Part shown: in pieces, positions 1-64,000 of the stretch | Position numbering within the stretch: the stretch's first letter is position 1 | How the letters are laid out: each line of letters starts with the position of its first letter | Source: Gammaproteobacteria bacterium | Lineage (GTDB): Bacteria > Pseudomonadota > Gammaproteobacteria > Enterobacterales > Psychrobiaceae | Reading direction: 5' to 3' | Length of the DNA: 64,000 nt | Assembly (NCBI GenBank): GCA_013214945.1 | Contig: JABSRT010000007.1 | Span: 62,001-126,000 of the forward strand | Position numbers and translations under genes: made by a program | The notes under the pieces: model-generated | Told to the model about the DNA's origin: nothing | Databases searched by the model: none | The model's input: the letters and a program-made list of their open reading frames with translations, nothing else

Positions 1-1261
1 TGGTACCAATTCCGCGGGTTGGGGTATTAACTATCCGCTCGAAAGCCGCGTCGTCGTCACGATTGCTCATTAAGCGCAGGTAACCTAAAGTATCTTTAAT
101 CTCTAGACGATCATAAAAGCGCAAGCCGCCGTAAATACGGTAAGGTAATTTTTGGGCCAGTAACGCTTCTTCGAGAATGCGTGACTGAGCATTGCTGCGG
201 TATAAAATCGCGACTTCTTCAAGGTTGCCACCTTGCTCGTGCCAGTTTTTGATCCGGCTGGTCACAAAACGAGCCTCGTCCATTTCATTAAACGCGGCAT
301 AAAGTAAAATCGGGTCGCCTTTGCTGCCATCGGTCCATAACTTTTTACCAAGGCGTTGCGAATTATTGCTGATCACCGCATTGGCGGCCTCAAGAATGTT
401 GGCGGTTGAGCGGTAGTTTTGCTCAAGCTTTATGGTGGTGGCTTTCGGGTAATCTGTTAAAAAACGTTGGAGATTTTCAACTTTGGCGCCACGCCAGCCA
501 TAGATAGATTGGTCATCATCACCAACAATCATTAAATTACATTGTTGGCCTGCCAGCATTCGGATCCAAGCATATTGAATGTTGTTGGTATCTTGAAACT
601 CGTCGACCAATATGTTGCCAAAGCGGCGCTGGTAATGGGCTAATACCTGAGGATTATGAAGCCATAACTCGTGTGCGCGCAGCAATAACTCGGCGAAATC
701 AACTAAACCAGAACGATCGCAGGCATCTTGATAAGCTTGATAAACATCACGTTGAGTCGTCTCAAACGAATCGCCATAGGTATCGATATGAGAGGGGCGT
801 AATCCTTCATCTTTATGGCTGTTAATGTACGACTGCATTTGGCGCGGCGGAAATGACTTATCGTCAAGGTTCATTGCTTTAAGCAGGCGTTTTAGCATTT
901 TCAATTGGTCATCAGAATCGATAACCTGAAAGTTTTCTGGCAATTTTACGTCGGCATAATGCATGCGCAATAAGCGGTGCGCAATACCGTGGAAGGTGCC
1001 AATCCAAATGCGGCCTAGTTGATCACCAAGCAAGCTTTCGATCCGGTGACGCATCTCTTTCGCGGCTTTATTGGTAAAGGTTACCGCCAGAATTGAATGC
1101 GGCGATTGACGCTCAACACTCATTAACCAAGCTATTCGATGAACCAAGACTCGGGTCTTGCCACTACCAGCGCCGGCTAATACCAGTTGGTTGCCCGGCG
1201 CGGCGGCGACAGCTTGGCGTTGATGTTCGTTTAATGAGTCGAGTAGCAGAGATACATCCAT
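1..1261 (-). CDS. uvrD: DNA helicase II UvrD (N-terminal part, runs off window)
   Basis: This is the first 420 codons of the SF1A 3'-5' helicase that acts in nucleotide excision repair and methyl-directed mismatch repair. The protein begins MDVSLLLDSLNEHQRQAV, nearly the Escherichia coli start. Walker A AGAGSGKT is at residues 29-36, followed by TFTNKAAKEM (motif Ia). Further on come VDEFQDTNN (motif II) and VGDDDQSIYGWRGA (motif III). E. coli UvrD is about 720 residues, so roughly the C-terminal 300 lie beyond base 1. It is the last gene of the conserved dapF-xerC-yigB-uvrD order, but a 216-bp gap separates it from yigB. I found no CTGT-N8-ACAG SOS box in that gap, although E. coli uvrD is LexA-regulated. 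Confidence 0.97.
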   Translation of the reverse strand, partial: MDVSLLLDSLNEHQRQAVAAAPGNQLVLAGAGSGKTRVLVHRIAWLMSVERQSPHSILAVTFTNKAAKEMRHRIESLLGDQLGRIWIGTFHGIAHRLLRMHYADVKLPENFQVIDSDDQLKMLKRLLKAMNLDDKSFPPRQMQSYINSHKDEGLRPSHIDTYGDSFETTQRDVYQAYQDACDRSGLVDFAELLLRAHELWLHNPQVLAHYQRRFGNILVDEFQDTNNIQYAWIRMLAGQQCNLMIVGDDDQSIYGWRGAKVENLQRFLTDYPKATTIKLEQNYRSTANILEAANAVISNNSQRLGKKLWTDGSKGDPILLYAAFNEMDEARFVTSRIKNWHEQGGNLEEVAILYRSNAQSRILEEALLAQKLPYRIYGGLRFYDRLEIKDTLGYLRLMSNRDDDAAFERIVNTPTRGIGT

Positions 1262-1477
1262 GGCTAATCCTAGAGTTGTTGGGGCAAAATAAATAAGGGC
1301 GATGTTGTTTTATCAATCGAGGGAATAAATTAGATAAATTTTGCCAAGATTATATACTCAATCGCCCCTAAGATGCGACTTATGGTCACTGATTTTCGGC
1401 TTAAATGCGACGGCTGATGTAATCGTAAGGGCAGTTAGTTATGGCGGTGAGCACGAACATGCGCCGCCGAGTCGGTT

Positions 1478-2203
1478 TTAGTCACACAGTTGCTGTAAGT
1501 CGCTGAGCTGCGAAAATTCAAACGTTGGCAGTTGCAAAGGCTTAGTTCGGTGATCAAGCGCTTGGCCAGTGGCATTAATCCAGCCCGTTTGCCAGCCCGC
1601 GCGACTAGCACCGACAATATCAGAGACGGGGTGGTCACCAATATAAAGAATTTGAGCGGTGCTTAAACCGAGTTTGCTGTTGGCCAGATCAAACAGCTGC
1701 TGGGCCGGTTTCATTGGCTGGTTAATATCGGCGCGTAAAGCAAATTCAAAATATTGGCTTAAATTTAATGTGTCAGGGCACGCGTTGCCGTTCGTGATCG
1801 CAAATAAGCGATATTCTTGAGCTAATTTAGCCAGTAATTGATGGGTTGAGCACGCAATATCAATGGTATTGCGCCAGCGAAGAAACTCGGCCATTGCGTT
1901 ATTAGCACCGTTGATTGCATCAGCTTGAGCATAACCTAGCTTGATTAACCCTTGGGTTAGCGCCTCGACCCGCGCGAGGCTAATGTCGTTACTCAGTGCC
2001 GGATTAGCTGCGACGGCCTGATTGCGCAGGGCTAGCCAATTTTGCGTTGTCATGGTGGTTGTGCGTGGGAAATTGGCGGTTAAATATCGCTGAAGTTGCT
2101 GCTCAGCCTGCTTTAGCACGGGCGCGTTATCGTATAGGGTATCGTCTAGATCAAAGCCAATAGCCACCGGTTTGGTGAAGCTCTTATAACATCGAATGGT
2201 CAT
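1478..2203 (-). CDS. yigB: HAD-superfamily phosphatase, YigB type
   Basis: A 241-residue HAD subfamily I hydrolase. Motif I is FDLDDTL at residues 17-23, with nucleophile D18 and acid/base D20. The Thr/Ser motif lies in FAITNGN and the acidic motif in YIGDHPVSD, so all catalytic positions are present. E. coli YigB dephosphorylates FMN in riboflavin metabolism, and some relatives act on pyrimidine nucleotides; the substrate here is inferred from position and length. It overlaps xerC by 4 bases, so the two are probably translationally coupled, and it sits between xerC and uvrD as in enterobacteria. Confidence 0.88.
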   Translation of the reverse strand: MTIRCYKSFTKPVAIGFDLDDTLYDNAPVLKQAEQQLQRYLTANFPRTTTMTTQNWLALRNQAVAANPALSNDISLARVEALTQGLIKLGYAQADAINGANNAMAEFLRWRNTIDIACSTHQLLAKLAQEYRLFAITNGNACPDTLNLSQYFEFALRADINQPMKPAQQLFDLANSKLGLSTAQILYIGDHPVSDIVGASRAGWQTGWINATGQALDHRTKPLQLPTFEFSQLSDLQQLCD

Positions 2204-3108
2204 ATTTTTTTCTTCTGAGTGGTGGCTAGTTTTGCCCTAGGATGAGCGGCGTCATAAACCTTGGCCAAATGTTGAAAATCAAGATGAGTATAAACCTGAG
2301 TGGTGGCCAAATCGGCATGGCCTAACATTTCTTGTACCGCGCGCAGGTCGCCGCTGCCTTCAAGCAGATGAGTCGCAAAAGAGTGACGTAATTTGTGGGG
2401 GTGAACCGTGGTTGATAAATTACGATTTACGGCCCATTTAGCCATGCGTAATTGCACGCTGCGGTGTGAAATTCTACGGCCTAGTTTACTGACAAACAGT
2501 GAATTTTCAGCTGAGTTGGCCATTGACGATCGCACGGGCAGCCATAACTCAATTTGTGCTAGCGCTTTTTTAGTGACTGGGATAATCCGCTCTTTTGAAC
2601 CTTTACCCGTTACTTTGACCAATTGTTCGTGTGCTGAAATATCAGCGATATTTAACGACACCAATTCAGCGAGACGTAAGCCGCTCGAATAAAATAATTC
2701 CATCATTGCCCGATCGCGAATAGCCAAGGGATCTTGGTCGTCAAAGTCGAGCAATTGGCAGACTTGGTCAACGTTGATATTCTTGGGTAATGGCTTGGCC
2801 TGTTTCGGCGCACTGATGCCAATGCAAGGGTCGAGCGCAAGATGGCCGTGCCTTAACAAATAACGGCAAAAACTGCGCAACGCCGATAAGCGGGTCGCTA
2901 TTGAGCGGTTAGCCAGGCCTTGGCGTTTGCTGTTGGCAATCCAAAATTTTATTTCATTGGCGTTTAATTGCTGCCAATTACTGATTTCTTGTCGGGTTAG
3001 TTGTTCAACCAAATGGTTTAACTGGCGACGATAATTACTAATAGTGTGAGGAGATAACTGCCTACTGTCGGCTAAACTGGTTAAAAATTCTTGCAGTAGG
3101 CTTTCCAT
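2200..3108 (-). CDS. xerC: Tyrosine recombinase XerC
   Basis: Site-specific recombinase that, with XerD, resolves chromosome dimers at dif. The start at 3108 gives 302 residues, close to E. coli XerC (298). It forms a TAATG overlap with the DUF484 stop, whereas an upstream ATG at 3153 would extend 45 bases into that gene. The N-terminal SAM-like core-binding domain covers about residues 1-85 and the catalytic domain about 108-290. The full active site is visible: R145 (SGLRL), K169 (GKGSKER), H238 and R241 (HKLRHSFATH), H264 (LGHADL) and the nucleophile Y273 (VYTHLD). It is a housekeeping recombinase, not a phage integrase, given its place between DUF484 and yigB. Confidence 0.95.
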   Translation of the reverse strand: MESLLQEFLTSLADSRQLSPHTISNYRRQLNHLVEQLTRQEISNWQQLNANEIKFWIANSKRQGLANRSIATRLSALRSFCRYLLRHGHLALDPCIGISAPKQAKPLPKNINVDQVCQLLDFDDQDPLAIRDRAMMELFYSSGLRLAELVSLNIADISAHEQLVKVTGKGSKERIIPVTKKALAQIELWLPVRSSMANSAENSLFVSKLGRRISHRSVQLRMAKWAVNRNLSTTVHPHKLRHSFATHLLEGSGDLRAVQEMLGHADLATTQVYTHLDFQHLAKVYDAAHPRAKLATTQKKKI

Positions 3109-3779
3109 TACGGGGGAGTAAGGTTGGCTATTTGGTTCGAAAACTGGCGGCATAACTGCATTAACATCAGGTTATCCATCGTCGGTTCGAAATGGTTTGG
3201 ATCGGCACTGGCAATGGCTAACAGGCCAAGTTCACCATGTTTACCCAACGATATAAGCGCAACTGAACCTGGGGTAGTTTGGCCAAAGAGCAAATGTTGC
3301 TCTTGCTGGTTAATCCGGCCAAAGTAGCAGTGAGTTTTGTCTAAGCGTTGCACCATGATGTTGTCTAGCGTACTACGTTGGCAATGAAGCTCAGTTGGCG
3401 AATGAGTTTTAAATAGCTTAATCGCGACTTCTGTCATGCCCAATTGCTCAGTAAAGCTGGTGTATAACACGCTGGCCAGCTGCTCTACTATTTCGCAATC
3501 GAGCAGTTGGTTGTGCAGCTGCGAAAACTTTTGATACAGCTGCTGGTTATGGCTCGCAATCGACATTAAAGCGGTGATTTCGTCTTCAAGATTATGAATC
3601 TTTTCCCGCATTAACTGCTGTTGCCGCGTTACTAATGAAATGGTGCCTTGCTGGGCTGTCTCTAAACTAAGCTGATTTAATAACTGTGGATTATTTTGAA
3701 AAAAATCAGGATGATCTAACAAATATTCTGCCACAGTAGTCTCGTCAACGAGTGTACTCAGCTGGTTTAGATTATTCAT
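3108..3779 (-). CDS. DUF484 family protein (GAF-like)
   Basis: A 223-residue protein with the DUF484 signature start ([17 protein letters not shown]). A coiled-coil segment at about residues 50-95 leads into a GAF-like domain that ends in [19 protein letters not shown]. The family lies between dapF and xerC across gammaproteobacteria; its biochemical role is not established. It overlaps dapF by 4 bases and xerC by one base of its stop codon, so dapF-DUF484-xerC-yigB reads as one translationally coupled unit. Confidence 0.88.
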
Positions 3780-4606
3780 AAGCGAATTTGTCCATCGTAA
3801 ACATGCACTGCTGGGCCCGTCATTTTTAATTGGCTTTCGCCTTGGCGCCAGTTTATTTTTAATTTACCGCCGGGTAATTCAACGGTCACCGATTGATCAA
3901 GTTGACCTTGCAGTTGACCGATTACAACGGCTGCACAGGCGCCAGTACCGCAAGCTTTGGTTTCGCCAACGCCGCGCTCGTATACCCGCAATTTAATATG
4001 ATTACGCGACACAATTTCCATAAAACCAACATTTGCTCCTTGTGGAAAACGTTGGTGAGTCGCCAGTGCTGGGCCTAAGGTGTCGACTGGTGCCTGGGTA
4101 ACATCGTCAACGGTAACCACACAATGTGGATTGCCCATCGAGACGACACCACACAAAACCGTTTGATCTTCGGTCCGTAAGATATAATTGGTTTCTTTTT
4201 TCTGAGCGTCAAATGGCACTTTAGCCGGACTGAGCTGAGGTATGCCCATCGACACAGTTATTTGACCGCTGCGCTCGTGTTTGAGCTGCAACTTGCCGCC
4301 TTTACAGCTAACACCAAGCCGATATCTATTGCTTAAGCCTTTCATTCTGACAAAGCGGGCAAAACAGCGAGCGCCATTGCCACATTGCTCAACCTCTGAG
4401 CCGTCGGCATTAAAGATCCGATAATGGAAATCGAGTTCAGGATCATAAGGCGCCTCAACCATTAATAATTGGTCAAAGCCAATGCCGGTATTACGATCGG
4501 CCAAAAAGCTAATTTGCTCAGTCGATAAAAATATATTTTGGGTCACTGCATCAACCACGACAAAATCATTGCCGAGGCCGTGCATTTTTGAAAAATTAAG
4601 TAGCAT
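3776..4606 (-). CDS. dapF: Diaminopimelate epimerase
   Basis: Converts LL- to meso-diaminopimelate in lysine and peptidoglycan precursor synthesis, in the cytoplasm. At 276 residues it is of normal size. The two catalytic cysteines are visible: C75 in QCGNGARC and C218 in KACGTGACA. The N-terminus [16 protein letters not shown] is canonical. It lies 42 bases downstream of lysA, whose product decarboxylates the epimerase product, so consecutive pathway steps are co-transcribed. Confidence 0.97.
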
Positions 4607-4648
4607 TTAATTTCTTATAGTCATATTGCTCAACCGATAGTCTTGATG

Positions 4649-5905
4649 CTAATCGATATCTAGCGTTTTTAATTCGCCTCGCCATAAATCGGCTAAAGTT
4701 TCGCGTTGACGAATTTCGATGGCTTTATCGTTATCTACCATCACTTCAGCAGGCTTTACCCGAGAATTGTAATTTGATGCCATCGTGAAGCCATATGCAC
4801 CAGCAGATCTCACCGCAACATAGTCACCTTGCTGTAACGCCAGTGACCGTTCTTTACCGAGGAAATCACCAGTTTCGCAAATCGGTCCAACCACATCATA
4901 GATACGGTTTGGTTGATCGCTTGCTTGCACTTCAACTATCTCTTGCCAAGCACTATATAGTGATGGTCGAATTAAGTCATTCATTGCGGCGTCAATTATT
5001 GCAAAATTCTTATCTTTGGTCAGTTTTAAATACTCAACCTTAGCGACTAAAATACCCGCATTAGCCATAATGGCACGACCCGGTTCGTATATAACGGATA
5101 AGTGCTGATGATCTACAAGGCATTTGTTGATCGCTTGCGCATATTGCGCCGGTTCCGGTGGTTGCTCGTCTTTGTAGGTTACGCCAAGGCCGCCACCAAC
5201 ATCGATATGGCTAATTTTTATGCCTTGCTGGTCGAGTAAATCAATTAAAGAAAGCACCCGCTTGATCGCGTCAGTAAAAGGTAATAAGTCAGTCAGTTGC
5301 GAGCCAATGTGGCAATCGATCCCTTTCACTTTTAAGGCCGGGGCATTAGCGGCAAACTGGAATGCTGTGAGTGCGTCTTCCATGCTAATGCCAAACTTGT
5401 TGTCTTTAAGCCCGGTTGAAATATACGGATGGGTACCAGCGTCAACATCTGGATTCACTCGAATAGAAATTGGCGCTATAACACCCAGTTCGGTTGCAAT
5501 GGTATTAATCCGCTCAAGCTCAGGTAATGATTCGGCATTAAGACAGTAAATGCCGGTTTCTAACGCGTATTTAATTTCCCAGTCAGCTTTGCCTACTCCA
5601 GAAAATACTACCTTATCTGGATTGCCACCGGCCTCCATGACGCGGGCTAGCTCGCCGCCAGAAACAATATCAAAACCAGAGCCTAATTTAGCTAGAGTAT
5701 TTAAAATAGCTAAGTTTGAATTTGCTTTTACCGCATAACAAATTAAATGCGGGTGGCTACCTGCTGCTTGATCAAAGGCATGCCAATGGCGTTCTATGGT
5801 CGCGCGCGAATAGATATATAAAGGGGTTTTAAATTTTTGTGCTAAATCTTTAACGGCTAATTGTTCGGCAAATAGTTGGTTATCTTTAAAGTTGAAAAAA
5901 TCCAT
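4649..5905 (-). CDS. lysA: Diaminopimelate decarboxylase
   Basis: PLP enzyme of fold type III that makes L-lysine from meso-diaminopimelate. The protein has 418 residues. The PLP lysine is K60 in CYAVKANSN, the glycine-rich phosphate loop is DVGGGLGVTY, and the catalytic cysteine is in GPICETGDFL near residue 345. Its ATG overlaps the lptM stop (TAATG), as in many gammaproteobacteria with the lptM-lysA-dapF order. No lysine riboswitch is apparent upstream. Confidence 0.97.
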   Translation of the reverse strand: MDFFNFKDNQLFAEQLAVKDLAQKFKTPLYIYSRATIERHWHAFDQAAGSHPHLICYAVKANSNLAILNTLAKLGSGFDIVSGGELARVMEAGGNPDKVVFSGVGKADWEIKYALETGIYCLNAESLPELERINTIATELGVIAPISIRVNPDVDAGTHPYISTGLKDNKFGISMEDALTAFQFAANAPALKVKGIDCHIGSQLTDLLPFTDAIKRVLSLIDLLDQQGIKISHIDVGGGLGVTYKDEQPPEPAQYAQAINKCLVDHQHLSVIYEPGRAIMANAGILVAKVEYLKLTKDKNFAIIDAAMNDLIRPSLYSAWQEIVEVQASDQPNRIYDVVGPICETGDFLGKERSLALQQGDYVAVRSAGAYGFTMASNYNSRVKPAEVMVDNDKAIEIRQRETLADLWRGELKTLDID

Positions 5906-6039
5906 TATGTTCTATCTTCTTGTTTATTAATGTCTTTTGTAGGTTGTTCTGCTGCTGGTGCTGGGTGGTACAGTGGGCCTTTTTGGCCACAGCCGGCAAT
6001 AAAGCCAAGTAAAATAAAGACAACTGCTAGTTTCCGCAT
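5905..6039 (-). CDS. lptM: LptM (YifL) small lipoprotein
   Basis: A 44-residue lipoprotein. The start MRKLAVVFILLGFIAGC is a lipoprotein signal peptide with lipobox I-A-G-C, making C17 the lipidated residue. It is followed by the family signature GQKGPLY and a short hydrophilic tail. In E. coli LptM binds the outer-membrane LPS translocon LptDE and promotes its maturation. The stop overlaps the lysA start. The start codon is preceded by GGAT. The 79-bp region up to cyaY holds the divergent promoters, including TATAAT near 6075 for cyaY. Confidence 0.9.
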   Translation of the reverse strand: MRKLAVVFILLGFIAGCGQKGPLYHPAPAAEQPTKDINKQEDRT

Positions 6040-6118
6040 TTTTTATCCGGTGATTATTTGACAATTTCACCTTATAATCGCATTCCAGAGAGTAAATGCA
6101 AATGGTTTGAGGTTTTAA

Positions 6119-6436
6119 ATGAACGATAGCGAATTTCATCAAATTGTTGATAATTATCTAATGCTAATTGAAGAGACGCTTGACGATGCGATGGTCGACT
6201 TTGACTACGAGACATCTTCAGGGGTATTGAAATTAGCCTTTAGTGATCGCAGCCAAATAATAATAAACCGTCAGGAGCCGTTACACCAAATTTGGGTGGC
6301 GACAAAATTTGACGGTCATCATTTTGAGTTGACTAATGGTCGTTGGATTGACAACCGAGGCGGCGAAGAATTACTGAAGTTAGTGACCGATGCTATTGAG
6401 CGTCAGTCGGGTGAACGCATTGAAATAAGTGAGTAA
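6119..6436 (+). CDS. cyaY: Frataxin homologue CyaY
   Basis: A 105-residue bacterial frataxin that binds iron and modulates Fe-S cluster assembly on IscS/IscU. The acidic first helix (EFHQIVDNYLMLIEETLDD) and the sheet motif QIIINRQEPLHQIWVATK are typical. It is transcribed divergently from lptM. Its stop codon is immediately followed by the ATG of the esterase, so the two are likely co-translated. Confidence 0.95.
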   Translation: MNDSEFHQIVDNYLMLIEETLDDAMVDFDYETSSGVLKLAFSDRSQIIINRQEPLHQIWVATKFDGHHFELTNGRWIDNRGGEELLKLVTDAIERQSGERIEISE

Positions 6437-7102
6437 ATGGTGTCTTTACAAGCAATTATAACTGAACCAAAAATAGCTGCTGATGCAGTGGTTATTTGGC
6501 TGCATGGCTTAGGCGATTCGGGTGAAGGCTTTAGTGGGGTGATCCCAGCGTTAGGCGGAAAACTCGATTCAGTTCGTTTTATCTTTCCACATGCGCCAAA
6601 GCAAGCTGTCACTATTAGTCGCGGGTTAGTGATGCGTTCTTGGTACGATATTAAAACCATGGATCTCGACGGGCGTGCTGATATTCCTAGCCTGCAACAA
6701 AGTGAAATCTTGATTAATCAATTGATTGAACAGCAGATTGGCACAGGAATTTCACCAGAGCGGATTGTTTTAGTTGGCTTTTCCCAAGGCGGTGTATTGG
6801 CCTTGTATAGTGGTTTACGCTTAAAGCATAAGTTAGCAGGCATTGCTGGCTTGTCTTGTTATTTAGCGCAGGATCAGCTGCCCGCAGTTGGAGCCGCTGG
6901 CATTAATAGTAAAACCCGCTTGTTCATCTCGCACGGTGAGCAAGATGCCACGGTGCCTTTTGCGGCGGGTCAGCAAAGCGCGCAACAACTGAAAGCGGTC
7001 GGTTTTGACGTTAGCTGGTCGCAGTACCCGATGGAACATTGGGTATGTGAGCCACAACTAGCAAAGTTAGGGCAATGGATCACTGAGCGCTTGTCTGCTT
7101 AA
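6437..7102 (+). CDS. Carboxylesterase/phospholipase-type alpha/beta hydrolase
   Basis: A 221-residue cytoplasmic serine hydrolase of the Abhydrolase_2 family. The nucleophile is S116 in GFSQGG. D170 (GEQDATVPF) and H201 (MEHWVCEPQ) complete the triad. The oxyanion motif WLHGLGDSGE is at residues 21-30. Relatives hydrolyse short-chain esters or lysophospholipids; the natural substrate is unknown. It directly abuts cyaY and ends 4 bases before the convergent cyaA gene. Confidence 0.87.
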   Translation: MVSLQAIITEPKIAADAVVIWLHGLGDSGEGFSGVIPALGGKLDSVRFIFPHAPKQAVTISRGLVMRSWYDIKTMDLDGRADIPSLQQSEILINQLIEQQIGTGISPERIVLVGFSQGGVLALYSGLRLKHKLAGIAGLSCYLAQDQLPAVGAAGINSKTRLFISHGEQDATVPFAAGQQSAQQLKAVGFDVSWSQYPMEHWVCEPQLAKLGQWITERLSA

Positions 7103-7106
7103 ATCG

Positions 7107-9533
7107 TTAAAACCCTTCGTCGGCATGACGGTCAAATGGCTCGATAATAATCAAGCTGTTTGAGCGTTTTATTCGACTAAATTGCGGTAAATTAAAGCTT
7201 ATTTCTAACTTTTCCTGACTAATGTTCTGAGTATCTTTGGTGAAAGTGTAAAAACGATAAATCGATTTAATTAATTCGGATTCATCGAGGTCATCTTGCA
7301 AATAACTTGAAAAGTTGTTTTGCTCATCCAAGACGTAAACTTGAATCCCCTGTGGCTGTTGTTCTAAAAAAAACTGAACGTAACCACTGCTCGCGTATTC
7401 GGTAATAATTTGATTAATTTTACTGTCTACTGGATTTTGACTTGGTATTTGAGTTAATGGGTTGTCGGTTAATTTGCGATAAAGATCTAACGCGCTACTA
7501 ATCTCTTGATATTCAACCTTGTCGGGATGAAAAAACAGACCAAAGAGTTTGCCTGCCACCACCAGGGATTTAACCTTGATCCCTGTTTTGGTCGATTTCT
7601 TGCGAATAGTTAAACATTCTTTAAGCAAAAATAGCACTTTGTCACTCAGCAGTCGTTGCTGGTTTTCGCCGACACACAGGGTTTGAATATTAGGTGTTTT
7701 ACTTGAAGAGCTAATCAGGCTCAGAAAATAGCTTAAAAAATCCAAGATCGCTTGGTCGCCGCTAAATTCAACTGCGTGATGCTCTTGCCATGAGTTACGA
7801 TAAACAATATCAATGCTTGATAGTAGGCTGTACTTTTTATGCCCGATCGAAAATAGATTGCTTTTAATCCAGTTCATAATCAGTTCTTGGCCATGAAACG
7901 AGCGAGTTGGATCTGCTCGCATATTCAAAATAATCACCACTTGTTCAACTTGTGCCGCTTGAACTAAGGCATTTTTAGTCGCCTTGGTCTGGGTGCTAAA
8001 CATGCGATGGATAGCCTGCAGCGCCTGTCGTAACTTCGGTGACCAATGACTAATATCTGCCGGTAACTTAACTTGAGTAGCGATGCCACAGTAGTTATTA
8101 ATTGCTGCCCAGCTAATCAGTTTAATTAATTCTTTATCTTGATGAATTTGGTAATCTTTACCAAAAACAGGAGCCTGATTAAGCAGCAACCAACTTTGCT
8201 CGCCCGTCGTTGAGACTGCGCGGCGGATGTAAAGTGCCGAGTTTTGCCCGCTTGTTAGCGCTTTAGATGGTAACTGATTAATTTTAGTGGTGCTGCTTTG
8301 ATAAGCTGAATAAAGTCGGCGACTTAAAATAGCCATTTCTTGGGGGTAAAGCGCTTCGTCGATTTGATGATGCTGCGCCATGGCTTTTAGCCGTTGGTGG
8401 CTTGTTAATAGCGCGGTGACTAAACGGTGGTGGTGCTGTTGAACTGCGACCGGATCCCAACGTGAGGCGCGATCTAGATGGGCGATCTTAGTGGTGCTAA
8501 ATTGCCATTGGTTGACTAATATCTGCAACTGTTGCTGCTGATATGTTGGGGTTGATGTTCGATTGAGATAGCTTAAACCCGGCGAACATTTTAAATAAAA
8601 GCACTCGCGCACTAATTCTAGTCGTGAAGGGTCATTAAGTTCGGTCAGGTAAATCGAGATCCGTTGCAGCAACAATAAATAATGGTCAACAAATTCTTGC
8701 TGATCAACTAATCGTTTCCATTGTTGCGATAGCAGTTCGGTGTGGGGAAAATCATTAAAGTAAGACTCCAGCAGTAAAGCTTTTAATAACGACTTTTCTG
8801 GTGAATCAATACCCTTATAAAGCTGCCACAACATTGCGCCAAAATACTCTTTAGCTGGTGGTACGGGTATGTCACCAAAATCGACATAACTCTCGTTATT
8901 GTCACTTAGTTGAGGTTGTTGCCAAGCAATGGGTTTGCCCGCTAGGGTTAAAGCCGAACGATAGAATTCGTCCAATAATAACCAGTGCTGAGCACTGCCG
9001 CTCGACTCCTGATCTAAACTTAATTGGGTACCATGGTGAAACTGGTCTTGCGAGACCATAAATAAGTGAAGCTCAGCGCCAACTTGGGCGGCCCAATGTT
9101 CGATCCCGCGACATTTCTTAGCGAGATATTGCTGCTCGCTAAGAGAAATCTGAAGGGGAAAACAAACCCAAATATCCCAATCTGAATGACGGCTTTGGCC
9201 AACGCTGCCAACGCTGCCAATCGTATAAATACCATCGATACTGTCATGCTCTATCAATGAACAGTCGGTAATGGCAAATAGCTGATTAACAATAACTAGG
9301 GTTTGAGATCTAGCTTGATAGTTGAATATTTTTCCTAGTGGATAATCACTGACATAACCTGGTAACTCAGGGTGATTGACACTGAGTAAATAAGGTAAAA
9401 TTTCCAATACCAATTGGCTGCCAGCCGATAGCTCGGCGGTTATTTTTTTACTATGCTGGCTTTGTTGCTCAGATATAAAGCAAAAATTGCCAGCAGGAGT
9501 TTGAGCATTATTAAAACGGGTACTACAAGCCAT
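7107..9533 (-). CDS. cyaA: Class I adenylate cyclase
   Basis: Makes cAMP from ATP for CRP signalling. The protein has 808 residues against 848 in E. coli. The N-terminal catalytic half contains the nucleotidyltransferase signature GSVGSVGQSRHSDWDIWVCF, where the two Asp of DWD bind metal, and YLLSVNHPELPGYVSDYP precedes it. The C-terminal half is the regulatory domain. Next to cyaY and divergent in sense from hemC, it keeps the enterobacterial context, but about 5.8 kb of other genes now lie between its start and hemC. Confidence 0.95.
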   Translation of the reverse strand: MACSTRFNNAQTPAGNFCFISEQQSQHSKKITAELSAGSQLVLEILPYLLSVNHPELPGYVSDYPLGKIFNYQARSQTLVIVNQLFAITDCSLIEHDSIDGIYTIGSVGSVGQSRHSDWDIWVCFPLQISLSEQQYLAKKCRGIEHWAAQVGAELHLFMVSQDQFHHGTQLSLDQESSGSAQHWLLLDEFYRSALTLAGKPIAWQQPQLSDNNESYVDFGDIPVPPAKEYFGAMLWQLYKGIDSPEKSLLKALLLESYFNDFPHTELLSQQWKRLVDQQEFVDHYLLLLQRISIYLTELNDPSRLELVRECFYLKCSPGLSYLNRTSTPTYQQQQLQILVNQWQFSTTKIAHLDRASRWDPVAVQQHHHRLVTALLTSHQRLKAMAQHHQIDEALYPQEMAILSRRLYSAYQSSTTKINQLPSKALTSGQNSALYIRRAVSTTGEQSWLLLNQAPVFGKDYQIHQDKELIKLISWAAINNYCGIATQVKLPADISHWSPKLRQALQAIHRMFSTQTKATKNALVQAAQVEQVVIILNMRADPTRSFHGQELIMNWIKSNLFSIGHKKYSLLSSIDIVYRNSWQEHHAVEFSGDQAILDFLSYFLSLISSSSKTPNIQTLCVGENQQRLLSDKVLFLLKECLTIRKKSTKTGIKVKSLVVAGKLFGLFFHPDKVEYQEISSALDLYRKLTDNPLTQIPSQNPVDSKINQIITEYASSGYVQFFLEQQPQGIQVYVLDEQNNFSSYLQDDLDESELIKSIYRFYTFTKDTQNISQEKLEISFNLPQFSRIKRSNSLIIIEPFDRHADEGF

Positions 9534-9587
9534 TGAGATATCGTTATTTTAGTCAGTGGTTAAATTTGTAACCGCTAAGAATAACAT

Positions 9588-10223
9588 TTAGCCTTGATAC
9601 TTGGCTAATTTATTCTTGAGTCCTTGCAGTGGGTAACCTTTGCTGTAGGCAATAGTTGCTGCTTGTTGTGCTTCTTTATATTGTTTTAAGTCGATTAACA
9701 ATAAGCCGTAATTGTAATTTAACTCAGCGCCTTCGGGGCGGATCCGCAGCGCCAGCTCGTATTGAATTTTAGCCAATTGTAGTTGCTTAGTCATATGAAG
9801 ATGAATAGCAAATAACATTTTGCTGATGTCATCTTTGGGTTGTAAATAGATTGCCCGTTTAAAATAACACTCAGCGTTATAATATCTTTTATGCATTTTA
9901 CGACCGAGTCGTTGGTACTTCGCAATTGCATGTAACGCCCGATGATAATTGGGGATCGCCCGTAATGTATAGTCTATATCAGCATGAACGCTGCCGGTGT
10001 TTCCTTTAATTAAGCGTTCAACTTCGGGGGTGAAATGGGCACCTATTACTATCGGCAATTTTGCATGGTGCTTCGGATTGGTAAAGTCGTATGGCCCATA
10101 CGAGTTGGTTAGTGGTTTGCCTGGAGTTATTCCGCAAGTCAATAAATTTCTTGCCGCCTGCGCTGTCGCAGGAATGACTAAAAACGCCAAGACTAACGCA
10201 GCTGCTGATAGATTAATTTTCAC
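9588..10223 (-). CDS. Secreted TPR-repeat protein
   Basis: A 211-residue protein with a Sec signal peptide (MKINLSAAALVLAFLVIPATAQA, cleavage after residue 23). The C-terminal part has at least two tetratricopeptide-like repeats, seen in CYFKRAIYLQPKDD and IQYELALRIRPEG. The middle segment GPYDFTNPKHHAKLPIV is distinctive and resembles proteins that start with a single periplasmic domain before TPRs. It lies 54 bases upstream of cyaA on the same strand and may be co-transcribed. Its function is not recognised; TPRs suggest a protein-binding role in the periplasm. Confidence 0.75.
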   Translation of the reverse strand: MKINLSAAALVLAFLVIPATAQAARNLLTCGITPGKPLTNSYGPYDFTNPKHHAKLPIVIGAHFTPEVERLIKGNTGSVHADIDYTLRAIPNYHRALHAIAKYQRLGRKMHKRYYNAECYFKRAIYLQPKDDISKMLFAIHLHMTKQLQLAKIQYELALRIRPEGAELNYNYGLLLIDLKQYKEAQQAATIAYSKGYPLQGLKNKLAKYQG

Positions 10224-10376
10224 CTTTGTTCCCTCAAATTTGTACTATTATCTTCAGTATAGTCTTAAATAGTGTGAACACTCACCGAGACTCAATTAAA
10301 CAAGCAACGGGTGCTGGAGTGTTTTTTATACCAGCGAGTAATTAATCGGCAGCATTGAGTTAAAAATATCAAGGGA

Positions 10377-11654
10377 ATGAGTTTGAAATTAACCGACAAG
10401 TCAGTTCTTTATATTGCGTACCACTATCCACCATTATTAGGTAGTAGTGGCGTGCATCGTAGTTTGGCCTTTAGTCGCTATTTAAGCGAGAACGGTTGGT
10501 CTACGCGTGTGCTGACAGCATCGTTAAAAGGTTACGAGCAATGGTCGCCTCAGCAATTAGATTTTATTCCACCTGAGGTTGAAGTCATACGCGCTTTTTG
10601 TCGTAATGCTGCAAAAGATTTTAGTATTAAAGGCAAATATTTTTCGTGGATGGCGATGCCTGATAATTGGCAAAGCTGGATCGTTGGCGGAGTAATTAGT
10701 GGTCTTCGTGCAATTAATAAGCAGCGACCGTCGGTGATTGTCTCAACTTACCCTATTGCATCCGCTCATTTTATTGCTTACTTTTTACATCGAATGACCG
10801 GGGTACCTTGGGTGGCGGACTTTCGTGATCCGATGGCGCAAGATGATTACCCGATAGATCCAGCAAAAAAGAAAGTTTTTCAATGGATCGAAAGCAAAGC
10901 GGTCGCTCATTGTTCACATATTATAGTAACGGCCCCAGGGGCATTAGCCTTATATCAAGAGCGCTACAGTTCAACCAATAAGGATTTTTGGCAACTAATC
11001 AATAATGGTTACGATAAGGTTATCCTCGATAAAATTGAGCAAGAAGTACAAGAAAAACCGCAACCTAAGAATCTTGGGTTGCCTTATGTATTGTTACATA
11101 GCGGGGTAATTTATCCGAGTGAACGAGATCCTAGCCAGCTATTTGCTGCGATAGCTCAGCTAAAAAAAGCGAAGCTGCTCGATGCCAATATGCTGATATT
11201 TCGTTTGCGAGCTACCGGTCACGACCATTTATATCAAACAATAATCGCAGATCTCGATATTGCAGATATGGTGTTTTTAGAACCCGCGATCCCTTATCAA
11301 GATGCGCTGCAAGAGATGTTCGCTGTTGATGGGCTGTTATTACTTCAGGCTGATAACTGTGACTTTCAAATACCTGCTAAAGCTTATGAGTATATTAAAG
11401 TGAATAAACCGATCTTGGGTTTAATGCCCCGAGATGGTGATACTGGTCTACTATTACAGCAGGTTGGTATTTCAAGTATTGCACCATTAAATAATCAAGA
11501 ACAAATTGAACAGGCATTGCTTAGCTTTGTTAGCCTGCTGTTCAATGGCGGTTTTGTTGGGTTGGCAGCAACGAAAATAGAACAATATTCTCGGCAAAGT
11601 CAGGCGGTACGATTCGAGCAGTTATTAAGTCGAGTAATTAGTAACAATCAATGA
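10377..11654 (+). CDS. Glycosyltransferase, GT4-like
   Basis: A 425-residue glycosyltransferase of the GT-B fold. The N-terminal domain opens with YIAYHYPPLLGSSGVHRSLA, the glycine-rich acceptor-side loop, and the C-terminal domain contains the nucleotide-sugar region ending in IPAKAYEYIKVNKPILGL. The sugar and acceptor cannot be read from sequence. AAGGGA directly precedes the ATG at 10377, so a TTG at 10383 with better spacing is an alternative start. It is the first gene of a four-gene plus-strand set with an ATP-dependent ligase, a deacetylase and a DUF2914 protein, which points to a cell-surface glycan. Confidence 0.82.
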   Translation: MSLKLTDKSVLYIAYHYPPLLGSSGVHRSLAFSRYLSENGWSTRVLTASLKGYEQWSPQQLDFIPPEVEVIRAFCRNAAKDFSIKGKYFSWMAMPDNWQSWIVGGVISGLRAINKQRPSVIVSTYPIASAHFIAYFLHRMTGVPWVADFRDPMAQDDYPIDPAKKKVFQWIESKAVAHCSHIIVTAPGALALYQERYSSTNKDFWQLINNGYDKVILDKIEQEVQEKPQPKNLGLPYVLLHSGVIYPSERDPSQLFAAIAQLKKAKLLDANMLIFRLRATGHDHLYQTIIADLDIADMVFLEPAIPYQDALQEMFAVDGLLLLQADNCDFQIPAKAYEYIKVNKPILGLMPRDGDTGLLLQQVGISSIAPLNNQEQIEQALLSFVSLLFNGGFVGLAATKIEQYSRQSQAVRFEQLLSRVISNNQ

Positions 11655-11693
11655 CCTTCCCATGGACTGGTGCCTTAAAATGACGGATAAAAG

Positions 11694-13454
11694 TTGAGAC
11701 AAGGAATGCAAACAACAATAAATAACAATACTGATGTTAATACGCAGCAGTTGGTGTTGCCATGGCTGCAACAACAAGTAACTATTGCCAATGATAAAAC
11801 ACTGAGCCAAGCGGAAAGTGAGCGTTATACCGTGGTGGTGTTTGGTACCGTCAGAGCGTATCAGCAATTGGTTAGTCACGAAATAAGTGCCGCCAAATGT
11901 TTATTAAATGCCGTAGAACACGATGCGGAGCTTTTTTATCACAATATAGCGGGATTTTTTAGTGCCGTTATTATCGATAAAGAATCTGGCCAGTGTTTTT
12001 TAGTTACCGATCATGTCGGTTCTATTGCGTTGTATTATCACTATAATCAGAGCGGTTTATCGATTGCGACAAGCTTGGCAGCTATGTCACCTGAGCAGTT
12101 TGAGCTTAACCCGCAAGGAATTTTTAATTACTGTTACTTTCATTGCATACCTGCACCAACCACCATTTATCAAGATGTCTATAAAGTAGAAGCTGGGCAT
12201 CAAGTGCGCTTTAATACGCAAGGGTTTAAAGGGTCAACGTTACTCTACCGGCCGCAATATAATTACAGTACCGCACCCGATGACAAACTTTACCAGCAAT
12301 GTCACACCTTAGTCTCACAAGCAGTAAAGCGCCATATCAGTCCAACGTGTGGTGCATTTTTAAGTGGCGGATTAGACAGTTCGACCGTGGCTGGCATGTT
12401 GGCGACTGAACAGGAACATGCCAAAACATTTTCGATAGGCTTTGCCGAAAAAGATTATGACGAAACTAAATATGCCAACATCACCGCCCAGCATTTCAAA
12501 ACGGACCATCATCGATTAGAGCTAAAACCCGAGGCGTTAGTCAGTAATTTTGAACAAATAGCGGCTTATTTTGACGAGCCTTTCGGCAATTCATCTGCGA
12601 TGGCAGCCTACGCGTGTGCTAAATTCGCTAAATCTCACGGTGTTGACCAAATGTTGGCCGGAGATGGTGGCGATGAAATATTCGCTGGTAATGAGCGTTA
12701 TGCCAAGCAAAAGGTCTTTGAACGCTTTAGTAATAGTCCGCCGTTAATTCAACGGATGTTAAATGGATTATTTTGCCAGACCCCGCTTGGTAAGTTGCCC
12801 TTAGGAACCAAGGCGGCTAGTTATATCAAACAGGCGCAGCAAGGCTTACCCGATCGGTTAGAAAGTTATAACTTTATTAACCGTTTTGCGGTGACCGAAA
12901 TGTTCAGTGATGAATTTTTGGCTCAGGTTAATATCGAGCAACCGATTGAGCAAAAGCGTGCGCGTTATAATCAGGCCGACTCGTCTTGCATGATTGAAAA
13001 AATGTTGTTTCTCGATTGGAAATTCACCTTGGCAGATAACGATTTAATTAAAGTTAGCAAGATGGCTGAAATGGCTGGTGTCAGCGTTAAATACCCCTTG
13101 TTGGAAAAAGAGTTAATTGATTTCAGTTGCACCTTAGATGCCAAGAAAAAATTGCCAAAACAGCAGCTACGTGATTTTTTCAAACAGGCATTTTCAAACT
13201 TTTTAGCGCCGCAAACGCTTACTAAAAGCAAACATGGTTTTGGTCTGCCCTTTGGTGCTTGGATGCAGCAAAGTGATGAGCTAAAGACCTTAGTGGCTAA
13301 AACTTTACGGCGTTTAAGTGATCGCAACATTGTAAAAAAAGAGTTTATTGAGCGAGCTATCACTATGCACCAGCAAGAACATTCAAGCTACTATGGTGAG
13401 CTTATTTGGATTTTAGTCGTACTTGAATTATGGCTTGAAGCGCATCAGCGTTGA
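11694..13454 (+). CDS. Asparagine-synthetase-like ATP-dependent ligase without glutaminase cysteine
   Basis: A 586-residue relative of AsnB. The C-terminal synthetase domain is intact: PP-loop SGGLDSS at 224-230 and AGDGGDEIFAGN near 325. The N-terminal part keeps the Ntn/class II glutaminase fold landmark DHVGSIALYYH at about 107-117, but it does not begin with Met-Cys and no N-terminal nucleophile cysteine is present. It therefore probably uses free ammonia or another amine/hydroxyl acceptor, as in polysaccharide-linked and peptide-cyclising members. The start is uncertain: TTG 11694 has GGAT upstream, while ATG 11706 has AAGGA immediately before it. It lies between a glycosyltransferase and a polysaccharide deacetylase. 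Confidence 0.82.
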   Translation: MRQGMQTTINNNTDVNTQQLVLPWLQQQVTIANDKTLSQAESERYTVVVFGTVRAYQQLVSHEISAAKCLLNAVEHDAELFYHNIAGFFSAVIIDKESGQCFLVTDHVGSIALYYHYNQSGLSIATSLAAMSPEQFELNPQGIFNYCYFHCIPAPTTIYQDVYKVEAGHQVRFNTQGFKGSTLLYRPQYNYSTAPDDKLYQQCHTLVSQAVKRHISPTCGAFLSGGLDSSTVAGMLATEQEHAKTFSIGFAEKDYDETKYANITAQHFKTDHHRLELKPEALVSNFEQIAAYFDEPFGNSSAMAAYACAKFAKSHGVDQMLAGDGGDEIFAGNERYAKQKVFERFSNSPPLIQRMLNGLFCQTPLGKLPLGTKAASYIKQAQQGLPDRLESYNFINRFAVTEMFSDEFLAQVNIEQPIEQKRARYNQADSSCMIEKMLFLDWKFTLADNDLIKVSKMAEMAGVSVKYPLLEKELIDFSCTLDAKKKLPKQQLRDFFKQAFSNFLAPQTLTKSKHGFGLPFGAWMQQSDELKTLVAKTLRRLSDRNIVKKEFIERAITMHQQEHSSYYGELIWILVVLELWLEAHQR

Positions 13455-13475
13455 AATGGCTTGGAATGAGATGAA

Positions 13476-14468
13476 ATGACTCAAGACAGCATGAATAATA
13501 ATTATAAAATGCCTATTTCTCGGCGGCTGGCCCACCGGGCTCTTTCATTTGGCTCGAAGGTATTATCTAAAAATAAACTCAATATTTTAATTTACCATCA
13601 GGTGATGGAATCACTCGACCCAATGCGACCAACTGAGCCAACTCGAGATGATTTTTATCGTCAAATGTTATTGATCAAACAATATTACAACCCGATCCCC
13701 TTGAGTGATGCAGTAAAATTGCTGGCGCAGTCAAAGTTACCAGCCAACAGTATTTGCATTACCTTTGATGATGGCTACCTCAATAACTATTCTATTGCGG
13801 CGCCGATCTTAAAAGAATTAGCCTTGCCGGCCACTATTTTTATCGCGACTAAATTTAGCGAAGGCAGCAATATGTGGAATGATAACCTAATCGATTTAAT
13901 TTCAGATCCCGCTCGAATTAAATTCGATTTAAGCTTAATTGATTTAGGGATTTGCGAGGCTCACAGTTTAATACAGCGGCGCTTATTAGTAGAAAAAGTG
14001 ATCCAAAAGGTCAAATATACCCCTTATCAACAGCGTTTACAGCTAGCTAATCAAATTTTATTAGTTAACGGGAAATTGAATTCTAGCGCTAAAATGATGT
14101 CACCAATTCAGCTAAAAAAATTAGCCCAACAAGGAATAGAGATAGCAGCTCATACTCATGACCATCCGATATTGGCTGTATTAGAACCTGCGGAACAAAA
14201 AGCCCAAATAACTCAAAGCCAACAAAAACTAACTGAGTGGCTAGGGGTGCCTATTAAGGGCTTTGCTTACCCAAATGGCCGATGGTCAACCGATTATAAT
14301 TCGGAGACTATAGATGCGCTTAATCAGTGTGAATTTGATTATGCGGTGTCGACTGACAATGGGGTATCAACTCCAAGTACCAACCCGATGCAGTTAAATC
14401 GTTTTACGCCATGGAATAAAGATTTATTAAAATTCCACTTAAAACTGCTCATTAACACCGTACAATAG
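13476..14468 (+). CDS. Polysaccharide deacetylase (CE4/NodB family)
   Basis: A 330-residue protein with the NodB homology signature TFDDGY at 96-101, where the two Asp are catalytic base and metal ligand. The metal-binding histidine motif is EIAAHTHDHP near 222-230 and a later motif is FAYPNG. Family members remove N-acetyl groups from chitin-like or exopolysaccharide chains. The YHQVMESLDPMRPTEPT segment before the domain is typical of exopolysaccharide-associated deacetylases. No clear signal peptide is visible. It starts 21 bases after the synthetase-like gene. Confidence 0.85.
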   Translation: MTQDSMNNNYKMPISRRLAHRALSFGSKVLSKNKLNILIYHQVMESLDPMRPTEPTRDDFYRQMLLIKQYYNPIPLSDAVKLLAQSKLPANSICITFDDGYLNNYSIAAPILKELALPATIFIATKFSEGSNMWNDNLIDLISDPARIKFDLSLIDLGICEAHSLIQRRLLVEKVIQKVKYTPYQQRLQLANQILLVNGKLNSSAKMMSPIQLKKLAQQGIEIAAHTHDHPILAVLEPAEQKAQITQSQQKLTEWLGVPIKGFAYPNGRWSTDYNSETIDALNQCEFDYAVSTDNGVSTPSTNPMQLNRFTPWNKDLLKFHLKLLINTVQ

Positions 14469-14506
14469 CAGCGGAACCAAGTGAATTAATTAAAGAAGAT
14501 TAGAGT

Positions 14507-15361
14507 GTGAAATTAACAATTCAAATAAAATTAGATGATGTGGTAAATTTTCAAGAGTTAGAACAGGCGCCAATAGATCCGCGTAAAGTAGTATCCTTTA
14601 TCGTGTTATTAATATTACCGCTAGTACTTTTTGGGGTATATCACTGGTCTGAAAGCAATCAAAATTCAGTTGTTGCTAACGAGTTTACCGTTACGTCAGA
14701 GCTGCAACAGCAAGTTGATATTACGTCTGAAGTTGTAGAACCATCAAACCAACAGCTGCCAATAGAACCGCTAAATTCGAGTATGGTTCAACCAATCGAG
14801 CGTGTGGAAATAGACGATCCGCAGTTAACAACAATTACCCTCGCAGCACCACTGCAAGTTAAGGCGCCAGTTAAGGCGTTAGTTGAAGAGATTGCCGAGC
14901 CTGTTGAGGCAAAAGAGACAGCTCAAACTCAGGAAATAGCAATTAACCAACCGTTAGTTCAAGATATAGTCATTGAGTCGGCTAGCCAAAAAATCGCCCT
15001 GTCAGAGACCGAGCAATCAGCGAAAACTAATCAGTCAGATTATATTACTCGGATAACATTAACGTCGGGTATTGTTCAACGTGAACCCGTTGATGATTTG
15101 GGTAACCGAATTGACGGTGATGATGAACGGATCGTATTCTTATTTAATGAAATTCGCGATTTGGCTGGTCAGACATTAACTCATCGTTGGTTGTTAAATG
15201 GTGAGGAAATTGCCAGGGTTAATTTACCAGTTGGTGGAGCGCGCTGGCGGACTTACTCGAGCAAAACGATTACGCCGACAATGGTAGGAGTGTGGCAAGT
15301 TGAAGTACTTAACAATAAGGGCGAGTTACTCTCGGTCCATAAATTTGATTATTATCATTAA
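14507..15361 (+). CDS. DUF2914 domain membrane protein
   Basis: A 284-residue protein with a short cytoplasmic segment, one transmembrane helix (about residues 28-46), an acidic Pro/Gln/Val-rich linker (50-180) and a C-terminal DUF2914 domain. The domain is recognised by THRWLLNGEEIARVNLPVGG and a WRTYSSK...GVWQVEV ending. The start is GTG. The domain is thought to bind extracytoplasmic ligands, but no activity is established. It closes the glycosyltransferase-ligase-deacetylase set and may anchor or sense the glycan. Confidence 0.78.
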   Translation: MKLTIQIKLDDVVNFQELEQAPIDPRKVVSFIVLLILPLVLFGVYHWSESNQNSVVANEFTVTSELQQQVDITSEVVEPSNQQLPIEPLNSSMVQPIERVEIDDPQLTTITLAAPLQVKAPVKALVEEIAEPVEAKETAQTQEIAINQPLVQDIVIESASQKIALSETEQSAKTNQSDYITRITLTSGIVQREPVDDLGNRIDGDDERIVFLFNEIRDLAGQTLTHRWLLNGEEIARVNLPVGGARWRTYSSKTITPTMVGVWQVEVLNNKGELLSVHKFDYYH

Positions 15362-15448
15362 CGGCCTAAAAAAGTGGTTTCAAACTTATACAAACTATTA
15401 AGGCAATGATAGGATCGGGTATAAATCAATACAACACTATTTGGAAAT

Positions 15449-16384
15449 ATGATGTCAGGTGAAATTGTACGTATCGCAACCCGAAAAAGCCCATTAGCCT
15501 TATGGCAAGCTGAATTTGTCAAAGCGCAATTAGAGCATTTTCATCCTGGACTGCAAGTGGAACTAGTGACCATGGTAACCAAGGGTGACATCATTTTAGA
15601 TACGCCATTAGCTAAAATTGGTGGCAAGGGCTTGTTTGTTAAAGAACTTGAAGTTGCGATGCTTGAAGGGCGAGCTGATATTGCGGTTCATTCAATGAAA
15701 GATTTACCGATGGATTTTCCTCCTGGTTTAATGTTGCAAACGATTTGTCGTCGTGAAGACCCACGCGATGCGTTTGTGTCGAACACTTATAGTTCAATCA
15801 GCCAGCTGCCTGCTGGTGCGGTGGTCGGTACGTCAAGCTTACGTCGTCAATGTCAGCTGCGTGCGGCTCGACCTGATTTAATTATTAAAGACCTGCGCGG
15901 CAATGTCGGTACTCGATTAGGAAAACTTGATAAAGGCGAATACGATGCGATTATTTTAGCGGCGGCAGGTTTATTACGTTTAGAACTGCCACACCGGATC
16001 GCGGCCTTTATCGAACCTGAAGAATCACTACCAGCGGTAGGCCAAGGCGCGGTAGGCATTGAGTGCCGCGAAGGTGATCAACGAATTCAAGAGTTGCTAG
16101 CGCCGTTAGAGCATCAAGAAACCCGCTTACGAGTATTGGCTGAGCGCGCATTAAACAAACGCCTAGAAGGCGGTTGCCAAGTGCCAATTGGTAGTTACTG
16201 TATAATCGAGAATGATCAATTTTGGCTGCGAGCCATAGTAGGAAGCCCCGACGGTAGCATAATGCTAAAAGAAGAAGTGCGAGGCCCGCTAGCCGATGCA
16301 CAAGCGCAGGCAATTATATTAGCTGATAAATTACTCGACAGTGGCGCCCGAGAAATATTGCAAAAAGTGTATGCCGATCAGTAA
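15449..16384 (+). CDS. hemC: Porphobilinogen deaminase (hydroxymethylbilane synthase)
   Basis: Polymerises four porphobilinogens to hydroxymethylbilane on a dipyrromethane cofactor. The protein has 311 residues. [17 protein letters not shown] opens domain 1, [12 protein letters not shown] is the catalytic loop, [17 protein letters not shown] is the substrate-binding arginine segment, and the cofactor cysteine is in [12 protein letters not shown]. It is the first gene of hemCDXY, with a promoter presumably in the 87 bases after the DUF2914 gene. Confidence 0.97.
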
Positions 16385-17129
16385 AGCGCCGATCGATATC
16401 GGGCGAGTGTTGCTTACTCGCCCTGAGCCTAAAAATAAAGAATTGGCGCAGACTCTTGCAACGCTACAGTTTGAAACTGTAAGTTGCCCGATGGTCGAAA
16501 TCGCGCCAATTGCTACTCCACAACTGCAAGTACAAATCAATCAACTGCGAACTAGTGACATAATTATTGCTGTGAGTGCTCACGCCGTGACTTATGCGAC
16601 TAAAGTTATTAACGTTTGGCCTCAAGAATTTAAGTATTACGCCATTGGTAAAGCCACTCAGCGCATGATGGCTAACGCAGGAATCGATGCAATCTCACCA
16701 AGCCAACCAATCTCCGAAAGTTTGTTAACCGAGCCGGGTTTGCAGCAGGTGTCTGGCCGCAAAGTTTTGATTTTACGTGGTGTTGGCGGACGAGAGACCT
16801 TGGCTCAACAACTATCCTTACGCGGTGCTCAGGTTGAATATTGCCAATTGTATCGCCGAGATCCGATAAAGTATGATCCTGAATATTTGATTCAAAGCTG
16901 GAAAAATCATAATGTTAAGACCATAGTAGTAACTAGCGGTGAAATCTTGAAAAACCTGTTAACCTTAGTAAGCACTATCGATCAGCAGTGGTTAGTTGGT
17001 CTTAATATAGTTGTGCCTAGTGAGCGGGTAGCAATTTTGGCGCAAGAGAGAGGATTTAGTCGTTGCTTTGTCGCCGCAGGTGCCTCAAATAAAGCAATTT
17101 CACAAACATTAATGACAATAGAGCAATAA
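16371..17129 (+). CDS. hemD: Uroporphyrinogen-III synthase
   Basis: Cyclises hydroxymethylbilane to uroporphyrinogen III. The chosen start [19 protein letters not shown] gives 252 residues and overlaps the end of hemC by 14 bases; an ATG at 16341 would overlap by 44. The family is poorly conserved, but the LLTRPE start, the [11 protein letters not shown] and [17 protein letters not shown] segments and the [10 protein letters not shown] motif fit HemD. Position directly between hemC and hemX makes the assignment firm. Confidence 0.93.
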
Positions 17130-17132
17130 TTA

Positions 17133-18689
17133 ATGAAAAAAAACAGTGGACGAAAAACTAAAGAGCAAATGACAAAGACTGAAAACGCTGATAAAAATTT
17201 ATCGAGCGTATCACCTGAGTCACCAAAATCTGAATCTAATGATATTACTGTATCAAAGGGATCTGTTGAGTCAAAAAGCACCCCAGATACCGCTGACAAC
17301 AATGCTCAAAGCTCAGTCAAGCAAGTTGCGTCAGCTAAAAAGCAGTCCTCGGGACAAGCTGACTCTCCAGTAATGAAGCCGCCATCTGTTGATAAAGAGT
17401 CCTCAACTATTAAAAAGCCCTCAACAAGCGAAAAACTTTCAGTTAAAGAGCAGTCCTCGGCTACGCAAGCATCATCAGCCAAGGAAGATCCCACAGCTAA
17501 TGAAGTGCCCTCAGCTAATGAGAAGTCTTCAGTTAAAAAAGAGCTTTCATCAGGCGATAAGCCATTAGCTAAAGCTGAGCCAGCGACCAATAAAGCAGCA
17601 GAGGTTAAGCCTAAACCTAAGGCGAAATCCAATGGGCCTAGCTCACCATCACAGCCGCAAGCTCAAGTTGTGGAACAAAATAATAGTAATGTGATTGCTA
17701 TTATTGCGATAATTTTAGTCTTTGTATTAGGGGCTGGTGGTTATTATTTTTACCAGCAACTCAACTCTCAGCTACTTGCAAATAGCAATAGCGTAACGAA
17801 ATTGTTAACGTCACAGTCTCAAGAGCGTGATAAAACTAGAGCTGCCATCAATGAACAACTAAATAGTGCAGAACAACAGGTTCAAGCATTATCGACTCAA
17901 GTTTCAGTATCGGACAAGAACGTTGCTCTGTTGCAAGACAAGCTGCTTGATCTGTCAGGGCGACGCCCTAATGACTGGCTGTTAGCCGAAGCTAACTATT
18001 TAGTCCGACTGGCAGGGCGCAAGCTGTGGTTAGAGAAAGACCAGCAAACCGCTAGCTCATTGCTTGCCACTGCAGATTTACGAATTGCGGAAATGAATGA
18101 CCCGTCATTATTGGCTTTACGCAAGGCACTGGCTAAAGATATTGCAGCCTTGCAGGCGTTGCCAACGGATCAAACTGAATCTATTGCCCTGCGAATAGAC
18201 GGTTTAATAAGCCAGGTCGACAACTTAAAGCTAAATAATATTAAAGTGCCGCAAGCGCTGGCTAATGATGACGGTAGCTTGTCAAAGTCGCCCGCTGATT
18301 GGAAAGAGAACATTGCTAAAACATGGGACTCATTTCTAGAAGGTTTTGTTACTGTACGACGTCGCAGTGGCACTATTGAGCCGTTAATGTCACCGAAGCA
18401 ACAATGGTATTTAGAAGAGAATCTTAAGGGTAAATTGGTGCAATCACAGCTAGCGTTATATCGCCAGCAGCAAGATGCATTTGAACACTCAATTGAGTTG
18501 GCTACCCGCTGGGTGATGCAATTTTACGACCGTAGCGACAGTACGACCGAGTTTATGCTTAAAGAGTTTGCTCAGCTTCAACAGTTAAAAATTAGCGTTA
18601 AATATCCACAAAAATTTAATACCAGTGACCTGTTATACCTTGAGTTGTCACGTCGCAGCATTGCTGCACCAACAAATAAGAGAGGTTAA
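17133..18689 (+). CDS. hemX: HemX family inner-membrane protein
   Basis: A 518-residue HemX homologue (annotated in older entries as uroporphyrinogen-III methyltransferase, without evidence for that activity). Residues 1-180 are a low-complexity cytoplasmic tail rich in Ser, Lys, Pro and Glu, with recurring S-S-x-K-E units. A single transmembrane helix follows at 187-207, then a coiled coil (about 210-270) and the conserved periplasmic domain WLLAEANYLVRLAGRKLWLE. The long tail is larger than in E. coli (393 residues). It starts 3 bases after hemD. Confidence 0.9.
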   Translation: MKKNSGRKTKEQMTKTENADKNLSSVSPESPKSESNDITVSKGSVESKSTPDTADNNAQSSVKQVASAKKQSSGQADSPVMKPPSVDKESSTIKKPSTSEKLSVKEQSSATQASSAKEDPTANEVPSANEKSSVKKELSSGDKPLAKAEPATNKAAEVKPKPKAKSNGPSSPSQPQAQVVEQNNSNVIAIIAIILVFVLGAGGYYFYQQLNSQLLANSNSVTKLLTSQSQERDKTRAAINEQLNSAEQQVQALSTQVSVSDKNVALLQDKLLDLSGRRPNDWLLAEANYLVRLAGRKLWLEKDQQTASSLLATADLRIAEMNDPSLLALRKALAKDIAALQALPTDQTESIALRIDGLISQVDNLKLNNIKVPQALANDDGSLSKSPADWKENIAKTWDSFLEGFVTVRRRSGTIEPLMSPKQQWYLEENLKGKLVQSQLALYRQQQDAFEHSIELATRWVMQFYDRSDSTTEFMLKEFAQLQQLKISVKYPQKFNTSDLLYLELSRRSIAAPTNKRG

Positions 18690-18691
18690 CA

Positions 18692-19864
18692 ATGATCAGA
18701 TTACTAATATTAGTACTGATTGTTTTCGCTGGCTTATTGGTTGGGCCGATGTTAATCGATCAAAAAGGCTATGTTCTGATTGCCGTGAACGATTGGACGG
18801 TTGAAACAAGTGTTGTAGTAATGGTGATGCTTATTCTTGTTTTTTATGCCTTATTACAATTGTTTGAATGGCTGTTAGTTAACACATTAACTTTCTGGGG
18901 CCGCACTCGTAACTGGTTTGGATGGCGACGCCAGCGTGTTGCTCGTGAAAAAACCTTAGCCAGTGTGCTTGAGTTGGCTCAGGGCGAATATTTGTTAGCG
19001 GAACAAAATAGCGCGCGCAATGCTCAGCTTAGCGACAAGCCCTTGTTGAACTACCTAACAGCGGCTCAGGCCGCTCAACGTCAAGGTAAAAGCGAGCAAC
19101 GCGATCAGTATTTAGAGCGAGCCGATGAGCTAAAAGGTGGCAAGTTGGCGGTGCAAACAACCCGCTTAAAACTGCATATCGACGCCGATGAATTTGACGA
19201 AGCCTTAGCTTGGTTAAAAGAGCAGAGCGAAGCAACCCTGAGTCAAAAAGCGATCTTACGTTATGCCCATTTGGTTTATTTAAAATTAAACTGCTGGGAT
19301 TTACTGCTACCTCAACTGGCAGGATTAAAAAAGCACGGCATAATTGACGCTGATAAATCACAACAATTATTAGTGCAATGTCATCGCGGATTACTGCGAA
19401 CTGCTGCGGATCAAGGAATTGATCAACTCAAGGCCTATTACCGTGGTTTGAGCCGCAAGTTACGCAGCGACATTGATATTTTTACCGATTTCGCTCAACT
19501 GACAATAGAACGTGGCGGCTTTAAAAAAGTTGAATCTGAGCTGTTTAAGCGATTGCGCAAGAGTATTCACACCCCTTTATTAATGGCACTAACTGCCGTC
19601 GATAAAGATGATGCCGAGGCGATAACAGAAGATGTCGCATTATTAACCCGACAACATCCTGATGAGGTGGTTACCTTTGATATCGCAGGGCGCTTATCAA
19701 TGAAGGCCGAGCATTGGGAAAAAGCCCAAGAATGGTTTAACACCGCAATTGCGATTACGCCATCACGAGAGCTTTATCAAAACCTTGCCTTTGTCCAGCA
19801 TCAGTTGGGTGAAAACAATGGCGCGTTAACGAACTATCAATTAGCGATAGCCCACGGTAATTAA
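18692..19864 (+). CDS. hemY: HemY heme-biosynthesis-associated TPR protein
   Basis: A 390-residue inner-membrane protein with two N-terminal transmembrane helices (about residues 3-22 and 41-63) and a TPR-rich C-terminal domain, seen in WEKAQEWFNTAIAITPSRELYQNLAFV and the final LGENNGALTNYQLAIAHGN. It is not the oxygen-dependent protoporphyrinogen oxidase that shares the symbol in Gram-positives. It starts 2 bases after hemX and ends the operon at a hairpin terminator. Confidence 0.93.
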   Translation: MIRLLILVLIVFAGLLVGPMLIDQKGYVLIAVNDWTVETSVVVMVMLILVFYALLQLFEWLLVNTLTFWGRTRNWFGWRRQRVAREKTLASVLELAQGEYLLAEQNSARNAQLSDKPLLNYLTAAQAAQRQGKSEQRDQYLERADELKGGKLAVQTTRLKLHIDADEFDEALAWLKEQSEATLSQKAILRYAHLVYLKLNCWDLLLPQLAGLKKHGIIDADKSQQLLVQCHRGLLRTAADQGIDQLKAYYRGLSRKLRSDIDIFTDFAQLTIERGGFKKVESELFKRLRKSIHTPLLMALTAVDKDDAEAITEDVALLTRQHPDEVVTFDIAGRLSMKAEHWEKAQEWFNTAIAITPSRELYQNLAFVQHQLGENNGALTNYQLAIAHGN

Positions 19865-20040
19865 CCAATCGACCTAATTAGTTAAAGCAGAACACGGGGC
19901 CATATTTGGCCCCGTACTTATTTGCAATGTGCTCAGCAGCTAATTAGCGATAGCCCAGTTTAATCAACCTAGTCGACTTAATTAGTTAAAGTAAAACACG
20001 GTGCTAGATTTGGCCCCGTACTTATTTGTAATTTGCTGAG
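19841..20040. repeat. Tandem duplication of the hemY end and its terminator
   Basis: Two imperfect direct copies of roughly 95 bases lie at about 19841-19936 and 19944-20040, offset by 103 bases. Shared blocks include TTAGCGATAGCCCA, TTAATTAGTTAAAG and TTTGGCCCCGTACTTATTTG. In copy 2 the stem is damaged on its left side (ACGGTGCTA instead of ACGGGGCCA), so it should fold poorly. The MATE gene stop lies inside copy 2. Confidence 0.85.
19894..19915. terminator. Hairpin after hemY
   Basis: Perfect 9-bp stem ACGGGGCCA / TGGCCCCGT with a 4-base TATT loop, 30 bases after the hemY stop and followed by a T-rich stretch (ACTTATTTG). It may also stop the convergent MATE transcript. Confidence 0.7.
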
Positions 20041-21383
20041 CTTATTTTTATAAAACGCAATGCGAGTAAAATAGCTGCCAGTGTTAAGCCGGTAATAATC
20101 GCTATCCAGTAACCTGAGACCCCCATCTCGAAATATTCTGCCAAGACGTAACCAATCGGAAAACCAACGATCCAATAGGCAAAAGTGCAGATATACATTG
20201 GTATTTTAGTGTCTTTCATTCCGCGTAATGCGCCGTTGGCGTTGACTTGGATTCCGTCTGAAATCTGAAAGATTGCCGCTAAGAATATCAACTGCAATGC
20301 GACCGTTGTTACTTGTGGATCAGAAGTGAATACAGCTGTTAGCTGGCTTGAAAATGCCAGCATGATCGACGCTGTAAATAAAGCGATAATCATGCCAAAG
20401 CCAATGCCGAGCATTCCGGTGTTCTTAGCCCTAATCGCGTTACCCTGACCAGAATGAAAGCCAACCCGTGCCGTAACGGCAACAGACAATCCTAGGGAAA
20501 GCGTAAAGGCTAATGACGCGATATTCAATGCGACTTGATGACCAGCAATATCAGGTACAGTGTAGCGACCAATCATTAAACCGACGGCGCCAAACAAGGC
20601 TACTTCCATACCTAGTGCTAGCCCCATTGGGATACCAAGTTTGAAAATTTCACTGAAATTATCATAACTAGGCTTTAACCAGCGGCTAAACATGTGATAG
20701 CCCTGATAACGACGAGCGTATACGGTGTAACAAAATATACAACAGGCCATTAGGGTCCAAACCGTTATCGTAGCCCAGCCGACACCGACCGCACCCATGC
20801 TAGGCACGCCGAGTCCACCATTGATAAACCAGTTATTAAATAAGATATTAAAAGGCAGAGCCGCTAATGAGATATACATAATGGCATTGGTTGCAAACAT
20901 GCCTTCGTTGCAAAATCGCATTGCGAAAAAACAAAAAAGTGGGATTAGGCCCCAGGCTAGTGCTTGTAAATAGCCGTTGGCTAAGGGAATTATATCTTCA
21001 GTTATGCCAATAAATAGCATTACCGGTTCTAATAAATACAGTAAGACGGCACAAGGGAAAGCAAGCACAACACCAAGAATTAGCCCTGTTTGAAAGGTTT
21101 GTTTAATGCCTTGCTGATTATTTTGTCCATGATAATGGGCAATAATTGGACTTAGCGCTAAAAAAATCCCAACAATAAAGATACTGATTGGATTAAATAA
21201 GCTAACCCCAATCGCCACAGCGGCTAACGCGTTAGCGCTATGTTGTCCCGCCATAACCGTGTCAATTACGCCCATCGACATTTGAGCAAATTGGGCTAAA
21301 ATTGCTGGTCCAGCAAGCGTAAGAAGCTGCTTACCTTCGGTGGTTATGCTCACAGGTTGTGATGTTGGGTGACTATTTTTCAC
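20022..21383 (-). CDS. MATE family multidrug efflux protein (NorM-like)
   Basis: A 453-residue inner-membrane cation/drug antiporter with about 12 hydrophobic helices in two homologous halves. Helix 1 carries LAGPAILAQFAQMSMGVIDTVMAGQ, the region characteristic of the NorM branch, and the second half starts near LGIPMGLALGMEVALFGAVG. Substrates are usually cationic drugs and dyes exported with Na+ or H+. It is divergent from a winged-helix regulator and shares a 288-bp upstream region with a perfect palindrome. Confidence 0.92.
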   Translation of the reverse strand: MKNSHPTSQPVSITTEGKQLLTLAGPAILAQFAQMSMGVIDTVMAGQHSANALAAVAIGVSLFNPISIFIVGIFLALSPIIAHYHGQNNQQGIKQTFQTGLILGVVLAFPCAVLLYLLEPVMLFIGITEDIIPLANGYLQALAWGLIPLFCFFAMRFCNEGMFATNAIMYISLAALPFNILFNNWFINGGLGVPSMGAVGVGWATITVWTLMACCIFCYTVYARRYQGYHMFSRWLKPSYDNFSEIFKLGIPMGLALGMEVALFGAVGLMIGRYTVPDIAGHQVALNIASLAFTLSLGLSVAVTARVGFHSGQGNAIRAKNTGMLGIGFGMIIALFTASIMLAFSSQLTAVFTSDPQVTTVALQLIFLAAIFQISDGIQVNANGALRGMKDTKIPMYICTFAYWIVGFPIGYVLAEYFEMGVSGYWIAIITGLTLAAILLALRFIKISSANYK

Positions 21384-21450
21384 TTCGGTACGACGCCTTA
21401 AAGGTATAAAAGAACAATATTATGGATTTACTGTGTTTTATTAATGCAAA

Positions 21451-21468
21451 TAGTATTAGTAAATACTA
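21451..21468. promoter_or_regulatory. Palindrome between MATE gene and winged-helix regulator
   Basis: Perfect inverted repeat TAGTATT-AGTA-AATACTA, 68 bases upstream of the MATE start and about 200 upstream of the regulator. Its size and symmetry suit a dimeric winged-helix repressor; the assignment to the adjacent regulator is inference. Confidence 0.4.
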
Positions 21469-21671
21469 AGCGACAAATTTAACAGGATGTTAGCTATTCA
21501 ACAAGATGATTATAAAGCGAATATTTTTACAGCGCCTTTGAAAATATTCAGGCATGAATAATCTCACTTTATTCAGTTTGCTCTAAAAGGTTTAAAGCCT
21601 ATATCACCTAGGATTATCAATTGGCATCGTGTATTATGCACGCCTGTTATTTACCTACCTTGGGAGGAGTT

Positions 21672-22187
21672 ATGTCGACTTCAGACAACAATGGAATTGT
21701 GTCATCTTCGCATCTCGTTTCTGAGCAGCGCCCTGTTCTTAGTGAATTTGAGTATGGATTAACTGTGGTTAATAATGCTTTTTTACGCTGGATGTCTCAC
21801 TGCGCTAAGGCGACAGGCATGTTAGAAATAGGCGTATTAGATATTCAGGTAATACATCATATTGCACATCGTGATCGAGCAAAAAATTTAACAGATATTT
21901 GTTTTGCTTTGAATCTAGAAGACAGCCATAACGTCGCCTACAGCTTACGAAAGTTAGTGAAATTAGCGCTTATAAGCGGCGAACGCCGTGGCAAAGAAAC
22001 CTACTATCGGCCACTTCCTGCAGGCTGGGATTTTTGTGAAAGCTACAAAGCCGTTCGAGAACGTTGTTTAATTGAATCACTCAAAGAGCTGAATTTATCG
22101 GACCAGCAAATCTCGGACATTGCCAGTTCGCTTAGAGCTTTGTCTGGATTTTACGATCAGGCATCACGTAGCGCAGCAACATTTTAA
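21672..22187 (+). CDS. Winged-helix (MarR-like) transcriptional regulator
   Basis: 171 residues from the ATG at 21672, which has a strong GGGAGGAG ribosome site; an in-frame ATG at 21621 has none. The wing-helix core is VLDIQVIHHIAHRDRAKNLTDICFALN, with recognition helix DSHNVAYSLRKLVKLALI, followed by the wing SGERRGKETYYRPLPAG. The architecture matches MarR-like predicted regulators common in Alteromonadales. It is divergent from the MATE exporter, which it may control. Confidence 0.78.
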   Translation: MSTSDNNGIVSSSHLVSEQRPVLSEFEYGLTVVNNAFLRWMSHCAKATGMLEIGVLDIQVIHHIAHRDRAKNLTDICFALNLEDSHNVAYSLRKLVKLALISGERRGKETYYRPLPAGWDFCESYKAVRERCLIESLKELNLSDQQISDIASSLRALSGFYDQASRSAATF

Positions 22188-22265
22188 AAATTTTAGGTGT
22201 ACAACTGAACTAATTTTTAGTTCTAGCGTCAAACGATATTACAGTTAATGTATGGTATGGATACT

Positions 22266-22484
22266 ATGAAAAAATTTACGAGCAACTCACTCAATCAAAT
22301 TGTAAAATACATCAAAATATTTTTTGAAGGCAGTTTAGAAGTACTCGAATTAGGAGTCTTCAATTTTGAGCAAGGACGGCTGTGTAGCCCAAACAATGCA
22401 ACAAAAGCACAGGTTGTATTCGTTAGAGAAGTTAATAATTTAATCAAGCTTAAGCAACCACAAGCCGAATGGGCAGAAGCTTAA
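22266..22484 (+). CDS. Small hypothetical protein
   Basis: About 72 residues from ATG 22266 (ATGs at 22248 and 22257 are in frame; none has a good ribosome site). The sequence is basic and includes FFEGSLEVLELGVFNFEQG and VVFVREVNNLIKLKQPQAEW. I do not recognise a family. Codon use looks coding and there is no competing frame; it lies between the winged-helix gene and sulA. Confidence 0.5.
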   Translation: MKKFTSNSLNQIVKYIKIFFEGSLEVLELGVFNFEQGRLCSPNNATKAQVVFVREVNNLIKLKQPQAEWAEA

Positions 22485-22524
22485 CTCTACTCACTAAGCC
22501 TTTGCTGCGGCGTTGAATAACCGC

Positions 22525-23052
22525 TTAATGAATGAAATACTTAATCTTGTTTAAACTTAGTTGCTGACATGACTGGTCAGTTGTGTGGCAGCTAGCTTGT
22601 TTAAAAACGAACGCTAATGCTTGGGAACGTTTAGCCGCAATTTGTAACCGCCTAATATCTCGCTCATCGATAGCACCCGGCCAACCTAACACAGCACTGC
22701 TGGTTCCTGACATTAATGCTTGCTCCATGGCCCACAACGCATCAATTTGATCTTTTGGGTGAACGAGTAAAACCTTATTACTTGCAATGCCATACTCGGA
22801 TAGCAGTTGTTTTATCTCGTTTTTTTGCGCGCCAATTAATACAATCCAGCGCCCTTGTTGGCTCAATGTTGCTAACGTTGGCCCTAACACTTTTAATGGA
22901 TTAATTTGCTGCTCATTGCTGACAAGCTCATTAATGACTTGGGTTTTCCAACCCCCTAGCGGCAATGCTAAATCGATGGAGTTGTTGCCCGAGCTAATAG
23001 CTCGGGCCTGACTAGGACGCTGGATGTTGTTGTTTAAATACAGAGATTTCAT
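22525..23052 (-). CDS. sulA: SulA-type SOS cell-division inhibitor
   Basis: A 175-residue RecA-fold protein of the SulA/ImuA superfamily that blocks FtsZ polymerisation during SOS. The conserved start of the domain is [19 protein letters not shown], with [10 protein letters not shown] and [19 protein letters not shown] later. Its start overlaps the lexA stop by 4 bases, so it is co-translated with lexA and controlled by the LexA boxes upstream of that gene. The arrangement differs from E. coli, where sulA is separate. Confidence 0.85.
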
Positions 23053-23672
23053 TGCCAGTCTCCGTTTCGAATGATCCCTACAGCCAAGCCTTCTATTTCT
23101 AGTGATTGAAATTCTAAATCAACCTCAATAGGTTCAAACTCAGGATTTTCAGCGTGCAGAATAATTTTTTTACCTTGATGCTCAAAGCGCTTAACCGTTA
23201 CATCATCGTCAACCCGAGCTATTACAACTTGGCCGTCTCTGGCTTGTGTCGTTTTGTGTACTGCTAATAGGTCACCATCCATAATGCCAATGTCTTTCAT
23301 GCTCATGCCATTTACTCGTAACAAGTAATCTGCTTGAGGTTTAAACATGTTGGGGTCAATCTTATAATGGCATTCGATATGTTCCTGAGCCAAAATAGGT
23401 TCGCCGGCAGCGACACGACCAATCAGGGGTAAGCCAGTATCTTCAAGGTTTTCATCATTAGAGCTAATGACTCTAATGCCGCGCGAGGTTCCTGGGATTA
23501 TCTCGATCGCGCCCTTTTTTGCTAATGCTTTAAGATGCTCTTCGGCCGCGTTGGCTGATTTAAAGCCCAATTGCTTAGCTATTTCGGCGCGAGTTGGAGG
23601 CATGCCCGTTAATGAAATATTGTCTTTAACCAGTTGCAGTATTTCGGCCTGTCGGTTCGTTAGTTTTTTCAT
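23049..23672 (-). CDS. lexA: LexA repressor
   Basis: SOS repressor of 207 residues. The N-terminal winged helix (1-70) has [23 protein letters not shown]. The self-cleavage site is Ala89-Gly90 in RVAAGEPIL, with catalytic S124 (GMSMKD) and K161 (VTVKRF). Two consensus SOS boxes lie 85-120 bases upstream, giving autoregulation, and sulA follows in the same operon. Confidence 0.97.
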
Positions 23673-23756
23673 TATGTTACCCTTTAGTCAACATTAGCGC
23701 TTAACTTCACTTGCCTAGCTTTGTCACTTAGCTGTTATTTTTAAGCATTTTTGAGA

Positions 23757-23772
23757 CTGTTATTTCATACAG
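23757..23772. promoter_or_regulatory. lexA: LexA box 1
   Basis: CTGTTATTTCATACAG matches CTGT-N8-ACAG perfectly, 85 bases upstream of the lexA start. Confidence 0.9.
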
Positions 23773-23776
23773 TTGA

Positions 23777-23792
23777 CTGTCAGTATATACAG
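23777..23792. promoter_or_regulatory. lexA: LexA box 2
   Basis: CTGTCAGTATATACAG matches CTGT-N8-ACAG perfectly, 4 bases from box 1 (20-bp centre spacing, two helical turns). A further ACAG...ACTGT element follows in a TA-rich stretch. Confidence 0.9.
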
Positions 23793-24354
23793 TATTTTAT
23801 ACTGTGCAAGTAATAAACAGCTATTAACTGAATCTTGTGTGGGTTCCAGTTTAAAAATAAAAAAATCCAGCATGATTAAATTCTGTCTATGTTGTTTTTC
23901 AAGGCTAGGTATATTTATATATCCGATTTAGCCTTCAATAGCTTTAATTCATAGCGCCTGTATTAATATATTGTATATATGCATAATATTTAGCATTGAT
24001 GTTCGTTAAAAACCTTACTGTTAGGTAGAGCTATTGCGCGATAACTGTGGCACATAAACATAAAAAAAGGATTTTACTATCGCATTTTTGGTTGGCGTTA
24101 TACAACGATGAGGAGTTGAGTTTTCTTTTTGAAATTCTTAGTTTTTTCCGTTCTTCTTATGTAAAAACAGCGAGTACTTTACTGATACAAGGTAATTACT
24201 GAAAGAAGCAACCCAACACGAAAATAGCTTGATGATACATAGCAAGCTCAGGTCACCGCGTAATGAAAAATCAGTAATATTGCTCAATCATCAAAGTAAC
24301 TGCTTCTGCTTATATTCGTTTTAATAATGCTTATTTACTTGAGATACGATATTT
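23793..24354. other. Intergenic, AT-rich, no gene seen
   Basis: Upstream of the lexA operon. I see TA-rich DNA with scattered short ORFs without ribosome sites, and no tRNA-like or strong terminator structure. Confidence 0.5.
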
Positions 24355-24459
24355 TTACTTTTGCTCATAGCCGTGCTTGTGGCTTAGGTATAGCCCTGCA
24401 AGCATGATGATGACTGGTGTTGACCATAATAGGTATTCGATTACGTTGCTTTCTAGCAT
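24355..24459 (-). CDS. Possible 34-residue single-span membrane protein
   Basis: ATG 24459 is preceded by AAGGAGAG at good spacing. The 34-residue product starts MLESNVIEYLLWSTPVIIML and ends GLYLSHKHGYEQK; residues 8-26 form one hydrophobic helix followed by a basic/His tail, the layout of small membrane proteins such as accessory subunits or transport regulators. It stands alone in a 1.2-kb gap between lexA and a LysR gene. I recognise no family. Confidence 0.5.
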   Translation of the reverse strand: MLESNVIEYLLWSTPVIIMLAGLYLSHKHGYEQK

Positions 24460-24939
24460 TGTGCTCTCCTTGTCTGAAGCTTCAGTATACATGATGTTGT
24501 TGACAGTTACTGAATGACCGTTGAGCCGGCAACACCGGTAGTTGCGTTCAGTTGCCCTTGAGTCTTAGGCTATATAGGTATTATGTTAAACCGAACTCCA
24601 CAAACCTCCAGTTTTTCGGCACAGGATTAACATTTACTACCTATTCTGTGTGTGAGTTACTTGGTGCCTAGCTAGGACTAGTCGCGCCAATTTTTTCGCT
24701 CTTCCACAACAGAAAAATTTAGCGATAAATGGCGTGTAATATGCCTGTCATAAACTATGTTAAGCGAAATATAGATCACTAAACTCGGGACTATCCATGG
24801 CGTAAAACGTGAGTGCGTTATTTAAAGCGCTTAACTATTTAACGATATTGCAGCGCTAGTCTAATTGACGCGACTATTTTTATCGGGTAAAAGATAGGCA
24901 GTAATTTCCTATTCTGTCTATTAGGTTTTAAATATTAAG
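24460..24939. other. Intergenic upstream of LysR gene
   Basis: 480 bases without a convincing ORF. It contains TTGACA near 24502 as a possible -35 and a GC-rich GCCGGCAACACCGGT inverted repeat near 24525. Nothing else is clear. Confidence 0.4.
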
Positions 24940-25824
24940 ATGTCAAAATTTTTAGAATATCAAAACTATGTACATGTTTATGAACAAAAAAGCATTACCA
25001 AAGCAGCAAAGCAACTTAATATATCTACTTCATCGGTCAGTAAGCGCCTCGTTAAGTTAGAGTCGGCGATTCAAGTACAGTTGGTTGATCGAACAACCCA
25101 TAACTTATCAATTACGCCACTGGGCGAGAAATTTTACCGACGTTGTAAGGCTATTTTAGAACAAGTCAAAGACTCGGAATTATTAATCCAAGAAGAAAAC
25201 GAAAAGATCGATGGCAGGATTAGAATTTCAGTGCCAGAAATCTTAGCCAACAGAACATTTTTATTAGGGTTAAAAGGCTTCTTCTCCGACTTCCCTGAAG
25301 TGAACCTTGAAATCAATGTGACTAATGAAATCACCAATATGATCGATTCAGAAATAGACTTTTGTTTTAGAATCGGTTCGTTGGCCGATTCACAGCTCAT
25401 TGCTATCCCCGTTTTAACACTTGATTTTATTTTTTGTGCCAGCCCTAATTATTTAAAAAATAATGAGATCCCAGATAATTATCAAGATTTAATAAGAGAC
25501 AATAAGCTTATTTTACCCACTTATATTAATGTGGCTAAAGAATCAAAAGATTTTTTTCCTAACGATAATATCATCATTAAAAGTACTGAAAAATTTCACT
25601 GCTCAGATAATTTTAATACCATATTTAATCTGGCATTAAGCGAATTTGGGGTCACTCTTTTACCGAGAATGTATATTAAACAAGCACTGGTTAGTGGCCA
25701 ACTAGTTCAAATATATCCTAATTATCAATCACCAGAGTTTAATGTCAGCTTAGTGTATAACCGAAAATTGAGCATGACAAAACTAATGGCCGAGTTTAAG
25801 GATCATGTTAAAACCAACTATTGA
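24940..25824 (+). CDS. LysR-family regulator next to AfsA-like operon
   Basis: 294 residues. The N-terminal helix-turn-helix (about residues 17-38: SITKAAKQLNISTSSVSKRLVK) is followed by the linker helix and a periplasmic-binding-like effector domain. It is rich in Asn, Lys and Ile, matching the AT-rich neighbourhood rather than the housekeeping genes. It converges with the last gene of the AfsA-like operon (17-base gap) and is the only regulator nearby, so it is a candidate controller of that operon. Confidence 0.9.
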   Translation: MSKFLEYQNYVHVYEQKSITKAAKQLNISTSSVSKRLVKLESAIQVQLVDRTTHNLSITPLGEKFYRRCKAILEQVKDSELLIQEENEKIDGRIRISVPEILANRTFLLGLKGFFSDFPEVNLEINVTNEITNMIDSEIDFCFRIGSLADSQLIAIPVLTLDFIFCASPNYLKNNEIPDNYQDLIRDNKLILPTYINVAKESKDFFPNDNIIIKSTEKFHCSDNFNTIFNLALSEFGVTLLPRMYIKQALVSGQLVQIYPNYQSPEFNVSLVYNRKLSMTKLMAEFKDHVKTNY

Positions 25825-25841
25825 ACTATATGGTTCGAGGA

Positions 25842-26513
25842 TCATAAGGTGATTACTGTCCACTTGTTTGCTTGTGAAATTGATAATAATTGTGGGCAGT
25901 GACCAACAGCGACAGGGTGACCAACGGACTCAAGCATTGATACATCACTAATATCATCGCCATAAGCGAAACTCTCAATTAGTGATATGTTGTTTCTCTG
26001 TGCATATTTATCAATAACTTGACGTTTTCCATGACCAATCACTTGCTGGTTTAAATCACCAGTGATGCGATTGTTTATTAACACTAAGTCGCTACATAAA
26101 ATATGTTTGACTCCTAGATCTTCTGCTATTGGCTTTAAACAAGGTAAAAATGAGCCAGACACGAATATAACAGCATCACCAACCGTTTGATGATGCCTTA
26201 AACGGTCGAGTATCGGTTGCTGATAAAATGTCGCACTTGGTTTACTTGCAAACCAAGTGCGACCCAAATCCATCAAATACGGCCAACTTACGCCGATAAA
26301 GACCTTATAATATTCTCTATTTAATTGTTCTCGGCTAACGCCTGCTTGTTGTAGCGCCATCAGCTTATCTTTAACACAGGTAAAATCAATAGAGGGCTCT
26401 TGGTATGGTGGTTGGTGACAATAGAACATTAAAAAGTCGAGCATGCTTTTGATATTTATTAAGGTATCATCGACATCAAAAAAAGCAGCAGTGTTGTGAT
26501 TATTGTTCATCAA
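25842..26513 (-). CDS. HAD-IB phosphatase, last gene of AfsA-like operon
   Basis: 223 residues. Motif I is FFDVDDTLI (D13, D15), motif II is VSGSF, motif III is the Lys in GHGKRQVI and motif IV is YGDDISDVSML, so it is a complete SerB-like HAD-IB phosphatase. Its start follows the outer-membrane protein gene by 7 bases. In Streptomyces A-factor synthesis a phosphatase removes the glycerol-derived phosphate after AfsA and a reductase; this gene may play that part. That is inference; the family also includes phosphoserine and lipid phosphatases. Confidence 0.85.
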   Translation of the reverse strand: MMNNNHNTAAFFDVDDTLINIKSMLDFLMFYCHQPPYQEPSIDFTCVKDKLMALQQAGVSREQLNREYYKVFIGVSWPYLMDLGRTWFASKPSATFYQQPILDRLRHHQTVGDAVIFVSGSFLPCLKPIAEDLGVKHILCSDLVLINNRITGDLNQQVIGHGKRQVIDKYAQRNNISLIESFAYGDDISDVSMLESVGHPVAVGHCPQLLSISQANKWTVITL

Positions 26514-26520
26514 ATTATTC

Positions 26521-27831
26521 CTAATAAGTATATTTAATTGATAGATTTATATGATCATTATTATCATATTGGCCAAAAATACCGTTTTTATTGCCAAAGA
26601 AGTAATTTGCACCTAGCGATACCACTAACTCATCATTGATGTTCCAGTCGGTTTTTATTCTGATTAAACCATCTTGATTATTAATGCTTTGTAAATATAT
26701 AAGGTTAAGATGATATATTTGGTTTTCAAAATACTTGTCAAACATCACGCTCCATGTTGAATCAACTTTATCCCGTTGCAGTTGGGTCGCGGAGCCCGAA
26801 ATAATATTTTGAAATAGCTGGCCGCTGATCATACCTTCATTTAATACTGACCAATCGAATGCTACTACATAATTGAATACGCTTCGTTTAGCGATACCCT
26901 CAGTGATCTGATTATTTAAAGTATGGAAATATTGTTGATCAACCAAACTGAGCTCTGAACGCAGCACAACATCGGCGAGTTCTTGTGAGTAAGATAAGCC
27001 AAATATATTAGCGCGGTAATATTTTGCTCGTAGTTGTAACGTATTGTCATCTTCTAATACTGACTGGTAAATATAGCTATCGTTATATTGGTTAATATAA
27101 ATCAAGCTAATGTCTTTACCGTCAATGCTAGTACCCAATCTCATCGCGTAGTCGGCATTTTTTAATCGATTTTTGACACCTGATGCTGGTTTAGTATCAA
27201 CTTGGTTATAATCACCAACAAGGGTTGGTGTTAGCTGAGGCGTGGTTGGTTGATAAAGACCATCTGGGATAAGAGAAGTCGTAGTGTCAGGGATATAAAG
27301 CAATTGCAGTGTCAAAGCGTCGAAGGACTTTGAATAATTAATCATCCAAATTGGGATTCTGGCATCATCGAAATCTTGTAGAATAAACTCGCTATAATCA
27401 AAAGGATTAATAATGTCTAACACACGTAGACCGTCACTTTCACCCCAAGCTACTTGCTGTTTTCCTATTTTAAAGTAATGTTGTTCGAGATAAAATTGCA
27501 AATAAAACTCCCTTAAATCTAAAGAAAGTTTGTCGTTAATATTATTGGTTTTACTCCAATCACTATAATTTTTCTGCAGATAATTAGTGCTGACTAATTG
27601 ATTATCAAAATCATAGTCAAGGCGTAATAATCCTGTAAAACTAAGATTAGAATTGAGATCTACAGTTAATTCATTATCGTATCTTAGTCGATTTTGTTTG
27701 CTGTGGTGATCGGCTATTGAATAAGATGAATTAAAGAGTAATTCACTGGTTAGATCGTAATCACTGCCGTAGCAATTTGTCGTACAAAGAAGTATCAGCG
27801 GGCTAATACAACGAAATATTGTTTTTTTCAT
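26521..27831 (-). CDS. DUF1302-type outer membrane protein
   Basis: 436 residues with a signal peptide (MKKTIFRCISPLILLCTTNCYG). The family motif LREFYLQFYLEQHYFKIGKQ is followed by QVAWGESDGLRVLDIINPFD and DARIPIWMINYSK. Alternating beta strands and a C-terminal INLSIKYTY, ending in an aromatic residue, fit an outer membrane barrel. DUF1302 proteins usually accompany MMPL exporters and LolA-like proteins, and are thought to carry hydrophobic molecules across the outer membrane. It lies 79 bases after the LolA-like gene. Confidence 0.82.
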   Translation of the reverse strand: MKKTIFRCISPLILLCTTNCYGSDYDLTSELLFNSSYSIADHHSKQNRLRYDNELTVDLNSNLSFTGLLRLDYDFDNQLVSTNYLQKNYSDWSKTNNINDKLSLDLREFYLQFYLEQHYFKIGKQQVAWGESDGLRVLDIINPFDYSEFILQDFDDARIPIWMINYSKSFDALTLQLLYIPDTTTSLIPDGLYQPTTPQLTPTLVGDYNQVDTKPASGVKNRLKNADYAMRLGTSIDGKDISLIYINQYNDSYIYQSVLEDDNTLQLRAKYYRANIFGLSYSQELADVVLRSELSLVDQQYFHTLNNQITEGIAKRSVFNYVVAFDWSVLNEGMISGQLFQNIISGSATQLQRDKVDSTWSVMFDKYFENQIYHLNLIYLQSINNQDGLIRIKTDWNINDELVVSLGANYFFGNKNGIFGQYDNNDHINLSIKYTY

Positions 27832-27910
27832 GGCAAGTATTTTTTATCATTTGTAAGGCTTGCTTTCACAAGCCTATGAATCGTTAACGCTAGAAACTAA
27901 ACAATTATTT

Positions 27911-28741
27911 CTAACCTCGAGATAGGTTTTCACGAGTAAATAGCTTAGGGTTAAGTGGTTTATTTAATACAAAGTCATAAAATTCAATAATAGTGGAATG
28001 ATTGGTTCTTAGGGTATTCATCGCTAATTTATGAGGACGTAGTTCATTGTTTCTACTGCCTTCAACAACCCGAAAATCTGAAGCATCCATTGTTTTAAAT
28101 AAAGTACCATCGCGGTCAAAAAACTCAGTGTGGACTGCTTGAAAGTGAGCTTTTGCTACCCATATCCATCGTTTGCTATAGCCACTATTGTGAGATTCTT
28201 GCTCGGTTGCAGGCAAAGCCTCAATTACCCAACATTCTTCACCATTGCGTTTTTCTTCGCGTAAAATGGTATAACTGCGTTTTTCTCCGGCGACTTCGCC
28301 ATCGAGAATTTCAAAATCCTCAAAACTAAAGTCAGTACCGACAAAACTATCGGTCTTTGAACTACCAGAAATACGGCGAGTTTTTCGCAGCGCCGGTAAA
28401 TATAACCACCGATCATTTTCTCTCGTTTGGTGTTCAAGCTGGACGAAGGAAGTACCTTTGATATTTTTTGGTGAACTAAACTTCATATACGATTTGCGTA
28501 AAACAGGGTTGGTATCATCTAAAATGAACGTTGCTTTACGGACCCGCTTATTGCCGTGGTCATTGATTAAGGTCATGGTTATTTGAGCCACTTCACTAAT
28601 TTCAGCTTTACGTGCCCGCTCATTTTTAACCATAATTTCTCGCGCCGATAATTGATTGTCTTGGGCAATTGCTGGACTACTTAGCATCGCCGCCAAGATC
28701 CCTTGGCTGAGGGTTAGCGCTAATAATTTGTTAAATTTCAT
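27911..28741 (-). CDS. LolA-like outer-membrane lipoprotein-sorting family protein
   Basis: 276 residues with a signal peptide cleaved after SPAIA (residue 26). The core matches the LolA-like family found beside MMPL transporters: NDRWLYLPALRKTRRISGSS and SFVGTDFSFEDFEI, then the strand motif YSKRWIWVAKAHFQAVHTEF. It probably carries a hydrophobic substrate in the periplasm between the inner-membrane exporter and the outer membrane. It starts 24 bases after the MMPL gene. Confidence 0.85.
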   Translation of the reverse strand: MKFNKLLALTLSQGILAAMLSSPAIAQDNQLSAREIMVKNERARKAEISEVAQITMTLINDHGNKRVRKATFILDDTNPVLRKSYMKFSSPKNIKGTSFVQLEHQTRENDRWLYLPALRKTRRISGSSKTDSFVGTDFSFEDFEILDGEVAGEKRSYTILREEKRNGEECWVIEALPATEQESHNSGYSKRWIWVAKAHFQAVHTEFFDRDGTLFKTMDASDFRVVEGSRNNELRPHKLAMNTLRTNHSTIIEFYDFVLNKPLNPKLFTRENLSRG

Positions 28742-28765
28742 GTCTATTCCTTAAATTAAGTAAAT

Positions 28766-31111
28766 TTAAATACGAGATATAGCCGATTCGTCAGCAATGC
28801 TTACGGATTGTTCAGGATCTTTAGCTGTTGCTTGGGCTGAAAAGATAAACTTAGGTTTGACGATCGCAATGAGTGCTGGATATAGGAAAATCACACTCAA
28901 CCCCATAATCAGCATAGTGAATGATACTAAGTAACCAAAAACTTGGACCGGTTTAAAGGCCGAAAATATCAGCATTGAAAAACCTAGCATATTGGTAAAG
29001 GTATCAAAAAACACGGCTTTAGCCGACGTGACTGCCGTTAGCGATAAGGCCTCTGAATAATTACCTACACTGATCATGTTTGTTCGTAATTTGCTCAAGT
29101 AGTGAATTGAAAAATCAATTCCGATCCCTATGGCTATCCCGGTAATAATCGAGGTTGGCATATCTAAACGAAGACCATAAAATCCCATGTAGGCGAACGT
29201 AAGAATGACCCCAAATGCAATAGGTAATACCCCAAGTAGGCCAGCAGAAAAAGAGCGATAAGCGAGGGAACATAGAACGATTATTAATAAGAGTGCCACA
29301 ACAATGTTTTCAATTTTACCTTTAATGATGTAATCGACTTTGGCTAGCCATAAGATGATGTCACCACCAAAATCAGCGGTTGCTCCTTGCGGAAAATGTT
29401 GGTCTAAATAGTGCTTTGCGGTCAAATAGAGCGCTCGGTGTTCATCAGGATCAGAAGTCTTTAACATCACCTGAATTTTAGCTCGTTGATACTGATAATC
29501 GACCAGATTTGAGAAGTCACCAGGATCGCCGGACATATCATATAGCAGCATATATTGGGCAAGCTGTTCGTCAGATGTTAATGGTGTTTTTTGCTCACTA
29601 TCGACATTGATGGCATCGGATATTTGATTAATGATGTCGCTAATCGAATGGGTATAACCAACACCAGGTTGTTGATCCATGTAGGTTTGAAAATCTTTAA
29701 TAAATTCAATATATTTAACAGTTTGAATATCTCCACTGCTTTTCGCGGTGATCATAATGTTAAAATAGCGAGCGCCGGCTAGTGAGTCATTAAATACGTT
29801 AAATGCAACTCTCGCTTGATTGTCTTGCTTAAATAAATCTAAAAAATCTAAGCCAGTCTTGATTTGACTAATGCCAAAAACACCGATTAAGGTTAAACAC
29901 AGATAGCTAAAAACTACCTTAAATTTATGTCGTAGTGAAAAAGCGGTGACCGTGATTAACAGCCGATCTAACCTTGAAGTACCGATAAGTTTCTGCTGAT
30001 CTTTGCGATCTTTAATGTTTATGCATAACTGTAAGATAGCCGGTAAGACAGTGATATTTATTAACCAGGCACCAAGAATGCCGACCATCGAAGCAATGGC
30101 GAACTCTTTGATCATTAATATTTCGAAAACCGCTAATGATGCAGCCCCAAGCGCCGAAGTGACGCCGACGAGTATCAGAGAGGGCAATACTTTGGCTAAT
30201 GCCTGCTGTACTCGTGTTTTACTCGATACTGGTTCATTATAATAATAAATTAGAATGTGAATCGCATAAGAGCTAGCAATAGTGACCAATAGTAATGGTA
30301 GAGCTGTCGATACTGCCGTTTGAGGTAACCCCAAATGCCCCATCATTCCCATTGCCCATATGATGCTTAAGATGACGCAAACCATCGGTAATATCACACC
30401 GCGCACATTTCTAAAGCAGACAAATAAACCAATCATAATCAGCAATAATGCTAATGGGATTAGGGTTGCAGTGTCTTTTTGAATACCACCATCAATCTCT
30501 TGAGTAAAGATTGGCTCGCCGGTGACATAAATTTGTTCGGGGCCTTGGTATTTATCAACAATGGCATAAACTTGGTTATATAAAGTTGCTTGATCGTATC
30601 CAGGATCCACTTGTGCCGTAATCACGGTAAACTGGTTATCTTTAGATACGAGTCGGTTATTGACTAAAATATTACGTTTAACCTCCTGTTCAAGTGTTTT
30701 TAGTCCAGCGTTATCAGTTGGCACTGTTTTCATGAAAACACCAACATCGAGCCCCCACTCCTTACCAACAACATTATTAACGGTAGCTAAACTGTTGATT
30801 TGATCTGGTACTACAAAGTCGACCCGTTTGAGTTCATTTGAAATTTTTGCCACCTTAGTTAAGGTGCTACTTTGAAATATATTGCTATGGTGGATCCCGA
30901 TCATTATTTCGGTTTTATCGCCAAAAATATTATCAATACGTTTTTTAGTCGCGACAATAGGATCGATTTCAGGTAAATCGGCATCTTGATTGGTTCGAAT
31001 TGTCATTTTAGATAAACCACTGCCAATCATGACGGTTATCAGTAGCATTAATAATAAAACTTTTATCGGATGCTTTGTGACGAGCTCTGCATACTTGTTG
31101 GTTAAATTCAT
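28766..31111 (-). CDS. MMPL/RND-family exporter
   Basis: 781 residues with 12 predicted membrane helices in two halves, each with a large periplasmic loop after helix 1 (residues about 38-215 and 420-600). The sterol-sensing/RND core is visible in helices 4 (FAIASMVGILGAW region) and 10 (ITGIAIGIGIDFSIHYLSKL). The family moves lipids and hydrophobic metabolites, such as mycobacterial lipids or hopanoids. AAGGGA lies before the ATG. Its start overlaps the monooxygenase stop by 4 bases, so export is coupled to synthesis. Confidence 0.92.
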   Translation of the reverse strand: MNLTNKYAELVTKHPIKVLLLMLLITVMIGSGLSKMTIRTNQDADLPEIDPIVATKKRIDNIFGDKTEIMIGIHHSNIFQSSTLTKVAKISNELKRVDFVVPDQINSLATVNNVVGKEWGLDVGVFMKTVPTDNAGLKTLEQEVKRNILVNNRLVSKDNQFTVITAQVDPGYDQATLYNQVYAIVDKYQGPEQIYVTGEPIFTQEIDGGIQKDTATLIPLALLLIMIGLFVCFRNVRGVILPMVCVILSIIWAMGMMGHLGLPQTAVSTALPLLLVTIASSYAIHILIYYYNEPVSSKTRVQQALAKVLPSLILVGVTSALGAASLAVFEILMIKEFAIASMVGILGAWLINITVLPAILQLCINIKDRKDQQKLIGTSRLDRLLITVTAFSLRHKFKVVFSYLCLTLIGVFGISQIKTGLDFLDLFKQDNQARVAFNVFNDSLAGARYFNIMITAKSSGDIQTVKYIEFIKDFQTYMDQQPGVGYTHSISDIINQISDAINVDSEQKTPLTSDEQLAQYMLLYDMSGDPGDFSNLVDYQYQRAKIQVMLKTSDPDEHRALYLTAKHYLDQHFPQGATADFGGDIILWLAKVDYIIKGKIENIVVALLLIIVLCSLAYRSFSAGLLGVLPIAFGVILTFAYMGFYGLRLDMPTSIITGIAIGIGIDFSIHYLSKLRTNMISVGNYSEALSLTAVTSAKAVFFDTFTNMLGFSMLIFSAFKPVQVFGYLVSFTMLIMGLSVIFLYPALIAIVKPKFIFSAQATAKDPEQSVSIADESAISRI

Positions 31112-32724
31112 GAGGATCCCTTAATGCTTATATCTGTTAGGTTATTAGCGATGAATTGGGAAATTAGATCTGGTATTTCCGTGGCGTTTTTTATGTGACC
31201 AGCCTGTTGGATATGGCAATCTGGTCTAACAAATATAAATATATTTGATGATAAATTCTTATTTTGTAATGGACTCAGCGACTCTCTGATTAAGCTGTAA
31301 TGAAAAGATACACCTTGTATCACGCTTTGATTTGAGAGCTGGATAACTTGTAATGAGGGGTGTTGAAAAGAAATCAATTGGTGTTTTATTTCATGCTGTT
31401 CTGCGAGTAGCAATAACGTATATTTATCGAGATTTAATAAAGGATAAAGCTGGCTAATCACCAGACCATTATTGAGCGATAAATTAGCCATACGGTCACC
31501 AGCTCTAAACTGAGTTTGGTTCATTTGGTTCGAAATAAGCTTCTGATAACTATGGCTCATACCAGAGGCTTCCATCACCATTTTCTTTTTCACTCGGGGA
31601 GATTTACTCAGTAGTGGTAGGGTATCATCTTGCAACATAACGGAAAAAAAGTTACTGATGGAGAATAATCTATATAACTTACCGGTGGAGCCTAAGGCTT
31701 GTTCGGCAATGAATCGACGTTCATTATTGTAACTTTGCAATAATTTAATATTGGATTGTTTTTTGATAATCAAAGATAACTTCCACGCTAAATTAAAACT
31801 ATCTTGGACGCCTAAATTGATCCCTTGTCCTCCGACAGGGCTATGAATGTGACACGCATCACCGACTAAAATAACCCGATGATGGACATACTGTTCAACA
31901 AGCTTGTTGTTTAGCTTAGCCTTAGATAACCAATCAATATACTCAAAACGTAAATCAGAAAAACCTCGTTCATCAAGTAATTTGTTGAACTGTTTTTCAT
32001 CGAAGGCAATGTTATTTAGCCGACTCTGTGGAATATCAACAACAATGCGGTGCTTGCCATTCGGGAGCGGAAATAACATGGTGTAGCCCTTAGGCGAAAG
32101 GAAGGTATGCCCTTGGCTAAGGTTAATATTGGAACGTTTAAATTGAGTTGTTATCTGCCCGTCAGCGACAATATAGCTTTCGTCATAATGTCGGCCGGGA
32201 AAGTCTATTGCTAAGTTCTTTCTGACAGCACTTTGCGATCCGTCGCAACCTATCACAAAGTCATGATTTTGAGAGTAGCACTTACCATCACTGCGTAAAG
32301 AAGCGATAACATTAGTGTCCGTTTGATTCAGGCTTGTTAGCTCTACGCCATACTCAATGGTGCCACCTAATGCTTCATACTGCTCAGCGAGTAACTCTTC
32401 AAGTCGATATTGTTCCAAGCTAAATACGCTATCAAAATTAGGATTCTCTAATAATGGAAAGTCGAAGTTGAATACATGGCTGCGTTCTGAGTGAATATTC
32501 ATGTTCTTAACAGCTAACGCATGTTGTTTTATTTTCTGACCTACACCAATTAATTCAAGTAATTCAACTGTGCGAGCATGGAGGCTAAATGCCTTTGAGG
32601 AAGGGAGTCGTACCATACGTTTTTCAATGACAATACAAGGTATACCATAGGTTAATAATAAGCATCCTAGAGTTAATCCAGCTGGACCGCCACCAACAAT
32701 GAGTACACTTTTATCGATGCTCAT
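31108..32724 (-). CDS. Class A FAD-dependent monooxygenase
   Basis: 538 residues. The Rossmann GGGPAG is at 11-16, the DG motif is in FVIGCDGSQSAVRK and the GD motif is VGDACHIHSPVGGQGINLG, so it is a PHBH/MhpA-type hydroxylase with the C-terminal thioredoxin-like domain. Such enzymes hydroxylate aromatic rings or polyketide-like intermediates with NAD(P)H and O2. It is the second gene of the operon; its start overlaps the AfsA-like stop by 4 bases. The substrate may be the AfsA-like enzyme's product, but this is not shown by the sequence. Confidence 0.9.
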   Translation of the reverse strand: MSIDKSVLIVGGGPAGLTLGCLLLTYGIPCIVIEKRMVRLPSSKAFSLHARTVELLELIGVGQKIKQHALAVKNMNIHSERSHVFNFDFPLLENPNFDSVFSLEQYRLEELLAEQYEALGGTIEYGVELTSLNQTDTNVIASLRSDGKCYSQNHDFVIGCDGSQSAVRKNLAIDFPGRHYDESYIVADGQITTQFKRSNINLSQGHTFLSPKGYTMLFPLPNGKHRIVVDIPQSRLNNIAFDEKQFNKLLDERGFSDLRFEYIDWLSKAKLNNKLVEQYVHHRVILVGDACHIHSPVGGQGINLGVQDSFNLAWKLSLIIKKQSNIKLLQSYNNERRFIAEQALGSTGKLYRLFSISNFFSVMLQDDTLPLLSKSPRVKKKMVMEASGMSHSYQKLISNQMNQTQFRAGDRMANLSLNNGLVISQLYPLLNLDKYTLLLLAEQHEIKHQLISFQHPSLQVIQLSNQSVIQGVSFHYSLIRESLSPLQNKNLSSNIFIFVRPDCHIQQAGHIKNATEIPDLISQFIANNLTDISIKGSS

Positions 32725-33461
32725 TGAGATACTCTTTGTGGTGAATCACCCTTAGTCATTAAATTGAGTAATTGCTTGCTCCGTTGACCACTTTTCTTTT
32801 TCATGAGTAGATTATCCATTTTGGATAATCTTTGACTTGGGACAACTTTGAATGTGGCAAAGGTTCGAACGATAAGTTCATTGTTCTGGTTAAAGTTAAT
32901 ATCGACGTGATAGTTTTCACCATCACGCTCAATACTGACTGTGATATGAGTACAAAAAGGAAAGGTGAATTTTATATATTCACAATGAACATCATTAATA
33001 ATCATTGATACGTTAACTGGGTCATCTCCAACAAAAGAGGCCCATGATGCAATTGATATTTGTCTTGTTGCTTCTAGAAAAATCATGCCGGGGTTAAGCT
33101 GACCGCTAAAATGATCGAGTAGAAATTCGTTGTCATTATCAATAATTAATTCAGCTAGGTATTGGCCTGGTGCAATGGTTTGTAATTGTGTGATTAATAC
33201 ATCTTTTTGATTTGACTTACGCATAGCTTCTTTACTTTGCATAATAATTTCGTCGGAATTATTGTTGTTATTTAATCGTGCATTCACATCAATAATTTTT
33301 TGTCGACAGCCTTTATTTAAGCCTTGAGCGGGAACGTAATACGGATGCTTAATTTCTGATATCGTTTGACTTGCAGTTTTTTTTATAAAATCGCTGTAGG
33401 TAATATATAACTTGTCCTGCGATAAATTAGAAAATCTGTCGTCGACCACAAATTGTAACAT
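32721..33461 (-). CDS. AfsA-type A-factor biosynthesis hotdog protein
   Basis: 246 residues. The core at 88-207 fits the AfsA hotdog repeat: DNEFLLDHFSGQLNPGMIFL with D116, H117, G125, M126, then E130 and R133-Q134 in EATRQ, and a closing FATFKVV strand. In Streptomyces AfsA joins a beta-ketoacyl-ACP with dihydroxyacetone phosphate to start gamma-butyrolactone synthesis. Typical AfsA has two such repeats in about 300 residues; only one is clear here, and the first 85 residues with an Asn stretch at 64-68 are unusual. It is the promoter-proximal gene of the operon. Sequence supports the fold; chemistry is inferred. Confidence 0.78.
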   Translation of the reverse strand: MLQFVVDDRFSNLSQDKLYITYSDFIKKTASQTISEIKHPYYVPAQGLNKGCRQKIIDVNARLNNNNNSDEIIMQSKEAMRKSNQKDVLITQLQTIAPGQYLAELIIDNDNEFLLDHFSGQLNPGMIFLEATRQISIASWASFVGDDPVNVSMIINDVHCEYIKFTFPFCTHITVSIERDGENYHVDINFNQNNELIVRTFATFKVVPSQRLSKMDNLLMKKKSGQRSKQLLNLMTKGDSPQRVSQ

Positions 33462-34024
33462 GGTAATTCCTTCACTTTTTGTTGAATCAATACGTGCCTG
33501 TATTGACTTTTAGTCCGATAAGATTAGTTTTAAATGCTAACTGTTCATATTTCCAATTTAGAAAAACCATTTTTTATCGTAGAGAAAAGAGAAGGTTTCT
33601 CTTTAATTTTGTGATTAACGGGAATCTATTAAACGAGAGTAACAAGTTGACTGGTAAAACTTGATGGATCTAGTTTCGCTGTTAAAGGACGGGGCAATAT
33701 CATGATATTTCTCTGATGAGAAAAGTGCTCACAAATAGTAGCAACACAACATTTGTGAGCTTACGGCTGATAGTTCAATTAAACTGATTTTGTCATATTA
33801 ACTTCAATTACAAGGGGCAAACCCTTTGTTGAAGTGTCCAGCAGATTCAATCACAACATATTTAACCGACGGGGTTGTCAGGGCCGCGCAAAGACGCAAT
33901 TAACACGCAGCAGAAATTGTCATTATCTAGTACTTCGCGACGAATAACGTCTGACAAAGCTATAGAACACGGGGCTTTTTTGCTATATTAAGGCGTTTTT
34001 CTCGCAACGGTTCCCTTTTATATT
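33462..34024. other. Divergent promoter region, AfsA-like operon and plsB
   Basis: 563 bases between oppositely directed genes. It holds the 10-bp inverted repeat described separately, an AT-rich segment beside the AfsA-like start, and a TATATT -10-like element near 33983 for plsB. No convincing gene. Confidence 0.6.
33727..33760. promoter_or_regulatory. Inverted repeat upstream of plsB / AfsA-like operon
   Basis: Perfect 10-bp arms GCTCACAAAT / ATTTGTGAGC with a 14-base spacer. No T-run follows, so an operator or half-site pair is as likely as a terminator. Confidence 0.4.
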
Positions 34025-36442
34025 ATGACAAGCCCTCTTTTTCGTTGGATCCAAGTATTACGCTGGCCTCTAAAGCTCTTTGTAAAGAGCAAGTTAGTGC
34101 CTAAGGATCCGTGTTCTGAACTCGGTATCGATCGCACCAAGCCGATTGTCTATGTGCTTAAAAATGAGTCTGCGTCTGACTTGTTAGCCTTAGAGCGGGT
34201 TTGTCAGCAATTAGCAATTCCAGCGCCAACAGAAAAAATCACCATTAACGGTAATACCATTCCGCGTTATTTTTGTATTCAAGGCCGCAAGCCGCTGTAT
34301 GTGAAGCAAGACGATTCTGAAAAATTCATTACTCGTTTTAGCGAATTTATTGGGTTAATCCGTGCCGATACTGAACAAGATGTGCAAGTGGTGCCAGTGT
34401 CGTTATTTTGGGGTCGCAAACCCGGCCGTACCGATGATTCAGTAACCTCGGCAGTATTGCAGCGTGAAAACGCCAGCTGGTTACGTAAAATGATGATGAT
34501 CATTTTTCTGGGGCGTGACAACTTCGTTCGTTTTAGCCGACCTATTTCAATGCAAACGTTGCTTGAGAAACGTGGCAGCGATGAGCAAGTAGCACATAAA
34601 TTATCTCGATTAGCGCGTTTTCATTTTCATCGTCAAGCTCAAACTATGCTTGGGCCTAAGTTGTTATACCGCGCTTCGCTAGAGCGTAACTTGTTGCAAT
34701 CGGCGGCGTTGCAAAGCGTGATGAAAGACTATGGCGAACAAAAGAATAAAACCAAGGAAGAAGTCGAACAAGAAGTACGTGATTTTATCGATGAAATTGC
34801 GGCAGATTATTCAGAACGCGTACTGCGGATTTGTGACCGTGTATTAACTTGGTTGTGGAATAAGTTATACAAGGGCGTCAACATCACCAATGCTGAGCGG
34901 GTTCGTCAGCTTGCACAAAATGGCGATGAAATTGTGTTTGTGCCATGTCACCGCAGCCACATGGATTACTTGTTATTAAGCTATGTTATTTATCGTCAAG
35001 GCATGGTGCCACCGCATATTGCAGCCGGCATTAATTTAAGCTTTTGGCCTGCCGGTCCTATTTTACGTCGTGGCGGTGCATTCTTTATGCGTCGTAGTTT
35101 CCGCGGTAATAAACTTTATGCCGCGGTATTTAGAGAATACCTGCATCAGTTATTTAGCAATGGCCATTCTGTTAAATATTTCACCGAGGGCGGGCGCTCG
35201 CGTACGGGGCGTTTATTAGCGCCTAAAACGGGCATGATCGCGATGACAGTTCAGGGCTTGTTGCGCGGTATTGACCGTCCTATTACCTTGGTGCCTGTGT
35301 ATCTTGGTTATGACCACGTGATGGAAGTGAGTACTTATCATAGTGAGTTAAAAGGCAAGTCGAAAGAGAAAGAGTCGATGGGGCAGGTGGTTAAAACCTT
35401 GCGCAAGCTGAAAAACTTTGGTCAAGCCTATGTTAACTTTGGCGAGCCAATTCAGTTAAATAAGCTGCTTGATGACAAGGTTGAGAATTGGCGCGACGAC
35501 ATTGATACGTTAGCGGTGCAAAAACCTAGCTGGCTAACCCCAGTGGTGAACGACATTGCTAATAATGTGATGGTTAATATCAATAACAGTGCGGCGGTGA
35601 CCTCGATTACTTTATCTGCGCTAGTTTTGTTGGGCGTTGAGCGACGCATAACCTCTAAAGATGCGCTAGAAAAGCAGCTTGAACTGTATTTGCAATTGTT
35701 ACGCAAAGCACCCTTTATGCCTGATGTAACGATACCCGACGTTAACGGTCAGCAGTTGTTGTCGCAAGCGATTGGCTTAGAGAAATTTACCCTAAGCTCA
35801 GATCAGCTTGGTGAGATGGTTAGTCTCGATGTTTCAGGTGCGGTAACCATGACCTATTACCGTAATAACATTTTGCACTTGTTTGCGCTACCGTCATTAA
35901 TTGCGGCTATCTTTATTTATAAAGGCAGTAAAACTCGCGCCCAGTTAGCTGAGATTATTGAGCCACTTTATCCGCTGTTTCAGGCCGAGTTTTTCCTTGG
36001 TTTTGAGCATGACGCTCGTGAAAGTTATATCAACTCGGTCTTAGCAGCCTTAATTGATTTGGGCTTAATTGAGTTGGTTGATCAGCAATATCGCTTAATT
36101 AGCGAAACGCGCAGTCAGCTATTTATCATGGCGCAGCACATTCAAGAAACGTTAGAGCGTTATGCGATTGTACTTAAAATATTGGAACGTAAACCTAAAA
36201 TTGAGCGAGCGGCGTTAAGTCAAGAAAGTCACGCCTTGGCCCAACGTTTATCGAAAATTCATGGCATTAATGCCGCCGAATTTTTTGATAAGCAGGTGTT
36301 AACAACCTTTATTTCGGGGCTTAAAGAGCAAGATTACTTAAATGATCAAGTGCCAGCTAAGTCATTAGAAGAGCTAGCGACTTTAGTGAGTTCGTTAATG
36401 CGACCTACGGTATTGGCGACCATTCGCGCAAGTTTAAATTAA
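34025..36442 (+). CDS. plsB: Glycerol-3-phosphate 1-O-acyltransferase
   Basis: Inner-membrane-associated enzyme that puts the first acyl chain on glycerol 3-phosphate. 805 residues, matching E. coli (807). The catalytic block is HRSHMD (H309, D314), followed by the glycerol-phosphate binding block GGAFFMRRSFRG and block III FTEGGRSRTGRLLAPKTG. It is a housekeeping gene. In Vibrio and Shewanella it is divergent from and adjacent to lexA, whereas here about 10 kb intervene. Confidence 0.96.
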   Translation: MTSPLFRWIQVLRWPLKLFVKSKLVPKDPCSELGIDRTKPIVYVLKNESASDLLALERVCQQLAIPAPTEKITINGNTIPRYFCIQGRKPLYVKQDDSEKFITRFSEFIGLIRADTEQDVQVVPVSLFWGRKPGRTDDSVTSAVLQRENASWLRKMMMIIFLGRDNFVRFSRPISMQTLLEKRGSDEQVAHKLSRLARFHFHRQAQTMLGPKLLYRASLERNLLQSAALQSVMKDYGEQKNKTKEEVEQEVRDFIDEIAADYSERVLRICDRVLTWLWNKLYKGVNITNAERVRQLAQNGDEIVFVPCHRSHMDYLLLSYVIYRQGMVPPHIAAGINLSFWPAGPILRRGGAFFMRRSFRGNKLYAAVFREYLHQLFSNGHSVKYFTEGGRSRTGRLLAPKTGMIAMTVQGLLRGIDRPITLVPVYLGYDHVMEVSTYHSELKGKSKEKESMGQVVKTLRKLKNFGQAYVNFGEPIQLNKLLDDKVENWRDDIDTLAVQKPSWLTPVVNDIANNVMVNINNSAAVTSITLSALVLLGVERRITSKDALEKQLELYLQLLRKAPFMPDVTIPDVNGQQLLSQAIGLEKFTLSSDQLGEMVSLDVSGAVTMTYYRNNILHLFALPSLIAAIFIYKGSKTRAQLAEIIEPLYPLFQAEFFLGFEHDARESYINSVLAALIDLGLIELVDQQYRLISETRSQLFIMAQHIQETLERYAIVLKILERKPKIERAALSQESHALAQRLSKIHGINAAEFFDKQVLTTFISGLKEQDYLNDQVPAKSLEELATLVSSLMRPTVLATIRASLN

Positions 36443-36449
36443 TTGTATT

Positions 36450-36477
36450 TGAGGTGGGGTTATTCAACCCCACCTCA
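36450..36477. terminator. Hairpin after plsB
   Basis: Perfect 12-bp stem TGAGGTGGGGTT / AACCCCACCTCA with a 4-base loop, 8 bases after the plsB stop. No clear T-run follows. Confidence 0.6.
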
Positions 36478-36702
36478 GCCAGAACAACCATTCGTTATAA
36501 ACCCACCCAATCAATCAACCGTCTTTAGGTTAAGTATTTGATCTTAAAAATTGATTTAAAATAATTAATCGGTAAAAACTTGGCTGTTATTTTCCCCTCT
36601 TGAGCAATGTCATGGCGCCAATCTCCGTTTGCGCTTAGTTTCTCTGTATTCGAACACCGTAACCTTGATTTCAAGCATTGCAAAGATATGGAGAATTAAA
36701 TA

Positions 36703-38997
36703 ATGAAAATAAAATATACAATTTGGGGGCTGTTGATCATTATGATTTGCTCCTTTAGCGTATTGCTGTCTTTGGGCAGTGATATTTATCAAGAAGCGCC
36801 ACCATTGCCCCAGCAAGTAATAACGACGCAAGGCGACGTTATTTTTAGCTATGACGATATTGACCAAGGGCAACAAGCTTGGCGCTCAATGGGTGGTCAT
36901 CAGCTCGGATCTATTTGGGGGCACGGTTCTTATGTTGCGCCCGACTGGACAGCTGATTGGATCCATCGTGAAGCGCTAGCTTGGTTGGAGCTGGCATCAT
37001 TGGATCAATTCAATCAAAGCTTTAAAGACTTAACCAAGCCACAGCAAGCTGGCCTTGAACAAGCACTGATTGGCGAAATTAAACCCAATAATTATCAACC
37101 CGCTAGCGAAAGCATTGTGATTTCGCCACGTCGAGCGCAAGCTATTGCTGCGGTAACCCAGCACTATCAATCGTTATTTAGCGCTGATCCTGCAACAAAA
37201 CAGATGCGTATAGATTATGCAATGAAAGACAATACCTTGGTCTCTGCTGAGCGCCGAGAAAACTTTAGTGCCTTTGTTTTTTGGACCGCGTGGGCGGCAG
37301 TAACTCAGCGTCCCGACCAAGATTATACTTACACTCATAATTGGCCTTACGACGAGCAAGTAGGTAATGATATTACCTCTTCATTAATGGTGTGGTCTAT
37401 TTTAAGTGTCTGTGGCTTGATATTTGGCATTGGCGCTTTAGTTTTTTATCACGCGTCGATTAAGGCTGAACATCCACCCATCGCACCGACTAGTGACTCG
37501 CTATTTAATACCGAAGCGACAGCATCACAAAAGGTCGCAGGGTTATTTTTTGTCACTGCGATTGGGCTATTTCTGCTGCAAATATTACTCGGTGCGGTTA
37601 CAGCGCATTACGCCGTTGAAGGGCAGGCTTTTTATGGGATTGAAATTTCACAATGGATCCCGTATTCACTGACTCGTACTTGGCATACTCAGCTGGCAGT
37701 TTTTTGGATTGCGACGGCTTGGCTTGGCACAGGTTTGTATATTGCACCGGCCTTGTCAGGTTATGAACCTAAATATCAGTGGCAAGGCGCGTTATTTTTA
37801 TTATTTGCGCTAGTGGTTATTGTTTTGGGATCAATGGCTGGTGAATGGTTTGCCATACAACAGGTTATTGATCTAGATATCAGTTATTGGTTTGGTCACC
37901 AAGGTCAAGAATACATTGATTTAGGGCGTTTCTGGCAGCTATTCCTGATGTTAGGTTTGGTTATTTGGTTGGTATTAGTGACTCGTGCTATCTATCCGGT
38001 ACTAAGTAAGCGCGACGAACAGCGCCCTATGGTCTGGATGTTATACCTGTCATGTATTGCAATTGGCGGCTTCTATTTTGCTGGCTTAGGCATGGGCAAA
38101 CATACCAACTTAGCGATTGCTGAATATTGGCGCTGGTGGGTGGTACACCTATGGGTTGAAGGATTCTTTGAAACCTTTGCTGTGTCTGTAACTGCGTTAT
38201 TTTTCGTTCGACTTGGGCTGGTTAGCGCTAAGTCTGCCACCGCGGCGGTACTGTTTTCAACGTTAATCTTTTTAACTGGCGGCATTATAGGTACTACTCA
38301 TCACCTGTATTTCACGGGCACCACAAACTCAGTGATAGCGTGGGGCGCGATGTTCTCGGCACTAGAAGTTGTGCCATTAGCGATCATTGGTTTTGAAGCA
38401 ATTGAAACTTATCGGATGCGCAAAATGCAGCCTTGGGTTCAAAAATACCACTGGGCGATTATGTTCTTTGTTGCGACCGCATTTTGGAATTTAATTGGCG
38501 CTGGCGTATTGGGCTTCTTAATTAATACCCCGATTGCGTTATATTTCATTCAAGGCTTAAATACAACTGCAACCCATGCTCATGCGGCCTTTATGGGCGT
38601 GTACGGCAACTTGGGTATTGGTTTGATGTTGTTCTGCTTGGCTGGGATTACTAAACGAATTGGTTGGCAAGACAGACCATTAAAATGGGCCTTCTGGAGT
38701 ATTAATATCGGCCTAATGGCAATGTTGTCTATGTCGTTATTTCCGGTTGGTATTATTCAGTTTTTTGCCTCGGTTGAGCACGGTTACTGGTTTGCCCGTT
38801 CGTCTGAAGTCATTCAAAGTGATCTAGTGCGTAGCTTGGTCTGGAACCGAACTTTCGGCGATATCATCTTTGGTATTGGTGGTCTGCTACTTGGTTACTT
38901 TGTGTTAGGGCTGCTCTTTCCACGCCTAGGCAGTAAGAATAAAAGTAAAAACAGTGATACCTCGACTGATGGTGTTACAGGACTTACTAACGAGTAA
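36703..38997 (+). CDS. norB: Quinol-dependent nitric oxide reductase (qNOR)
   Basis: 764 residues, the long single-subunit form that reduces NO to N2O with quinol electrons at the inner membrane. The N-terminal extension is the fused NorC-like segment, with the family motif QAWRSMGGHQLGSIWGHGSY and AADWTADWIHREAL-like context. The catalytic heme-copper-type domain has about 12 helices, with heme and non-heme iron histidines in RTWHTQLAVFWIATAW, GTTHHLYFTG and TATHAHAAFMGVYGN. No norC or norQD neighbours are present, so it is probably a detoxifying stand-alone enzyme. I could not find a convincing NsrR, NorR or FNR site in the 260 bases upstream. Confidence 0.95.
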   Translation: MKIKYTIWGLLIIMICSFSVLLSLGSDIYQEAPPLPQQVITTQGDVIFSYDDIDQGQQAWRSMGGHQLGSIWGHGSYVAPDWTADWIHREALAWLELASLDQFNQSFKDLTKPQQAGLEQALIGEIKPNNYQPASESIVISPRRAQAIAAVTQHYQSLFSADPATKQMRIDYAMKDNTLVSAERRENFSAFVFWTAWAAVTQRPDQDYTYTHNWPYDEQVGNDITSSLMVWSILSVCGLIFGIGALVFYHASIKAEHPPIAPTSDSLFNTEATASQKVAGLFFVTAIGLFLLQILLGAVTAHYAVEGQAFYGIEISQWIPYSLTRTWHTQLAVFWIATAWLGTGLYIAPALSGYEPKYQWQGALFLLFALVVIVLGSMAGEWFAIQQVIDLDISYWFGHQGQEYIDLGRFWQLFLMLGLVIWLVLVTRAIYPVLSKRDEQRPMVWMLYLSCIAIGGFYFAGLGMGKHTNLAIAEYWRWWVVHLWVEGFFETFAVSVTALFFVRLGLVSAKSATAAVLFSTLIFLTGGIIGTTHHLYFTGTTNSVIAWGAMFSALEVVPLAIIGFEAIETYRMRKMQPWVQKYHWAIMFFVATAFWNLIGAGVLGFLINTPIALYFIQGLNTTATHAHAAFMGVYGNLGIGLMLFCLAGITKRIGWQDRPLKWAFWSINIGLMAMLSMSLFPVGIIQFFASVEHGYWFARSSEVIQSDLVRSLVWNRTFGDIIFGIGGLLLGYFVLGLLFPRLGSKNKSKNSDTSTDGVTGLTNE

Positions 38998-39019
38998 TAA
39001 AAGTTAATTTATACCGATT

Positions 39020-39065
39020 GCGGCCACCTTAGTTAATGCTTTTGCAAGACTAAGTAAGTGGCCGC
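39020..39065. terminator. Bidirectional hairpin between norB and LysR gene
   Basis: 8-bp stem GCGGCCAC / GTGGCCGC enclosing a second pairing, CTTAGT / ACTAAG, between convergent genes. Confidence 0.65.
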
Positions 39066-39081
39066 TTAACGTTATAGGCCA

Positions 39082-40035
39082 TTAAAGCTTAAAATTTTCG
39101 TTAGTATGCTCTTTGTTCTTTTCATTATTTAGTAGTTCAACAAAGGTATCGAGCAGCATGTTGGCGCGGGCGCTTTTTCTTGTGATAGCAGAGTAGGTGC
39201 TAAGAATTTGAAAGTTTTCAGGTCTTATTGCGCGTAATGAATTGGTTTGAACCCAGCGTTTGGCGAAATGATCCGGTAAATACCCAATATATCGTCCGGT
39301 GAGAATTAAAAAAGCAATGCCTTCTCTATCGGTTGCGCTGGCCGTGTTATTGAGCTTTTGCAATTGATTTTTTATTTCGGGCGTTTGTTGATAAGACAGG
39401 ATTACCGCATCGGATGCTGAAATCATCGCATTGGTTAACTGGCTATGCTCAAGTGAAAAAATAGGATGATCTTCACTGCAATATAACAACGAACGTTCTT
39501 GATACAGCGGATTATAATCTAAGCCAGGCAAGGGTCTTAGTTCAGGAACCACTCCAATATGTAACCTACCATCAAGCACATCTATTTCAATTTGATTTGG
39601 TGGCATCATTTTTATATTAATGATTACGTCAGGGCCAAGATCTTTTAGTGCCCGTAATGAATTGGTTATTTTCATGTGCTCAAAGCTAACTAAACTGTCG
39701 GTAATGCCGATGTTTAACTCACCCTTTAGTTGCTCATTTATGCCGTTAACTTGGGTGGTAAATGCTTCTAAAGCGCTTAGTAATTCCATCACCGATTGGT
39801 AAACCTGGGCTCCTTCATCGGTTAATGAAAACCCGGTTCTGCCACGCTGACACAGTTTAAGATGAAGCCTTTTTTCAAGATCAGAAATTGCAATGCTAAT
39901 TGCTGGGCGGCTAATATTTAACTCAACTTCTGCCGCAGAGAAACCGCCACAATCGACCACTGCTTTGAAAATTCGTAACATCCGCAGATCAATGTTACTA
40001 ACTTGGCCGGTTAGGCCTCTTTTGGTCGCTGCCAT
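39082..40035 (-). CDS. LysR-family regulator beside omega-aminotransferase
   Basis: 317 residues from the ATG at 40035, which follows GGTGGA; the frame is open up to an ATG at 40104, but the family begins with MAATKRGLTGQVSNIDLRML. The helix-turn-helix is GGFSAAEVELNISRPAISIAIS. A substrate-binding domain follows. It is divergent from the class III aminotransferase, the usual context of this LysR subfamily, and probably controls it. Confidence 0.9.
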   Translation of the reverse strand: MAATKRGLTGQVSNIDLRMLRIFKAVVDCGGFSAAEVELNISRPAISIAISDLEKRLHLKLCQRGRTGFSLTDEGAQVYQSVMELLSALEAFTTQVNGINEQLKGELNIGITDSLVSFEHMKITNSLRALKDLGPDVIINIKMMPPNQIEIDVLDGRLHIGVVPELRPLPGLDYNPLYQERSLLYCSEDHPIFSLEHSQLTNAMISASDAVILSYQQTPEIKNQLQKLNNTASATDREGIAFLILTGRYIGYLPDHFAKRWVQTNSLRAIRPENFQILSTYSAITRKSARANMLLDTFVELLNNEKNKEHTNENFKL

Positions 40036-40273
40036 ATTCCACCAATAGGTAAGTAATGTGCTTATCAAAAAAAATAACTTAACAGGCTGGTTACCTATGG
40101 TCAAGTTGAAGCAGGCGCAAACTCAGGCTGTTGCTGCTGTTTGTTTTAGCGAGTAGAGTTAGGTAAGTAGTTGGTTAACTAAAGTTCAAAACAGAAATAT
40201 TTAACAATGTGTTCGAGAGCATGATAATGGAATCACTTACTTAATTCTTAGTTTAATGATCGTTAGGTGGAAC

Positions 40274-41611
40274 ATGGATAATAACAAGACAAATCATGGC
40301 ATAAGCCAAGCTCAGCTCGATGCTCACTGGATGGCCTTTACCGGTAACCGCCAGTTTAAAAAAGATCCGCGAATTATTGTGTCGGCTCAAGGAAATTATT
40401 ATACCGACGCTGACGGTCGACAAATATTCGATGGCCTATCTGGCTTGTGGTGTTGTGGTGCCGGTCATAGTCGCCCCGAAATAACCGAAGCGGTCAGTCA
40501 GCAGATTAAGCAACTTGATTACGCACCAGCGTTTCAGTTTGGCCACCCGAAAGCATTTCAATTGGCTGAAAAAATTGTCGAGTTTATGCCGCAAGGATTA
40601 AACCGGGTCTTTTATACTGGCTCTGGCTCTGAGGCGACCGAAACGTCACTTAAAATGGCCCGTGCCTACTGGCGTAAAAAAGGCTTATCAAGCAAAACTA
40701 AGCTGATTGGTCGTGGTTTGGGTTATCACGGGGTTAACTTCGGTGGTATTTCAGTGGGCGGCATTGGTGCTAACCGCGCTACTTTTGGACCGGCGGTTGA
40801 GGCCGATCATTTACGCCATACCTTATTAGCGGAAAATACCTTTGTTAAAGGTCAGCCACAAACTGGCGGCGACTTAGCCAGTGAATTGCTTGAATTAGTG
40901 GCGCTGCACGATGCCTCAAACATAGCCGCAGTGATCGTTGAGCCGATGGCGGGTTCCGCTGGGGTTATTCCACCGCCCGTTGGTTATTTAAATCGACTGC
41001 GCGAGATTTGCGATCAACATAATATATTACTGATTTTCGACGAAGTTATTTGTGCTTTTGGCCGCATGGGTGCCAAAACTGGTGCTGAGGCTTTTGGCGT
41101 AACGCCAGATATTATCAATGTTGCCAAGCAGCTGACTAATGGCACCATTCCGATGGGCGCGGTGATCGCCAAGCAAGAAATTTACGATACCTTTATGGAG
41201 CACGGCGGACCAGAATACATGCTGGAATTTCCGCACGGTTATACTTATTCTGCACATCCGGTGGCCTGCGCCGCAGCTTTAGCCAGTTTAGAACTGTTGC
41301 AAACCGACAAACTTATTGAGCGAGTTAGTGATCTGAGCCCATATTTTGAAGAGGCGGTTCATAACCTTAAAGGCTGTAAACATGTCACAGATATTCGAAA
41401 CTATGGCTTGGCCGCAGGCTTTAACATTGACCCAATCGCGGGCGAACCGGGCCTGCGCCCGTATCAAATCGCGATGAAAATGTGGCAAAAGGGTTTTTAT
41501 GTGCGTTATGGCGGCGCGACCGTTCAGCTAGGGCTGCCGTTTACCAGTGAACGCGAAGAAATTGACCGCCTGTTAAGCGCGCTTGGGGAAACCTTTAACG
41601 AGGTTGGATAA
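40274..41611 (+). CDS. Omega-amino acid:pyruvate (class III) aminotransferase
   Basis: 445 residues from ATG 40274, which has AGGTGG at ideal spacing; an ATG at 40256 has none. PLP lysine is K285 (NVAKQLTNGTIPMGAV), with the cofactor-binding GSGSEATETSLKMAR at about 117-131 and LLIFDEVICAFGR containing the PLP-contacting Asp. The long start with HWMAFTGNRQFKKDPR fits beta-alanine/omega-amino acid transaminases. The probable role is catabolism of beta-alanine, GABA or taurine-like amines, but the exact substrate cannot be read. Confidence 0.9.
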   Translation: MDNNKTNHGISQAQLDAHWMAFTGNRQFKKDPRIIVSAQGNYYTDADGRQIFDGLSGLWCCGAGHSRPEITEAVSQQIKQLDYAPAFQFGHPKAFQLAEKIVEFMPQGLNRVFYTGSGSEATETSLKMARAYWRKKGLSSKTKLIGRGLGYHGVNFGGISVGGIGANRATFGPAVEADHLRHTLLAENTFVKGQPQTGGDLASELLELVALHDASNIAAVIVEPMAGSAGVIPPPVGYLNRLREICDQHNILLIFDEVICAFGRMGAKTGAEAFGVTPDIINVAKQLTNGTIPMGAVIAKQEIYDTFMEHGGPEYMLEFPHGYTYSAHPVACAAALASLELLQTDKLIERVSDLSPYFEEAVHNLKGCKHVTDIRNYGLAAGFNIDPIAGEPGLRPYQIAMKMWQKGFYVRYGGATVQLGLPFTSEREEIDRLLSALGETFNEVG

Positions 41612-42028
41612 CGTTTTTTAATCACATTGGTTATGTGCTATTTAAGTGTATTTTAAAGTTAGTTCAGCGACTTTTATGATGTGCTTTTATAGCCTCTCTC
41701 TATTCTACTTTTGTGTCAGCACACCAGTTACTTTTCTTTGCGTCGCCAAAGAAAAGTAACCAAAAGAAAGGCGACCCGCAGTTTAGTTGCTTATATTCAA
41801 TAGAATCACCGTCTTAACGAAACCGCTTTTTATGCGCGTCTCGGCTTTGGCATCCTGCGTCGCTCTAACTGCGCCATCCATGGCTTCGCATGCGCAAAAA
41901 GCTAAAAAATCATCCCTGATTTTTTCTTCTAACGGCCATACTCTTGAATGCAACTAATATCGGGAGCTACAACCGACACCTCCGTGTTGTAACTTTTAAT
42001 CTGCTGTGTTTAATTGCAATTTAACTAT
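41612..42028. other. Intergenic with dispersed-repeat DNA
   Basis: 417 bases between convergent genes; most of it (about 41700-41940) looks like a non-coding repeat element with the hairpin described separately and stop codons in all frames. Confidence 0.6.
41727..41760. repeat. Dispersed hairpin repeat
   Basis: Perfect 14-bp inverted repeat GTTACTTTTCTTTG / CAAAGAAAAGTAAC with loop CGTCGC, followed by CAAAAGAAAGGCGACCCG. This motif is familiar from intergenic repeats in many gammaproteobacteria and pseudomonads. Further copies could not be sought outside the window; none is inside it. Confidence 0.7.
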
Positions 42029-43027
42029 TTACAGCTTAACGAGCAGTTTGCCTTTGTTGGCGCCGGTGAAAAATAAGTTTAAGCCATCGATTGCTGACTC
42101 CAGCCCCTCTAACACATGCGAGCGATGCTTTATTTGGCCAGCCATTACGTAAGGCGTTAGCTTTTCGAGCAGTTGCGGTGTTTGATGGAGGTGATCTGGC
42201 ATAGTGAAACCTTCAATGGTGATACGTTTTTTAATTACGTTTAACCAACTTGGGCCAGCGTCTGGCGTTGCCTTGGCGTAATCTGCGATCAAACCACAGA
42301 CAACCACTCGGCCATGTGCATTCATCCGTTCGAAAATTAGGGGCTGAATTTCACCACCGGTATTTTCAAAAAACACATCGATACCTTGTGGAGCATGCTG
42401 GGCAAGTTGGGCATCGAGATCTGCTGATTTGTAGTTTATCGCCGCATCAAAACCTAGCTCATTAACAATCCAATCGGCTTTTTCATCACTGCCAACCACA
42501 CCAATAACGGTTAAGCCTTCAGCTTTAGCCAGTTGACCAACTAAAGAACCGACCGATCCAGCGGCGCCAGTTACGATGAGTGTTTCACCTTTTTTAGGTT
42601 TGCCAACATTAAACAGACCTTGGGTTGCTGTTAAGCCTGGCAGGGCGAAAATAGATAATACCGCTTCGTTTGGCAGTGGTGCTTGAACTTTATTTAGCCC
42701 TTGGCCATTACCAACATAAAATTGCTGCCAGCCCATCATGCCCATGACGCGATCACCGACTGAAAAGTCAGGGTGATTACTTTCAATCACTTCACCAATA
42801 CCAAAGCTGCGCATAACATCGCCCAGTGCAACTGGTGGAATATAACTTTCCAGATCAGGACTCATCCAGCCAAACATTGCAGGATCTAAAGAGAAATGTT
42901 GCTGTTTTACGAGCAACTCACCGGCTTGAATAGTAGGCACGTCATGCTTAACTAGTTCGAACAGATCGCTGGTGATTGGTCCGCCAGTAGGGCGTTTAAT
43001 TAATTTTATCGCAGTATTTTTATGCAT
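42029..43027 (-). CDS. CurA/YncB-like NADPH-dependent reductase
   Basis: 332 residues of the medium-chain dehydrogenase/reductase superfamily without zinc ligands. The NADPH loop is VTGAAGSVGSLVGQLAKAEG (about 150-170). The start AIKLIKRPTGGPITSDLFEL and FSLDPAMFGWM are typical of curcumin/2-alkenal reductases, which saturate alpha,beta-unsaturated ketones. It is divergent from a LysR gene with a palindrome between. Confidence 0.9.
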   Translation of the reverse strand: MHKNTAIKLIKRPTGGPITSDLFELVKHDVPTIQAGELLVKQQHFSLDPAMFGWMSPDLESYIPPVALGDVMRSFGIGEVIESNHPDFSVGDRVMGMMGWQQFYVGNGQGLNKVQAPLPNEAVLSIFALPGLTATQGLFNVGKPKKGETLIVTGAAGSVGSLVGQLAKAEGLTVIGVVGSDEKADWIVNELGFDAAINYKSADLDAQLAQHAPQGIDVFFENTGGEIQPLIFERMNAHGRVVVCGLIADYAKATPDAGPSWLNVIKKRITIEGFTMPDHLHQTPQLLEKLTPYVMAGQIKHRSHVLEGLESAIDGLNLFFTGANKGKLLVKL

Positions 43028-43122
43028 CTGGCTCTCTCTTTATTAATGGCTTTATCAAGCTGTCTATCTGGCTATTATTACCTGTTATTAATGTGGTATA
43101 TATAGGCTAGTTTGTGAATCTT

Positions 43123-43141
43123 TATTGTCTTTATGACAATA
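43123..43141. promoter_or_regulatory. Candidate LysR operator
   Basis: Inverted repeat TATTGTC-TTTAT-GACAATA between the divergent reductase and LysR genes, 21 bases before the LysR start. It contains the LysR-type T-N11-A core (TTGTCTTTATGACAA). Confidence 0.55.
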
Positions 43142-43161
43142 GTAATTAAGGTAAGAGCGCG

Positions 43162-44067
43162 ATGGATCAGTTAAAAGCGATTAGGTATTTCGTGAAAGTA
43201 GTAGAAACTGGCAGTTTTACGCTGGCGGCGAAAGCGTTTGGGGTACCAGCTTCATCGCTATCGCGGCGAGTTGCCGATCTTGAGCAAAGTTTGGGTGCAA
43301 CCTTGTTAAAGCGCACTACTCGAACCGTTAATGTCACCGAGGTGGGCACCAGTTACTATAAGCAAGTGACTGAAGTACTTTCGTTATTAAGAGACAGCGA
43401 TGAAACCGTGCGTGCTTATCAAACGACCCCAATGGGCGTGCTTAATATCAGTGCAATGGTTGGCTTTGGCGAGCGGATCCTCATTCCTTTATTGGATCAA
43501 TTTAATACCTTATACCCGCTGATCACCCTTAACGTTAGCTTGAGCGATGAGCTAACTACATTAGGGCGCGATGACGTTGATATTGCTATTCGAGGTGGAT
43601 ATGCGCCACAGGAACGAGTCATCGGAATTAAGCTAATGGAAAATGAGTTTATTACCGTTGCCGCGCCAAGTTATATTCAAGCGTATGGTTGCCCTGAAAA
43701 TCCTCAAGCGTTAAAGCTACACCAAGGCTTATTTTTTCAAACACCAGCTGGGCCAACGCCATGGCTTAGTGATACTCAAGGGCAGTGGCAAGATGTTTCA
43801 GCGCCGAGTGCTCTAACCACCAATAATGGTAAATGGTTGGTTGATCGAGCCGTTGCAGGTAAGGGAATATTAGTCTTGCCAAGGTGGGTATTACAATCTT
43901 ATCTTGATAGTGGGCAGTTGATAGAATTACCGATAAGTGGCGCGATAAAAATCACTCAAAACCCTGATTTGGCGGTCTATTTACTTTACCAAAAACAGCG
44001 CTATCAAGTGCCAAAAGTCAAAGCGGCAGTCGATTTTTTGGTGGCCAATATTAAAGGCAATTATTAG
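43162..44067 (+). CDS. LysR-family regulator (AaeR/CrgA-like)
   Basis: 301 residues. The N-terminal MDQLKAIRYFVKVVETGSFTLAAK and recognition helix VPASSLSRRVADLEQSLG are characteristic of the LysR group that controls divergent reductases and exporters. An effector-binding domain follows (about 90-290). Divergent from the CurA-like gene, with a symmetric operator-like site between them. Confidence 0.92.
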   Translation: MDQLKAIRYFVKVVETGSFTLAAKAFGVPASSLSRRVADLEQSLGATLLKRTTRTVNVTEVGTSYYKQVTEVLSLLRDSDETVRAYQTTPMGVLNISAMVGFGERILIPLLDQFNTLYPLITLNVSLSDELTTLGRDDVDIAIRGGYAPQERVIGIKLMENEFITVAAPSYIQAYGCPENPQALKLHQGLFFQTPAGPTPWLSDTQGQWQDVSAPSALTTNNGKWLVDRAVAGKGILVLPRWVLQSYLDSGQLIELPISGAIKITQNPDLAVYLLYQKQRYQVPKVKAAVDFLVANIKGNY

Positions 44068-44137
44068 CGCCTGTTACCAGCAACTAAGATGTCGGGGCAA
44101 ATCTCAACGTCGATCAATTTAGCACTAAGCAGTGAAC

Positions 44138-44170
44138 AAAAGACGGTTCGACAATATCGCCCCGTCTTTT
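44138..44170. terminator. Bidirectional terminator between LysR and nitrilase genes
   Basis: 9-bp stem AAAAGACGG / CCGTCTTTT with a 15-base loop between convergent genes, A-rich on one side and T-rich on the other. Confidence 0.65.
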
Positions 44171-44188
44171 AACTTACTTATGTCAGTC

Positions 44189-45133
44189 CTAATCATCATC
44201 AAGAAAGCTCAGTGGCGGCATTGCGCGGCGGTCGATTTCTAAATGGAAAATATCCGGTCGATTATAATGTCCTGCAATATCTAGCCCCTTGCGCGAATCC
44301 CGCGCTGCGTCGACCTCAATATCGGTAAATAATACCCCCTGCTCTTGATGGAGCGGGCCAGCGACAACCCCGCCGCCAGGTTTAACGACCACCGCGTCGC
44401 CGGGATTTATCCATTCATCAGCTTGAAATAATTCATCACGTTGCGGAAAGGTATCGGGAATGTCTTTACCTTGCATTGCTGTGGCTGTGCTTAAGACCCA
44501 GCAACCACCTTCGCGTGCTATGTGCTTCATCGACGCTAGCCAAGTATCACCGCTGTCCCAAGTGGGCGCGACATAAATATCGATGTCTTGCGCAAATAGA
44601 CTGTAGCGAGCCAGAGGCATATAATTTTCCCAGCAGATAAGGCAGCCGATCCGCCCGACAGCGGTATCTACTACTTTGAGGCCACTGCCATCGCCAAAGC
44701 CCCAAATCATTCGCTCCGGGTTGGTCGGCATTATTTTTCGATGGCGGTTTAAAATGGTGCCGTCGGCGTCGATTACTACCACGGTATTAAATAATGTTGT
44801 GCCACTAAATTGCGAGTCAACCTCGTTCATACCCATGACCACGACGATGTTATTTTTAGCCGCTGCTTCACAAATACTGTCAAGGTCGCCGTTCGCTATA
44901 TCGACCGAATTGTGTCTCAACTTTTTGAAAATTTCATTGCCAAGGGCGATGTCACCGCCTGGTCGTAGTCGCCATATCCACGTGGGATAACCTGGTAGAA
45001 ATGCTTCAGGAAAGACAACCAGTTGCGCTCCTTTCGCCGCGACTTCGTTAATTGTCGCGATGGCTTGAGTGGTTGATGCTTGAAGGTCGAGTAATACTGG
45101 TGGTTTTTGTGATATTGCAACGTTGATGTTCAT
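44189..45133 (-). CDS. Nitrilase
   Basis: 314 residues from ATG 45133, which has GGAG 8 bases before it; an upstream ATG at 45157 lacks one. The catalytic triad is E43 (FPEAFLPGYP), K133 (HRKIMPT) and C167 in GCLICWENYMPLAR. That CWENYMPL form is found in true nitrilases (nitrile to carboxylate and ammonia), not in amidases. Substrate range is not readable. It lies 54 bases downstream of the GFA-family gene and is probably co-transcribed with it. Confidence 0.9.
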   Translation of the reverse strand: MNINVAISQKPPVLLDLQASTTQAIATINEVAAKGAQLVVFPEAFLPGYPTWIWRLRPGGDIALGNEIFKKLRHNSVDIANGDLDSICEAAAKNNIVVVMGMNEVDSQFSGTTLFNTVVVIDADGTILNRHRKIMPTNPERMIWGFGDGSGLKVVDTAVGRIGCLICWENYMPLARYSLFAQDIDIYVAPTWDSGDTWLASMKHIAREGGCWVLSTATAMQGKDIPDTFPQRDELFQADEWINPGDAVVVKPGGGVVAGPLHQEQGVLFTDIEVDAARDSRKGLDIAGHYNRPDIFHLEIDRRAMPPLSFLDDD

Positions 45134-45187
45134 GGGATTTCTCCGTGTGTTAGTCAATATGTTCTAGTCCAACTACTTAGTTAATTT

Positions 45188-45622
45188 TTATTCGGTTAAT
45201 AAGGCGCCCGAACCTCCGGCCTCTTGCGGTAAATCTTTCATTTTGGGTAGGCCATCGATAACCCGCAGGACCGACTCTTGATAGTTAACGTGTAATACCG
45301 GCTCGAAGGGGAAATCTTTTAACACCGCCACTGGCACATCAATTAAGCCCATGTCCGGATGCTCGGTAAAAAGGTGTCCGCCACAACACTTGCACCATTT
45401 TCGCGTGCTGCCAGGGGTTCTATTGTAATGACGAATATTACTTTGGCCTTGGGTTACTAGCACCGAGTCTGGTTGCCATAAAGTGAAGGCGCTAATGGGG
45501 CCGCCTGACCAGTGACGACAAGATTGGCAATGGCAGTAAGCAGCAAGGGCTGGTTCTTGGGTAACGGTAAATAGAACGCTGCCGCAAAAACAGCTACCGT
45601 GATATGTTGGTGTGATGTTCAT
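45188..45622 (-). CDS. GFA/CENP-V family zinc protein
   Basis: 144 residues. Zinc ligands are visible as C11, C13 (SCFCGS), C30, C32, C35 (YCHCQSC) and C77, C79-C80 (WCKCCGG). The family includes glutathione-dependent formaldehyde-activating enzyme, but most members have no proven activity. It precedes the nitrilase gene and is divergent from the HxlR regulator, with a perfect palindrome between. Confidence 0.88.
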   Translation of the reverse strand: MNITPTYHGSCFCGSVLFTVTQEPALAAYCHCQSCRHWSGGPISAFTLWQPDSVLVTQGQSNIRHYNRTPGSTRKWCKCCGGHLFTEHPDMGLIDVPVAVLKDFPFEPVLHVNYQESVLRVIDGLPKMKDLPQEAGGSGALLTE

Positions 45623-45693
45623 GATCCTGTCTCTCAGTGGTTGTTCGAGTCTTAAGTACAGTTGATCGTCTATACTTTATCAAGTACGGAAAA

Positions 45694-45709
45694 CGTAGCT
45701 TAAGCTACG
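45694..45709. promoter_or_regulatory. Palindrome between GFA and HxlR genes
   Basis: CGTAGCTTAAGCTACG is a perfect 16-base palindrome midway between divergent starts, 43 bases before the HxlR start; GTA/TAC half-sites are repeated around it. Likely HxlR operator. Confidence 0.55.
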
Positions 45710-45751
45710 AAAAGTGTAGTGTTGTAGCGGCCATTGTGAGGAGATTTTTTC

Positions 45752-46438
45752 ATGAAAGGGTACGGACAATTTTGCCCTATCGCTAAAGCCTGCGAAGCGC
45801 TTGGCGAGCGTTGGACACTGTTGCTGATACGGGAATTATTATGCGGTAGCCATCGTTTTAATGATTTTAAACGAGGTTTACCCCTCATTTCCCCGACGAT
45901 GCTCTCGCAACGGCTTAATGTTTTGCAGCAGCGTGGCTTAATTGAGCTTAAACGCTCGGCTGACAACCGCAGCAAGGAGTATCACTTAACGCAAGCAGGG
46001 CGTGAACTTGAATCTATTGTGATGGGACTAGGAGAGTGGGGGGCTCGATGGGTACGCAGCCAGATGTCGGATGACGACCTGAGTGTCGAATTATTAATGT
46101 GGGATATGCGCCGTACCATTAATATTTCACAATTGCCTTCAGGGCGTAATGTTTTGCACTTTGAATTTAAAAACTTGGCGCAAGCTTATCGAAATTGGTG
46201 GCTGCTGGTTGAAAATGGCGAGATTGATCTCTGTGTTGATAACCCCGGATTTGAACCTGATATGGATTTTATTACCGACCTTAAAACAATGACCCAAGTA
46301 TGGCTTGGCGATATCAGTTTAGCGAGTGCAGAAACTAGCGGTAAACTCACACTTAGCGGTGCTTCATCATTGATCAATAATATGGACCAATGGTTGGTTT
46401 TTAGTGGGTTTGCTCAGGTTAAAAGCGCGTTGAAATAA
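45752..46438 (+). CDS. HxlR-family regulator with C-terminal extension
   Basis: 228 residues. The HxlR winged helix (about 1-100) has CPIAKACEALGERWTLLLIREL and LPLISPTMLSQRLNVLQQRGL. The extra 110-residue C-terminal part (LHFEFKNLAQAYRNWWLLVE...) resembles the SCP2-like sterol/lipid-binding fold seen in long HxlR proteins. It is divergent from the GFA-nitrilase pair, which it probably controls. GAGGAG precedes the ATG. Confidence 0.88.
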   Translation: MKGYGQFCPIAKACEALGERWTLLLIRELLCGSHRFNDFKRGLPLISPTMLSQRLNVLQQRGLIELKRSADNRSKEYHLTQAGRELESIVMGLGEWGARWVRSQMSDDDLSVELLMWDMRRTINISQLPSGRNVLHFEFKNLAQAYRNWWLLVENGEIDLCVDNPGFEPDMDFITDLKTMTQVWLGDISLASAETSGKLTLSGASSLINNMDQWLVFSGFAQVKSALK

Positions 46439-46463
46439 GACAAGTCATTGATAGATTTAAGCC

Positions 46464-46501
46464 AAAAAAAATTGGTTACCGTCGTCACGGTAACCAATTT
46501 T
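46464..46501. terminator. valS terminator (bidirectional)
   Basis: Perfect 15-bp stem AAAATTGGTTACCGT / ACGGTAACCAATTTT with loop CGTC. On the minus strand a run of eight T follows, so it is a strong intrinsic terminator for valS; it can also end the HxlR transcript. Confidence 0.9.
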
Positions 46502-46525
46502 AGTATGGAGATTCTTAAAGGCTAA

Positions 46526-49288
46526 TTAAAGCGCTTCAATCGTCGCACGTTGCTCTTTTAATTTAGCAACGGTTTGTTCCATTTCTACCATTTTAGCACG
46601 TTCTTTTTCGATAACATCAGCTGGGGCTTTACTAACAAAACGTTCGTTAGACAGCTTGCCTGAAGTACGGGCTAAATCTTTTTCAACTTTTTCTAACGCT
46701 TTAGCAATACGGGTTAGTTCAGCGGCTGTGTCAATGAGACCCGCCATTGGAATAAGAATTTCCATTGAACCAACAATAGCCGTTGCTGACGCTGGCGCTT
46801 CTTCGCCGTCGTTTAGCTCCGTCAATGTTTCTAACTTAGCCAAGGCCATTAAGAACGCTTGGTTGTCGTCTAAACGACGCTTGTCTTCGCTGTTAACACC
46901 TTTAAGCAATACATTTAATGGCTTGCTTGGCGCAATGTCCATTTCGCCACGAATGTTACGAATACCAACGATGAACTCTTTCATCCATTCTAAATCGTTT
47001 AAGGCGTTAGTGTCTTCAAGCGCGGCATTAGCTTTAGGGAACGGTTGAATCATAATGGTGTCCCCTTCAATGCCAGCAAGCGGTGCAACACGTTGCCAAA
47101 TTTCTTCAGTAATGAATGGCATTAATGGGTGTAATAAACGCAGGGTGGTCTCAAGTACTTCAACCAGCGTTTTACGGGTACCACGTTTTTGCGCTTCGGT
47201 GCCCTTAAACAATATCGGTTTGGTTAATTCTAAGTACCAACCACAGAACTGATTCCAGGTAAATTCGTAGATAGCTTGAGCCGCTAAATCGAAGCGGTAA
47301 GTATCTAAATGGCCACGATAAACTGTAATTAGCTCTTGTTGCTTAGCTAAAATCCAGCGATCAGCCAAACTTAATTCGTGATCATCACCAGTTAGGAAGT
47401 CTTGATCTTCGGTATGCATTAATACATAACGGCTACCATTCCATAACTTGTTACAGAAGTTGCGGTAACCTTCAACACGGCTTAAATCGAAGCTGATTTC
47501 ACGGTTAGCTGAGGCGAGTGCCGCAAAAGTGAAACGCATCGCGTCAGTGCCGTACGAATCAATACCTTCTGGGAATTGATCGCGGGTCGACTTTTCGATT
47601 TTAGCGGCCATTTGTGGCTGCATCATGCCGCCAGTACGCTTGGTCACTAGGTCTTCTAAGCTAATGCCGTCTAACAGATCGATAGGGTCAAGCACATTGC
47701 CTTTCGACTTTGACATCTTGTTGCCTTGCTCGTCACAAATTAGACCGGTGATGTAAATTTCTTTGAACGGTACTTTGCCAGTGAATTTCTTGGTCATCAT
47801 GATCATGCGGGCAACCCAGAAGAAAATGATGTCAAAACCTGTTACTAATACGGCACTTGGCACGAAGGTTTCTAATTCTTCGGTCTTTTCAGGCCAGCCC
47901 ATGGTTGCAAATGGCCACAACGCAGATGAGAACCAAGTATCAAGCACGTCTTCGTCTTGGCGTAACTTAATCTCGCTGCCTAAGTTATGCTTTTGACGCA
48001 CATCGGCTTCGTCTTGACCAACGTAGAAATTGTCTTGCTCGTCATACCAAGCCGGAATGCGATGGCCCCACCAAAGTTGGCGTGAAATACACCAATCTTG
48101 AATGTTTTCCATCCAGTTATAATACGTTTTGTCCCAGTTTGATGGCACAAACTTAATTTCACCACTGCGCACAGCTTCAATAGCAGGTTCAGCGAGAGGT
48201 TTTGTTTTAACGTACCATTGGTCAGTCAGTAGCGGCTCAATGATGCTGTTTGAGCGATCGCCACGTGGCACCATTAATTTGTGCGGCTTAATTTCAACTA
48301 AGAAACCTTGCTCTTCAAGATCGCTAACGATTTGCTTACGCGCATCAAAGCGGTCTAGACCACAATATGGCGCTGGGCATTCTTCGTTAAGTTCAGCATT
48401 CTTGGTTAGAATGTTGATTAACGGTAAGTTGTGACGCTGGCCGACTTCGTAATCGTTAAAGTCGTGTGCTGGGGTGATTTTTACACAACCAGTACCCAAT
48501 TCTGGGTCGGCGTAATCGTCGCCAATGATCGGAATAAGACGGTCGGTTAATGGCAGTTTAATTTCTTTGCCAATTAAGTGCGCGAAACGCTCATCTGCTG
48601 GGTTAACGGCAACAGCGCTATCACCTAACATCGTTTCAGGACGCGTGGTGGCTACTACCAGATCGCCACTGCCATCGGCTAGTGGGTAACGGATGTGCCA
48701 CATAAAGCCATTTTCTTCTGTATTAATTACTTCAAGATCTGATACTGCGGTGTGTAATACTGGATCCCAGTTAACTAAACGCTTGCCACGGTAGATAAGG
48801 CCTTCGTCGTGTAAAGAAATAAAGACTTCTTGCACGGCTTTTGATAAATCTTCGTCCATGGTGAACGCTTCACGCGACCAATCTGGCGAAGTACCAATGC
48901 GGCGCATTTGGTTGGTGATGGTACCACCTGACTTTTCTTTCCAGTCCCAAATCTTTTTAACGAAGGCTTCACGGCCTAAATCATGACGGGTTTGACCTTG
49001 GGCGATAAGCTGACGCTCAACCACCATTTGGGTCGCTATGCCCGCGTGATCGGTACCAGGCTGCCATAATGTATTGTCGCCATCCATACGGTGATAACGG
49101 GTTAGCGCATCCATAATGGTATGTTGAAACGCATGGCCCATGTGCAGGCTACCAGTGACGTTTGGCGGTGGCAGTAAAATACAGTAGCTGTCTTTTGACT
49201 TGTCGCCGCTTGGTTTAAAGTGACCGCTCTGTTCCCACTTTTGGTACAGTGCTTGTTCAATTGCTGATGGGTTATATGTTTTTTCCAT
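46526..49288 (-). CDS. valS: Valyl-tRNA synthetase
   Basis: Class Ia aminoacyl-tRNA synthetase of 920 residues (E. coli 951). HIGH signature is HMGH at 49-52 ([14 protein letters not shown]), KMSKS is in [10 protein letters not shown] near 525, and the editing domain carries [17 protein letters not shown]. The C-terminal coiled coil (about 850-920) is typical of ValRS. It lies 63 bases after holC, in the widely conserved pepA-holC-valS order. Confidence 0.97.
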
Positions 49289-49351
49289 GATCCGCTCGTT
49301 TGTCTAGCTTGTTAGGTGCGATTAATCTTGATGTAACTACTGCTAATACAG

Positions 49352-49777
49352 CTATTCTTTATGCAGCTGGGGGGCAAGGTTTAATACCCGACAGTGGTGA
49401 AAGCGTTCACGCGCCTGTTGTTTTTGCACAGTATCATCAGGGATGAAATCGATTATTTGATTAAAGTTTACCGCAAATGGCGGTAAGGGGTGGCACAGAT
49501 TAATTAAAATGTGACGTCGACCTTGTGGCGGTTGATGACCTATCTCAATTGGGGCGCCGTAATGTGGCCCTTCACCTTGCAAATTATGCGGTATAAACTC
49601 GTCGTTGGGCAGCTGCCACATCAGCTCATCGATTTGTTCGGCCGTTTTAACATCGGTCGTGGCAATAAAGACCCGCTGACCTTGCTGATAAAATTGACCG
49701 GCCAATTGACAAGCTTTTTCGAGCATGGCATTGGGCTGGTTTTCGGTCGCGATCTGATAAAAAGTGGTTTGAGTCAT
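49352..49777 (-). CDS. holC: DNA polymerase III subunit chi
   Basis: 141 residues. Chi links the clamp loader to single-strand binding protein. The family start TFYQIA and the segment FIATTDVKTAEQIDELMWQLPNDEFIPHNL are characteristic. It lies between pepA and valS; a terminator-like hairpin separates it from pepA. Confidence 0.92.
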   Translation of the reverse strand: MTQTTFYQIATENQPNAMLEKACQLAGQFYQQGQRVFIATTDVKTAEQIDELMWQLPNDEFIPHNLQGEGPHYGAPIEIGHQPPQGRRHILINLCHPLPPFAVNFNQIIDFIPDDTVQKQQARERFHHCRVLNLAPQLHKE

Positions 49778-49808
49778 ACGTCATTATTTGTGGTAAAAGT
49801 GATATAAA

Positions 49809-49840
49809 AAAACTAGAGAGGCCTAAGCCTCACTAGTTTT
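49809..49840 (-). terminator. Hairpin between pepA and holC
   Basis: Stem AAAACTAG...CTAGTTTT extended by GAGGC/GCCTC across one A·A mismatch, with loop CTAA. On the minus strand seven T follow, so it should stop or attenuate pepA transcription before holC. Confidence 0.8.
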
Positions 49841-49858
49841 ACCGAGTTTTGACCGTGG

Positions 49859-51367
49859 TTAGTCGCCAGTAACAACATTAGCACGGTTAAGTAAAAACTG
49901 GGTTAGCAAAGGAACCGGACGACCGGTTGCTCCTTTGTTCGCGCCGCTGTTCCAAGCCGTACCCGCAATATCAAGATGAGCCCACTGATATTTTTTGGTG
50001 AAGCGTGACAAGAAACAAGCCGCGGTAATAGTGCCTGCGGCACGACCACCAAGATTGGTCATGTCAGCAAATGGGCTGGTTAGTTGATCTTGATACTCGT
50101 CCCACATTGGCAAGCGCCATGCGCGATCGCCAGACTGGTCGCCAGCATTTAATAATTCATGCGCTAGCGGGTTATGGTTACTTAACAAACCACAAGCATG
50201 CTTGCCCAGCGCGACAATAACCGCGCCGGTTAAGGTCGCGGTATCGATAACCAATTCCGGATCGAAACGTTCAACATACGTTAATACGTCACATAAGACC
50301 AAGCGGCCTTCGGCGTCAGTATTAAGTACTTCAACCGTTTGGCCTGACATCGTCGTTAGGATATCACCAGGGCGATAAGCATTCGACGAAGGCATGTTCT
50401 CACAGCCCGCCAAAATACCAATGACATTAAGCGGTAGCTGTAGTTTAGCTAAAGATTCCATCGTGCCTAAAACACCCGCAGCGCCGCCCATGTCGTATTT
50501 CATTTCGTCCATGCCTTCACCGGGCTTAAGCGAAATACCGCCGGAGTCAAAGGTTAAACCTTTGCCGACTAATACAATAGGTTTAGCATCTTGATCAGGG
50601 TTGCCTTGATACCTAATGATGGTCATTTGTGATTCGTTATCACTACCACGACCTACTGCAAGGTAAGACTCCATGCCCAGTTCAGCCATTTGCTCTTCAC
50701 CAATGACTTCAACCGTTACGTTGTCGTAACCTTCAGACAATTGGCGTGATTGACGGGCCAAATAGGCCGGATTACAAATGTTTGGTGGCATATTCGCCAC
50801 GTCTTTACACAAGGTCATGCCGCTAGCAATTGCTTCGCCATGATTAATCGCGCGTTCACCAATTGGCAATTCGCGGCGCGTTGGCACATTAAAGACAATT
50901 TTACGTAATGGACGACGTGTTTCGTCTTTTTTGCTTTTAAGCGCGTCAAATACATATAGGCTATTTTGGGTGGTCTCAACCGCTTGGCGGACCTTCCAGT
51001 ACGTATCACGACCTTTAACATGTAATTCAGTTAAAAAACACACCGCTTCCATTGAGCCTGTTTCGTTTAACTTGTTAATGGTCTTTTGAATGATTTGGCG
51101 ATATTGGCGTTCATCAAGCTCACGCTCTTTGCCACAGCCAACTAACAGAATGCGTTCGCTCAACACGTTTGGCACATGATGCAATAACAGCATTTGGCCA
51201 GCTTTGCCCTCTAGGTCGCCTCGACGCAGCAGATTACTGATGTAACCTTCACTGATTTTATCAAGCTGCTCGGCAATAGGTGACAGACGGCGTGGTTCAA
51301 AAACACCAACGACAATGCACGCACTGCGTTGCTTTTCTGGGCTACCACTTTTGACACTGAACTCCAT
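49859..51367 (-). CDS. pepA: Leucyl aminopeptidase
   Basis: 502-residue M17 family metallopeptidase, hexameric in E. coli, where it also binds DNA at carAB and in Xer recombination at cer/psi. The metal-binding motif [10 protein letters not shown] and catalytic-lysine segment [17 protein letters not shown] are intact. The N-terminal DNA-binding domain is about residues 1-160. It is divergent from lptF with 249 bases between. Confidence 0.96.
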
Positions 51368-51616
51368 GAGCTCTCCTTGGTTGATAAAGACACGATCTCT
51401 AGCTAAAGTCTACAGACAAAGTCTTCTATTTGTTAGATAATAGCAACCAAACCAGTGTGAATTATTATTCGTTGCCAAGCTATGGGTTGCTTTGTGTATG
51501 TGTATCATAGTGAACATCACATAGATATGCGACGATAAAACTATCTAAAATAGCTAGTTTACCGAAAATATTGACTGTTTCCAGTAAAATTGTACCTTTA
51601 GTCATGGAAAACCATC

Positions 51617-52717
51617 TTGATTATATTTAGTTATCTCATTCGCGAAGCGTTAAAGTCGCAAATTGCCGTATTGTTTGTCTTAATGGCAATCTTTATGAGC
51701 CAAAAGTTTGTCCGTATTTTGGGCAATGCCGTCGACGGCGATTTCCCCGGCGCGCTAGTCGCGACTCTATTAGCCTTAAACTTACCAAAACTGGCCGGAC
51801 TTATTTTACCCTTGAGTTTATTCCTTGGGATCTTAATGGCGCAGTCTAGAATGTACGCCGACAGTGAAATGGCGGTTATGCGCGCCACTGGGATTAGCGA
51901 GTGGTATGTGGCGCGAGTCACCTTGGTGCTGGCATTTGTTATGATGATTATTGCCGGTATTAATACCTTATGGCTTGGGCCTTGGGCGCAAGAACGCGAA
52001 TATCAGGTAATGGAACAAGCACAAGCCGATGCTGGCCTAACAACGTTAGCGTCGGGTCGCTTTCAATATTCATCGAATAACAAATCGGTGATCTATGTTG
52101 AATCGATCAATGATGGCAAGCTCAGTAAAATCTTTGTTGCGCAATTGCCCAAAAATGCTAATTCGACGGAACATAACATTATTGTGGCGGCGTCAGGTGA
52201 TGTGATTGAAGAAGCGAGTGGCTCGCAACAGCTTAAATTAATGACCGGTAAGCGCTATCAGGTGGCTCCGGGAGTAGCAGCATATTCGGCCCTTGAATTT
52301 AGCGATTATCAAATGCAAATTAAAGAACAGGCGGTTGAACAGCGCAGGCGTAAACTCAGTGCGATCCCTAGCGCTCAGCTATGGGCGCGGGGCGATGTTG
52401 AGGCAATGGCTGAAATTCAATGGCGCTTGTCTATTCCGTTAACCATTCCATTGCTGGCGTTAATTGCCGTGCCATTGGCCAGAGTTAATCCGCGCCAAGG
52501 CAAGTTTGCCAAACTATTTCCGGCAATTTTGTTGTTTTTAGGTTACTACGTCATGCTAATGGCGGGGCGTAGCGCACTTGATGATGGCATTATTCCAATT
52601 AATATCGGGCTATGGTGGATTCATCTGAGTGCATTAATTTTAGGCTTGGCCTTGCTCAGCAAAGAACGTCAATTTGGCGTGATTATTCGCGCTAAATTAA
52701 AAGGTCATAAATCATGA
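51617..52717 (+). CDS. lptF: LPS export permease LptF
   Basis: 366 residues, six membrane helices with a beta-jellyroll periplasmic domain between helices 3 and 4 (about 130-255). With LptG and LptB it drives lipopolysaccharide off the inner membrane. The start is TTG, giving MIIFSYLIREALKSQ, which aligns with E. coli MIIIRYLVRETLKSQ; GGAAAA lies at proper spacing. An ATG at 51604 is out of frame and encodes only eight residues. It overlaps lptG by ATGA. Confidence 0.95.
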   Translation: MIIFSYLIREALKSQIAVLFVLMAIFMSQKFVRILGNAVDGDFPGALVATLLALNLPKLAGLILPLSLFLGILMAQSRMYADSEMAVMRATGISEWYVARVTLVLAFVMMIIAGINTLWLGPWAQEREYQVMEQAQADAGLTTLASGRFQYSSNNKSVIYVESINDGKLSKIFVAQLPKNANSTEHNIIVAASGDVIEEASGSQQLKLMTGKRYQVAPGVAAYSALEFSDYQMQIKEQAVEQRRRKLSAIPSAQLWARGDVEAMAEIQWRLSIPLTIPLLALIAVPLARVNPRQGKFAKLFPAILLFLGYYVMLMAGRSALDDGIIPINIGLWWIHLSALILGLALLSKERQFGVIIRAKLKGHKS

Positions 52718-53778
52718 GGATTCTAGACGGTTACATTGCTAGAACCATTGCTGGAACCACGGCTTTTTGTTTGCTAGTTTTGGTTGGCTTAAGCTCAATG
52801 ATTAAGTTTATTGAGCAACTTAAATCGGTTGGTCAGGGTGATTACTCAATATTTGATGCGGCGATTTATGTGTCGTTAATGCTGCCGCGTGATATTGAGG
52901 TGTTTTTCCCAATGGCTGCGCTGTTAGGTGCGTTAATTGGTTTGGGCGCGATGGCGCAAAGCAGTGAACTGGTGGTGATGCAGGCCGCTGGTATTTCACG
53001 GTTACAAATTATTTTCTCGGTGATGAAAACGGCGATCCCGTTAATGCTAATGGTCATGGCATTAGGGGAGTGGGGCGCGCCTTGGACCGAACAAAAAGCA
53101 CGTAATATGAAAACCCAACAAGTATCTGGCGGCAGTTTGCTTAAAGGTAGCAGTGGGTTGTGGGCTAAAGACGGCGCGCGTTTTGTGCATGTTAATAAGG
53201 TTATTGAAACCGGTTTATTGCATGGGATAACACTGTACGAGTTTAATGAGAACAGTGAATTATCTGAAATTACTAAAGCGAAAGTTGCGCGCTATCAAAC
53301 CGACTCGTGGCGGCTTGAAGGCGTTGAACAAACCCAATTAAGTGATAAGAAAACCGTGGTTCGTCAGCTTGAATATCTCAATTGGCAGTCGACCCTGACA
53401 CCGGACAAACTTGGCGTTGTGACGGTAAAACCTGAGTCATTATCAATTACTGGCTTGTTTGATTACCTCGATTATCTTGAGGCCAACAAGCAAGAAACCA
53501 GTCGTTATGATTTAGCCTTGTGGCGTAAAGTGATGCAGCCATTAAGCGTTGCCGTGATGATGTTGTTGGCATTATCTTTTGTGTTTGGACCGCTGCGCAG
53601 TGTCAGCATGGGGGCTCGTTTGGTGATGGGCATTATTACCGGTTTCTCATTCCATCTTACTAATCAGGCGTTTGGGCCAATTAGTTTGGTTTATAATCTG
53701 CCGGCAATTTTAGGCGCGGTATTACCGAGCTTAGTCTTTATTGGTCTGGCGGGTTACTTTCTCAATAAACGCACCTAA
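52714..53778 (+). CDS. lptG: LPS export permease LptG
   Basis: 354 residues, the partner permease of LptF. It has six helices, the jellyroll domain (about 125-255), and the start RILDGYIARTIAGTTAFCLLVLVGLSSMIKF. LptFG with LptB forms the ABC transporter of LPS export. It starts 4 bases before the lptF stop and ends 4 bases into the convergent MocR gene. Confidence 0.96.
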   Translation: MRILDGYIARTIAGTTAFCLLVLVGLSSMIKFIEQLKSVGQGDYSIFDAAIYVSLMLPRDIEVFFPMAALLGALIGLGAMAQSSELVVMQAAGISRLQIIFSVMKTAIPLMLMVMALGEWGAPWTEQKARNMKTQQVSGGSLLKGSSGLWAKDGARFVHVNKVIETGLLHGITLYEFNENSELSEITKAKVARYQTDSWRLEGVEQTQLSDKKTVVRQLEYLNWQSTLTPDKLGVVTVKPESLSITGLFDYLDYLEANKQETSRYDLALWRKVMQPLSVAVMMLLALSFVFGPLRSVSMGARLVMGIITGFSFHLTNQAFGPISLVYNLPAILGAVLPSLVFIGLAGYFLNKRT

Positions 53779-55193
53779 TTTTTAGCTAACGATTGACTGA
53801 TAAGTTGGCATAGCTCAATCAACTGTTGCCTGAGTTTAAACTCGGGCGATGCGCTGCAATCGCTGACAATTGCCCAGCCGATGCTAAGGCGGAAGCAGTC
53901 TCGATACAAATTTAGTGTGCTAAATTGATGACCGCCGTGAATCGAAATCTGCTGCTTTTGCGCCATCGCTAATAAACGATGGCTGTCTAAATTCTCTAAT
54001 TGAACCCAAATTACCATGCCACCGTCGGCGGCGCTAATGCGTGTTTGTGACGGTAAATTCGCGCGTAATAGCGCATGATAGTCTAAGGCGTGTTTCGCCA
54101 GCGTTAAGCGTAATTTTTTAAGGTGTTTTAAATATTGTCCCGAATCGATAAATTCGCAGATGGTATTTTGAACTGGGTTGTTAACCCCAAACGATTGCAC
54201 GCAGCGGTACTTAAGGTATTGCTCAAAAAAACGTCCTGGCTCACACCAACCAAGCCGATAACCAGGGGCAATGCTTTTCGGCATTGAACCGCACCATAAT
54301 ACCCAGCCCGATTTATCCCAATATTTAATCGGTAGCGGACAAGTATCGCTATAACCAAGCTCAAGGTAAACATCGTCTTCAATCACGGGTATTTGATAGT
54401 GCTGCGCTAAATTGGCAATGTCACGCTTTTGCTCGTTACTCAGACAGATCCCTTGGGGATTAATGTGATTGGCACTGAGCAAACATGCGCTGACATTGTT
54501 GTTGGCTAGGTGTTGTTCTAATTGTTTTAAGTCTAACTGCGACTGATGACAAGGGATTTCGACCACTAACCGGCCCATGTTTTCCAACAAATTTAATAAG
54601 CCGTTAAAACAAGGGGAGGGTATCGCAATGGCATCGCCAACTTTTGTGGTTACTTCTATCGCGGTTTTAACCGCATCAATACAGCCATTAGTGACCACTA
54701 AAGTGTCGGCCGACAGTGGAAAGTATTGGCCACTGAAATGTCGGGCCAAAGCCTGGCGTAAGCTTAAATTACCCTGGTAATCCGGGTACTGGTAAACCCC
54801 GTCGCCATATCTTAAATTACCGCGGCGTAAACAACGTGCCAGTATTTCTTGGGGAATGAGTTGCGGTGATAATTGCGCGGTATAAAACGGCCCACCACTG
54901 TTTAAACTTGCACTATGGTCCATCTTTGGCTGGCTTACTTTCGCTTTAAAAGTAGGAAAAATAGGGATTGTTGTCTTGTTTAATGGCTGACTGACAAAAA
55001 AGCCAGATTGTGGTTTGGCCTGCAACCACCCTTGATCTTGCAGTCGTTGGTAACAGCTGATAGCGGTGGTCATGCTGACCTGATGCAGTTGGGTAAACTT
55101 TCGGATCGAGGGCATACGCTGCCCGATAATTAAGCGCTGGTTATTAATGTTGTCAATAATATCTTCACTTAGCTCAATGTAACGTGCGGTCAT
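53775..55193 (-). CDS. MocR/PdxR-type regulator (GntR-aminotransferase fusion)
   Basis: 472 residues. An N-terminal GntR winged helix (1-70: QRMPSIRKFTQLHQVSMTTAISCYQRLQDQGWL) is fused to a fold type I aminotransferase-like domain (about 100-470). PLP-binding features are seen in LVVTNGCIDAVKTA and the lysine in CGSMPKSIAPGYRLGW. These proteins are PLP-dependent regulators and normally not enzymes. It is divergent from an EamA transporter, a common arrangement for exporter control, with a repeat pair between. Confidence 0.92.
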   Translation of the reverse strand: MTARYIELSEDIIDNINNQRLIIGQRMPSIRKFTQLHQVSMTTAISCYQRLQDQGWLQAKPQSGFFVSQPLNKTTIPIFPTFKAKVSQPKMDHSASLNSGGPFYTAQLSPQLIPQEILARCLRRGNLRYGDGVYQYPDYQGNLSLRQALARHFSGQYFPLSADTLVVTNGCIDAVKTAIEVTTKVGDAIAIPSPCFNGLLNLLENMGRLVVEIPCHQSQLDLKQLEQHLANNNVSACLLSANHINPQGICLSNEQKRDIANLAQHYQIPVIEDDVYLELGYSDTCPLPIKYWDKSGWVLWCGSMPKSIAPGYRLGWCEPGRFFEQYLKYRCVQSFGVNNPVQNTICEFIDSGQYLKHLKKLRLTLAKHALDYHALLRANLPSQTRISAADGGMVIWVQLENLDSHRLLAMAQKQQISIHGGHQFSTLNLYRDCFRLSIGWAIVSDCSASPEFKLRQQLIELCQLISQSLAKN

Positions 55194-55210
55194 CTTTACC
55201 TCAACTGTAC

Positions 55211-55250
55211 CCTAAAAATATCAAAAAATTACATCTGTTTATCTTTTAGG
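55211..55250. promoter_or_regulatory. Candidate MocR operator region
   Basis: Imperfect inverted pair CCTAAAAATATC ... TATCTTTTAGG in the 101-bp region between divergent MocR and EamA genes. Confidence 0.35.
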
Positions 55251-55294
55251 AAGTCGCGATACTAGTCAAATGATTTTTAATAATTGGAGGAAGT

Positions 55295-56197
55295 ATGAAG
55301 CTGTTTCATTTGATATTGGCGATTGGGGTCACGTGTTTATGGGGCTTTAATTTTTCGGTGATTAAGGCTGGCGTCGATAACATAGATCCCTTTGTCTTAA
55401 CGGGCTTAAGGTTTAGTTTTGCGGCGATCCCTGCGGTATTTTTTGTAGCACGGCCCAAGGTTTCTTGGTGGTATTTAGCCGCTTATGGCTTAACGTTTGG
55501 TGTGGGGTTGTGGGGCATGATGTCGCTATCAATTGAGCTTGGCTTGTCGGCGGGCATGGCCAGCATTGTTTTACAATCTAGCGCATTTATCAGCGTGCTA
55601 ATCGGCTGGTTTTTACTTAAAGAGCGGCTTAATGTAGGCCGTAGAGTAGGGCTTGTTTTATCGGTAGTAGGCTTGTTAATTGTGTTGAGCGTTGAAGATG
55701 GTTCGGTGAGCTTGTTAGGTTTTCTGGCTGCTGTTGTTGGGGCATTAAGCCTTAGTGTCATTAGTTTAATCATTAAAAAAGCCCAAATAAAAGAGATGTT
55801 CGCATTTGTAGTCTGGTCGTGTTTGTTTGCCCCGATCCCGTTGTTTCTGCTGTCTTATCTAGTTAATGGCAGTGCGGGTTTTGATTTTTTCGGTCAAGGT
55901 TTCAATCAAGTTGGCTTAATGTCAGCATTATTTCAAGCTTACCCCACGACGTTACTCGGTTATTGGATTTGGAATAAATTGCAGACCCGTTATCCGCTAT
56001 CAACCATGGCACCCATTAGCTTGTTGATCCCTATCTTTGGCGTATTAGGGTCGGTCATTTTTTATAATGAGCAGCTCGCACCACTAAAAATGATTGCTTG
56101 TAGTTTAATTGTCGCTGGTGTGGCGTTGCCTTTATTTGCTGAGACATTAATTAAATTAACAAAGAGTAATAAGCTTTATTCACGGCAGGAGAGCTAA
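55295..56197 (+). CDS. EamA-family (DMT) transporter
   Basis: 300 residues, ten hydrophobic helices in two EamA repeats (about 5-135 and 148-285). The first repeat has CLWGFNFSVIKAGVDNIDPF and the second begins at LGFLAAVVGALSLSVIS. GGAGGA precedes the ATG. It is probably an exporter of amino acids or metabolites under the divergent MocR protein. Confidence 0.92.
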   Translation: MKLFHLILAIGVTCLWGFNFSVIKAGVDNIDPFVLTGLRFSFAAIPAVFFVARPKVSWWYLAAYGLTFGVGLWGMMSLSIELGLSAGMASIVLQSSAFISVLIGWFLLKERLNVGRRVGLVLSVVGLLIVLSVEDGSVSLLGFLAAVVGALSLSVISLIIKKAQIKEMFAFVVWSCLFAPIPLFLLSYLVNGSAGFDFFGQGFNQVGLMSALFQAYPTTLLGYWIWNKLQTRYPLSTMAPISLLIPIFGVLGSVIFYNEQLAPLKMIACSLIVAGVALPLFAETLIKLTKSNKLYSRQES

Positions 56198-56330
56198 CAA
56201 TAACCTAGCGGCTCGTTGCTGGCGCAGCGAGTTTTAACCAATGGAAAAGCGGTATTGCCATAAAACTGTCTTAAAAACGTCACAACTGGCTAATAATATA
56301 GCGCGCAAATCTACTTGTATTAGGATTAGC

Positions 56331-58277
56331 ATGCGAGTTTCTACATTTACCCGAGTTTTAGCTATTTCACTAACCACTGCGAGCGTGGCATTGGCGTTAA
56401 CATTATTTTGGGCTAGCGACGCTTTAAACCGCTTGAACCAACAAACAGCAAGTTATACCGATCTAAAAAACATTATTGTTATTGAACTGGCCCATGATGT
56501 GCAAACCTATTTGTCAGCAGGGCAGGCTGAATCACTTAATCACGCGAGTGAGATTATTAGTCAGATCAAATCAAGTAATCTCAATATGTTAGAACCTGCG
56601 CAACAACAAAATTTAGTGAGTCAGTTAGACCAGCTAGAGCATGGCATTAAAACCAAATACCGTGCTTTAGGTAAATTGGCTGGCAACAATAATGCTTTGT
56701 TTGAAAACGCGATTCGTCAGATGTCTGGCGCGGTCAACTCCCTGATCAAATATGCCCAGCAAGGCGCTGCTATTAATGAAATAAACGCGCATAAATACAT
56801 TGAACTAGCTAATGACTTTTATTTTGAGCTTATTACCTTAAATCAGCGCAGCAATAGATTCGTGGTTGACTTGACGCAAGAAAGCCAACAGTCTCTTGCC
56901 CGTAGCTTGGCAGCGTTACAGGCTTTAGCACTTGATATTGAAGGGCTACCCGAGATAGGTCTATATGCTGAAATTGATCAAGATGAGCTGAGTCTCGATA
57001 CACAAGCGCCTGAAGAGTTAGCGATCGAAATAAAATCAGAATTAATCAGCTGGGTTAATCGCTACGACAAAGACATTAGCACCACCACAGCTCAGGCTAA
57101 AAATGTCCAAGCGGGTATTAGCGAGTTGCGCGGACAAATTGCGGGTTTATCTAAAACTATTTTAGCCGCTGAGCAGCAGCTGTATCAACACCGAAAAGAG
57201 ACCCTCAACGTTGTGTTTTTAGTGTTCTCTAGTGCGATTAGTGCAATCGCATTATTAGCGTTATTCGTTTATTTTATTCAGCGAAGACAAGTTTTAAATC
57301 CGCTACTTAAACTATTAAATGCATTTAAAGGTCTAATTGAAACCCAAGCGCTGCAACCAATAGTGGAGCTTGACCCCAACACCGAAGTGGGCGAAATTGC
57401 CAATTACTTTAATATTTTGATCAATGCGCAGCAGGTGGAAAACGAGAGTAAGCAGCAGTTGTTGCTGGTCATTAATGCCTTTATGCAAGATATGACAGAG
57501 CATTTAGACAACATTAAATCGCACTCAAGCCAAACCGCGCAGCAAGTTGAACAAAACCAAAAATTGCTGATCGACATAAAAGAGCTTGGACAACATGTTA
57601 ATGAAATCAACGGCCAAGTCGCTGACAATGCAACGAGTACTTTTGCCGCGATGGATCAAAGTAAAAGTCATGCGCTATCAATGTTAGAGGCCAGCTCGAC
57701 CACTCAGCAGCGGGTGCAACATGGTATGGACAGCTTAAGCGATTTATTACACGGGGTAACCGACGTTCATAAAATTGTAGAATCGATTCAGGTGATTGCA
57801 GATCAAACTAACTTGCTAGCGCTTAACGCGGCTATTGAGGCTGCTCGTGCCGGGGAGTTTGGTCGTGGTTTTAGCGTAGTGGCCGATGAGGTACGTAAAT
57901 TGGCGCAACAAACCCATTATTCGCTCGACGATATTAAGCTGCGGTTAGACAGCTTAAGTCGTCACTCAGGATTAGTGTCAGTGCAAATATCGCAATTGGC
58001 CGATGGGGTACAAGCCCAAACTACCAATGCCTCAGAATTAAAAGTTAATGCTGAGCGGGTGGCGGAAAATGCCCAATATACCAATACCGCCGCTAATGAT
58101 GCTCGCGCATTAGCAAATCAACAAACTGCCTTGCTAGAAAATTTTTCTGGTACGATGGAACGGATGAAAGACCAGGTGCAAGCGACCGATTTATTAATTG
58201 CCCACATCGATGATAACTTGCAGCAACAAATTGCTAAGGTGACTAAAAACTTAAAATGGGACAGCGCAAGCATCTAG
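56331..58277 (+). CDS. Methyl-accepting chemotaxis protein
   Basis: 648 residues from ATG 56331, which has AGGA at good spacing; an in-frame ATG at 56241 lies in an upstream stretch with no ribosome site. Transmembrane helix 1 is about residues 8-30 and helix 2 about 295-318, bracketing a helical periplasmic ligand domain of about 260 residues with no recognised signature. A HAMP domain follows (about 320-370), then the signalling coiled coil with hairpin tip [20 protein letters not shown] and [13 protein letters not shown]. No CheA or CheW genes are nearby, so it feeds the cell's main system. Confidence 0.92.
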
Positions 58278-58314
58278 TGTGAGTGCTCGTTAATGCAACG
58301 TCTAAAGGGGAATA

Positions 58315-58344
58315 CATGCTGAGACAGGGAGCCGACTCAGCATG
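58315..58344. terminator. Hairpin between chemoreceptor and RDD gene
   Basis: 9-bp stem CATGCTGAG / CTCAGCATG with a 12-base loop between convergent genes. Confidence 0.5.
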
Positions 58345-58357
58345 GTAAGTTTTGTGA

Positions 58358-58858
58358 TTAAAGCTGATCCCAGTTTTTTATTCTGTTAGCTTTATGGCTT
58401 AATACCACCATTTCAGATCCTGAGATCCGGTCTTGCAGGCTCATATTCTCGCTTTCTTTTGACCAAAGCCAAATGTTACCCAGCCCTAAGAAACCAGTGC
58501 CTAAACGAAGCACTGCCTGCAAGGTGCTAATAGAACGGCCGTCCATGCGCTGAATTTTTAAACGCCAAGCTCGCATACCTAATGTTTGACCGCCATGAGT
58601 CCAAAACCACACAAAGAACAAACACACTACCGTGATCAAATAACCTGAATAAACATCACTGGTGATTAAACACTGCTGAATGTCGGCGCCATCATCACAG
58701 AACTTTGGGTTTAAATTGGCCAACACAGCGACGATAATAAAACCGACAAAATGCGCGACAGCATAAACAGCCATGCCTACCATGTAATCGTATAATAGTG
58801 CGCCTAAACGTCGTTTAAATCCTGCGCGGGGGAAATCTGCGTGGTTCTCTGGTGCCAT
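58358..58858 (-). CDS. RDD family membrane protein
   Basis: 166 residues with three or four hydrophobic helices. The RDD signature is split: FKRRLGALLYDYMVGMAVY near the start and QTLGMRAWRLKIQ followed by LQDRISGSEMVVL near the end. Family members include Na+/H+ antiporter-like and unknown proteins. It stands alone next to tRNA-Leu. Confidence 0.87.
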   Translation of the reverse strand: MAPENHADFPRAGFKRRLGALLYDYMVGMAVYAVAHFVGFIIVAVLANLNPKFCDDGADIQQCLITSDVYSGYLITVVCLFFVWFWTHGGQTLGMRAWRLKIQRMDGRSISTLQAVLRLGTGFLGLGNIWLWSKESENMSLQDRISGSEMVVLSHKANRIKNWDQL

Positions 58859-59055
58859 TATTTTATAAGCCTTAAAAAATTTTGCTTAGTTTAACAAAAG
58901 TGCTCAGGCTTGTAATGATTTTTAACTAGGGCTTGCTCACTATGACGAAAAGGTTATTCAAAGGCCGGTTTAGGTATTAACTATTCCAGAGTGTTTGTTT
59001 TACCGCCACTTAAACGCTTAATTGGTCATTATTGACCGATAATGAAAAATGACGC

Positions 59056-59083
59056 TTGCCAATAGAACAAGCCTAGGTATAAT
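59056..59083 (+). promoter_or_regulatory. tRNA-Leu promoter
   Basis: TTGCCA, 16-base spacer, then TATAAT, ending 45 bases before the tRNA, with a GC-rich GCCATCCC discriminator-like stretch after it. Confidence 0.75.
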
Positions 59084-59128
59084 GCCATCCCATATCAGCG
59101 TGTTAACACACTGATAGTTGCATAAAAT

Positions 59129-59213
59129 GCCGGTATGGTGAAATTGGTATACACGACGGATTCAAAATCCGTTGCCTTCGGGCGTGGCGGTTCAAGTCCG
59201 CCTACCGGTACCA
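59129..59213 (+). tRNA. tRNA-Leu(CAA)
   Basis: 85 bases with encoded CCA. Acceptor GCCGGTA pairs with TACCGGT (one G·U), discriminator A, anticodon loop TTCAAAA with anticodon CAA on stem ACGGA/TCCGT, a class II variable arm (TGCCTTCGGGCGT) and T-arm GGCGG-TTCAAGT-CCGCC. It decodes UUG. The 3' half is duplicated imperfectly at 63930. Confidence 0.97.
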
Positions 59214-59231
59214 TTTTATGTTCTAAATTAG

Positions 59232-59254
59232 CCTCACATTGTTGAGGTTTTTTT
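59232..59254 (+). terminator. tRNA-Leu terminator
   Basis: Stem CCTCA / TGAGG with loop CATTGT followed by seven T, 19 bases after the tRNA end. Confidence 0.85.
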
Positions 59255-59322
59255 ATGCCTAAAATAAAGCACAAGGCGAACAGCGTCCGACTGTTTACGC
59301 GGTACTATTTTATGTTTAAATC

Positions 59323-59346
59323 AACCAACGAGAGTTGGTTTTTTTA
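59323..59346 (+). terminator. Second terminator-like hairpin
   Basis: Stem AACCAAC / GTTGGTT with loop GAGA and a T-run. It follows GGTACTATTTTATG, which resembles the tRNA-Leu 3' boundary GGTACCATTTTATG. Confidence 0.75.
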
Positions 59347-59709
59347 TGTCTGAAATTCAGTGTGAACATACAGCTGGCAGTATTAATTACGGTTTATAAA
59401 TCAATGTAGTTACGTTTTTACTTGATCGAATAATTGTCGATAGGCGCTCTTATAGAAAATAAAGATATCTTGGTGTTGCCTAAATATGCTTCTGATGAAA
59501 GTTATTGAATATCAGTTATATTTCTTTGCGTGTCCCATCTTTGTTTTTTAACTAACTTCACGCTACAACTCTGCACGAAAACTTGTCTATAGCCTCAAAA
59601 TTTAGAGGTTAGTTTTTCGTTGAGCCTTGGCTTTGGCAGGTGCTGTTTACTAATGCGTACGATCAGTGATGTGTGCCTATAACGCTACCTCTGTTGGTCG
59701 TGAACTTGC

Positions 59710-60447
59710 TCAGGATATTTTATTAAATTTTAATCCAAACGTTTTGCCGTTCATTTCTGTTTGATAATATTTAATGCTGGTATCATTTATAACTCTTTGT
59801 ACTAATTGGATATCAGAGTTATCTGTATTACAGCCGAAATACACAGCTTTTAATGGTGCAGGCCATGGGTGTAAGCTATCACCTGTAGAAACTATATGGC
59901 GCCATTCATCTTCATAACCCCAGTGCATGGACTTAGTAAATAAAATACGGTGCATACTTGCTTTTTTTGATGCCGGATTTATTAGTGATTGTGTGCTTAA
60001 TGTGGGATGGTTGTTGGTATAGAATATTTTTTTAGTCGCTTCGTCATCAGACAAAGCTGAAGTATTTATTCGTTCAAACTCTAGACACATACCTTTGTGT
60101 TCACACCCGTAATGTGCCCATAGAAGTAGGTTTTTATTGGTGGTACTCAGTGAGAGAACACCTAATTCTTCAATTTCTTGTTGAAATGATTTTAACTCTC
60201 CATCGAGAGGCGCTTTATTTGATACCATTGCGCCCTCCATATCCTCTCCAAACGCGGCATTTATTTTTGTGCTATTGGTAGTTCCGTCATAGGTACGAAG
60301 TTTCCCTGTGACATAAAATCGGGTATCGAAAGGGTCGTTAAATCTAGCTGGTTTAGAATACCATATCATTTTTTGCGATAGAGCTGATAGTTGGTTTTTG
60401 TTGATAGGCCCGTATTTGAACAGAGTTTTTATTTCTGGGAATTTCAA
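59710..60447 (-). CDS. DUF2971 family protein
   Basis: 245 residues. The DUF2971 start is FKYGPINKNQLSALSQKMIW followed by YSKPARFNDPFDTRF, with the later motif NLLLWAHYGCEHKGMCLEFE and the end WRHIVSTGD. Members often occur in islands and near phage-defence genes, but biochemical function is not established. It is the first gene after tRNA-Leu in the accessory stretch and uses more Asn/Lys than the core genes. Confidence 0.82.
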   Translation of the reverse strand: MKFPEIKTLFKYGPINKNQLSALSQKMIWYSKPARFNDPFDTRFYVTGKLRTYDGTTNSTKINAAFGEDMEGAMVSNKAPLDGELKSFQQEIEELGVLSLSTTNKNLLLWAHYGCEHKGMCLEFERINTSALSDDEATKKIFYTNNHPTLSTQSLINPASKKASMHRILFTKSMHWGYEDEWRHIVSTGDSLHPWPAPLKAVYFGCNTDNSDIQLVQRVINDTSIKYYQTEMNGKTFGLKFNKIS

Positions 60448-60711
60448 TGCTATCCAATCCTTTATATATTGAGTTTAATACTGGGAGCTTTACTGCATGG
60501 ATAATATATTGATTAACAGAAAGTTTCACAACTAGTTTTATCTGCCTAATCAATTCTTATATGAGCAGTAAATTCAGTAGTGAGCGTAATCGCTAATTTG
60601 ATTTATCACTTATAGAATCAGCGTTTCAGCCGTGTGTGTCACAAGCTCGTATGGGGATATATAACATTTACCCTACGCACGTATCTAATCATTCCAACTG
60701 TTACCAGTTAA

Positions 60712-61902
60712 CTAAGCTGTTAATTCTCCAGTCTCACAATAATTATCAAACCTTTTATTTACTAGTTTTTGATAGGTATTATAATTCTTAAATTCGTTTA
60801 CAATGAATTCATCTGATACCCCCATCTGTAGAACTTCAAATTGCATTTTCTCAAATAGCTGTATTATTATGAATGTAAAGTCGGATAAGCATTTTGAATT
60901 AACTAGCTCTGGTGCTCTGAGGATTCCGAAGTTGTGTTTGAGATCTGATGGTGACATGAAACTGGGTAGGTAAATAGCAGGGTCGTTTTTTGTTGTTGCC
61001 TTAATGCCTTTTCGCCACCTTGATACGCGCTTTTTGATATGGCTTATTTCAGGGTTTACATACTCCTGTTTCTCTAGAATACGATCTTCACTTTTGGCTT
61101 CTTGCTCTTGAATAGCATTTGCAATGTCTGTGTAGAAAGTGGTCCACGATATACTGTTAGTTTTATATTTGTGTGTTGCCCATTTGGACTTTATTAATTT
61201 GATGAGGTTGCTATTACTGCGTTCCAGCTGACTTTTTTTGTTTAAGCTTGGTAAACACTGGCTCACTATGGACTTATATCCTGCTTCTCCATCTGGCTCA
61301 CCAAATTCTGTGACCAAAAACTTTTCATATAGAGCGGCCCAATGTAGCACCATACTTATTAGGTAACTTGCCTCTGCCTCTTTGGTTCTATTGCTAAAAT
61401 CCATGTTAACTGTCGGTAACCAGTATGCTGTTAATTCATTTAAGAAGTGATAGTTCTCCTCTTGTGTTTTACTTTGTCTTTCTCGTCCTGTTTTTATGAA
61501 TTGTTTGTCTACCTCGCATAGTGCATTAATGAACTCAAAAAACTTTGATTGTTTTGTATTGTGACAACTTAACATCGCACCTCTTATTATTGATTTTAAT
61601 AAGAACCATCCACCGATGTTTTTGGGATCTTCCGTTACCAAATCAGTAAAGTCTTCAGTAAAATCTAAGTTAATACCTAGTTCCTTGAAGTGATAAATTA
61701 ATTTATTTACATCCATCTGCTCAGATCTGATTTCTCGAAATATCTGCTGATCGGATGTAATTGACTCGTCCTCTTTTATCATTCGGCTCATTTTCAGCAT
61801 CATGTCTGCATCAGATTTAAAGAGTTTTGTTGAGAAGAATATTAGCTCTTGAAAGTGATTGAAAATAAGGCCTTTTTGAAATCCTTTATGTCGTGTATTC
61901 AT
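60712..61902 (-). CDS. Hypothetical protein, 396 residues
   Basis: I recognise no family. The protein is soluble, helical and charged, with no signal peptide or membrane helix. Features are the N-terminal FQKGLIFNHFQELIFFSTKLF, a segment GGWFLLKSIIRGAMLSCHNTKQ, a central LISMVLHWAALYEKFLVTEF, and a basic stretch HIKKRVSRWRKGIKA. It lies alone on the minus strand between the DUF2971 gene (264-base gap) and two tiny plus-strand ORFs. Codon use is AT-rich, consistent with acquired DNA. Confidence 0.75.
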   Translation of the reverse strand: MNTRHKGFQKGLIFNHFQELIFFSTKLFKSDADMMLKMSRMIKEDESITSDQQIFREIRSEQMDVNKLIYHFKELGINLDFTEDFTDLVTEDPKNIGGWFLLKSIIRGAMLSCHNTKQSKFFEFINALCEVDKQFIKTGRERQSKTQEENYHFLNELTAYWLPTVNMDFSNRTKEAEASYLISMVLHWAALYEKFLVTEFGEPDGEAGYKSIVSQCLPSLNKKSQLERSNSNLIKLIKSKWATHKYKTNSISWTTFYTDIANAIQEQEAKSEDRILEKQEYVNPEISHIKKRVSRWRKGIKATTKNDPAIYLPSFMSPSDLKHNFGILRAPELVNSKCLSDFTFIIIQLFEKMQFEVLQMGVSDEFIVNEFKNYNTYQKLVNKRFDNYCETGELTA

Positions 61903-62001
61903 ATTTCAGTCAAATGTCCCTTTTATTTGTTTTCGTGAGCGTATCATCAACGTTGCTCTATATGAATAGATATTTTATCACTTAAAACTTAAGGACTTAT
62001 T

Positions 62002-62145
62002 ATGACTTTTATTAAACCACAAGATAACTCAAGCAACATGGGAAATGCCAATAAAGGTACTTCAGGAACTAATAAGCAGCGCGGTCAGGCTCAGGGAAAT
62101 AGAAGTAAGCAACTTCAGCAAAACCGCCAAACTAGCAATAAATAA
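62002..62145 (+). CDS. 47-residue Gln/Asn-rich basic protein
   Basis: ATG 62002 has AAGGA at good spacing. The product starts MTFIKPQDNSSNMGNANKGT and ends QNRQTSNK; it is low-complexity, basic and has no hydrophobic core, so it is probably disordered. It is followed 12 bases later by a second tiny ORF on the same strand. Function unknown. Confidence 0.55.
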   Translation: MTFIKPQDNSSNMGNANKGTSGTNKQRGQAQGNRSKQLQQNRQTSNK

Positions 62146-62157
62146 AGGGGTACCCTA

Positions 62158-62289
62158 ATGAGTAGAGATTCTAACGATGATCGTAGTGACAGCATGAACC
62201 CAAATAATGATGCATATTGGGATAGTCTAGACAATCATGGAGATCAATTAAATCCGAATAATGATGAGTATAGCGGTGATGACGAGTAA
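62158..62289 (+). CDS. 43-residue acidic protein with NPNND repeat
   Basis: The product starts MSRDSNDDRSDSMNPNNDAY and contains two copies of N-P-N-N-D-x-Y (MNPNNDAYWDS and LNPNNDEYSGD). It is strongly acidic and probably disordered. Similar short S-R-D-x-N-D/N-P-N-N proteins occur in other bacteria, but I know no function. AAGGGG lies 8 bases before the ATG. It pairs with the basic protein just upstream, so the two may bind each other. Confidence 0.6.
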   Translation: MSRDSNDDRSDSMNPNNDAYWDSLDNHGDQLNPNNDEYSGDDE

Positions 62290-62646
62290 CAACATTACAT
62301 CTCCCCTGCATTGTTAAGCATCGCGCGTAGCCTCTGATTTATAATTTTAATTAGGGGCTTTATATTTACATAGGAGATACTTAAGTAAACCAAGGCATTA
62401 AAACAGCATTATCATAACATTGTTGGTGTGTGTTTTTGTTCGCATTAACACGATAACTAATTGATTTTCAAAAACAAAGATAGGGCACGCATAAAGATCT
62501 ACTTAATAAATAAAGAGTTAATTATTAGCTAGATGTTTCCAGTCAAATTACGATTTATATTATTTGGTTTAACAAGCCTCATTTAGTTGAGGCTTATTCA
62601 TGTCCTAATTTCGATGTATACAATAATTAGCCTGAATTTTGGAATG
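62290..62646. other. Intergenic before fic
   Basis: 357 bases, no supported ORF. The hairpin at 62574-62595 is the only structure seen. Confidence 0.6.
62574..62595 (-). terminator. Hairpin after fic gene
   Basis: 8-bp stem AAGCCTCA / TGAGGCTT with loop TTTAGT, 50 bases beyond the fic stop; only a weak T-run. The stem sequence closely resembles the tRNA-Leu terminator. Confidence 0.5.
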
Positions 62647-63831
62647 TTAGTTTTTATTAATTAAGTAGCGACGGCTGCGCCCTTCGCCAACTGGCATTAA
62701 GATTTCTTTTTCAACGAGATCTACAATATCTCTTGCCGCGGTAGCGTCTGTAGTTTTAGCTAATGCTTTATACTTTTTACGAGAAATACCCTCACTAAAA
62801 TCCGCAGTTTCTAATAAGCGAACAATCAATTTTTGTTGTCTGACATTGATAAGTGTTTTCTGATGTCTTTGCCAAAAATGAGTCGATTGCATCACTCGTT
62901 CAAATTCTTTCTTAGCATCGGTAGCAGCAATTTCTACCATAGATAAAAACCAGACTATCCAAGCGGTTAAATCAAGGTTATTACCTTCATTAATACAACG
63001 CTGATGGCTCTTTACCCCGCAACGCTGATGACTTTTCATCTCGCAACGCTGATGGCTCTCCAGCTGTTGATAATATTCAGTGCGGTGGTTTTCAAGAGCA
63101 GATGACAATGAATATAGGCGTAGGTTTGTATGTTCCGCTTCGGCTAGACAACGTTCAGCAATAATACGAGATAATCGGCCGTTACCATCATCAAAAGGGT
63201 GAACAGTCACAAACCAGAATTTAGCGATAGCAGCTCTGATGAAAGTTGATTCATCTGATGAGGTATTTAGCCAGTTAAAAAACGTATCCATTTCTTGTTC
63301 TACTTCGTTCTTTTCCGCACAGGGCGCTTCAAAGTGGATTTGTTGTTTACCGTATCGCCCTGAAATAATCTGCATTGTGTCATCGCGATAATCACCAATA
63401 GTCATAGGTGTGATTATTGGTGCAACAGGAAAAAGCATGTGATGCCATTGCTTTATAACATCGTGAGTTATTTGCTGATCGGTACTGCGGATCGCCGACA
63501 ATAAAAGCTCAACCATCGCATCACTTTGTTTATGTGCTCTTGTTGCAAGGGAGGTACTCCCAGTGCCGATGCCGAGTTTATTAACGATGCTGGAACGCAC
63601 GGAATCTCGATCATATAACTCGCCTTCTATTTTAGCTGAGGCTAGTGTTTCATCGAGTAAAATGGCCGCTTCCCAGTCTAAGCGTTGTTCATGAGTGAGC
63701 ACTGCACTTAATTGTTTTAACGGCGAAACAGCTTGTATGCACGACTCAAGTTTTTGCATAACGATGGCTTTGTCATAAGTAAAGTTAGGCCAGTCTTTGT
63801 GTTGCCAAATGTATGAAGGAGAGTGGGGCAT
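62647..63831 (-). CDS. Fic/DOC-domain AMP-transferase with DUF4172 N-domain and winged helix
   Basis: 394 residues. The Fic active-site motif HPFDDGNGR is at 211-219, and the inhibitory helix S-x-x-x-E-G (SAKIEG, 65-70) places it in class II, self-inhibited by its N-terminal helix. The N-terminal DUF4172-type domain (about 5-85) starts YIWQHKDWPNFTYD. A C-terminal winged helix (335-392) has TDATAARDIVDLVEK. A loop at 259-279 carries three SHQRC units of eight residues. AGAGGAAA lies before the ATG. Repeated operator-like sites lie upstream. The target protein is unknown; the presence of the wing domain suggests autoregulation or DNA-bound control. Confidence 0.92.
   Translation of the reverse strand: MPHSPSYIWQHKDWPNFTYDKAIVMQKLESCIQAVSPLKQLSAVLTHEQRLDWEAAILLDETLASAKIEGELYDRDSVRSSIVNKLGIGTGSTSLATRAHKQSDAMVELLLSAIRSTDQQITHDVIKQWHHMLFPVAPIITPMTIGDYRDDTMQIISGRYGKQQIHFEAPCAEKNEVEQEMDTFFNWLNTSSDESTFIRAAIAKFWFVTVHPFDDGNGRLSRIIAERCLAEAEHTNLRLYSLSSALENHRTEYYQQLESHQRCEMKSHQRCGVKSHQRCINEGNNLDLTAWIVWFLSMVEIAATDAKKEFERVMQSTHFWQRHQKTLINVRQQKLIVRLLETADFSEGISRKKYKALAKTTDATAARDIVDLVEKEILMPVGEGRSRRYLINKN
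62992..63060 (-). repeat. Three tandem 24-base units inside fic
   Basis: Imperfect 24-base repeats around CAACGCTGATG encode SHQRC three times (residues 259-263, 267-271, 275-279). The reading frame is kept. Confidence 0.85.
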
Positions 63832-63842
63832 AATTTCCTCTT

Positions 63843-63902
63843 GAGTCGTTTAGGTGAGCTAATCGTATCAAATTATGAGTCGATTAGGCGTGTTAATCAA
63901 CT
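63843..63902. promoter_or_regulatory. Two operator-like direct repeats upstream of fic
   Basis: Two units 34 bases apart begin GAGTCG(T/A)TTAGG. Each contains, on the minus strand, TTA[G/A]C[T/A]C[A/G]CCTAA (63850-63862 and 63884-63896), ending about 19 bases before the fic ATG. The outer copy lies in an 11-bp inverted repeat with one mismatch. Confidence 0.6.
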
Positions 63903-63929
63903 CATTTATACATTTTATGCCTGAAATCA

Positions 63930-63956
63930 GTTGCCGTCAGGCGTGGCGGTTCAAGT
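63930..63956 (+). repeat. Partial copy of tRNA-Leu 3' half (possible att site)
   Basis: Matches tRNA positions 59171-59197 with two substitutions, including a 17-base exact block GGCGTGGCGGTTCAAGT, then diverges inside the T-loop arm. It cannot form a functional tRNA. Confidence 0.75.
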
Positions 63957-64000
63957 GCTATACCCCAGCCTATTATTGTTTCTTAAGCAAAATAACAGCC

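Follow-up and report, generated by a model that had tools for sequence, protein, structure and literature searches.

The operon described here joins two modules, AfsA with a HAD-IB phosphatase and MMPL with LolA-like and DUF1302 proteins, and it is this joining that is new, the parts being known singly. It consists of six minus-strand genes running from position 33461 to 25842 of the window (the whole 64,000-nucleotide stretch of DNA that we analysed), in the order AfsA-related hotdog protein, class A flavin monooxygenase (FMO), MMPL/RND transporter, LolA-like protein, DUF1302 protein and HAD-IB phosphatase. We have middling confidence in the interpretation that this compact, horizontally moving operon makes and exports an oxidised acyl-butenolide or furan amphiphile. 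The features of the locus are:

32721–33461, minus strand: AfsA-related hotdog protein, 246 aa (PF03756, E = 2.1e-12)
31108–32724, minus strand: class A FAD monooxygenase, 538 aa (PF01494, FAD_binding_3, E = 6.6e-68)
28766–31111, minus strand: MMPL/RND (HAE3-like) inner-membrane transporter, 781 aa (PF03176, E = 4.3e-35)
27911–28741, minus strand: periplasmic LolA-like protein, 276 aa (PF17131, E = 3.8e-53, plus DUF1329, E = 1.2e-12)
26521–27831, minus strand: DUF1302 protein, 436 aa, probably an outer-membrane barrel (PF06980, E = 2.5e-13)
25842–26513, minus strand: HAD-IB phosphatase, 223 aa (PF12710, E = 4.5e-27); its start codon is TTG, with an in-frame ATG adjacent
24940–25824, plus strand: LysR-family regulator, convergent with the operon (PF03466 and PF00126)
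33487–33506, no strand: inverted repeat with perfect 7-base arms, a possible operator, just upstream of the AfsA gene

All six open reading frames are present at these coordinates, with the 4-base overlaps and short gaps described in an earlier note on this DNA; the intergenic distances along the operon are −4, −4, +24, +79 and +7 bases. Each of the six family assignments made in that note is upheld by a Pfam match, and that of the HAD-IB protein also by NCBIfam. The note had placed a LysR regulator at the end of the operon; the gene is there, but it lies outside the operon and is transcribed towards it. The operon is A+T-rich. Between lexA and plsB there are seven genes and no further ORF of at least 90 aa, and the sole match in an Rfam search is a tRNA distant from the operon. 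As the note had said, neither a ketoacyl synthase nor an acyl carrier protein (ACP) is encoded within the operon. Our searches of open-licence full-text literature found no description of the six-gene combination, consistent with the earlier claim that this gene set is undescribed.

Vreelandella nigrificans (L046; family Halomonadaceae) carries the same seven genes in unchanged order, at 36–61% identity to those of the window (AfsA 37%, FMO 38%, MMPL 60%, LolA 61%, DUF1302 36%, HAD 39% and LysR 40%). The 4-base overlaps AfsA/FMO and FMO/MMPL are both kept, and the LysR gene occupies the same place beside the operon. A metagenome-assembled genome (MAG) from the same genus of Psychrobiaceae has AfsA, FMO, MMPL and LolA genes in the same order on a contig of 5,585 bp (L045, the contig of L018), which then ends. 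Co-occurrence of the six families in other genomes is thus complete in Vreelandella and partial in the MAG, and because of this synteny we regard the operon as a conserved unit. Its rarity, taken alone, would fit a set of unrelated same-strand neighbours with no joint function, but we consider this vanishingly improbable, since seven genes in the same order, with their overlaps kept at this level of divergence in another bacterial family, exclude chance neighbours.

Vreelandella supplied the one complete second copy of the operon that we found. Across 350 sampled Gammaproteobacteria genomes, with two candidates scored per genome, the other MMPL matches that reach E = 1e-60 or better are 23–30% identical to the window protein, as against 60% in Vreelandella, which suggests that pump and biosynthetic genes moved together. 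The operon is apparently rare and mobile. A search for repeats linking the two edges of the island found only short pairs, none of which connects the edges, and no direct pair is perfect.

Judged by its sequence, the first protein is a member of the AfsA family (PF03756) with one recognisable repeat, and not a canonical gamma-butyrolactone synthase. PF03756 is its sole Pfam match up to E = 1 (residues 82–204; 47.6 bits compared with a gathering score of 24), and a profile-versus-profile comparison with five ScbA/BarX proteins gave 98.2% (E = 4.9e-14). The earlier placement of this gene in the AfsA family therefore holds, and a FabZ-like dehydratase is ruled out. Residues D116, H117, G120, G125, E130, R133 and Q134 are invariant in an alignment of the window protein with 29 relatives, which come from 29 of the 35 AfsA loci described below, six longer or two-repeat proteins having been omitted beforehand. 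The note had asked for a check of conserved catalytic residues; these DH..G and E..RQ residues, presumably catalytic in the AfsA family, are conserved. Sequence searches found no solved-structure relative of the protein, only two chance-level ClpS matches.

Its alignment with ScbA/BarX proteins falls on their second repeat. Those synthases have two hotdog repeats, each with an E..RQ motif that is invariant in all five proteins, whereas the window protein has one such motif, and one PF03756 match versus two in the proteins of L081 and L085. Its score against the NCBIfam ScbA/BarX equivalog is 19.1 bits, over the second repeat only, compared with a cut-off of 200; its relatives in Vreelandella and Ruegeria score 31.8 and 23.9 bits. 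Because the score is so far below the cut-off and the first E..RQ repeat is missing, dihydroxyacetone phosphate (DHAP) as the acceptor is an extrapolation. The interpretation given in the earlier note is supported in part, and it overstates the likeness to gamma-butyrolactone synthesis.

The FMO carries the motifs GGGPAG, DGSQS and GDACH, corresponding to the GxGxxG, DG and GD motifs of class A monooxygenases, and among solved structures it matches polyketide hydroxylases and rifampin monooxygenase best. On an FMO tree whose backbone is unresolved, the label of AfsA linkage changes twice, compared with a mean of 9.4 changes after shuffling (0 of 500 shuffles were as low); an FMO clade exclusive to AfsA clusters was not established, one origin appearing in 0% of 200 bootstrap trees. 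The HAD protein has the motifs DVDDT, SGS and GDDISD, which include the DxDxT nucleophile and the acidic motif IV, and exceeds the cut-off of NCBIfam HAD-IB-hyp1. It is 36% identical (E = 1e-44) to the HAD protein of an mmfLHP-type cluster. Similarity between the FMO and the MmfH-type enzyme was not detectable, which rules out identity with the mmfLHP pathway.

By scanning contigs with one peptide pattern we found at least 35 AfsA loci, including near-duplicates (L050 and L051, and the Nocardia loci). Among the matches listed, a HAD-IB gene lies within 8 kb of AfsA at 23 of the 35 loci and an FMO gene at 11; all three occur together at nine, and ten have neither HAD nor FMO within 8 kb. AfsA and HAD-IB are a recurrent pair. 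Most further AfsA matches were viewed with about 1.5 kb per side. In ten stretches around AfsA matches from other genera of the order, HAD was present in five, FMO in one and the MMPL set in none. One AfsA locus viewed over 19.5 kb (L169) has AfsA and HAD, with no FMO, MMPL, LolA or DUF1302 match.

MMPL, LolA-like and DUF1302 genes are also a recurrent module, as the note had held. They are adjacent in the window and in Vreelandella, and both partners accompany MMPL at 9 of the 24 related MMPL loci that we laid out, in identical order in all nine (at one of these, L127, the DUF1302 match has an E-value of just 0.001). In Haliovirga (L083) the order differs, with DUF1302 first. NRPS clusters of two genomes (L084 and L152) contain relatives of the trio, and in a third genome (L155) they adjoin a PKS. 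The window MMPL protein scores 234.5 bits against TIGR00921, under the cut-off of 351.9, and its solved relatives, all weak (E = 2e-6 to 9e-4), are HpnN, MmpL4, NPC1-type, MmpL3 and Patched. The LolA-like protein has solved relatives 3bk5 and 9tp6. Judged by eye, it and the DUF1302 protein both have N-terminal signal-like stretches, and the latter ends in a tyrosine.

LolA-like proteins carry lipids, and HpnN delivers hopanoids to the outer membrane. By analogy, the enzymes could make an acyl lipid or pigment of the envelope, which the MMPL and LolA-like proteins would deliver to the outer membrane; the weak MMPL relatives, mostly lipid transporters, agree with this. We nevertheless think it unlikely, because the DUF1302 protein points to one more stage, passage through the outer membrane, and because the compound linked to the related acinetin-type module was isolated from spent medium, according to an excerpt of PMC5376624. 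The direction of transport is a separate question. An excerpt of PMC10866462 reports that DUF1302 and DUF1329 genes of Pseudomonas putida are needed for metabolism of, and growth on, Tween 20, which weakens the case for export and would suit a catabolic operon in which the MMPL, LolA-like and DUF1302 proteins bring in a hydrophobic substrate and the FMO and HAD enzymes degrade it. Such an operon would leave its AfsA-family first gene unexplained, along with the AfsA–HAD pairing at 23 of 35 loci among the matches listed, and related trios occur in NRPS and PKS clusters; we rate it as quite improbable.

When up to 2 mismatches are allowed, the inverted repeat at 33487–33506, upstream of the AfsA gene, is the window's sole match, with 0.32 expected, but it is weak on its own because at least one turns up in 25 of 100 shuffles. 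It lies within an identical block in the same-genus MAG and was not found in Vreelandella. No sigma-70 promoter was detected in a scan of the sequence preceding the AfsA gene, and LysR-box and shared-word comparisons of the two upstream regions gave nothing convincing. The repeat, its conservation in the MAG and the LysR gene beside the operon in two lineages, together with the AfsA family of the first protein, would fit a gamma-butyrolactone quorum signal like those of Streptomyces, with the LysR protein as receptor; in Ruegeria, an excerpt of PMC7426152 reports, an afsA mutant loses transcription of most genes of the cluster. We consider such a signal improbable. Streptomyces A-factor-type systems have a receptor and a reductase close by, whereas no ArpA/ScbR-type receptor and, as the note had said, no BprA-type reductase is present between lexA and plsB, where the seven genes belong to other families; a saturated butyrolactone signal is therefore not our best guess. 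A three-part lipid-type exporter would also be unnecessary for a small polar signal, and the repeat is absent from Vreelandella.

Our preferred explanation remains the export of an oxidised amphiphile, which would leave the cell by transport and not by free diffusion. By analogy with AfsA, MmfL and gladiofungin, the AfsA-related protein would esterify a beta-ketoacyl thioester from fatty-acid synthesis to DHAP, and the adduct would close to a phosphorylated acyl-butenolide. The HAD-IB enzyme would then take off the phosphate, and the FMO would oxidise the electron-rich enolic or furan ring. A-factor synthesis uses a BprA-type reductase; the FMO step may stand in for this, or for the acyl-CoA-dehydrogenase-like flavoenzyme of the methylenomycin furan pathway. 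The amphiphilic product would enter the MMPL pump, be passed on by the LolA-like protein and leave through the DUF1302 protein, with the LysR protein presumably regulating the operon.

This explanation is supported by the seven-gene synteny, the AfsA–HAD-IB pairing, the homology to the mmfLHP-type HAD and the trios in NRPS and PKS clusters. Counting against it are an FMO unlike the MmfH-type enzyme, AfsA-linked FMOs that form no demonstrated single clade, a single complete second copy, the lack of a ketoacyl synthase or ACP in the operon, the ten AfsA loci without HAD or FMO, and the ten stretches without the MMPL set. A more specific possibility, which we put forward tentatively and with some doubt, is an FMO-oxidised, AfsA-derived acyl-butenolide or furan lipid sent across both membranes by an MMPL–LolA–DUF1302 conduit, the whole moving as one cassette between marine and halophilic bacteria; the product would then be a new class of secreted amphiphile, and we know of no other AfsA pathway that comes with a dedicated trans-envelope lipid exporter. 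AfsA-type clusters recur outside Actinobacteria, and for most of those met here we know of no product; little is understood about the DUF1302 and LolA-like proteins that partner MMPL pumps. By tying AfsA to the trio, the seven-gene operon offers a small system in which to test both the product of a single-repeat AfsA protein and the function of the trio.

Several known systems share parts of this arrangement. The mmfL-mmfH-mmfP genes for the methylenomycin furan (AHFCA) of Streptomyces likewise encode an AfsA protein, a flavoenzyme and a HAD phosphatase, and in the mmf-type cluster the HAD is homologous and the first two genes overlap by 4 bases. However, the flavoenzyme of this cluster belongs to the acyl-CoA dehydrogenase family and shows no similarity to the FMO of the window; the AfsA protein there contains two repeats, an ScbR-family regulator adjoins, and the surroundings have no annotated MMPL, LolA or DUF1302 gene. 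Excerpts of earlier papers (PMC7426152, PMC12114271, PMC10574677 and PMC8719888) already describe AfsA clusters from Gram-negatives, namely Ruegeria, Burkholderia, Chromobacterium and Pseudomonas. Clusters in Pseudomonas, Moritella and Thalassomonas (L050–L052, L063 and L075) resemble the operon in having AfsA, HAD-IB and class A FMO genes on one strand, but lack the MMPL set; at L050, L052, L063 and L075 the ORFs between and after these genes look, by eye, like a condensation-type enzyme, an alpha/beta hydrolase and an aldo/keto reductase. In a plasmid collection the AfsA-like protein matched 1 of 72,556 records, a Ruegeria locus (L044) outside the 35. The SPOA0342 cluster of Ruegeria pomeroyi DSS-3, associated with diffusible killing, is likewise in a marine Gram-negative host and apparently acquired, and has an AfsA-related protein (27% identity) and a HAD-IB hydrolase (38%), but a tautomerase, an aldo/keto reductase, hypotheticals and an MFS transporter instead of the FMO and MMPL set.

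For gladiofungin/gladiostatin of Burkholderia gladioli, an excerpt of PMC10574677 describes an AfsA-like domain that catalyses condensation of DHAP with a beta-keto thioester, along with a gene for a HAD phosphatase in the same cluster and a butenolide end group. There, by contrast, AfsA serves a trans-AT polyketide synthase as an offloading domain and does not draw on ordinary fatty-acid synthesis. In the acinetin 505 operon of Acinetobacter baumannii (A1S_0112–0119), biosynthesis is of the lipopeptide NRPS type, the stretch has no AfsA match, MMPL and LolA-like proteins are fused (1216 aa), and a 424-aa protein without a Pfam DUF1302 match is 21% identical to the window DUF1302 protein. Three proteins in a row at L084, of 424, 621 and 255 aa, compare with 424, 621 and 254 aa for A1S_0117–0119. 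What the acinetin 505 operon shares with ours is the presence of MMPL, LolA-like and DUF1302-like proteins in a secondary-metabolite operon.

The six-gene operon claimed by the earlier note was borne out: six ORFs, all on the minus strand, run from 33461 to 25842, and their products match, as it had stated, the Pfam families AfsA, FAD_binding_3, MMPL, LolA_like, DUF1302 and HAD. The intergenic gaps along the operon are −4, −4, 24, 79 and 7 bases. The features around it are:

23049-23672, lexA, on one flank of the operon region
24940-25824, convergent with the operon, LysR gene
33487-33506, upstream of and close to the AfsA gene, an inverted repeat whose two 7-base arms match perfectly; a possible operator, weak by numbers alone
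34025-36442, plsB, on the other flank

The inverted repeat is identical in the same-genus metagenome-assembled genome (MAG) G003 and absent from Vreelandella. Another repeat (perfect 14-base arms, 6-base loop) lies inside the HAD gene at 26230-26263. The ~1.27 kb between lexA and the LysR gene (23673-24939) contains no ORF of 90 aa or more and no Rfam match. Elsewhere in the window, consecutive glycosyltransferase, asparagine-synthase-like and polysaccharide-deacetylase genes (10377-14468) resemble exopolysaccharide clusters.

By scanning genome contigs with an AfsA profile we found at least 35 loci, one of which, in Vreelandella nigrificans (L046), has the complete set in the same gene order. 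The co-occurrence check suggested earlier thus succeeded, with all six families together in this species among the loci listed. Amino acid identity to the window is 37% for AfsA, 38% for the flavin monooxygenase (FMO), 60% for MMPL, 61% for LolA, 36% for DUF1302 (the Vreelandella homologue has no Pfam match at E 0.01), 39% for HAD and 40% for LysR, and both 4-base overlaps are also present. Another locus, L045, turned out to be G003's own contig (the MAG is labelled Psychrobiaceae); it is 81% (AfsA), 87% (FMO), 94% (MMPL) and 91% (LolA) identical, and the contig ends after these genes. The operon is rare among the genomes sampled. Matches to the close AfsA profile occur in 5 of 369 genomes of the class (counting the window's own), 4 of 201 of Vreelandella's family and 9 of 264 of its order (both counting Vreelandella), numbers that also take in distant AfsA proteins; PF03756 matches occur in 13 of the 394 genomes of the window's order, including the window's and G003.

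We compared the stretches upstream of plsB in eight same-genus genomes. lexA and plsB are 10.35 kb apart in the window, with the operon between them, and are adjacent in G002 and G008, with 277 and 376 bp between them. G003, whose copy of the operon is on a different contig, has ~1.4 kb between the two genes; that interval contains a 286-aa ORF, and nothing in it matches the operon genes. For the remaining five genomes lexA was not found within ~6-7 kb upstream of plsB, so no empty site is shown there and the neighbourhood is variable within the genus. Ahead of the AfsA gene, the window and G003 share 80% identity for 160 bp, and similarity ends there. G+C content is 37.7% in the operon versus 42.6% and 44.1% in the ~10 kb on either side. 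The neighbourhood comparison and this skewed composition are compatible with a mobile cassette. There is no integrase among ORFs of 90 aa or more from lexA to plsB, and no repeat linking the island edges was found. MMPL relatives are present in 9 of 9 genomes of the genus, the operon type only in the window's genome and G003 (the others have identities from the 20s to 30%), and among the eight other genomes, several of them incomplete, only G003 has an AfsA-like gene. A separate low-G+C, island-like stretch beside a tRNA-Leu gene (59129-63831) contains genes for a DUF2971 protein and a Fic-family protein as well as a 396-aa ORF that matches no Pfam family.

The first protein aligns only with the second repeat of ScbA/BarX gamma-butyrolactone synthases (98.2%, E 4.9e-14). 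Its invariant residues among 29 relatives, an alignment from which six longer or two-repeat proteins had been excluded beforehand, include D116, H117, G120, G125, E130, R133 and Q134. Judged by sequence, it is best called AfsA-related. The earlier reading holds in part: the AfsA/HAD pairing and the transport set do recur, but at 19.1 bits the protein is far below the ScbA/BarX cut-off of 200, so a synthase of that type is not sustained.

Counting homologues (E 1e-10) that share AfsA's strand and lie no more than 8 kb away, HAD-IB is near AfsA at 23 of the 35 loci listed, FMO at 11, both at 9 and neither at 10. Of ten AfsA stretches taken from elsewhere in the order (L019-L028, other genera), HAD is present in five, FMO in one of these and the MMPL set in none. 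Because of these counts, we regard AfsA and HAD-IB as a recurring pair, not a universal one. A Streptomyces anthocyanicus plasmid carries a cluster in the order AfsA, acyl-CoA-dehydrogenase family, HAD, and the window's HAD shares 36% identity (E 1e-44) with the phosphatase encoded there. The genes around this cluster and printed passages describing MmfL, H and P (PMC7037778, PMC6604932) lead us to regard it as mmfLHP. The FMO has the class A motifs; among proteins of solved structure, it is matched best by polyketide hydroxylases and rifampin monooxygenase. The FMOs of the window, L045 and L046 group as a clade with support of 100/99 in a tree of 27 sequences; AfsA-linked FMOs cluster more than in shuffles, and a single clade for them is not supported. 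A recurring cluster in Pseudomonas, Moritella and Thalassomonas (L050, L051, L052, L063, L075) has the order AfsA-HAD-(aldo/keto reductase)-FMO-(condensation-like)-(hydrolase), the bracketed names being assigned by eye.

In the A-factor pathway, AfsA proteins couple a beta-ketoacyl thioester with dihydroxyacetone phosphate, and a phosphatase then acts. The AfsA-related protein would likewise join these two substrates into an adduct, with a phosphatase step following. Passages of the methylenomycin furan (MMF) and gladiofungin literature support this condensation-then-phosphatase scheme for AfsA proteins (PMC7037778, PMC6604932, PMC10574677). The operon has a flavin monooxygenase and no reductase, and by analogy its product would most likely be an unsaturated, oxidised acyl-butenolide or furan; the lipid-type transporter accompanying the biosynthetic genes suggests a long acyl chain. 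That the operon lacks a ketoacyl synthase does not count against this reading, because the acyl chain in such AfsA pathways comes from fatty-acid synthesis, according to part of the MMF literature cited above, and the window's genome has two KAS III family matches, of which one is strong and the other close to the cut-off.

To survey the export module we used ~1.5 kb around each of 24 MMPL loci from other genomes. LolA-like and then DUF1302 genes follow MMPL at 9 of them (the DUF1302 match at L127 is weak, E 0.001); three have LolA alone, five DUF1302 alone and seven neither. In 350 genomes, excluding the window's own, the MMPL proteins that reach at least E 1e-60 are 23-30% identical to the window's pump, versus 60% in Vreelandella, and for this reason the pump seems to have evolved together with the AfsA-FMO-HAD set. 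Of the 24 loci, L152 (G729, a gammaproteobacterium) lies in an acinetin-505-like NRPS cluster that includes an AMP-ligase, DUF1302 and a fusion of MMPL with LolA, and L155 (G586) has MMPL-LolA-DUF1302 close to a PKS whose domains include sulfotransferase and thioesterase. There is also a Haliovirga abyssi plasmid (L083, Fusobacteriota, about 4100-11400) where DUF1302-MMPL-LolA adjoins a KAS III-like protein, with a radical SAM protein slightly upstream.

Both halves have precedents. AfsA biosynthesis in Gram-negatives is not new: extracts of published work describe a Ruegeria pomeroyi cluster in which six transposon mutants lost killing (PMC7426152), quorum-controlled AfsA + HAD-IB in Chromobacterium subtsugae (PMC12114271), and clusters in Pseudomonas (PMC8719888) and Burkholderia (PMC10574677). 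In P. putida, DUF1302, DUF1329 and an RND transporter have been put forward as a transport system (PMC10866462). Acinetobacter baumannii (L084) has a related set whose third member is 424 aa long, with proteins of 621 and 255 aa coming next; the corresponding sizes in the acinetin 505 operon are 424, 621 and 254 aa (PMC5376624). In the open-licence literature we found no description of AfsA joined with an MMPL-LolA-DUF1302 transporter set. The biosynthetic and export halves are each of a known kind, and the novel part is their union in one conserved, apparently mobile operon.
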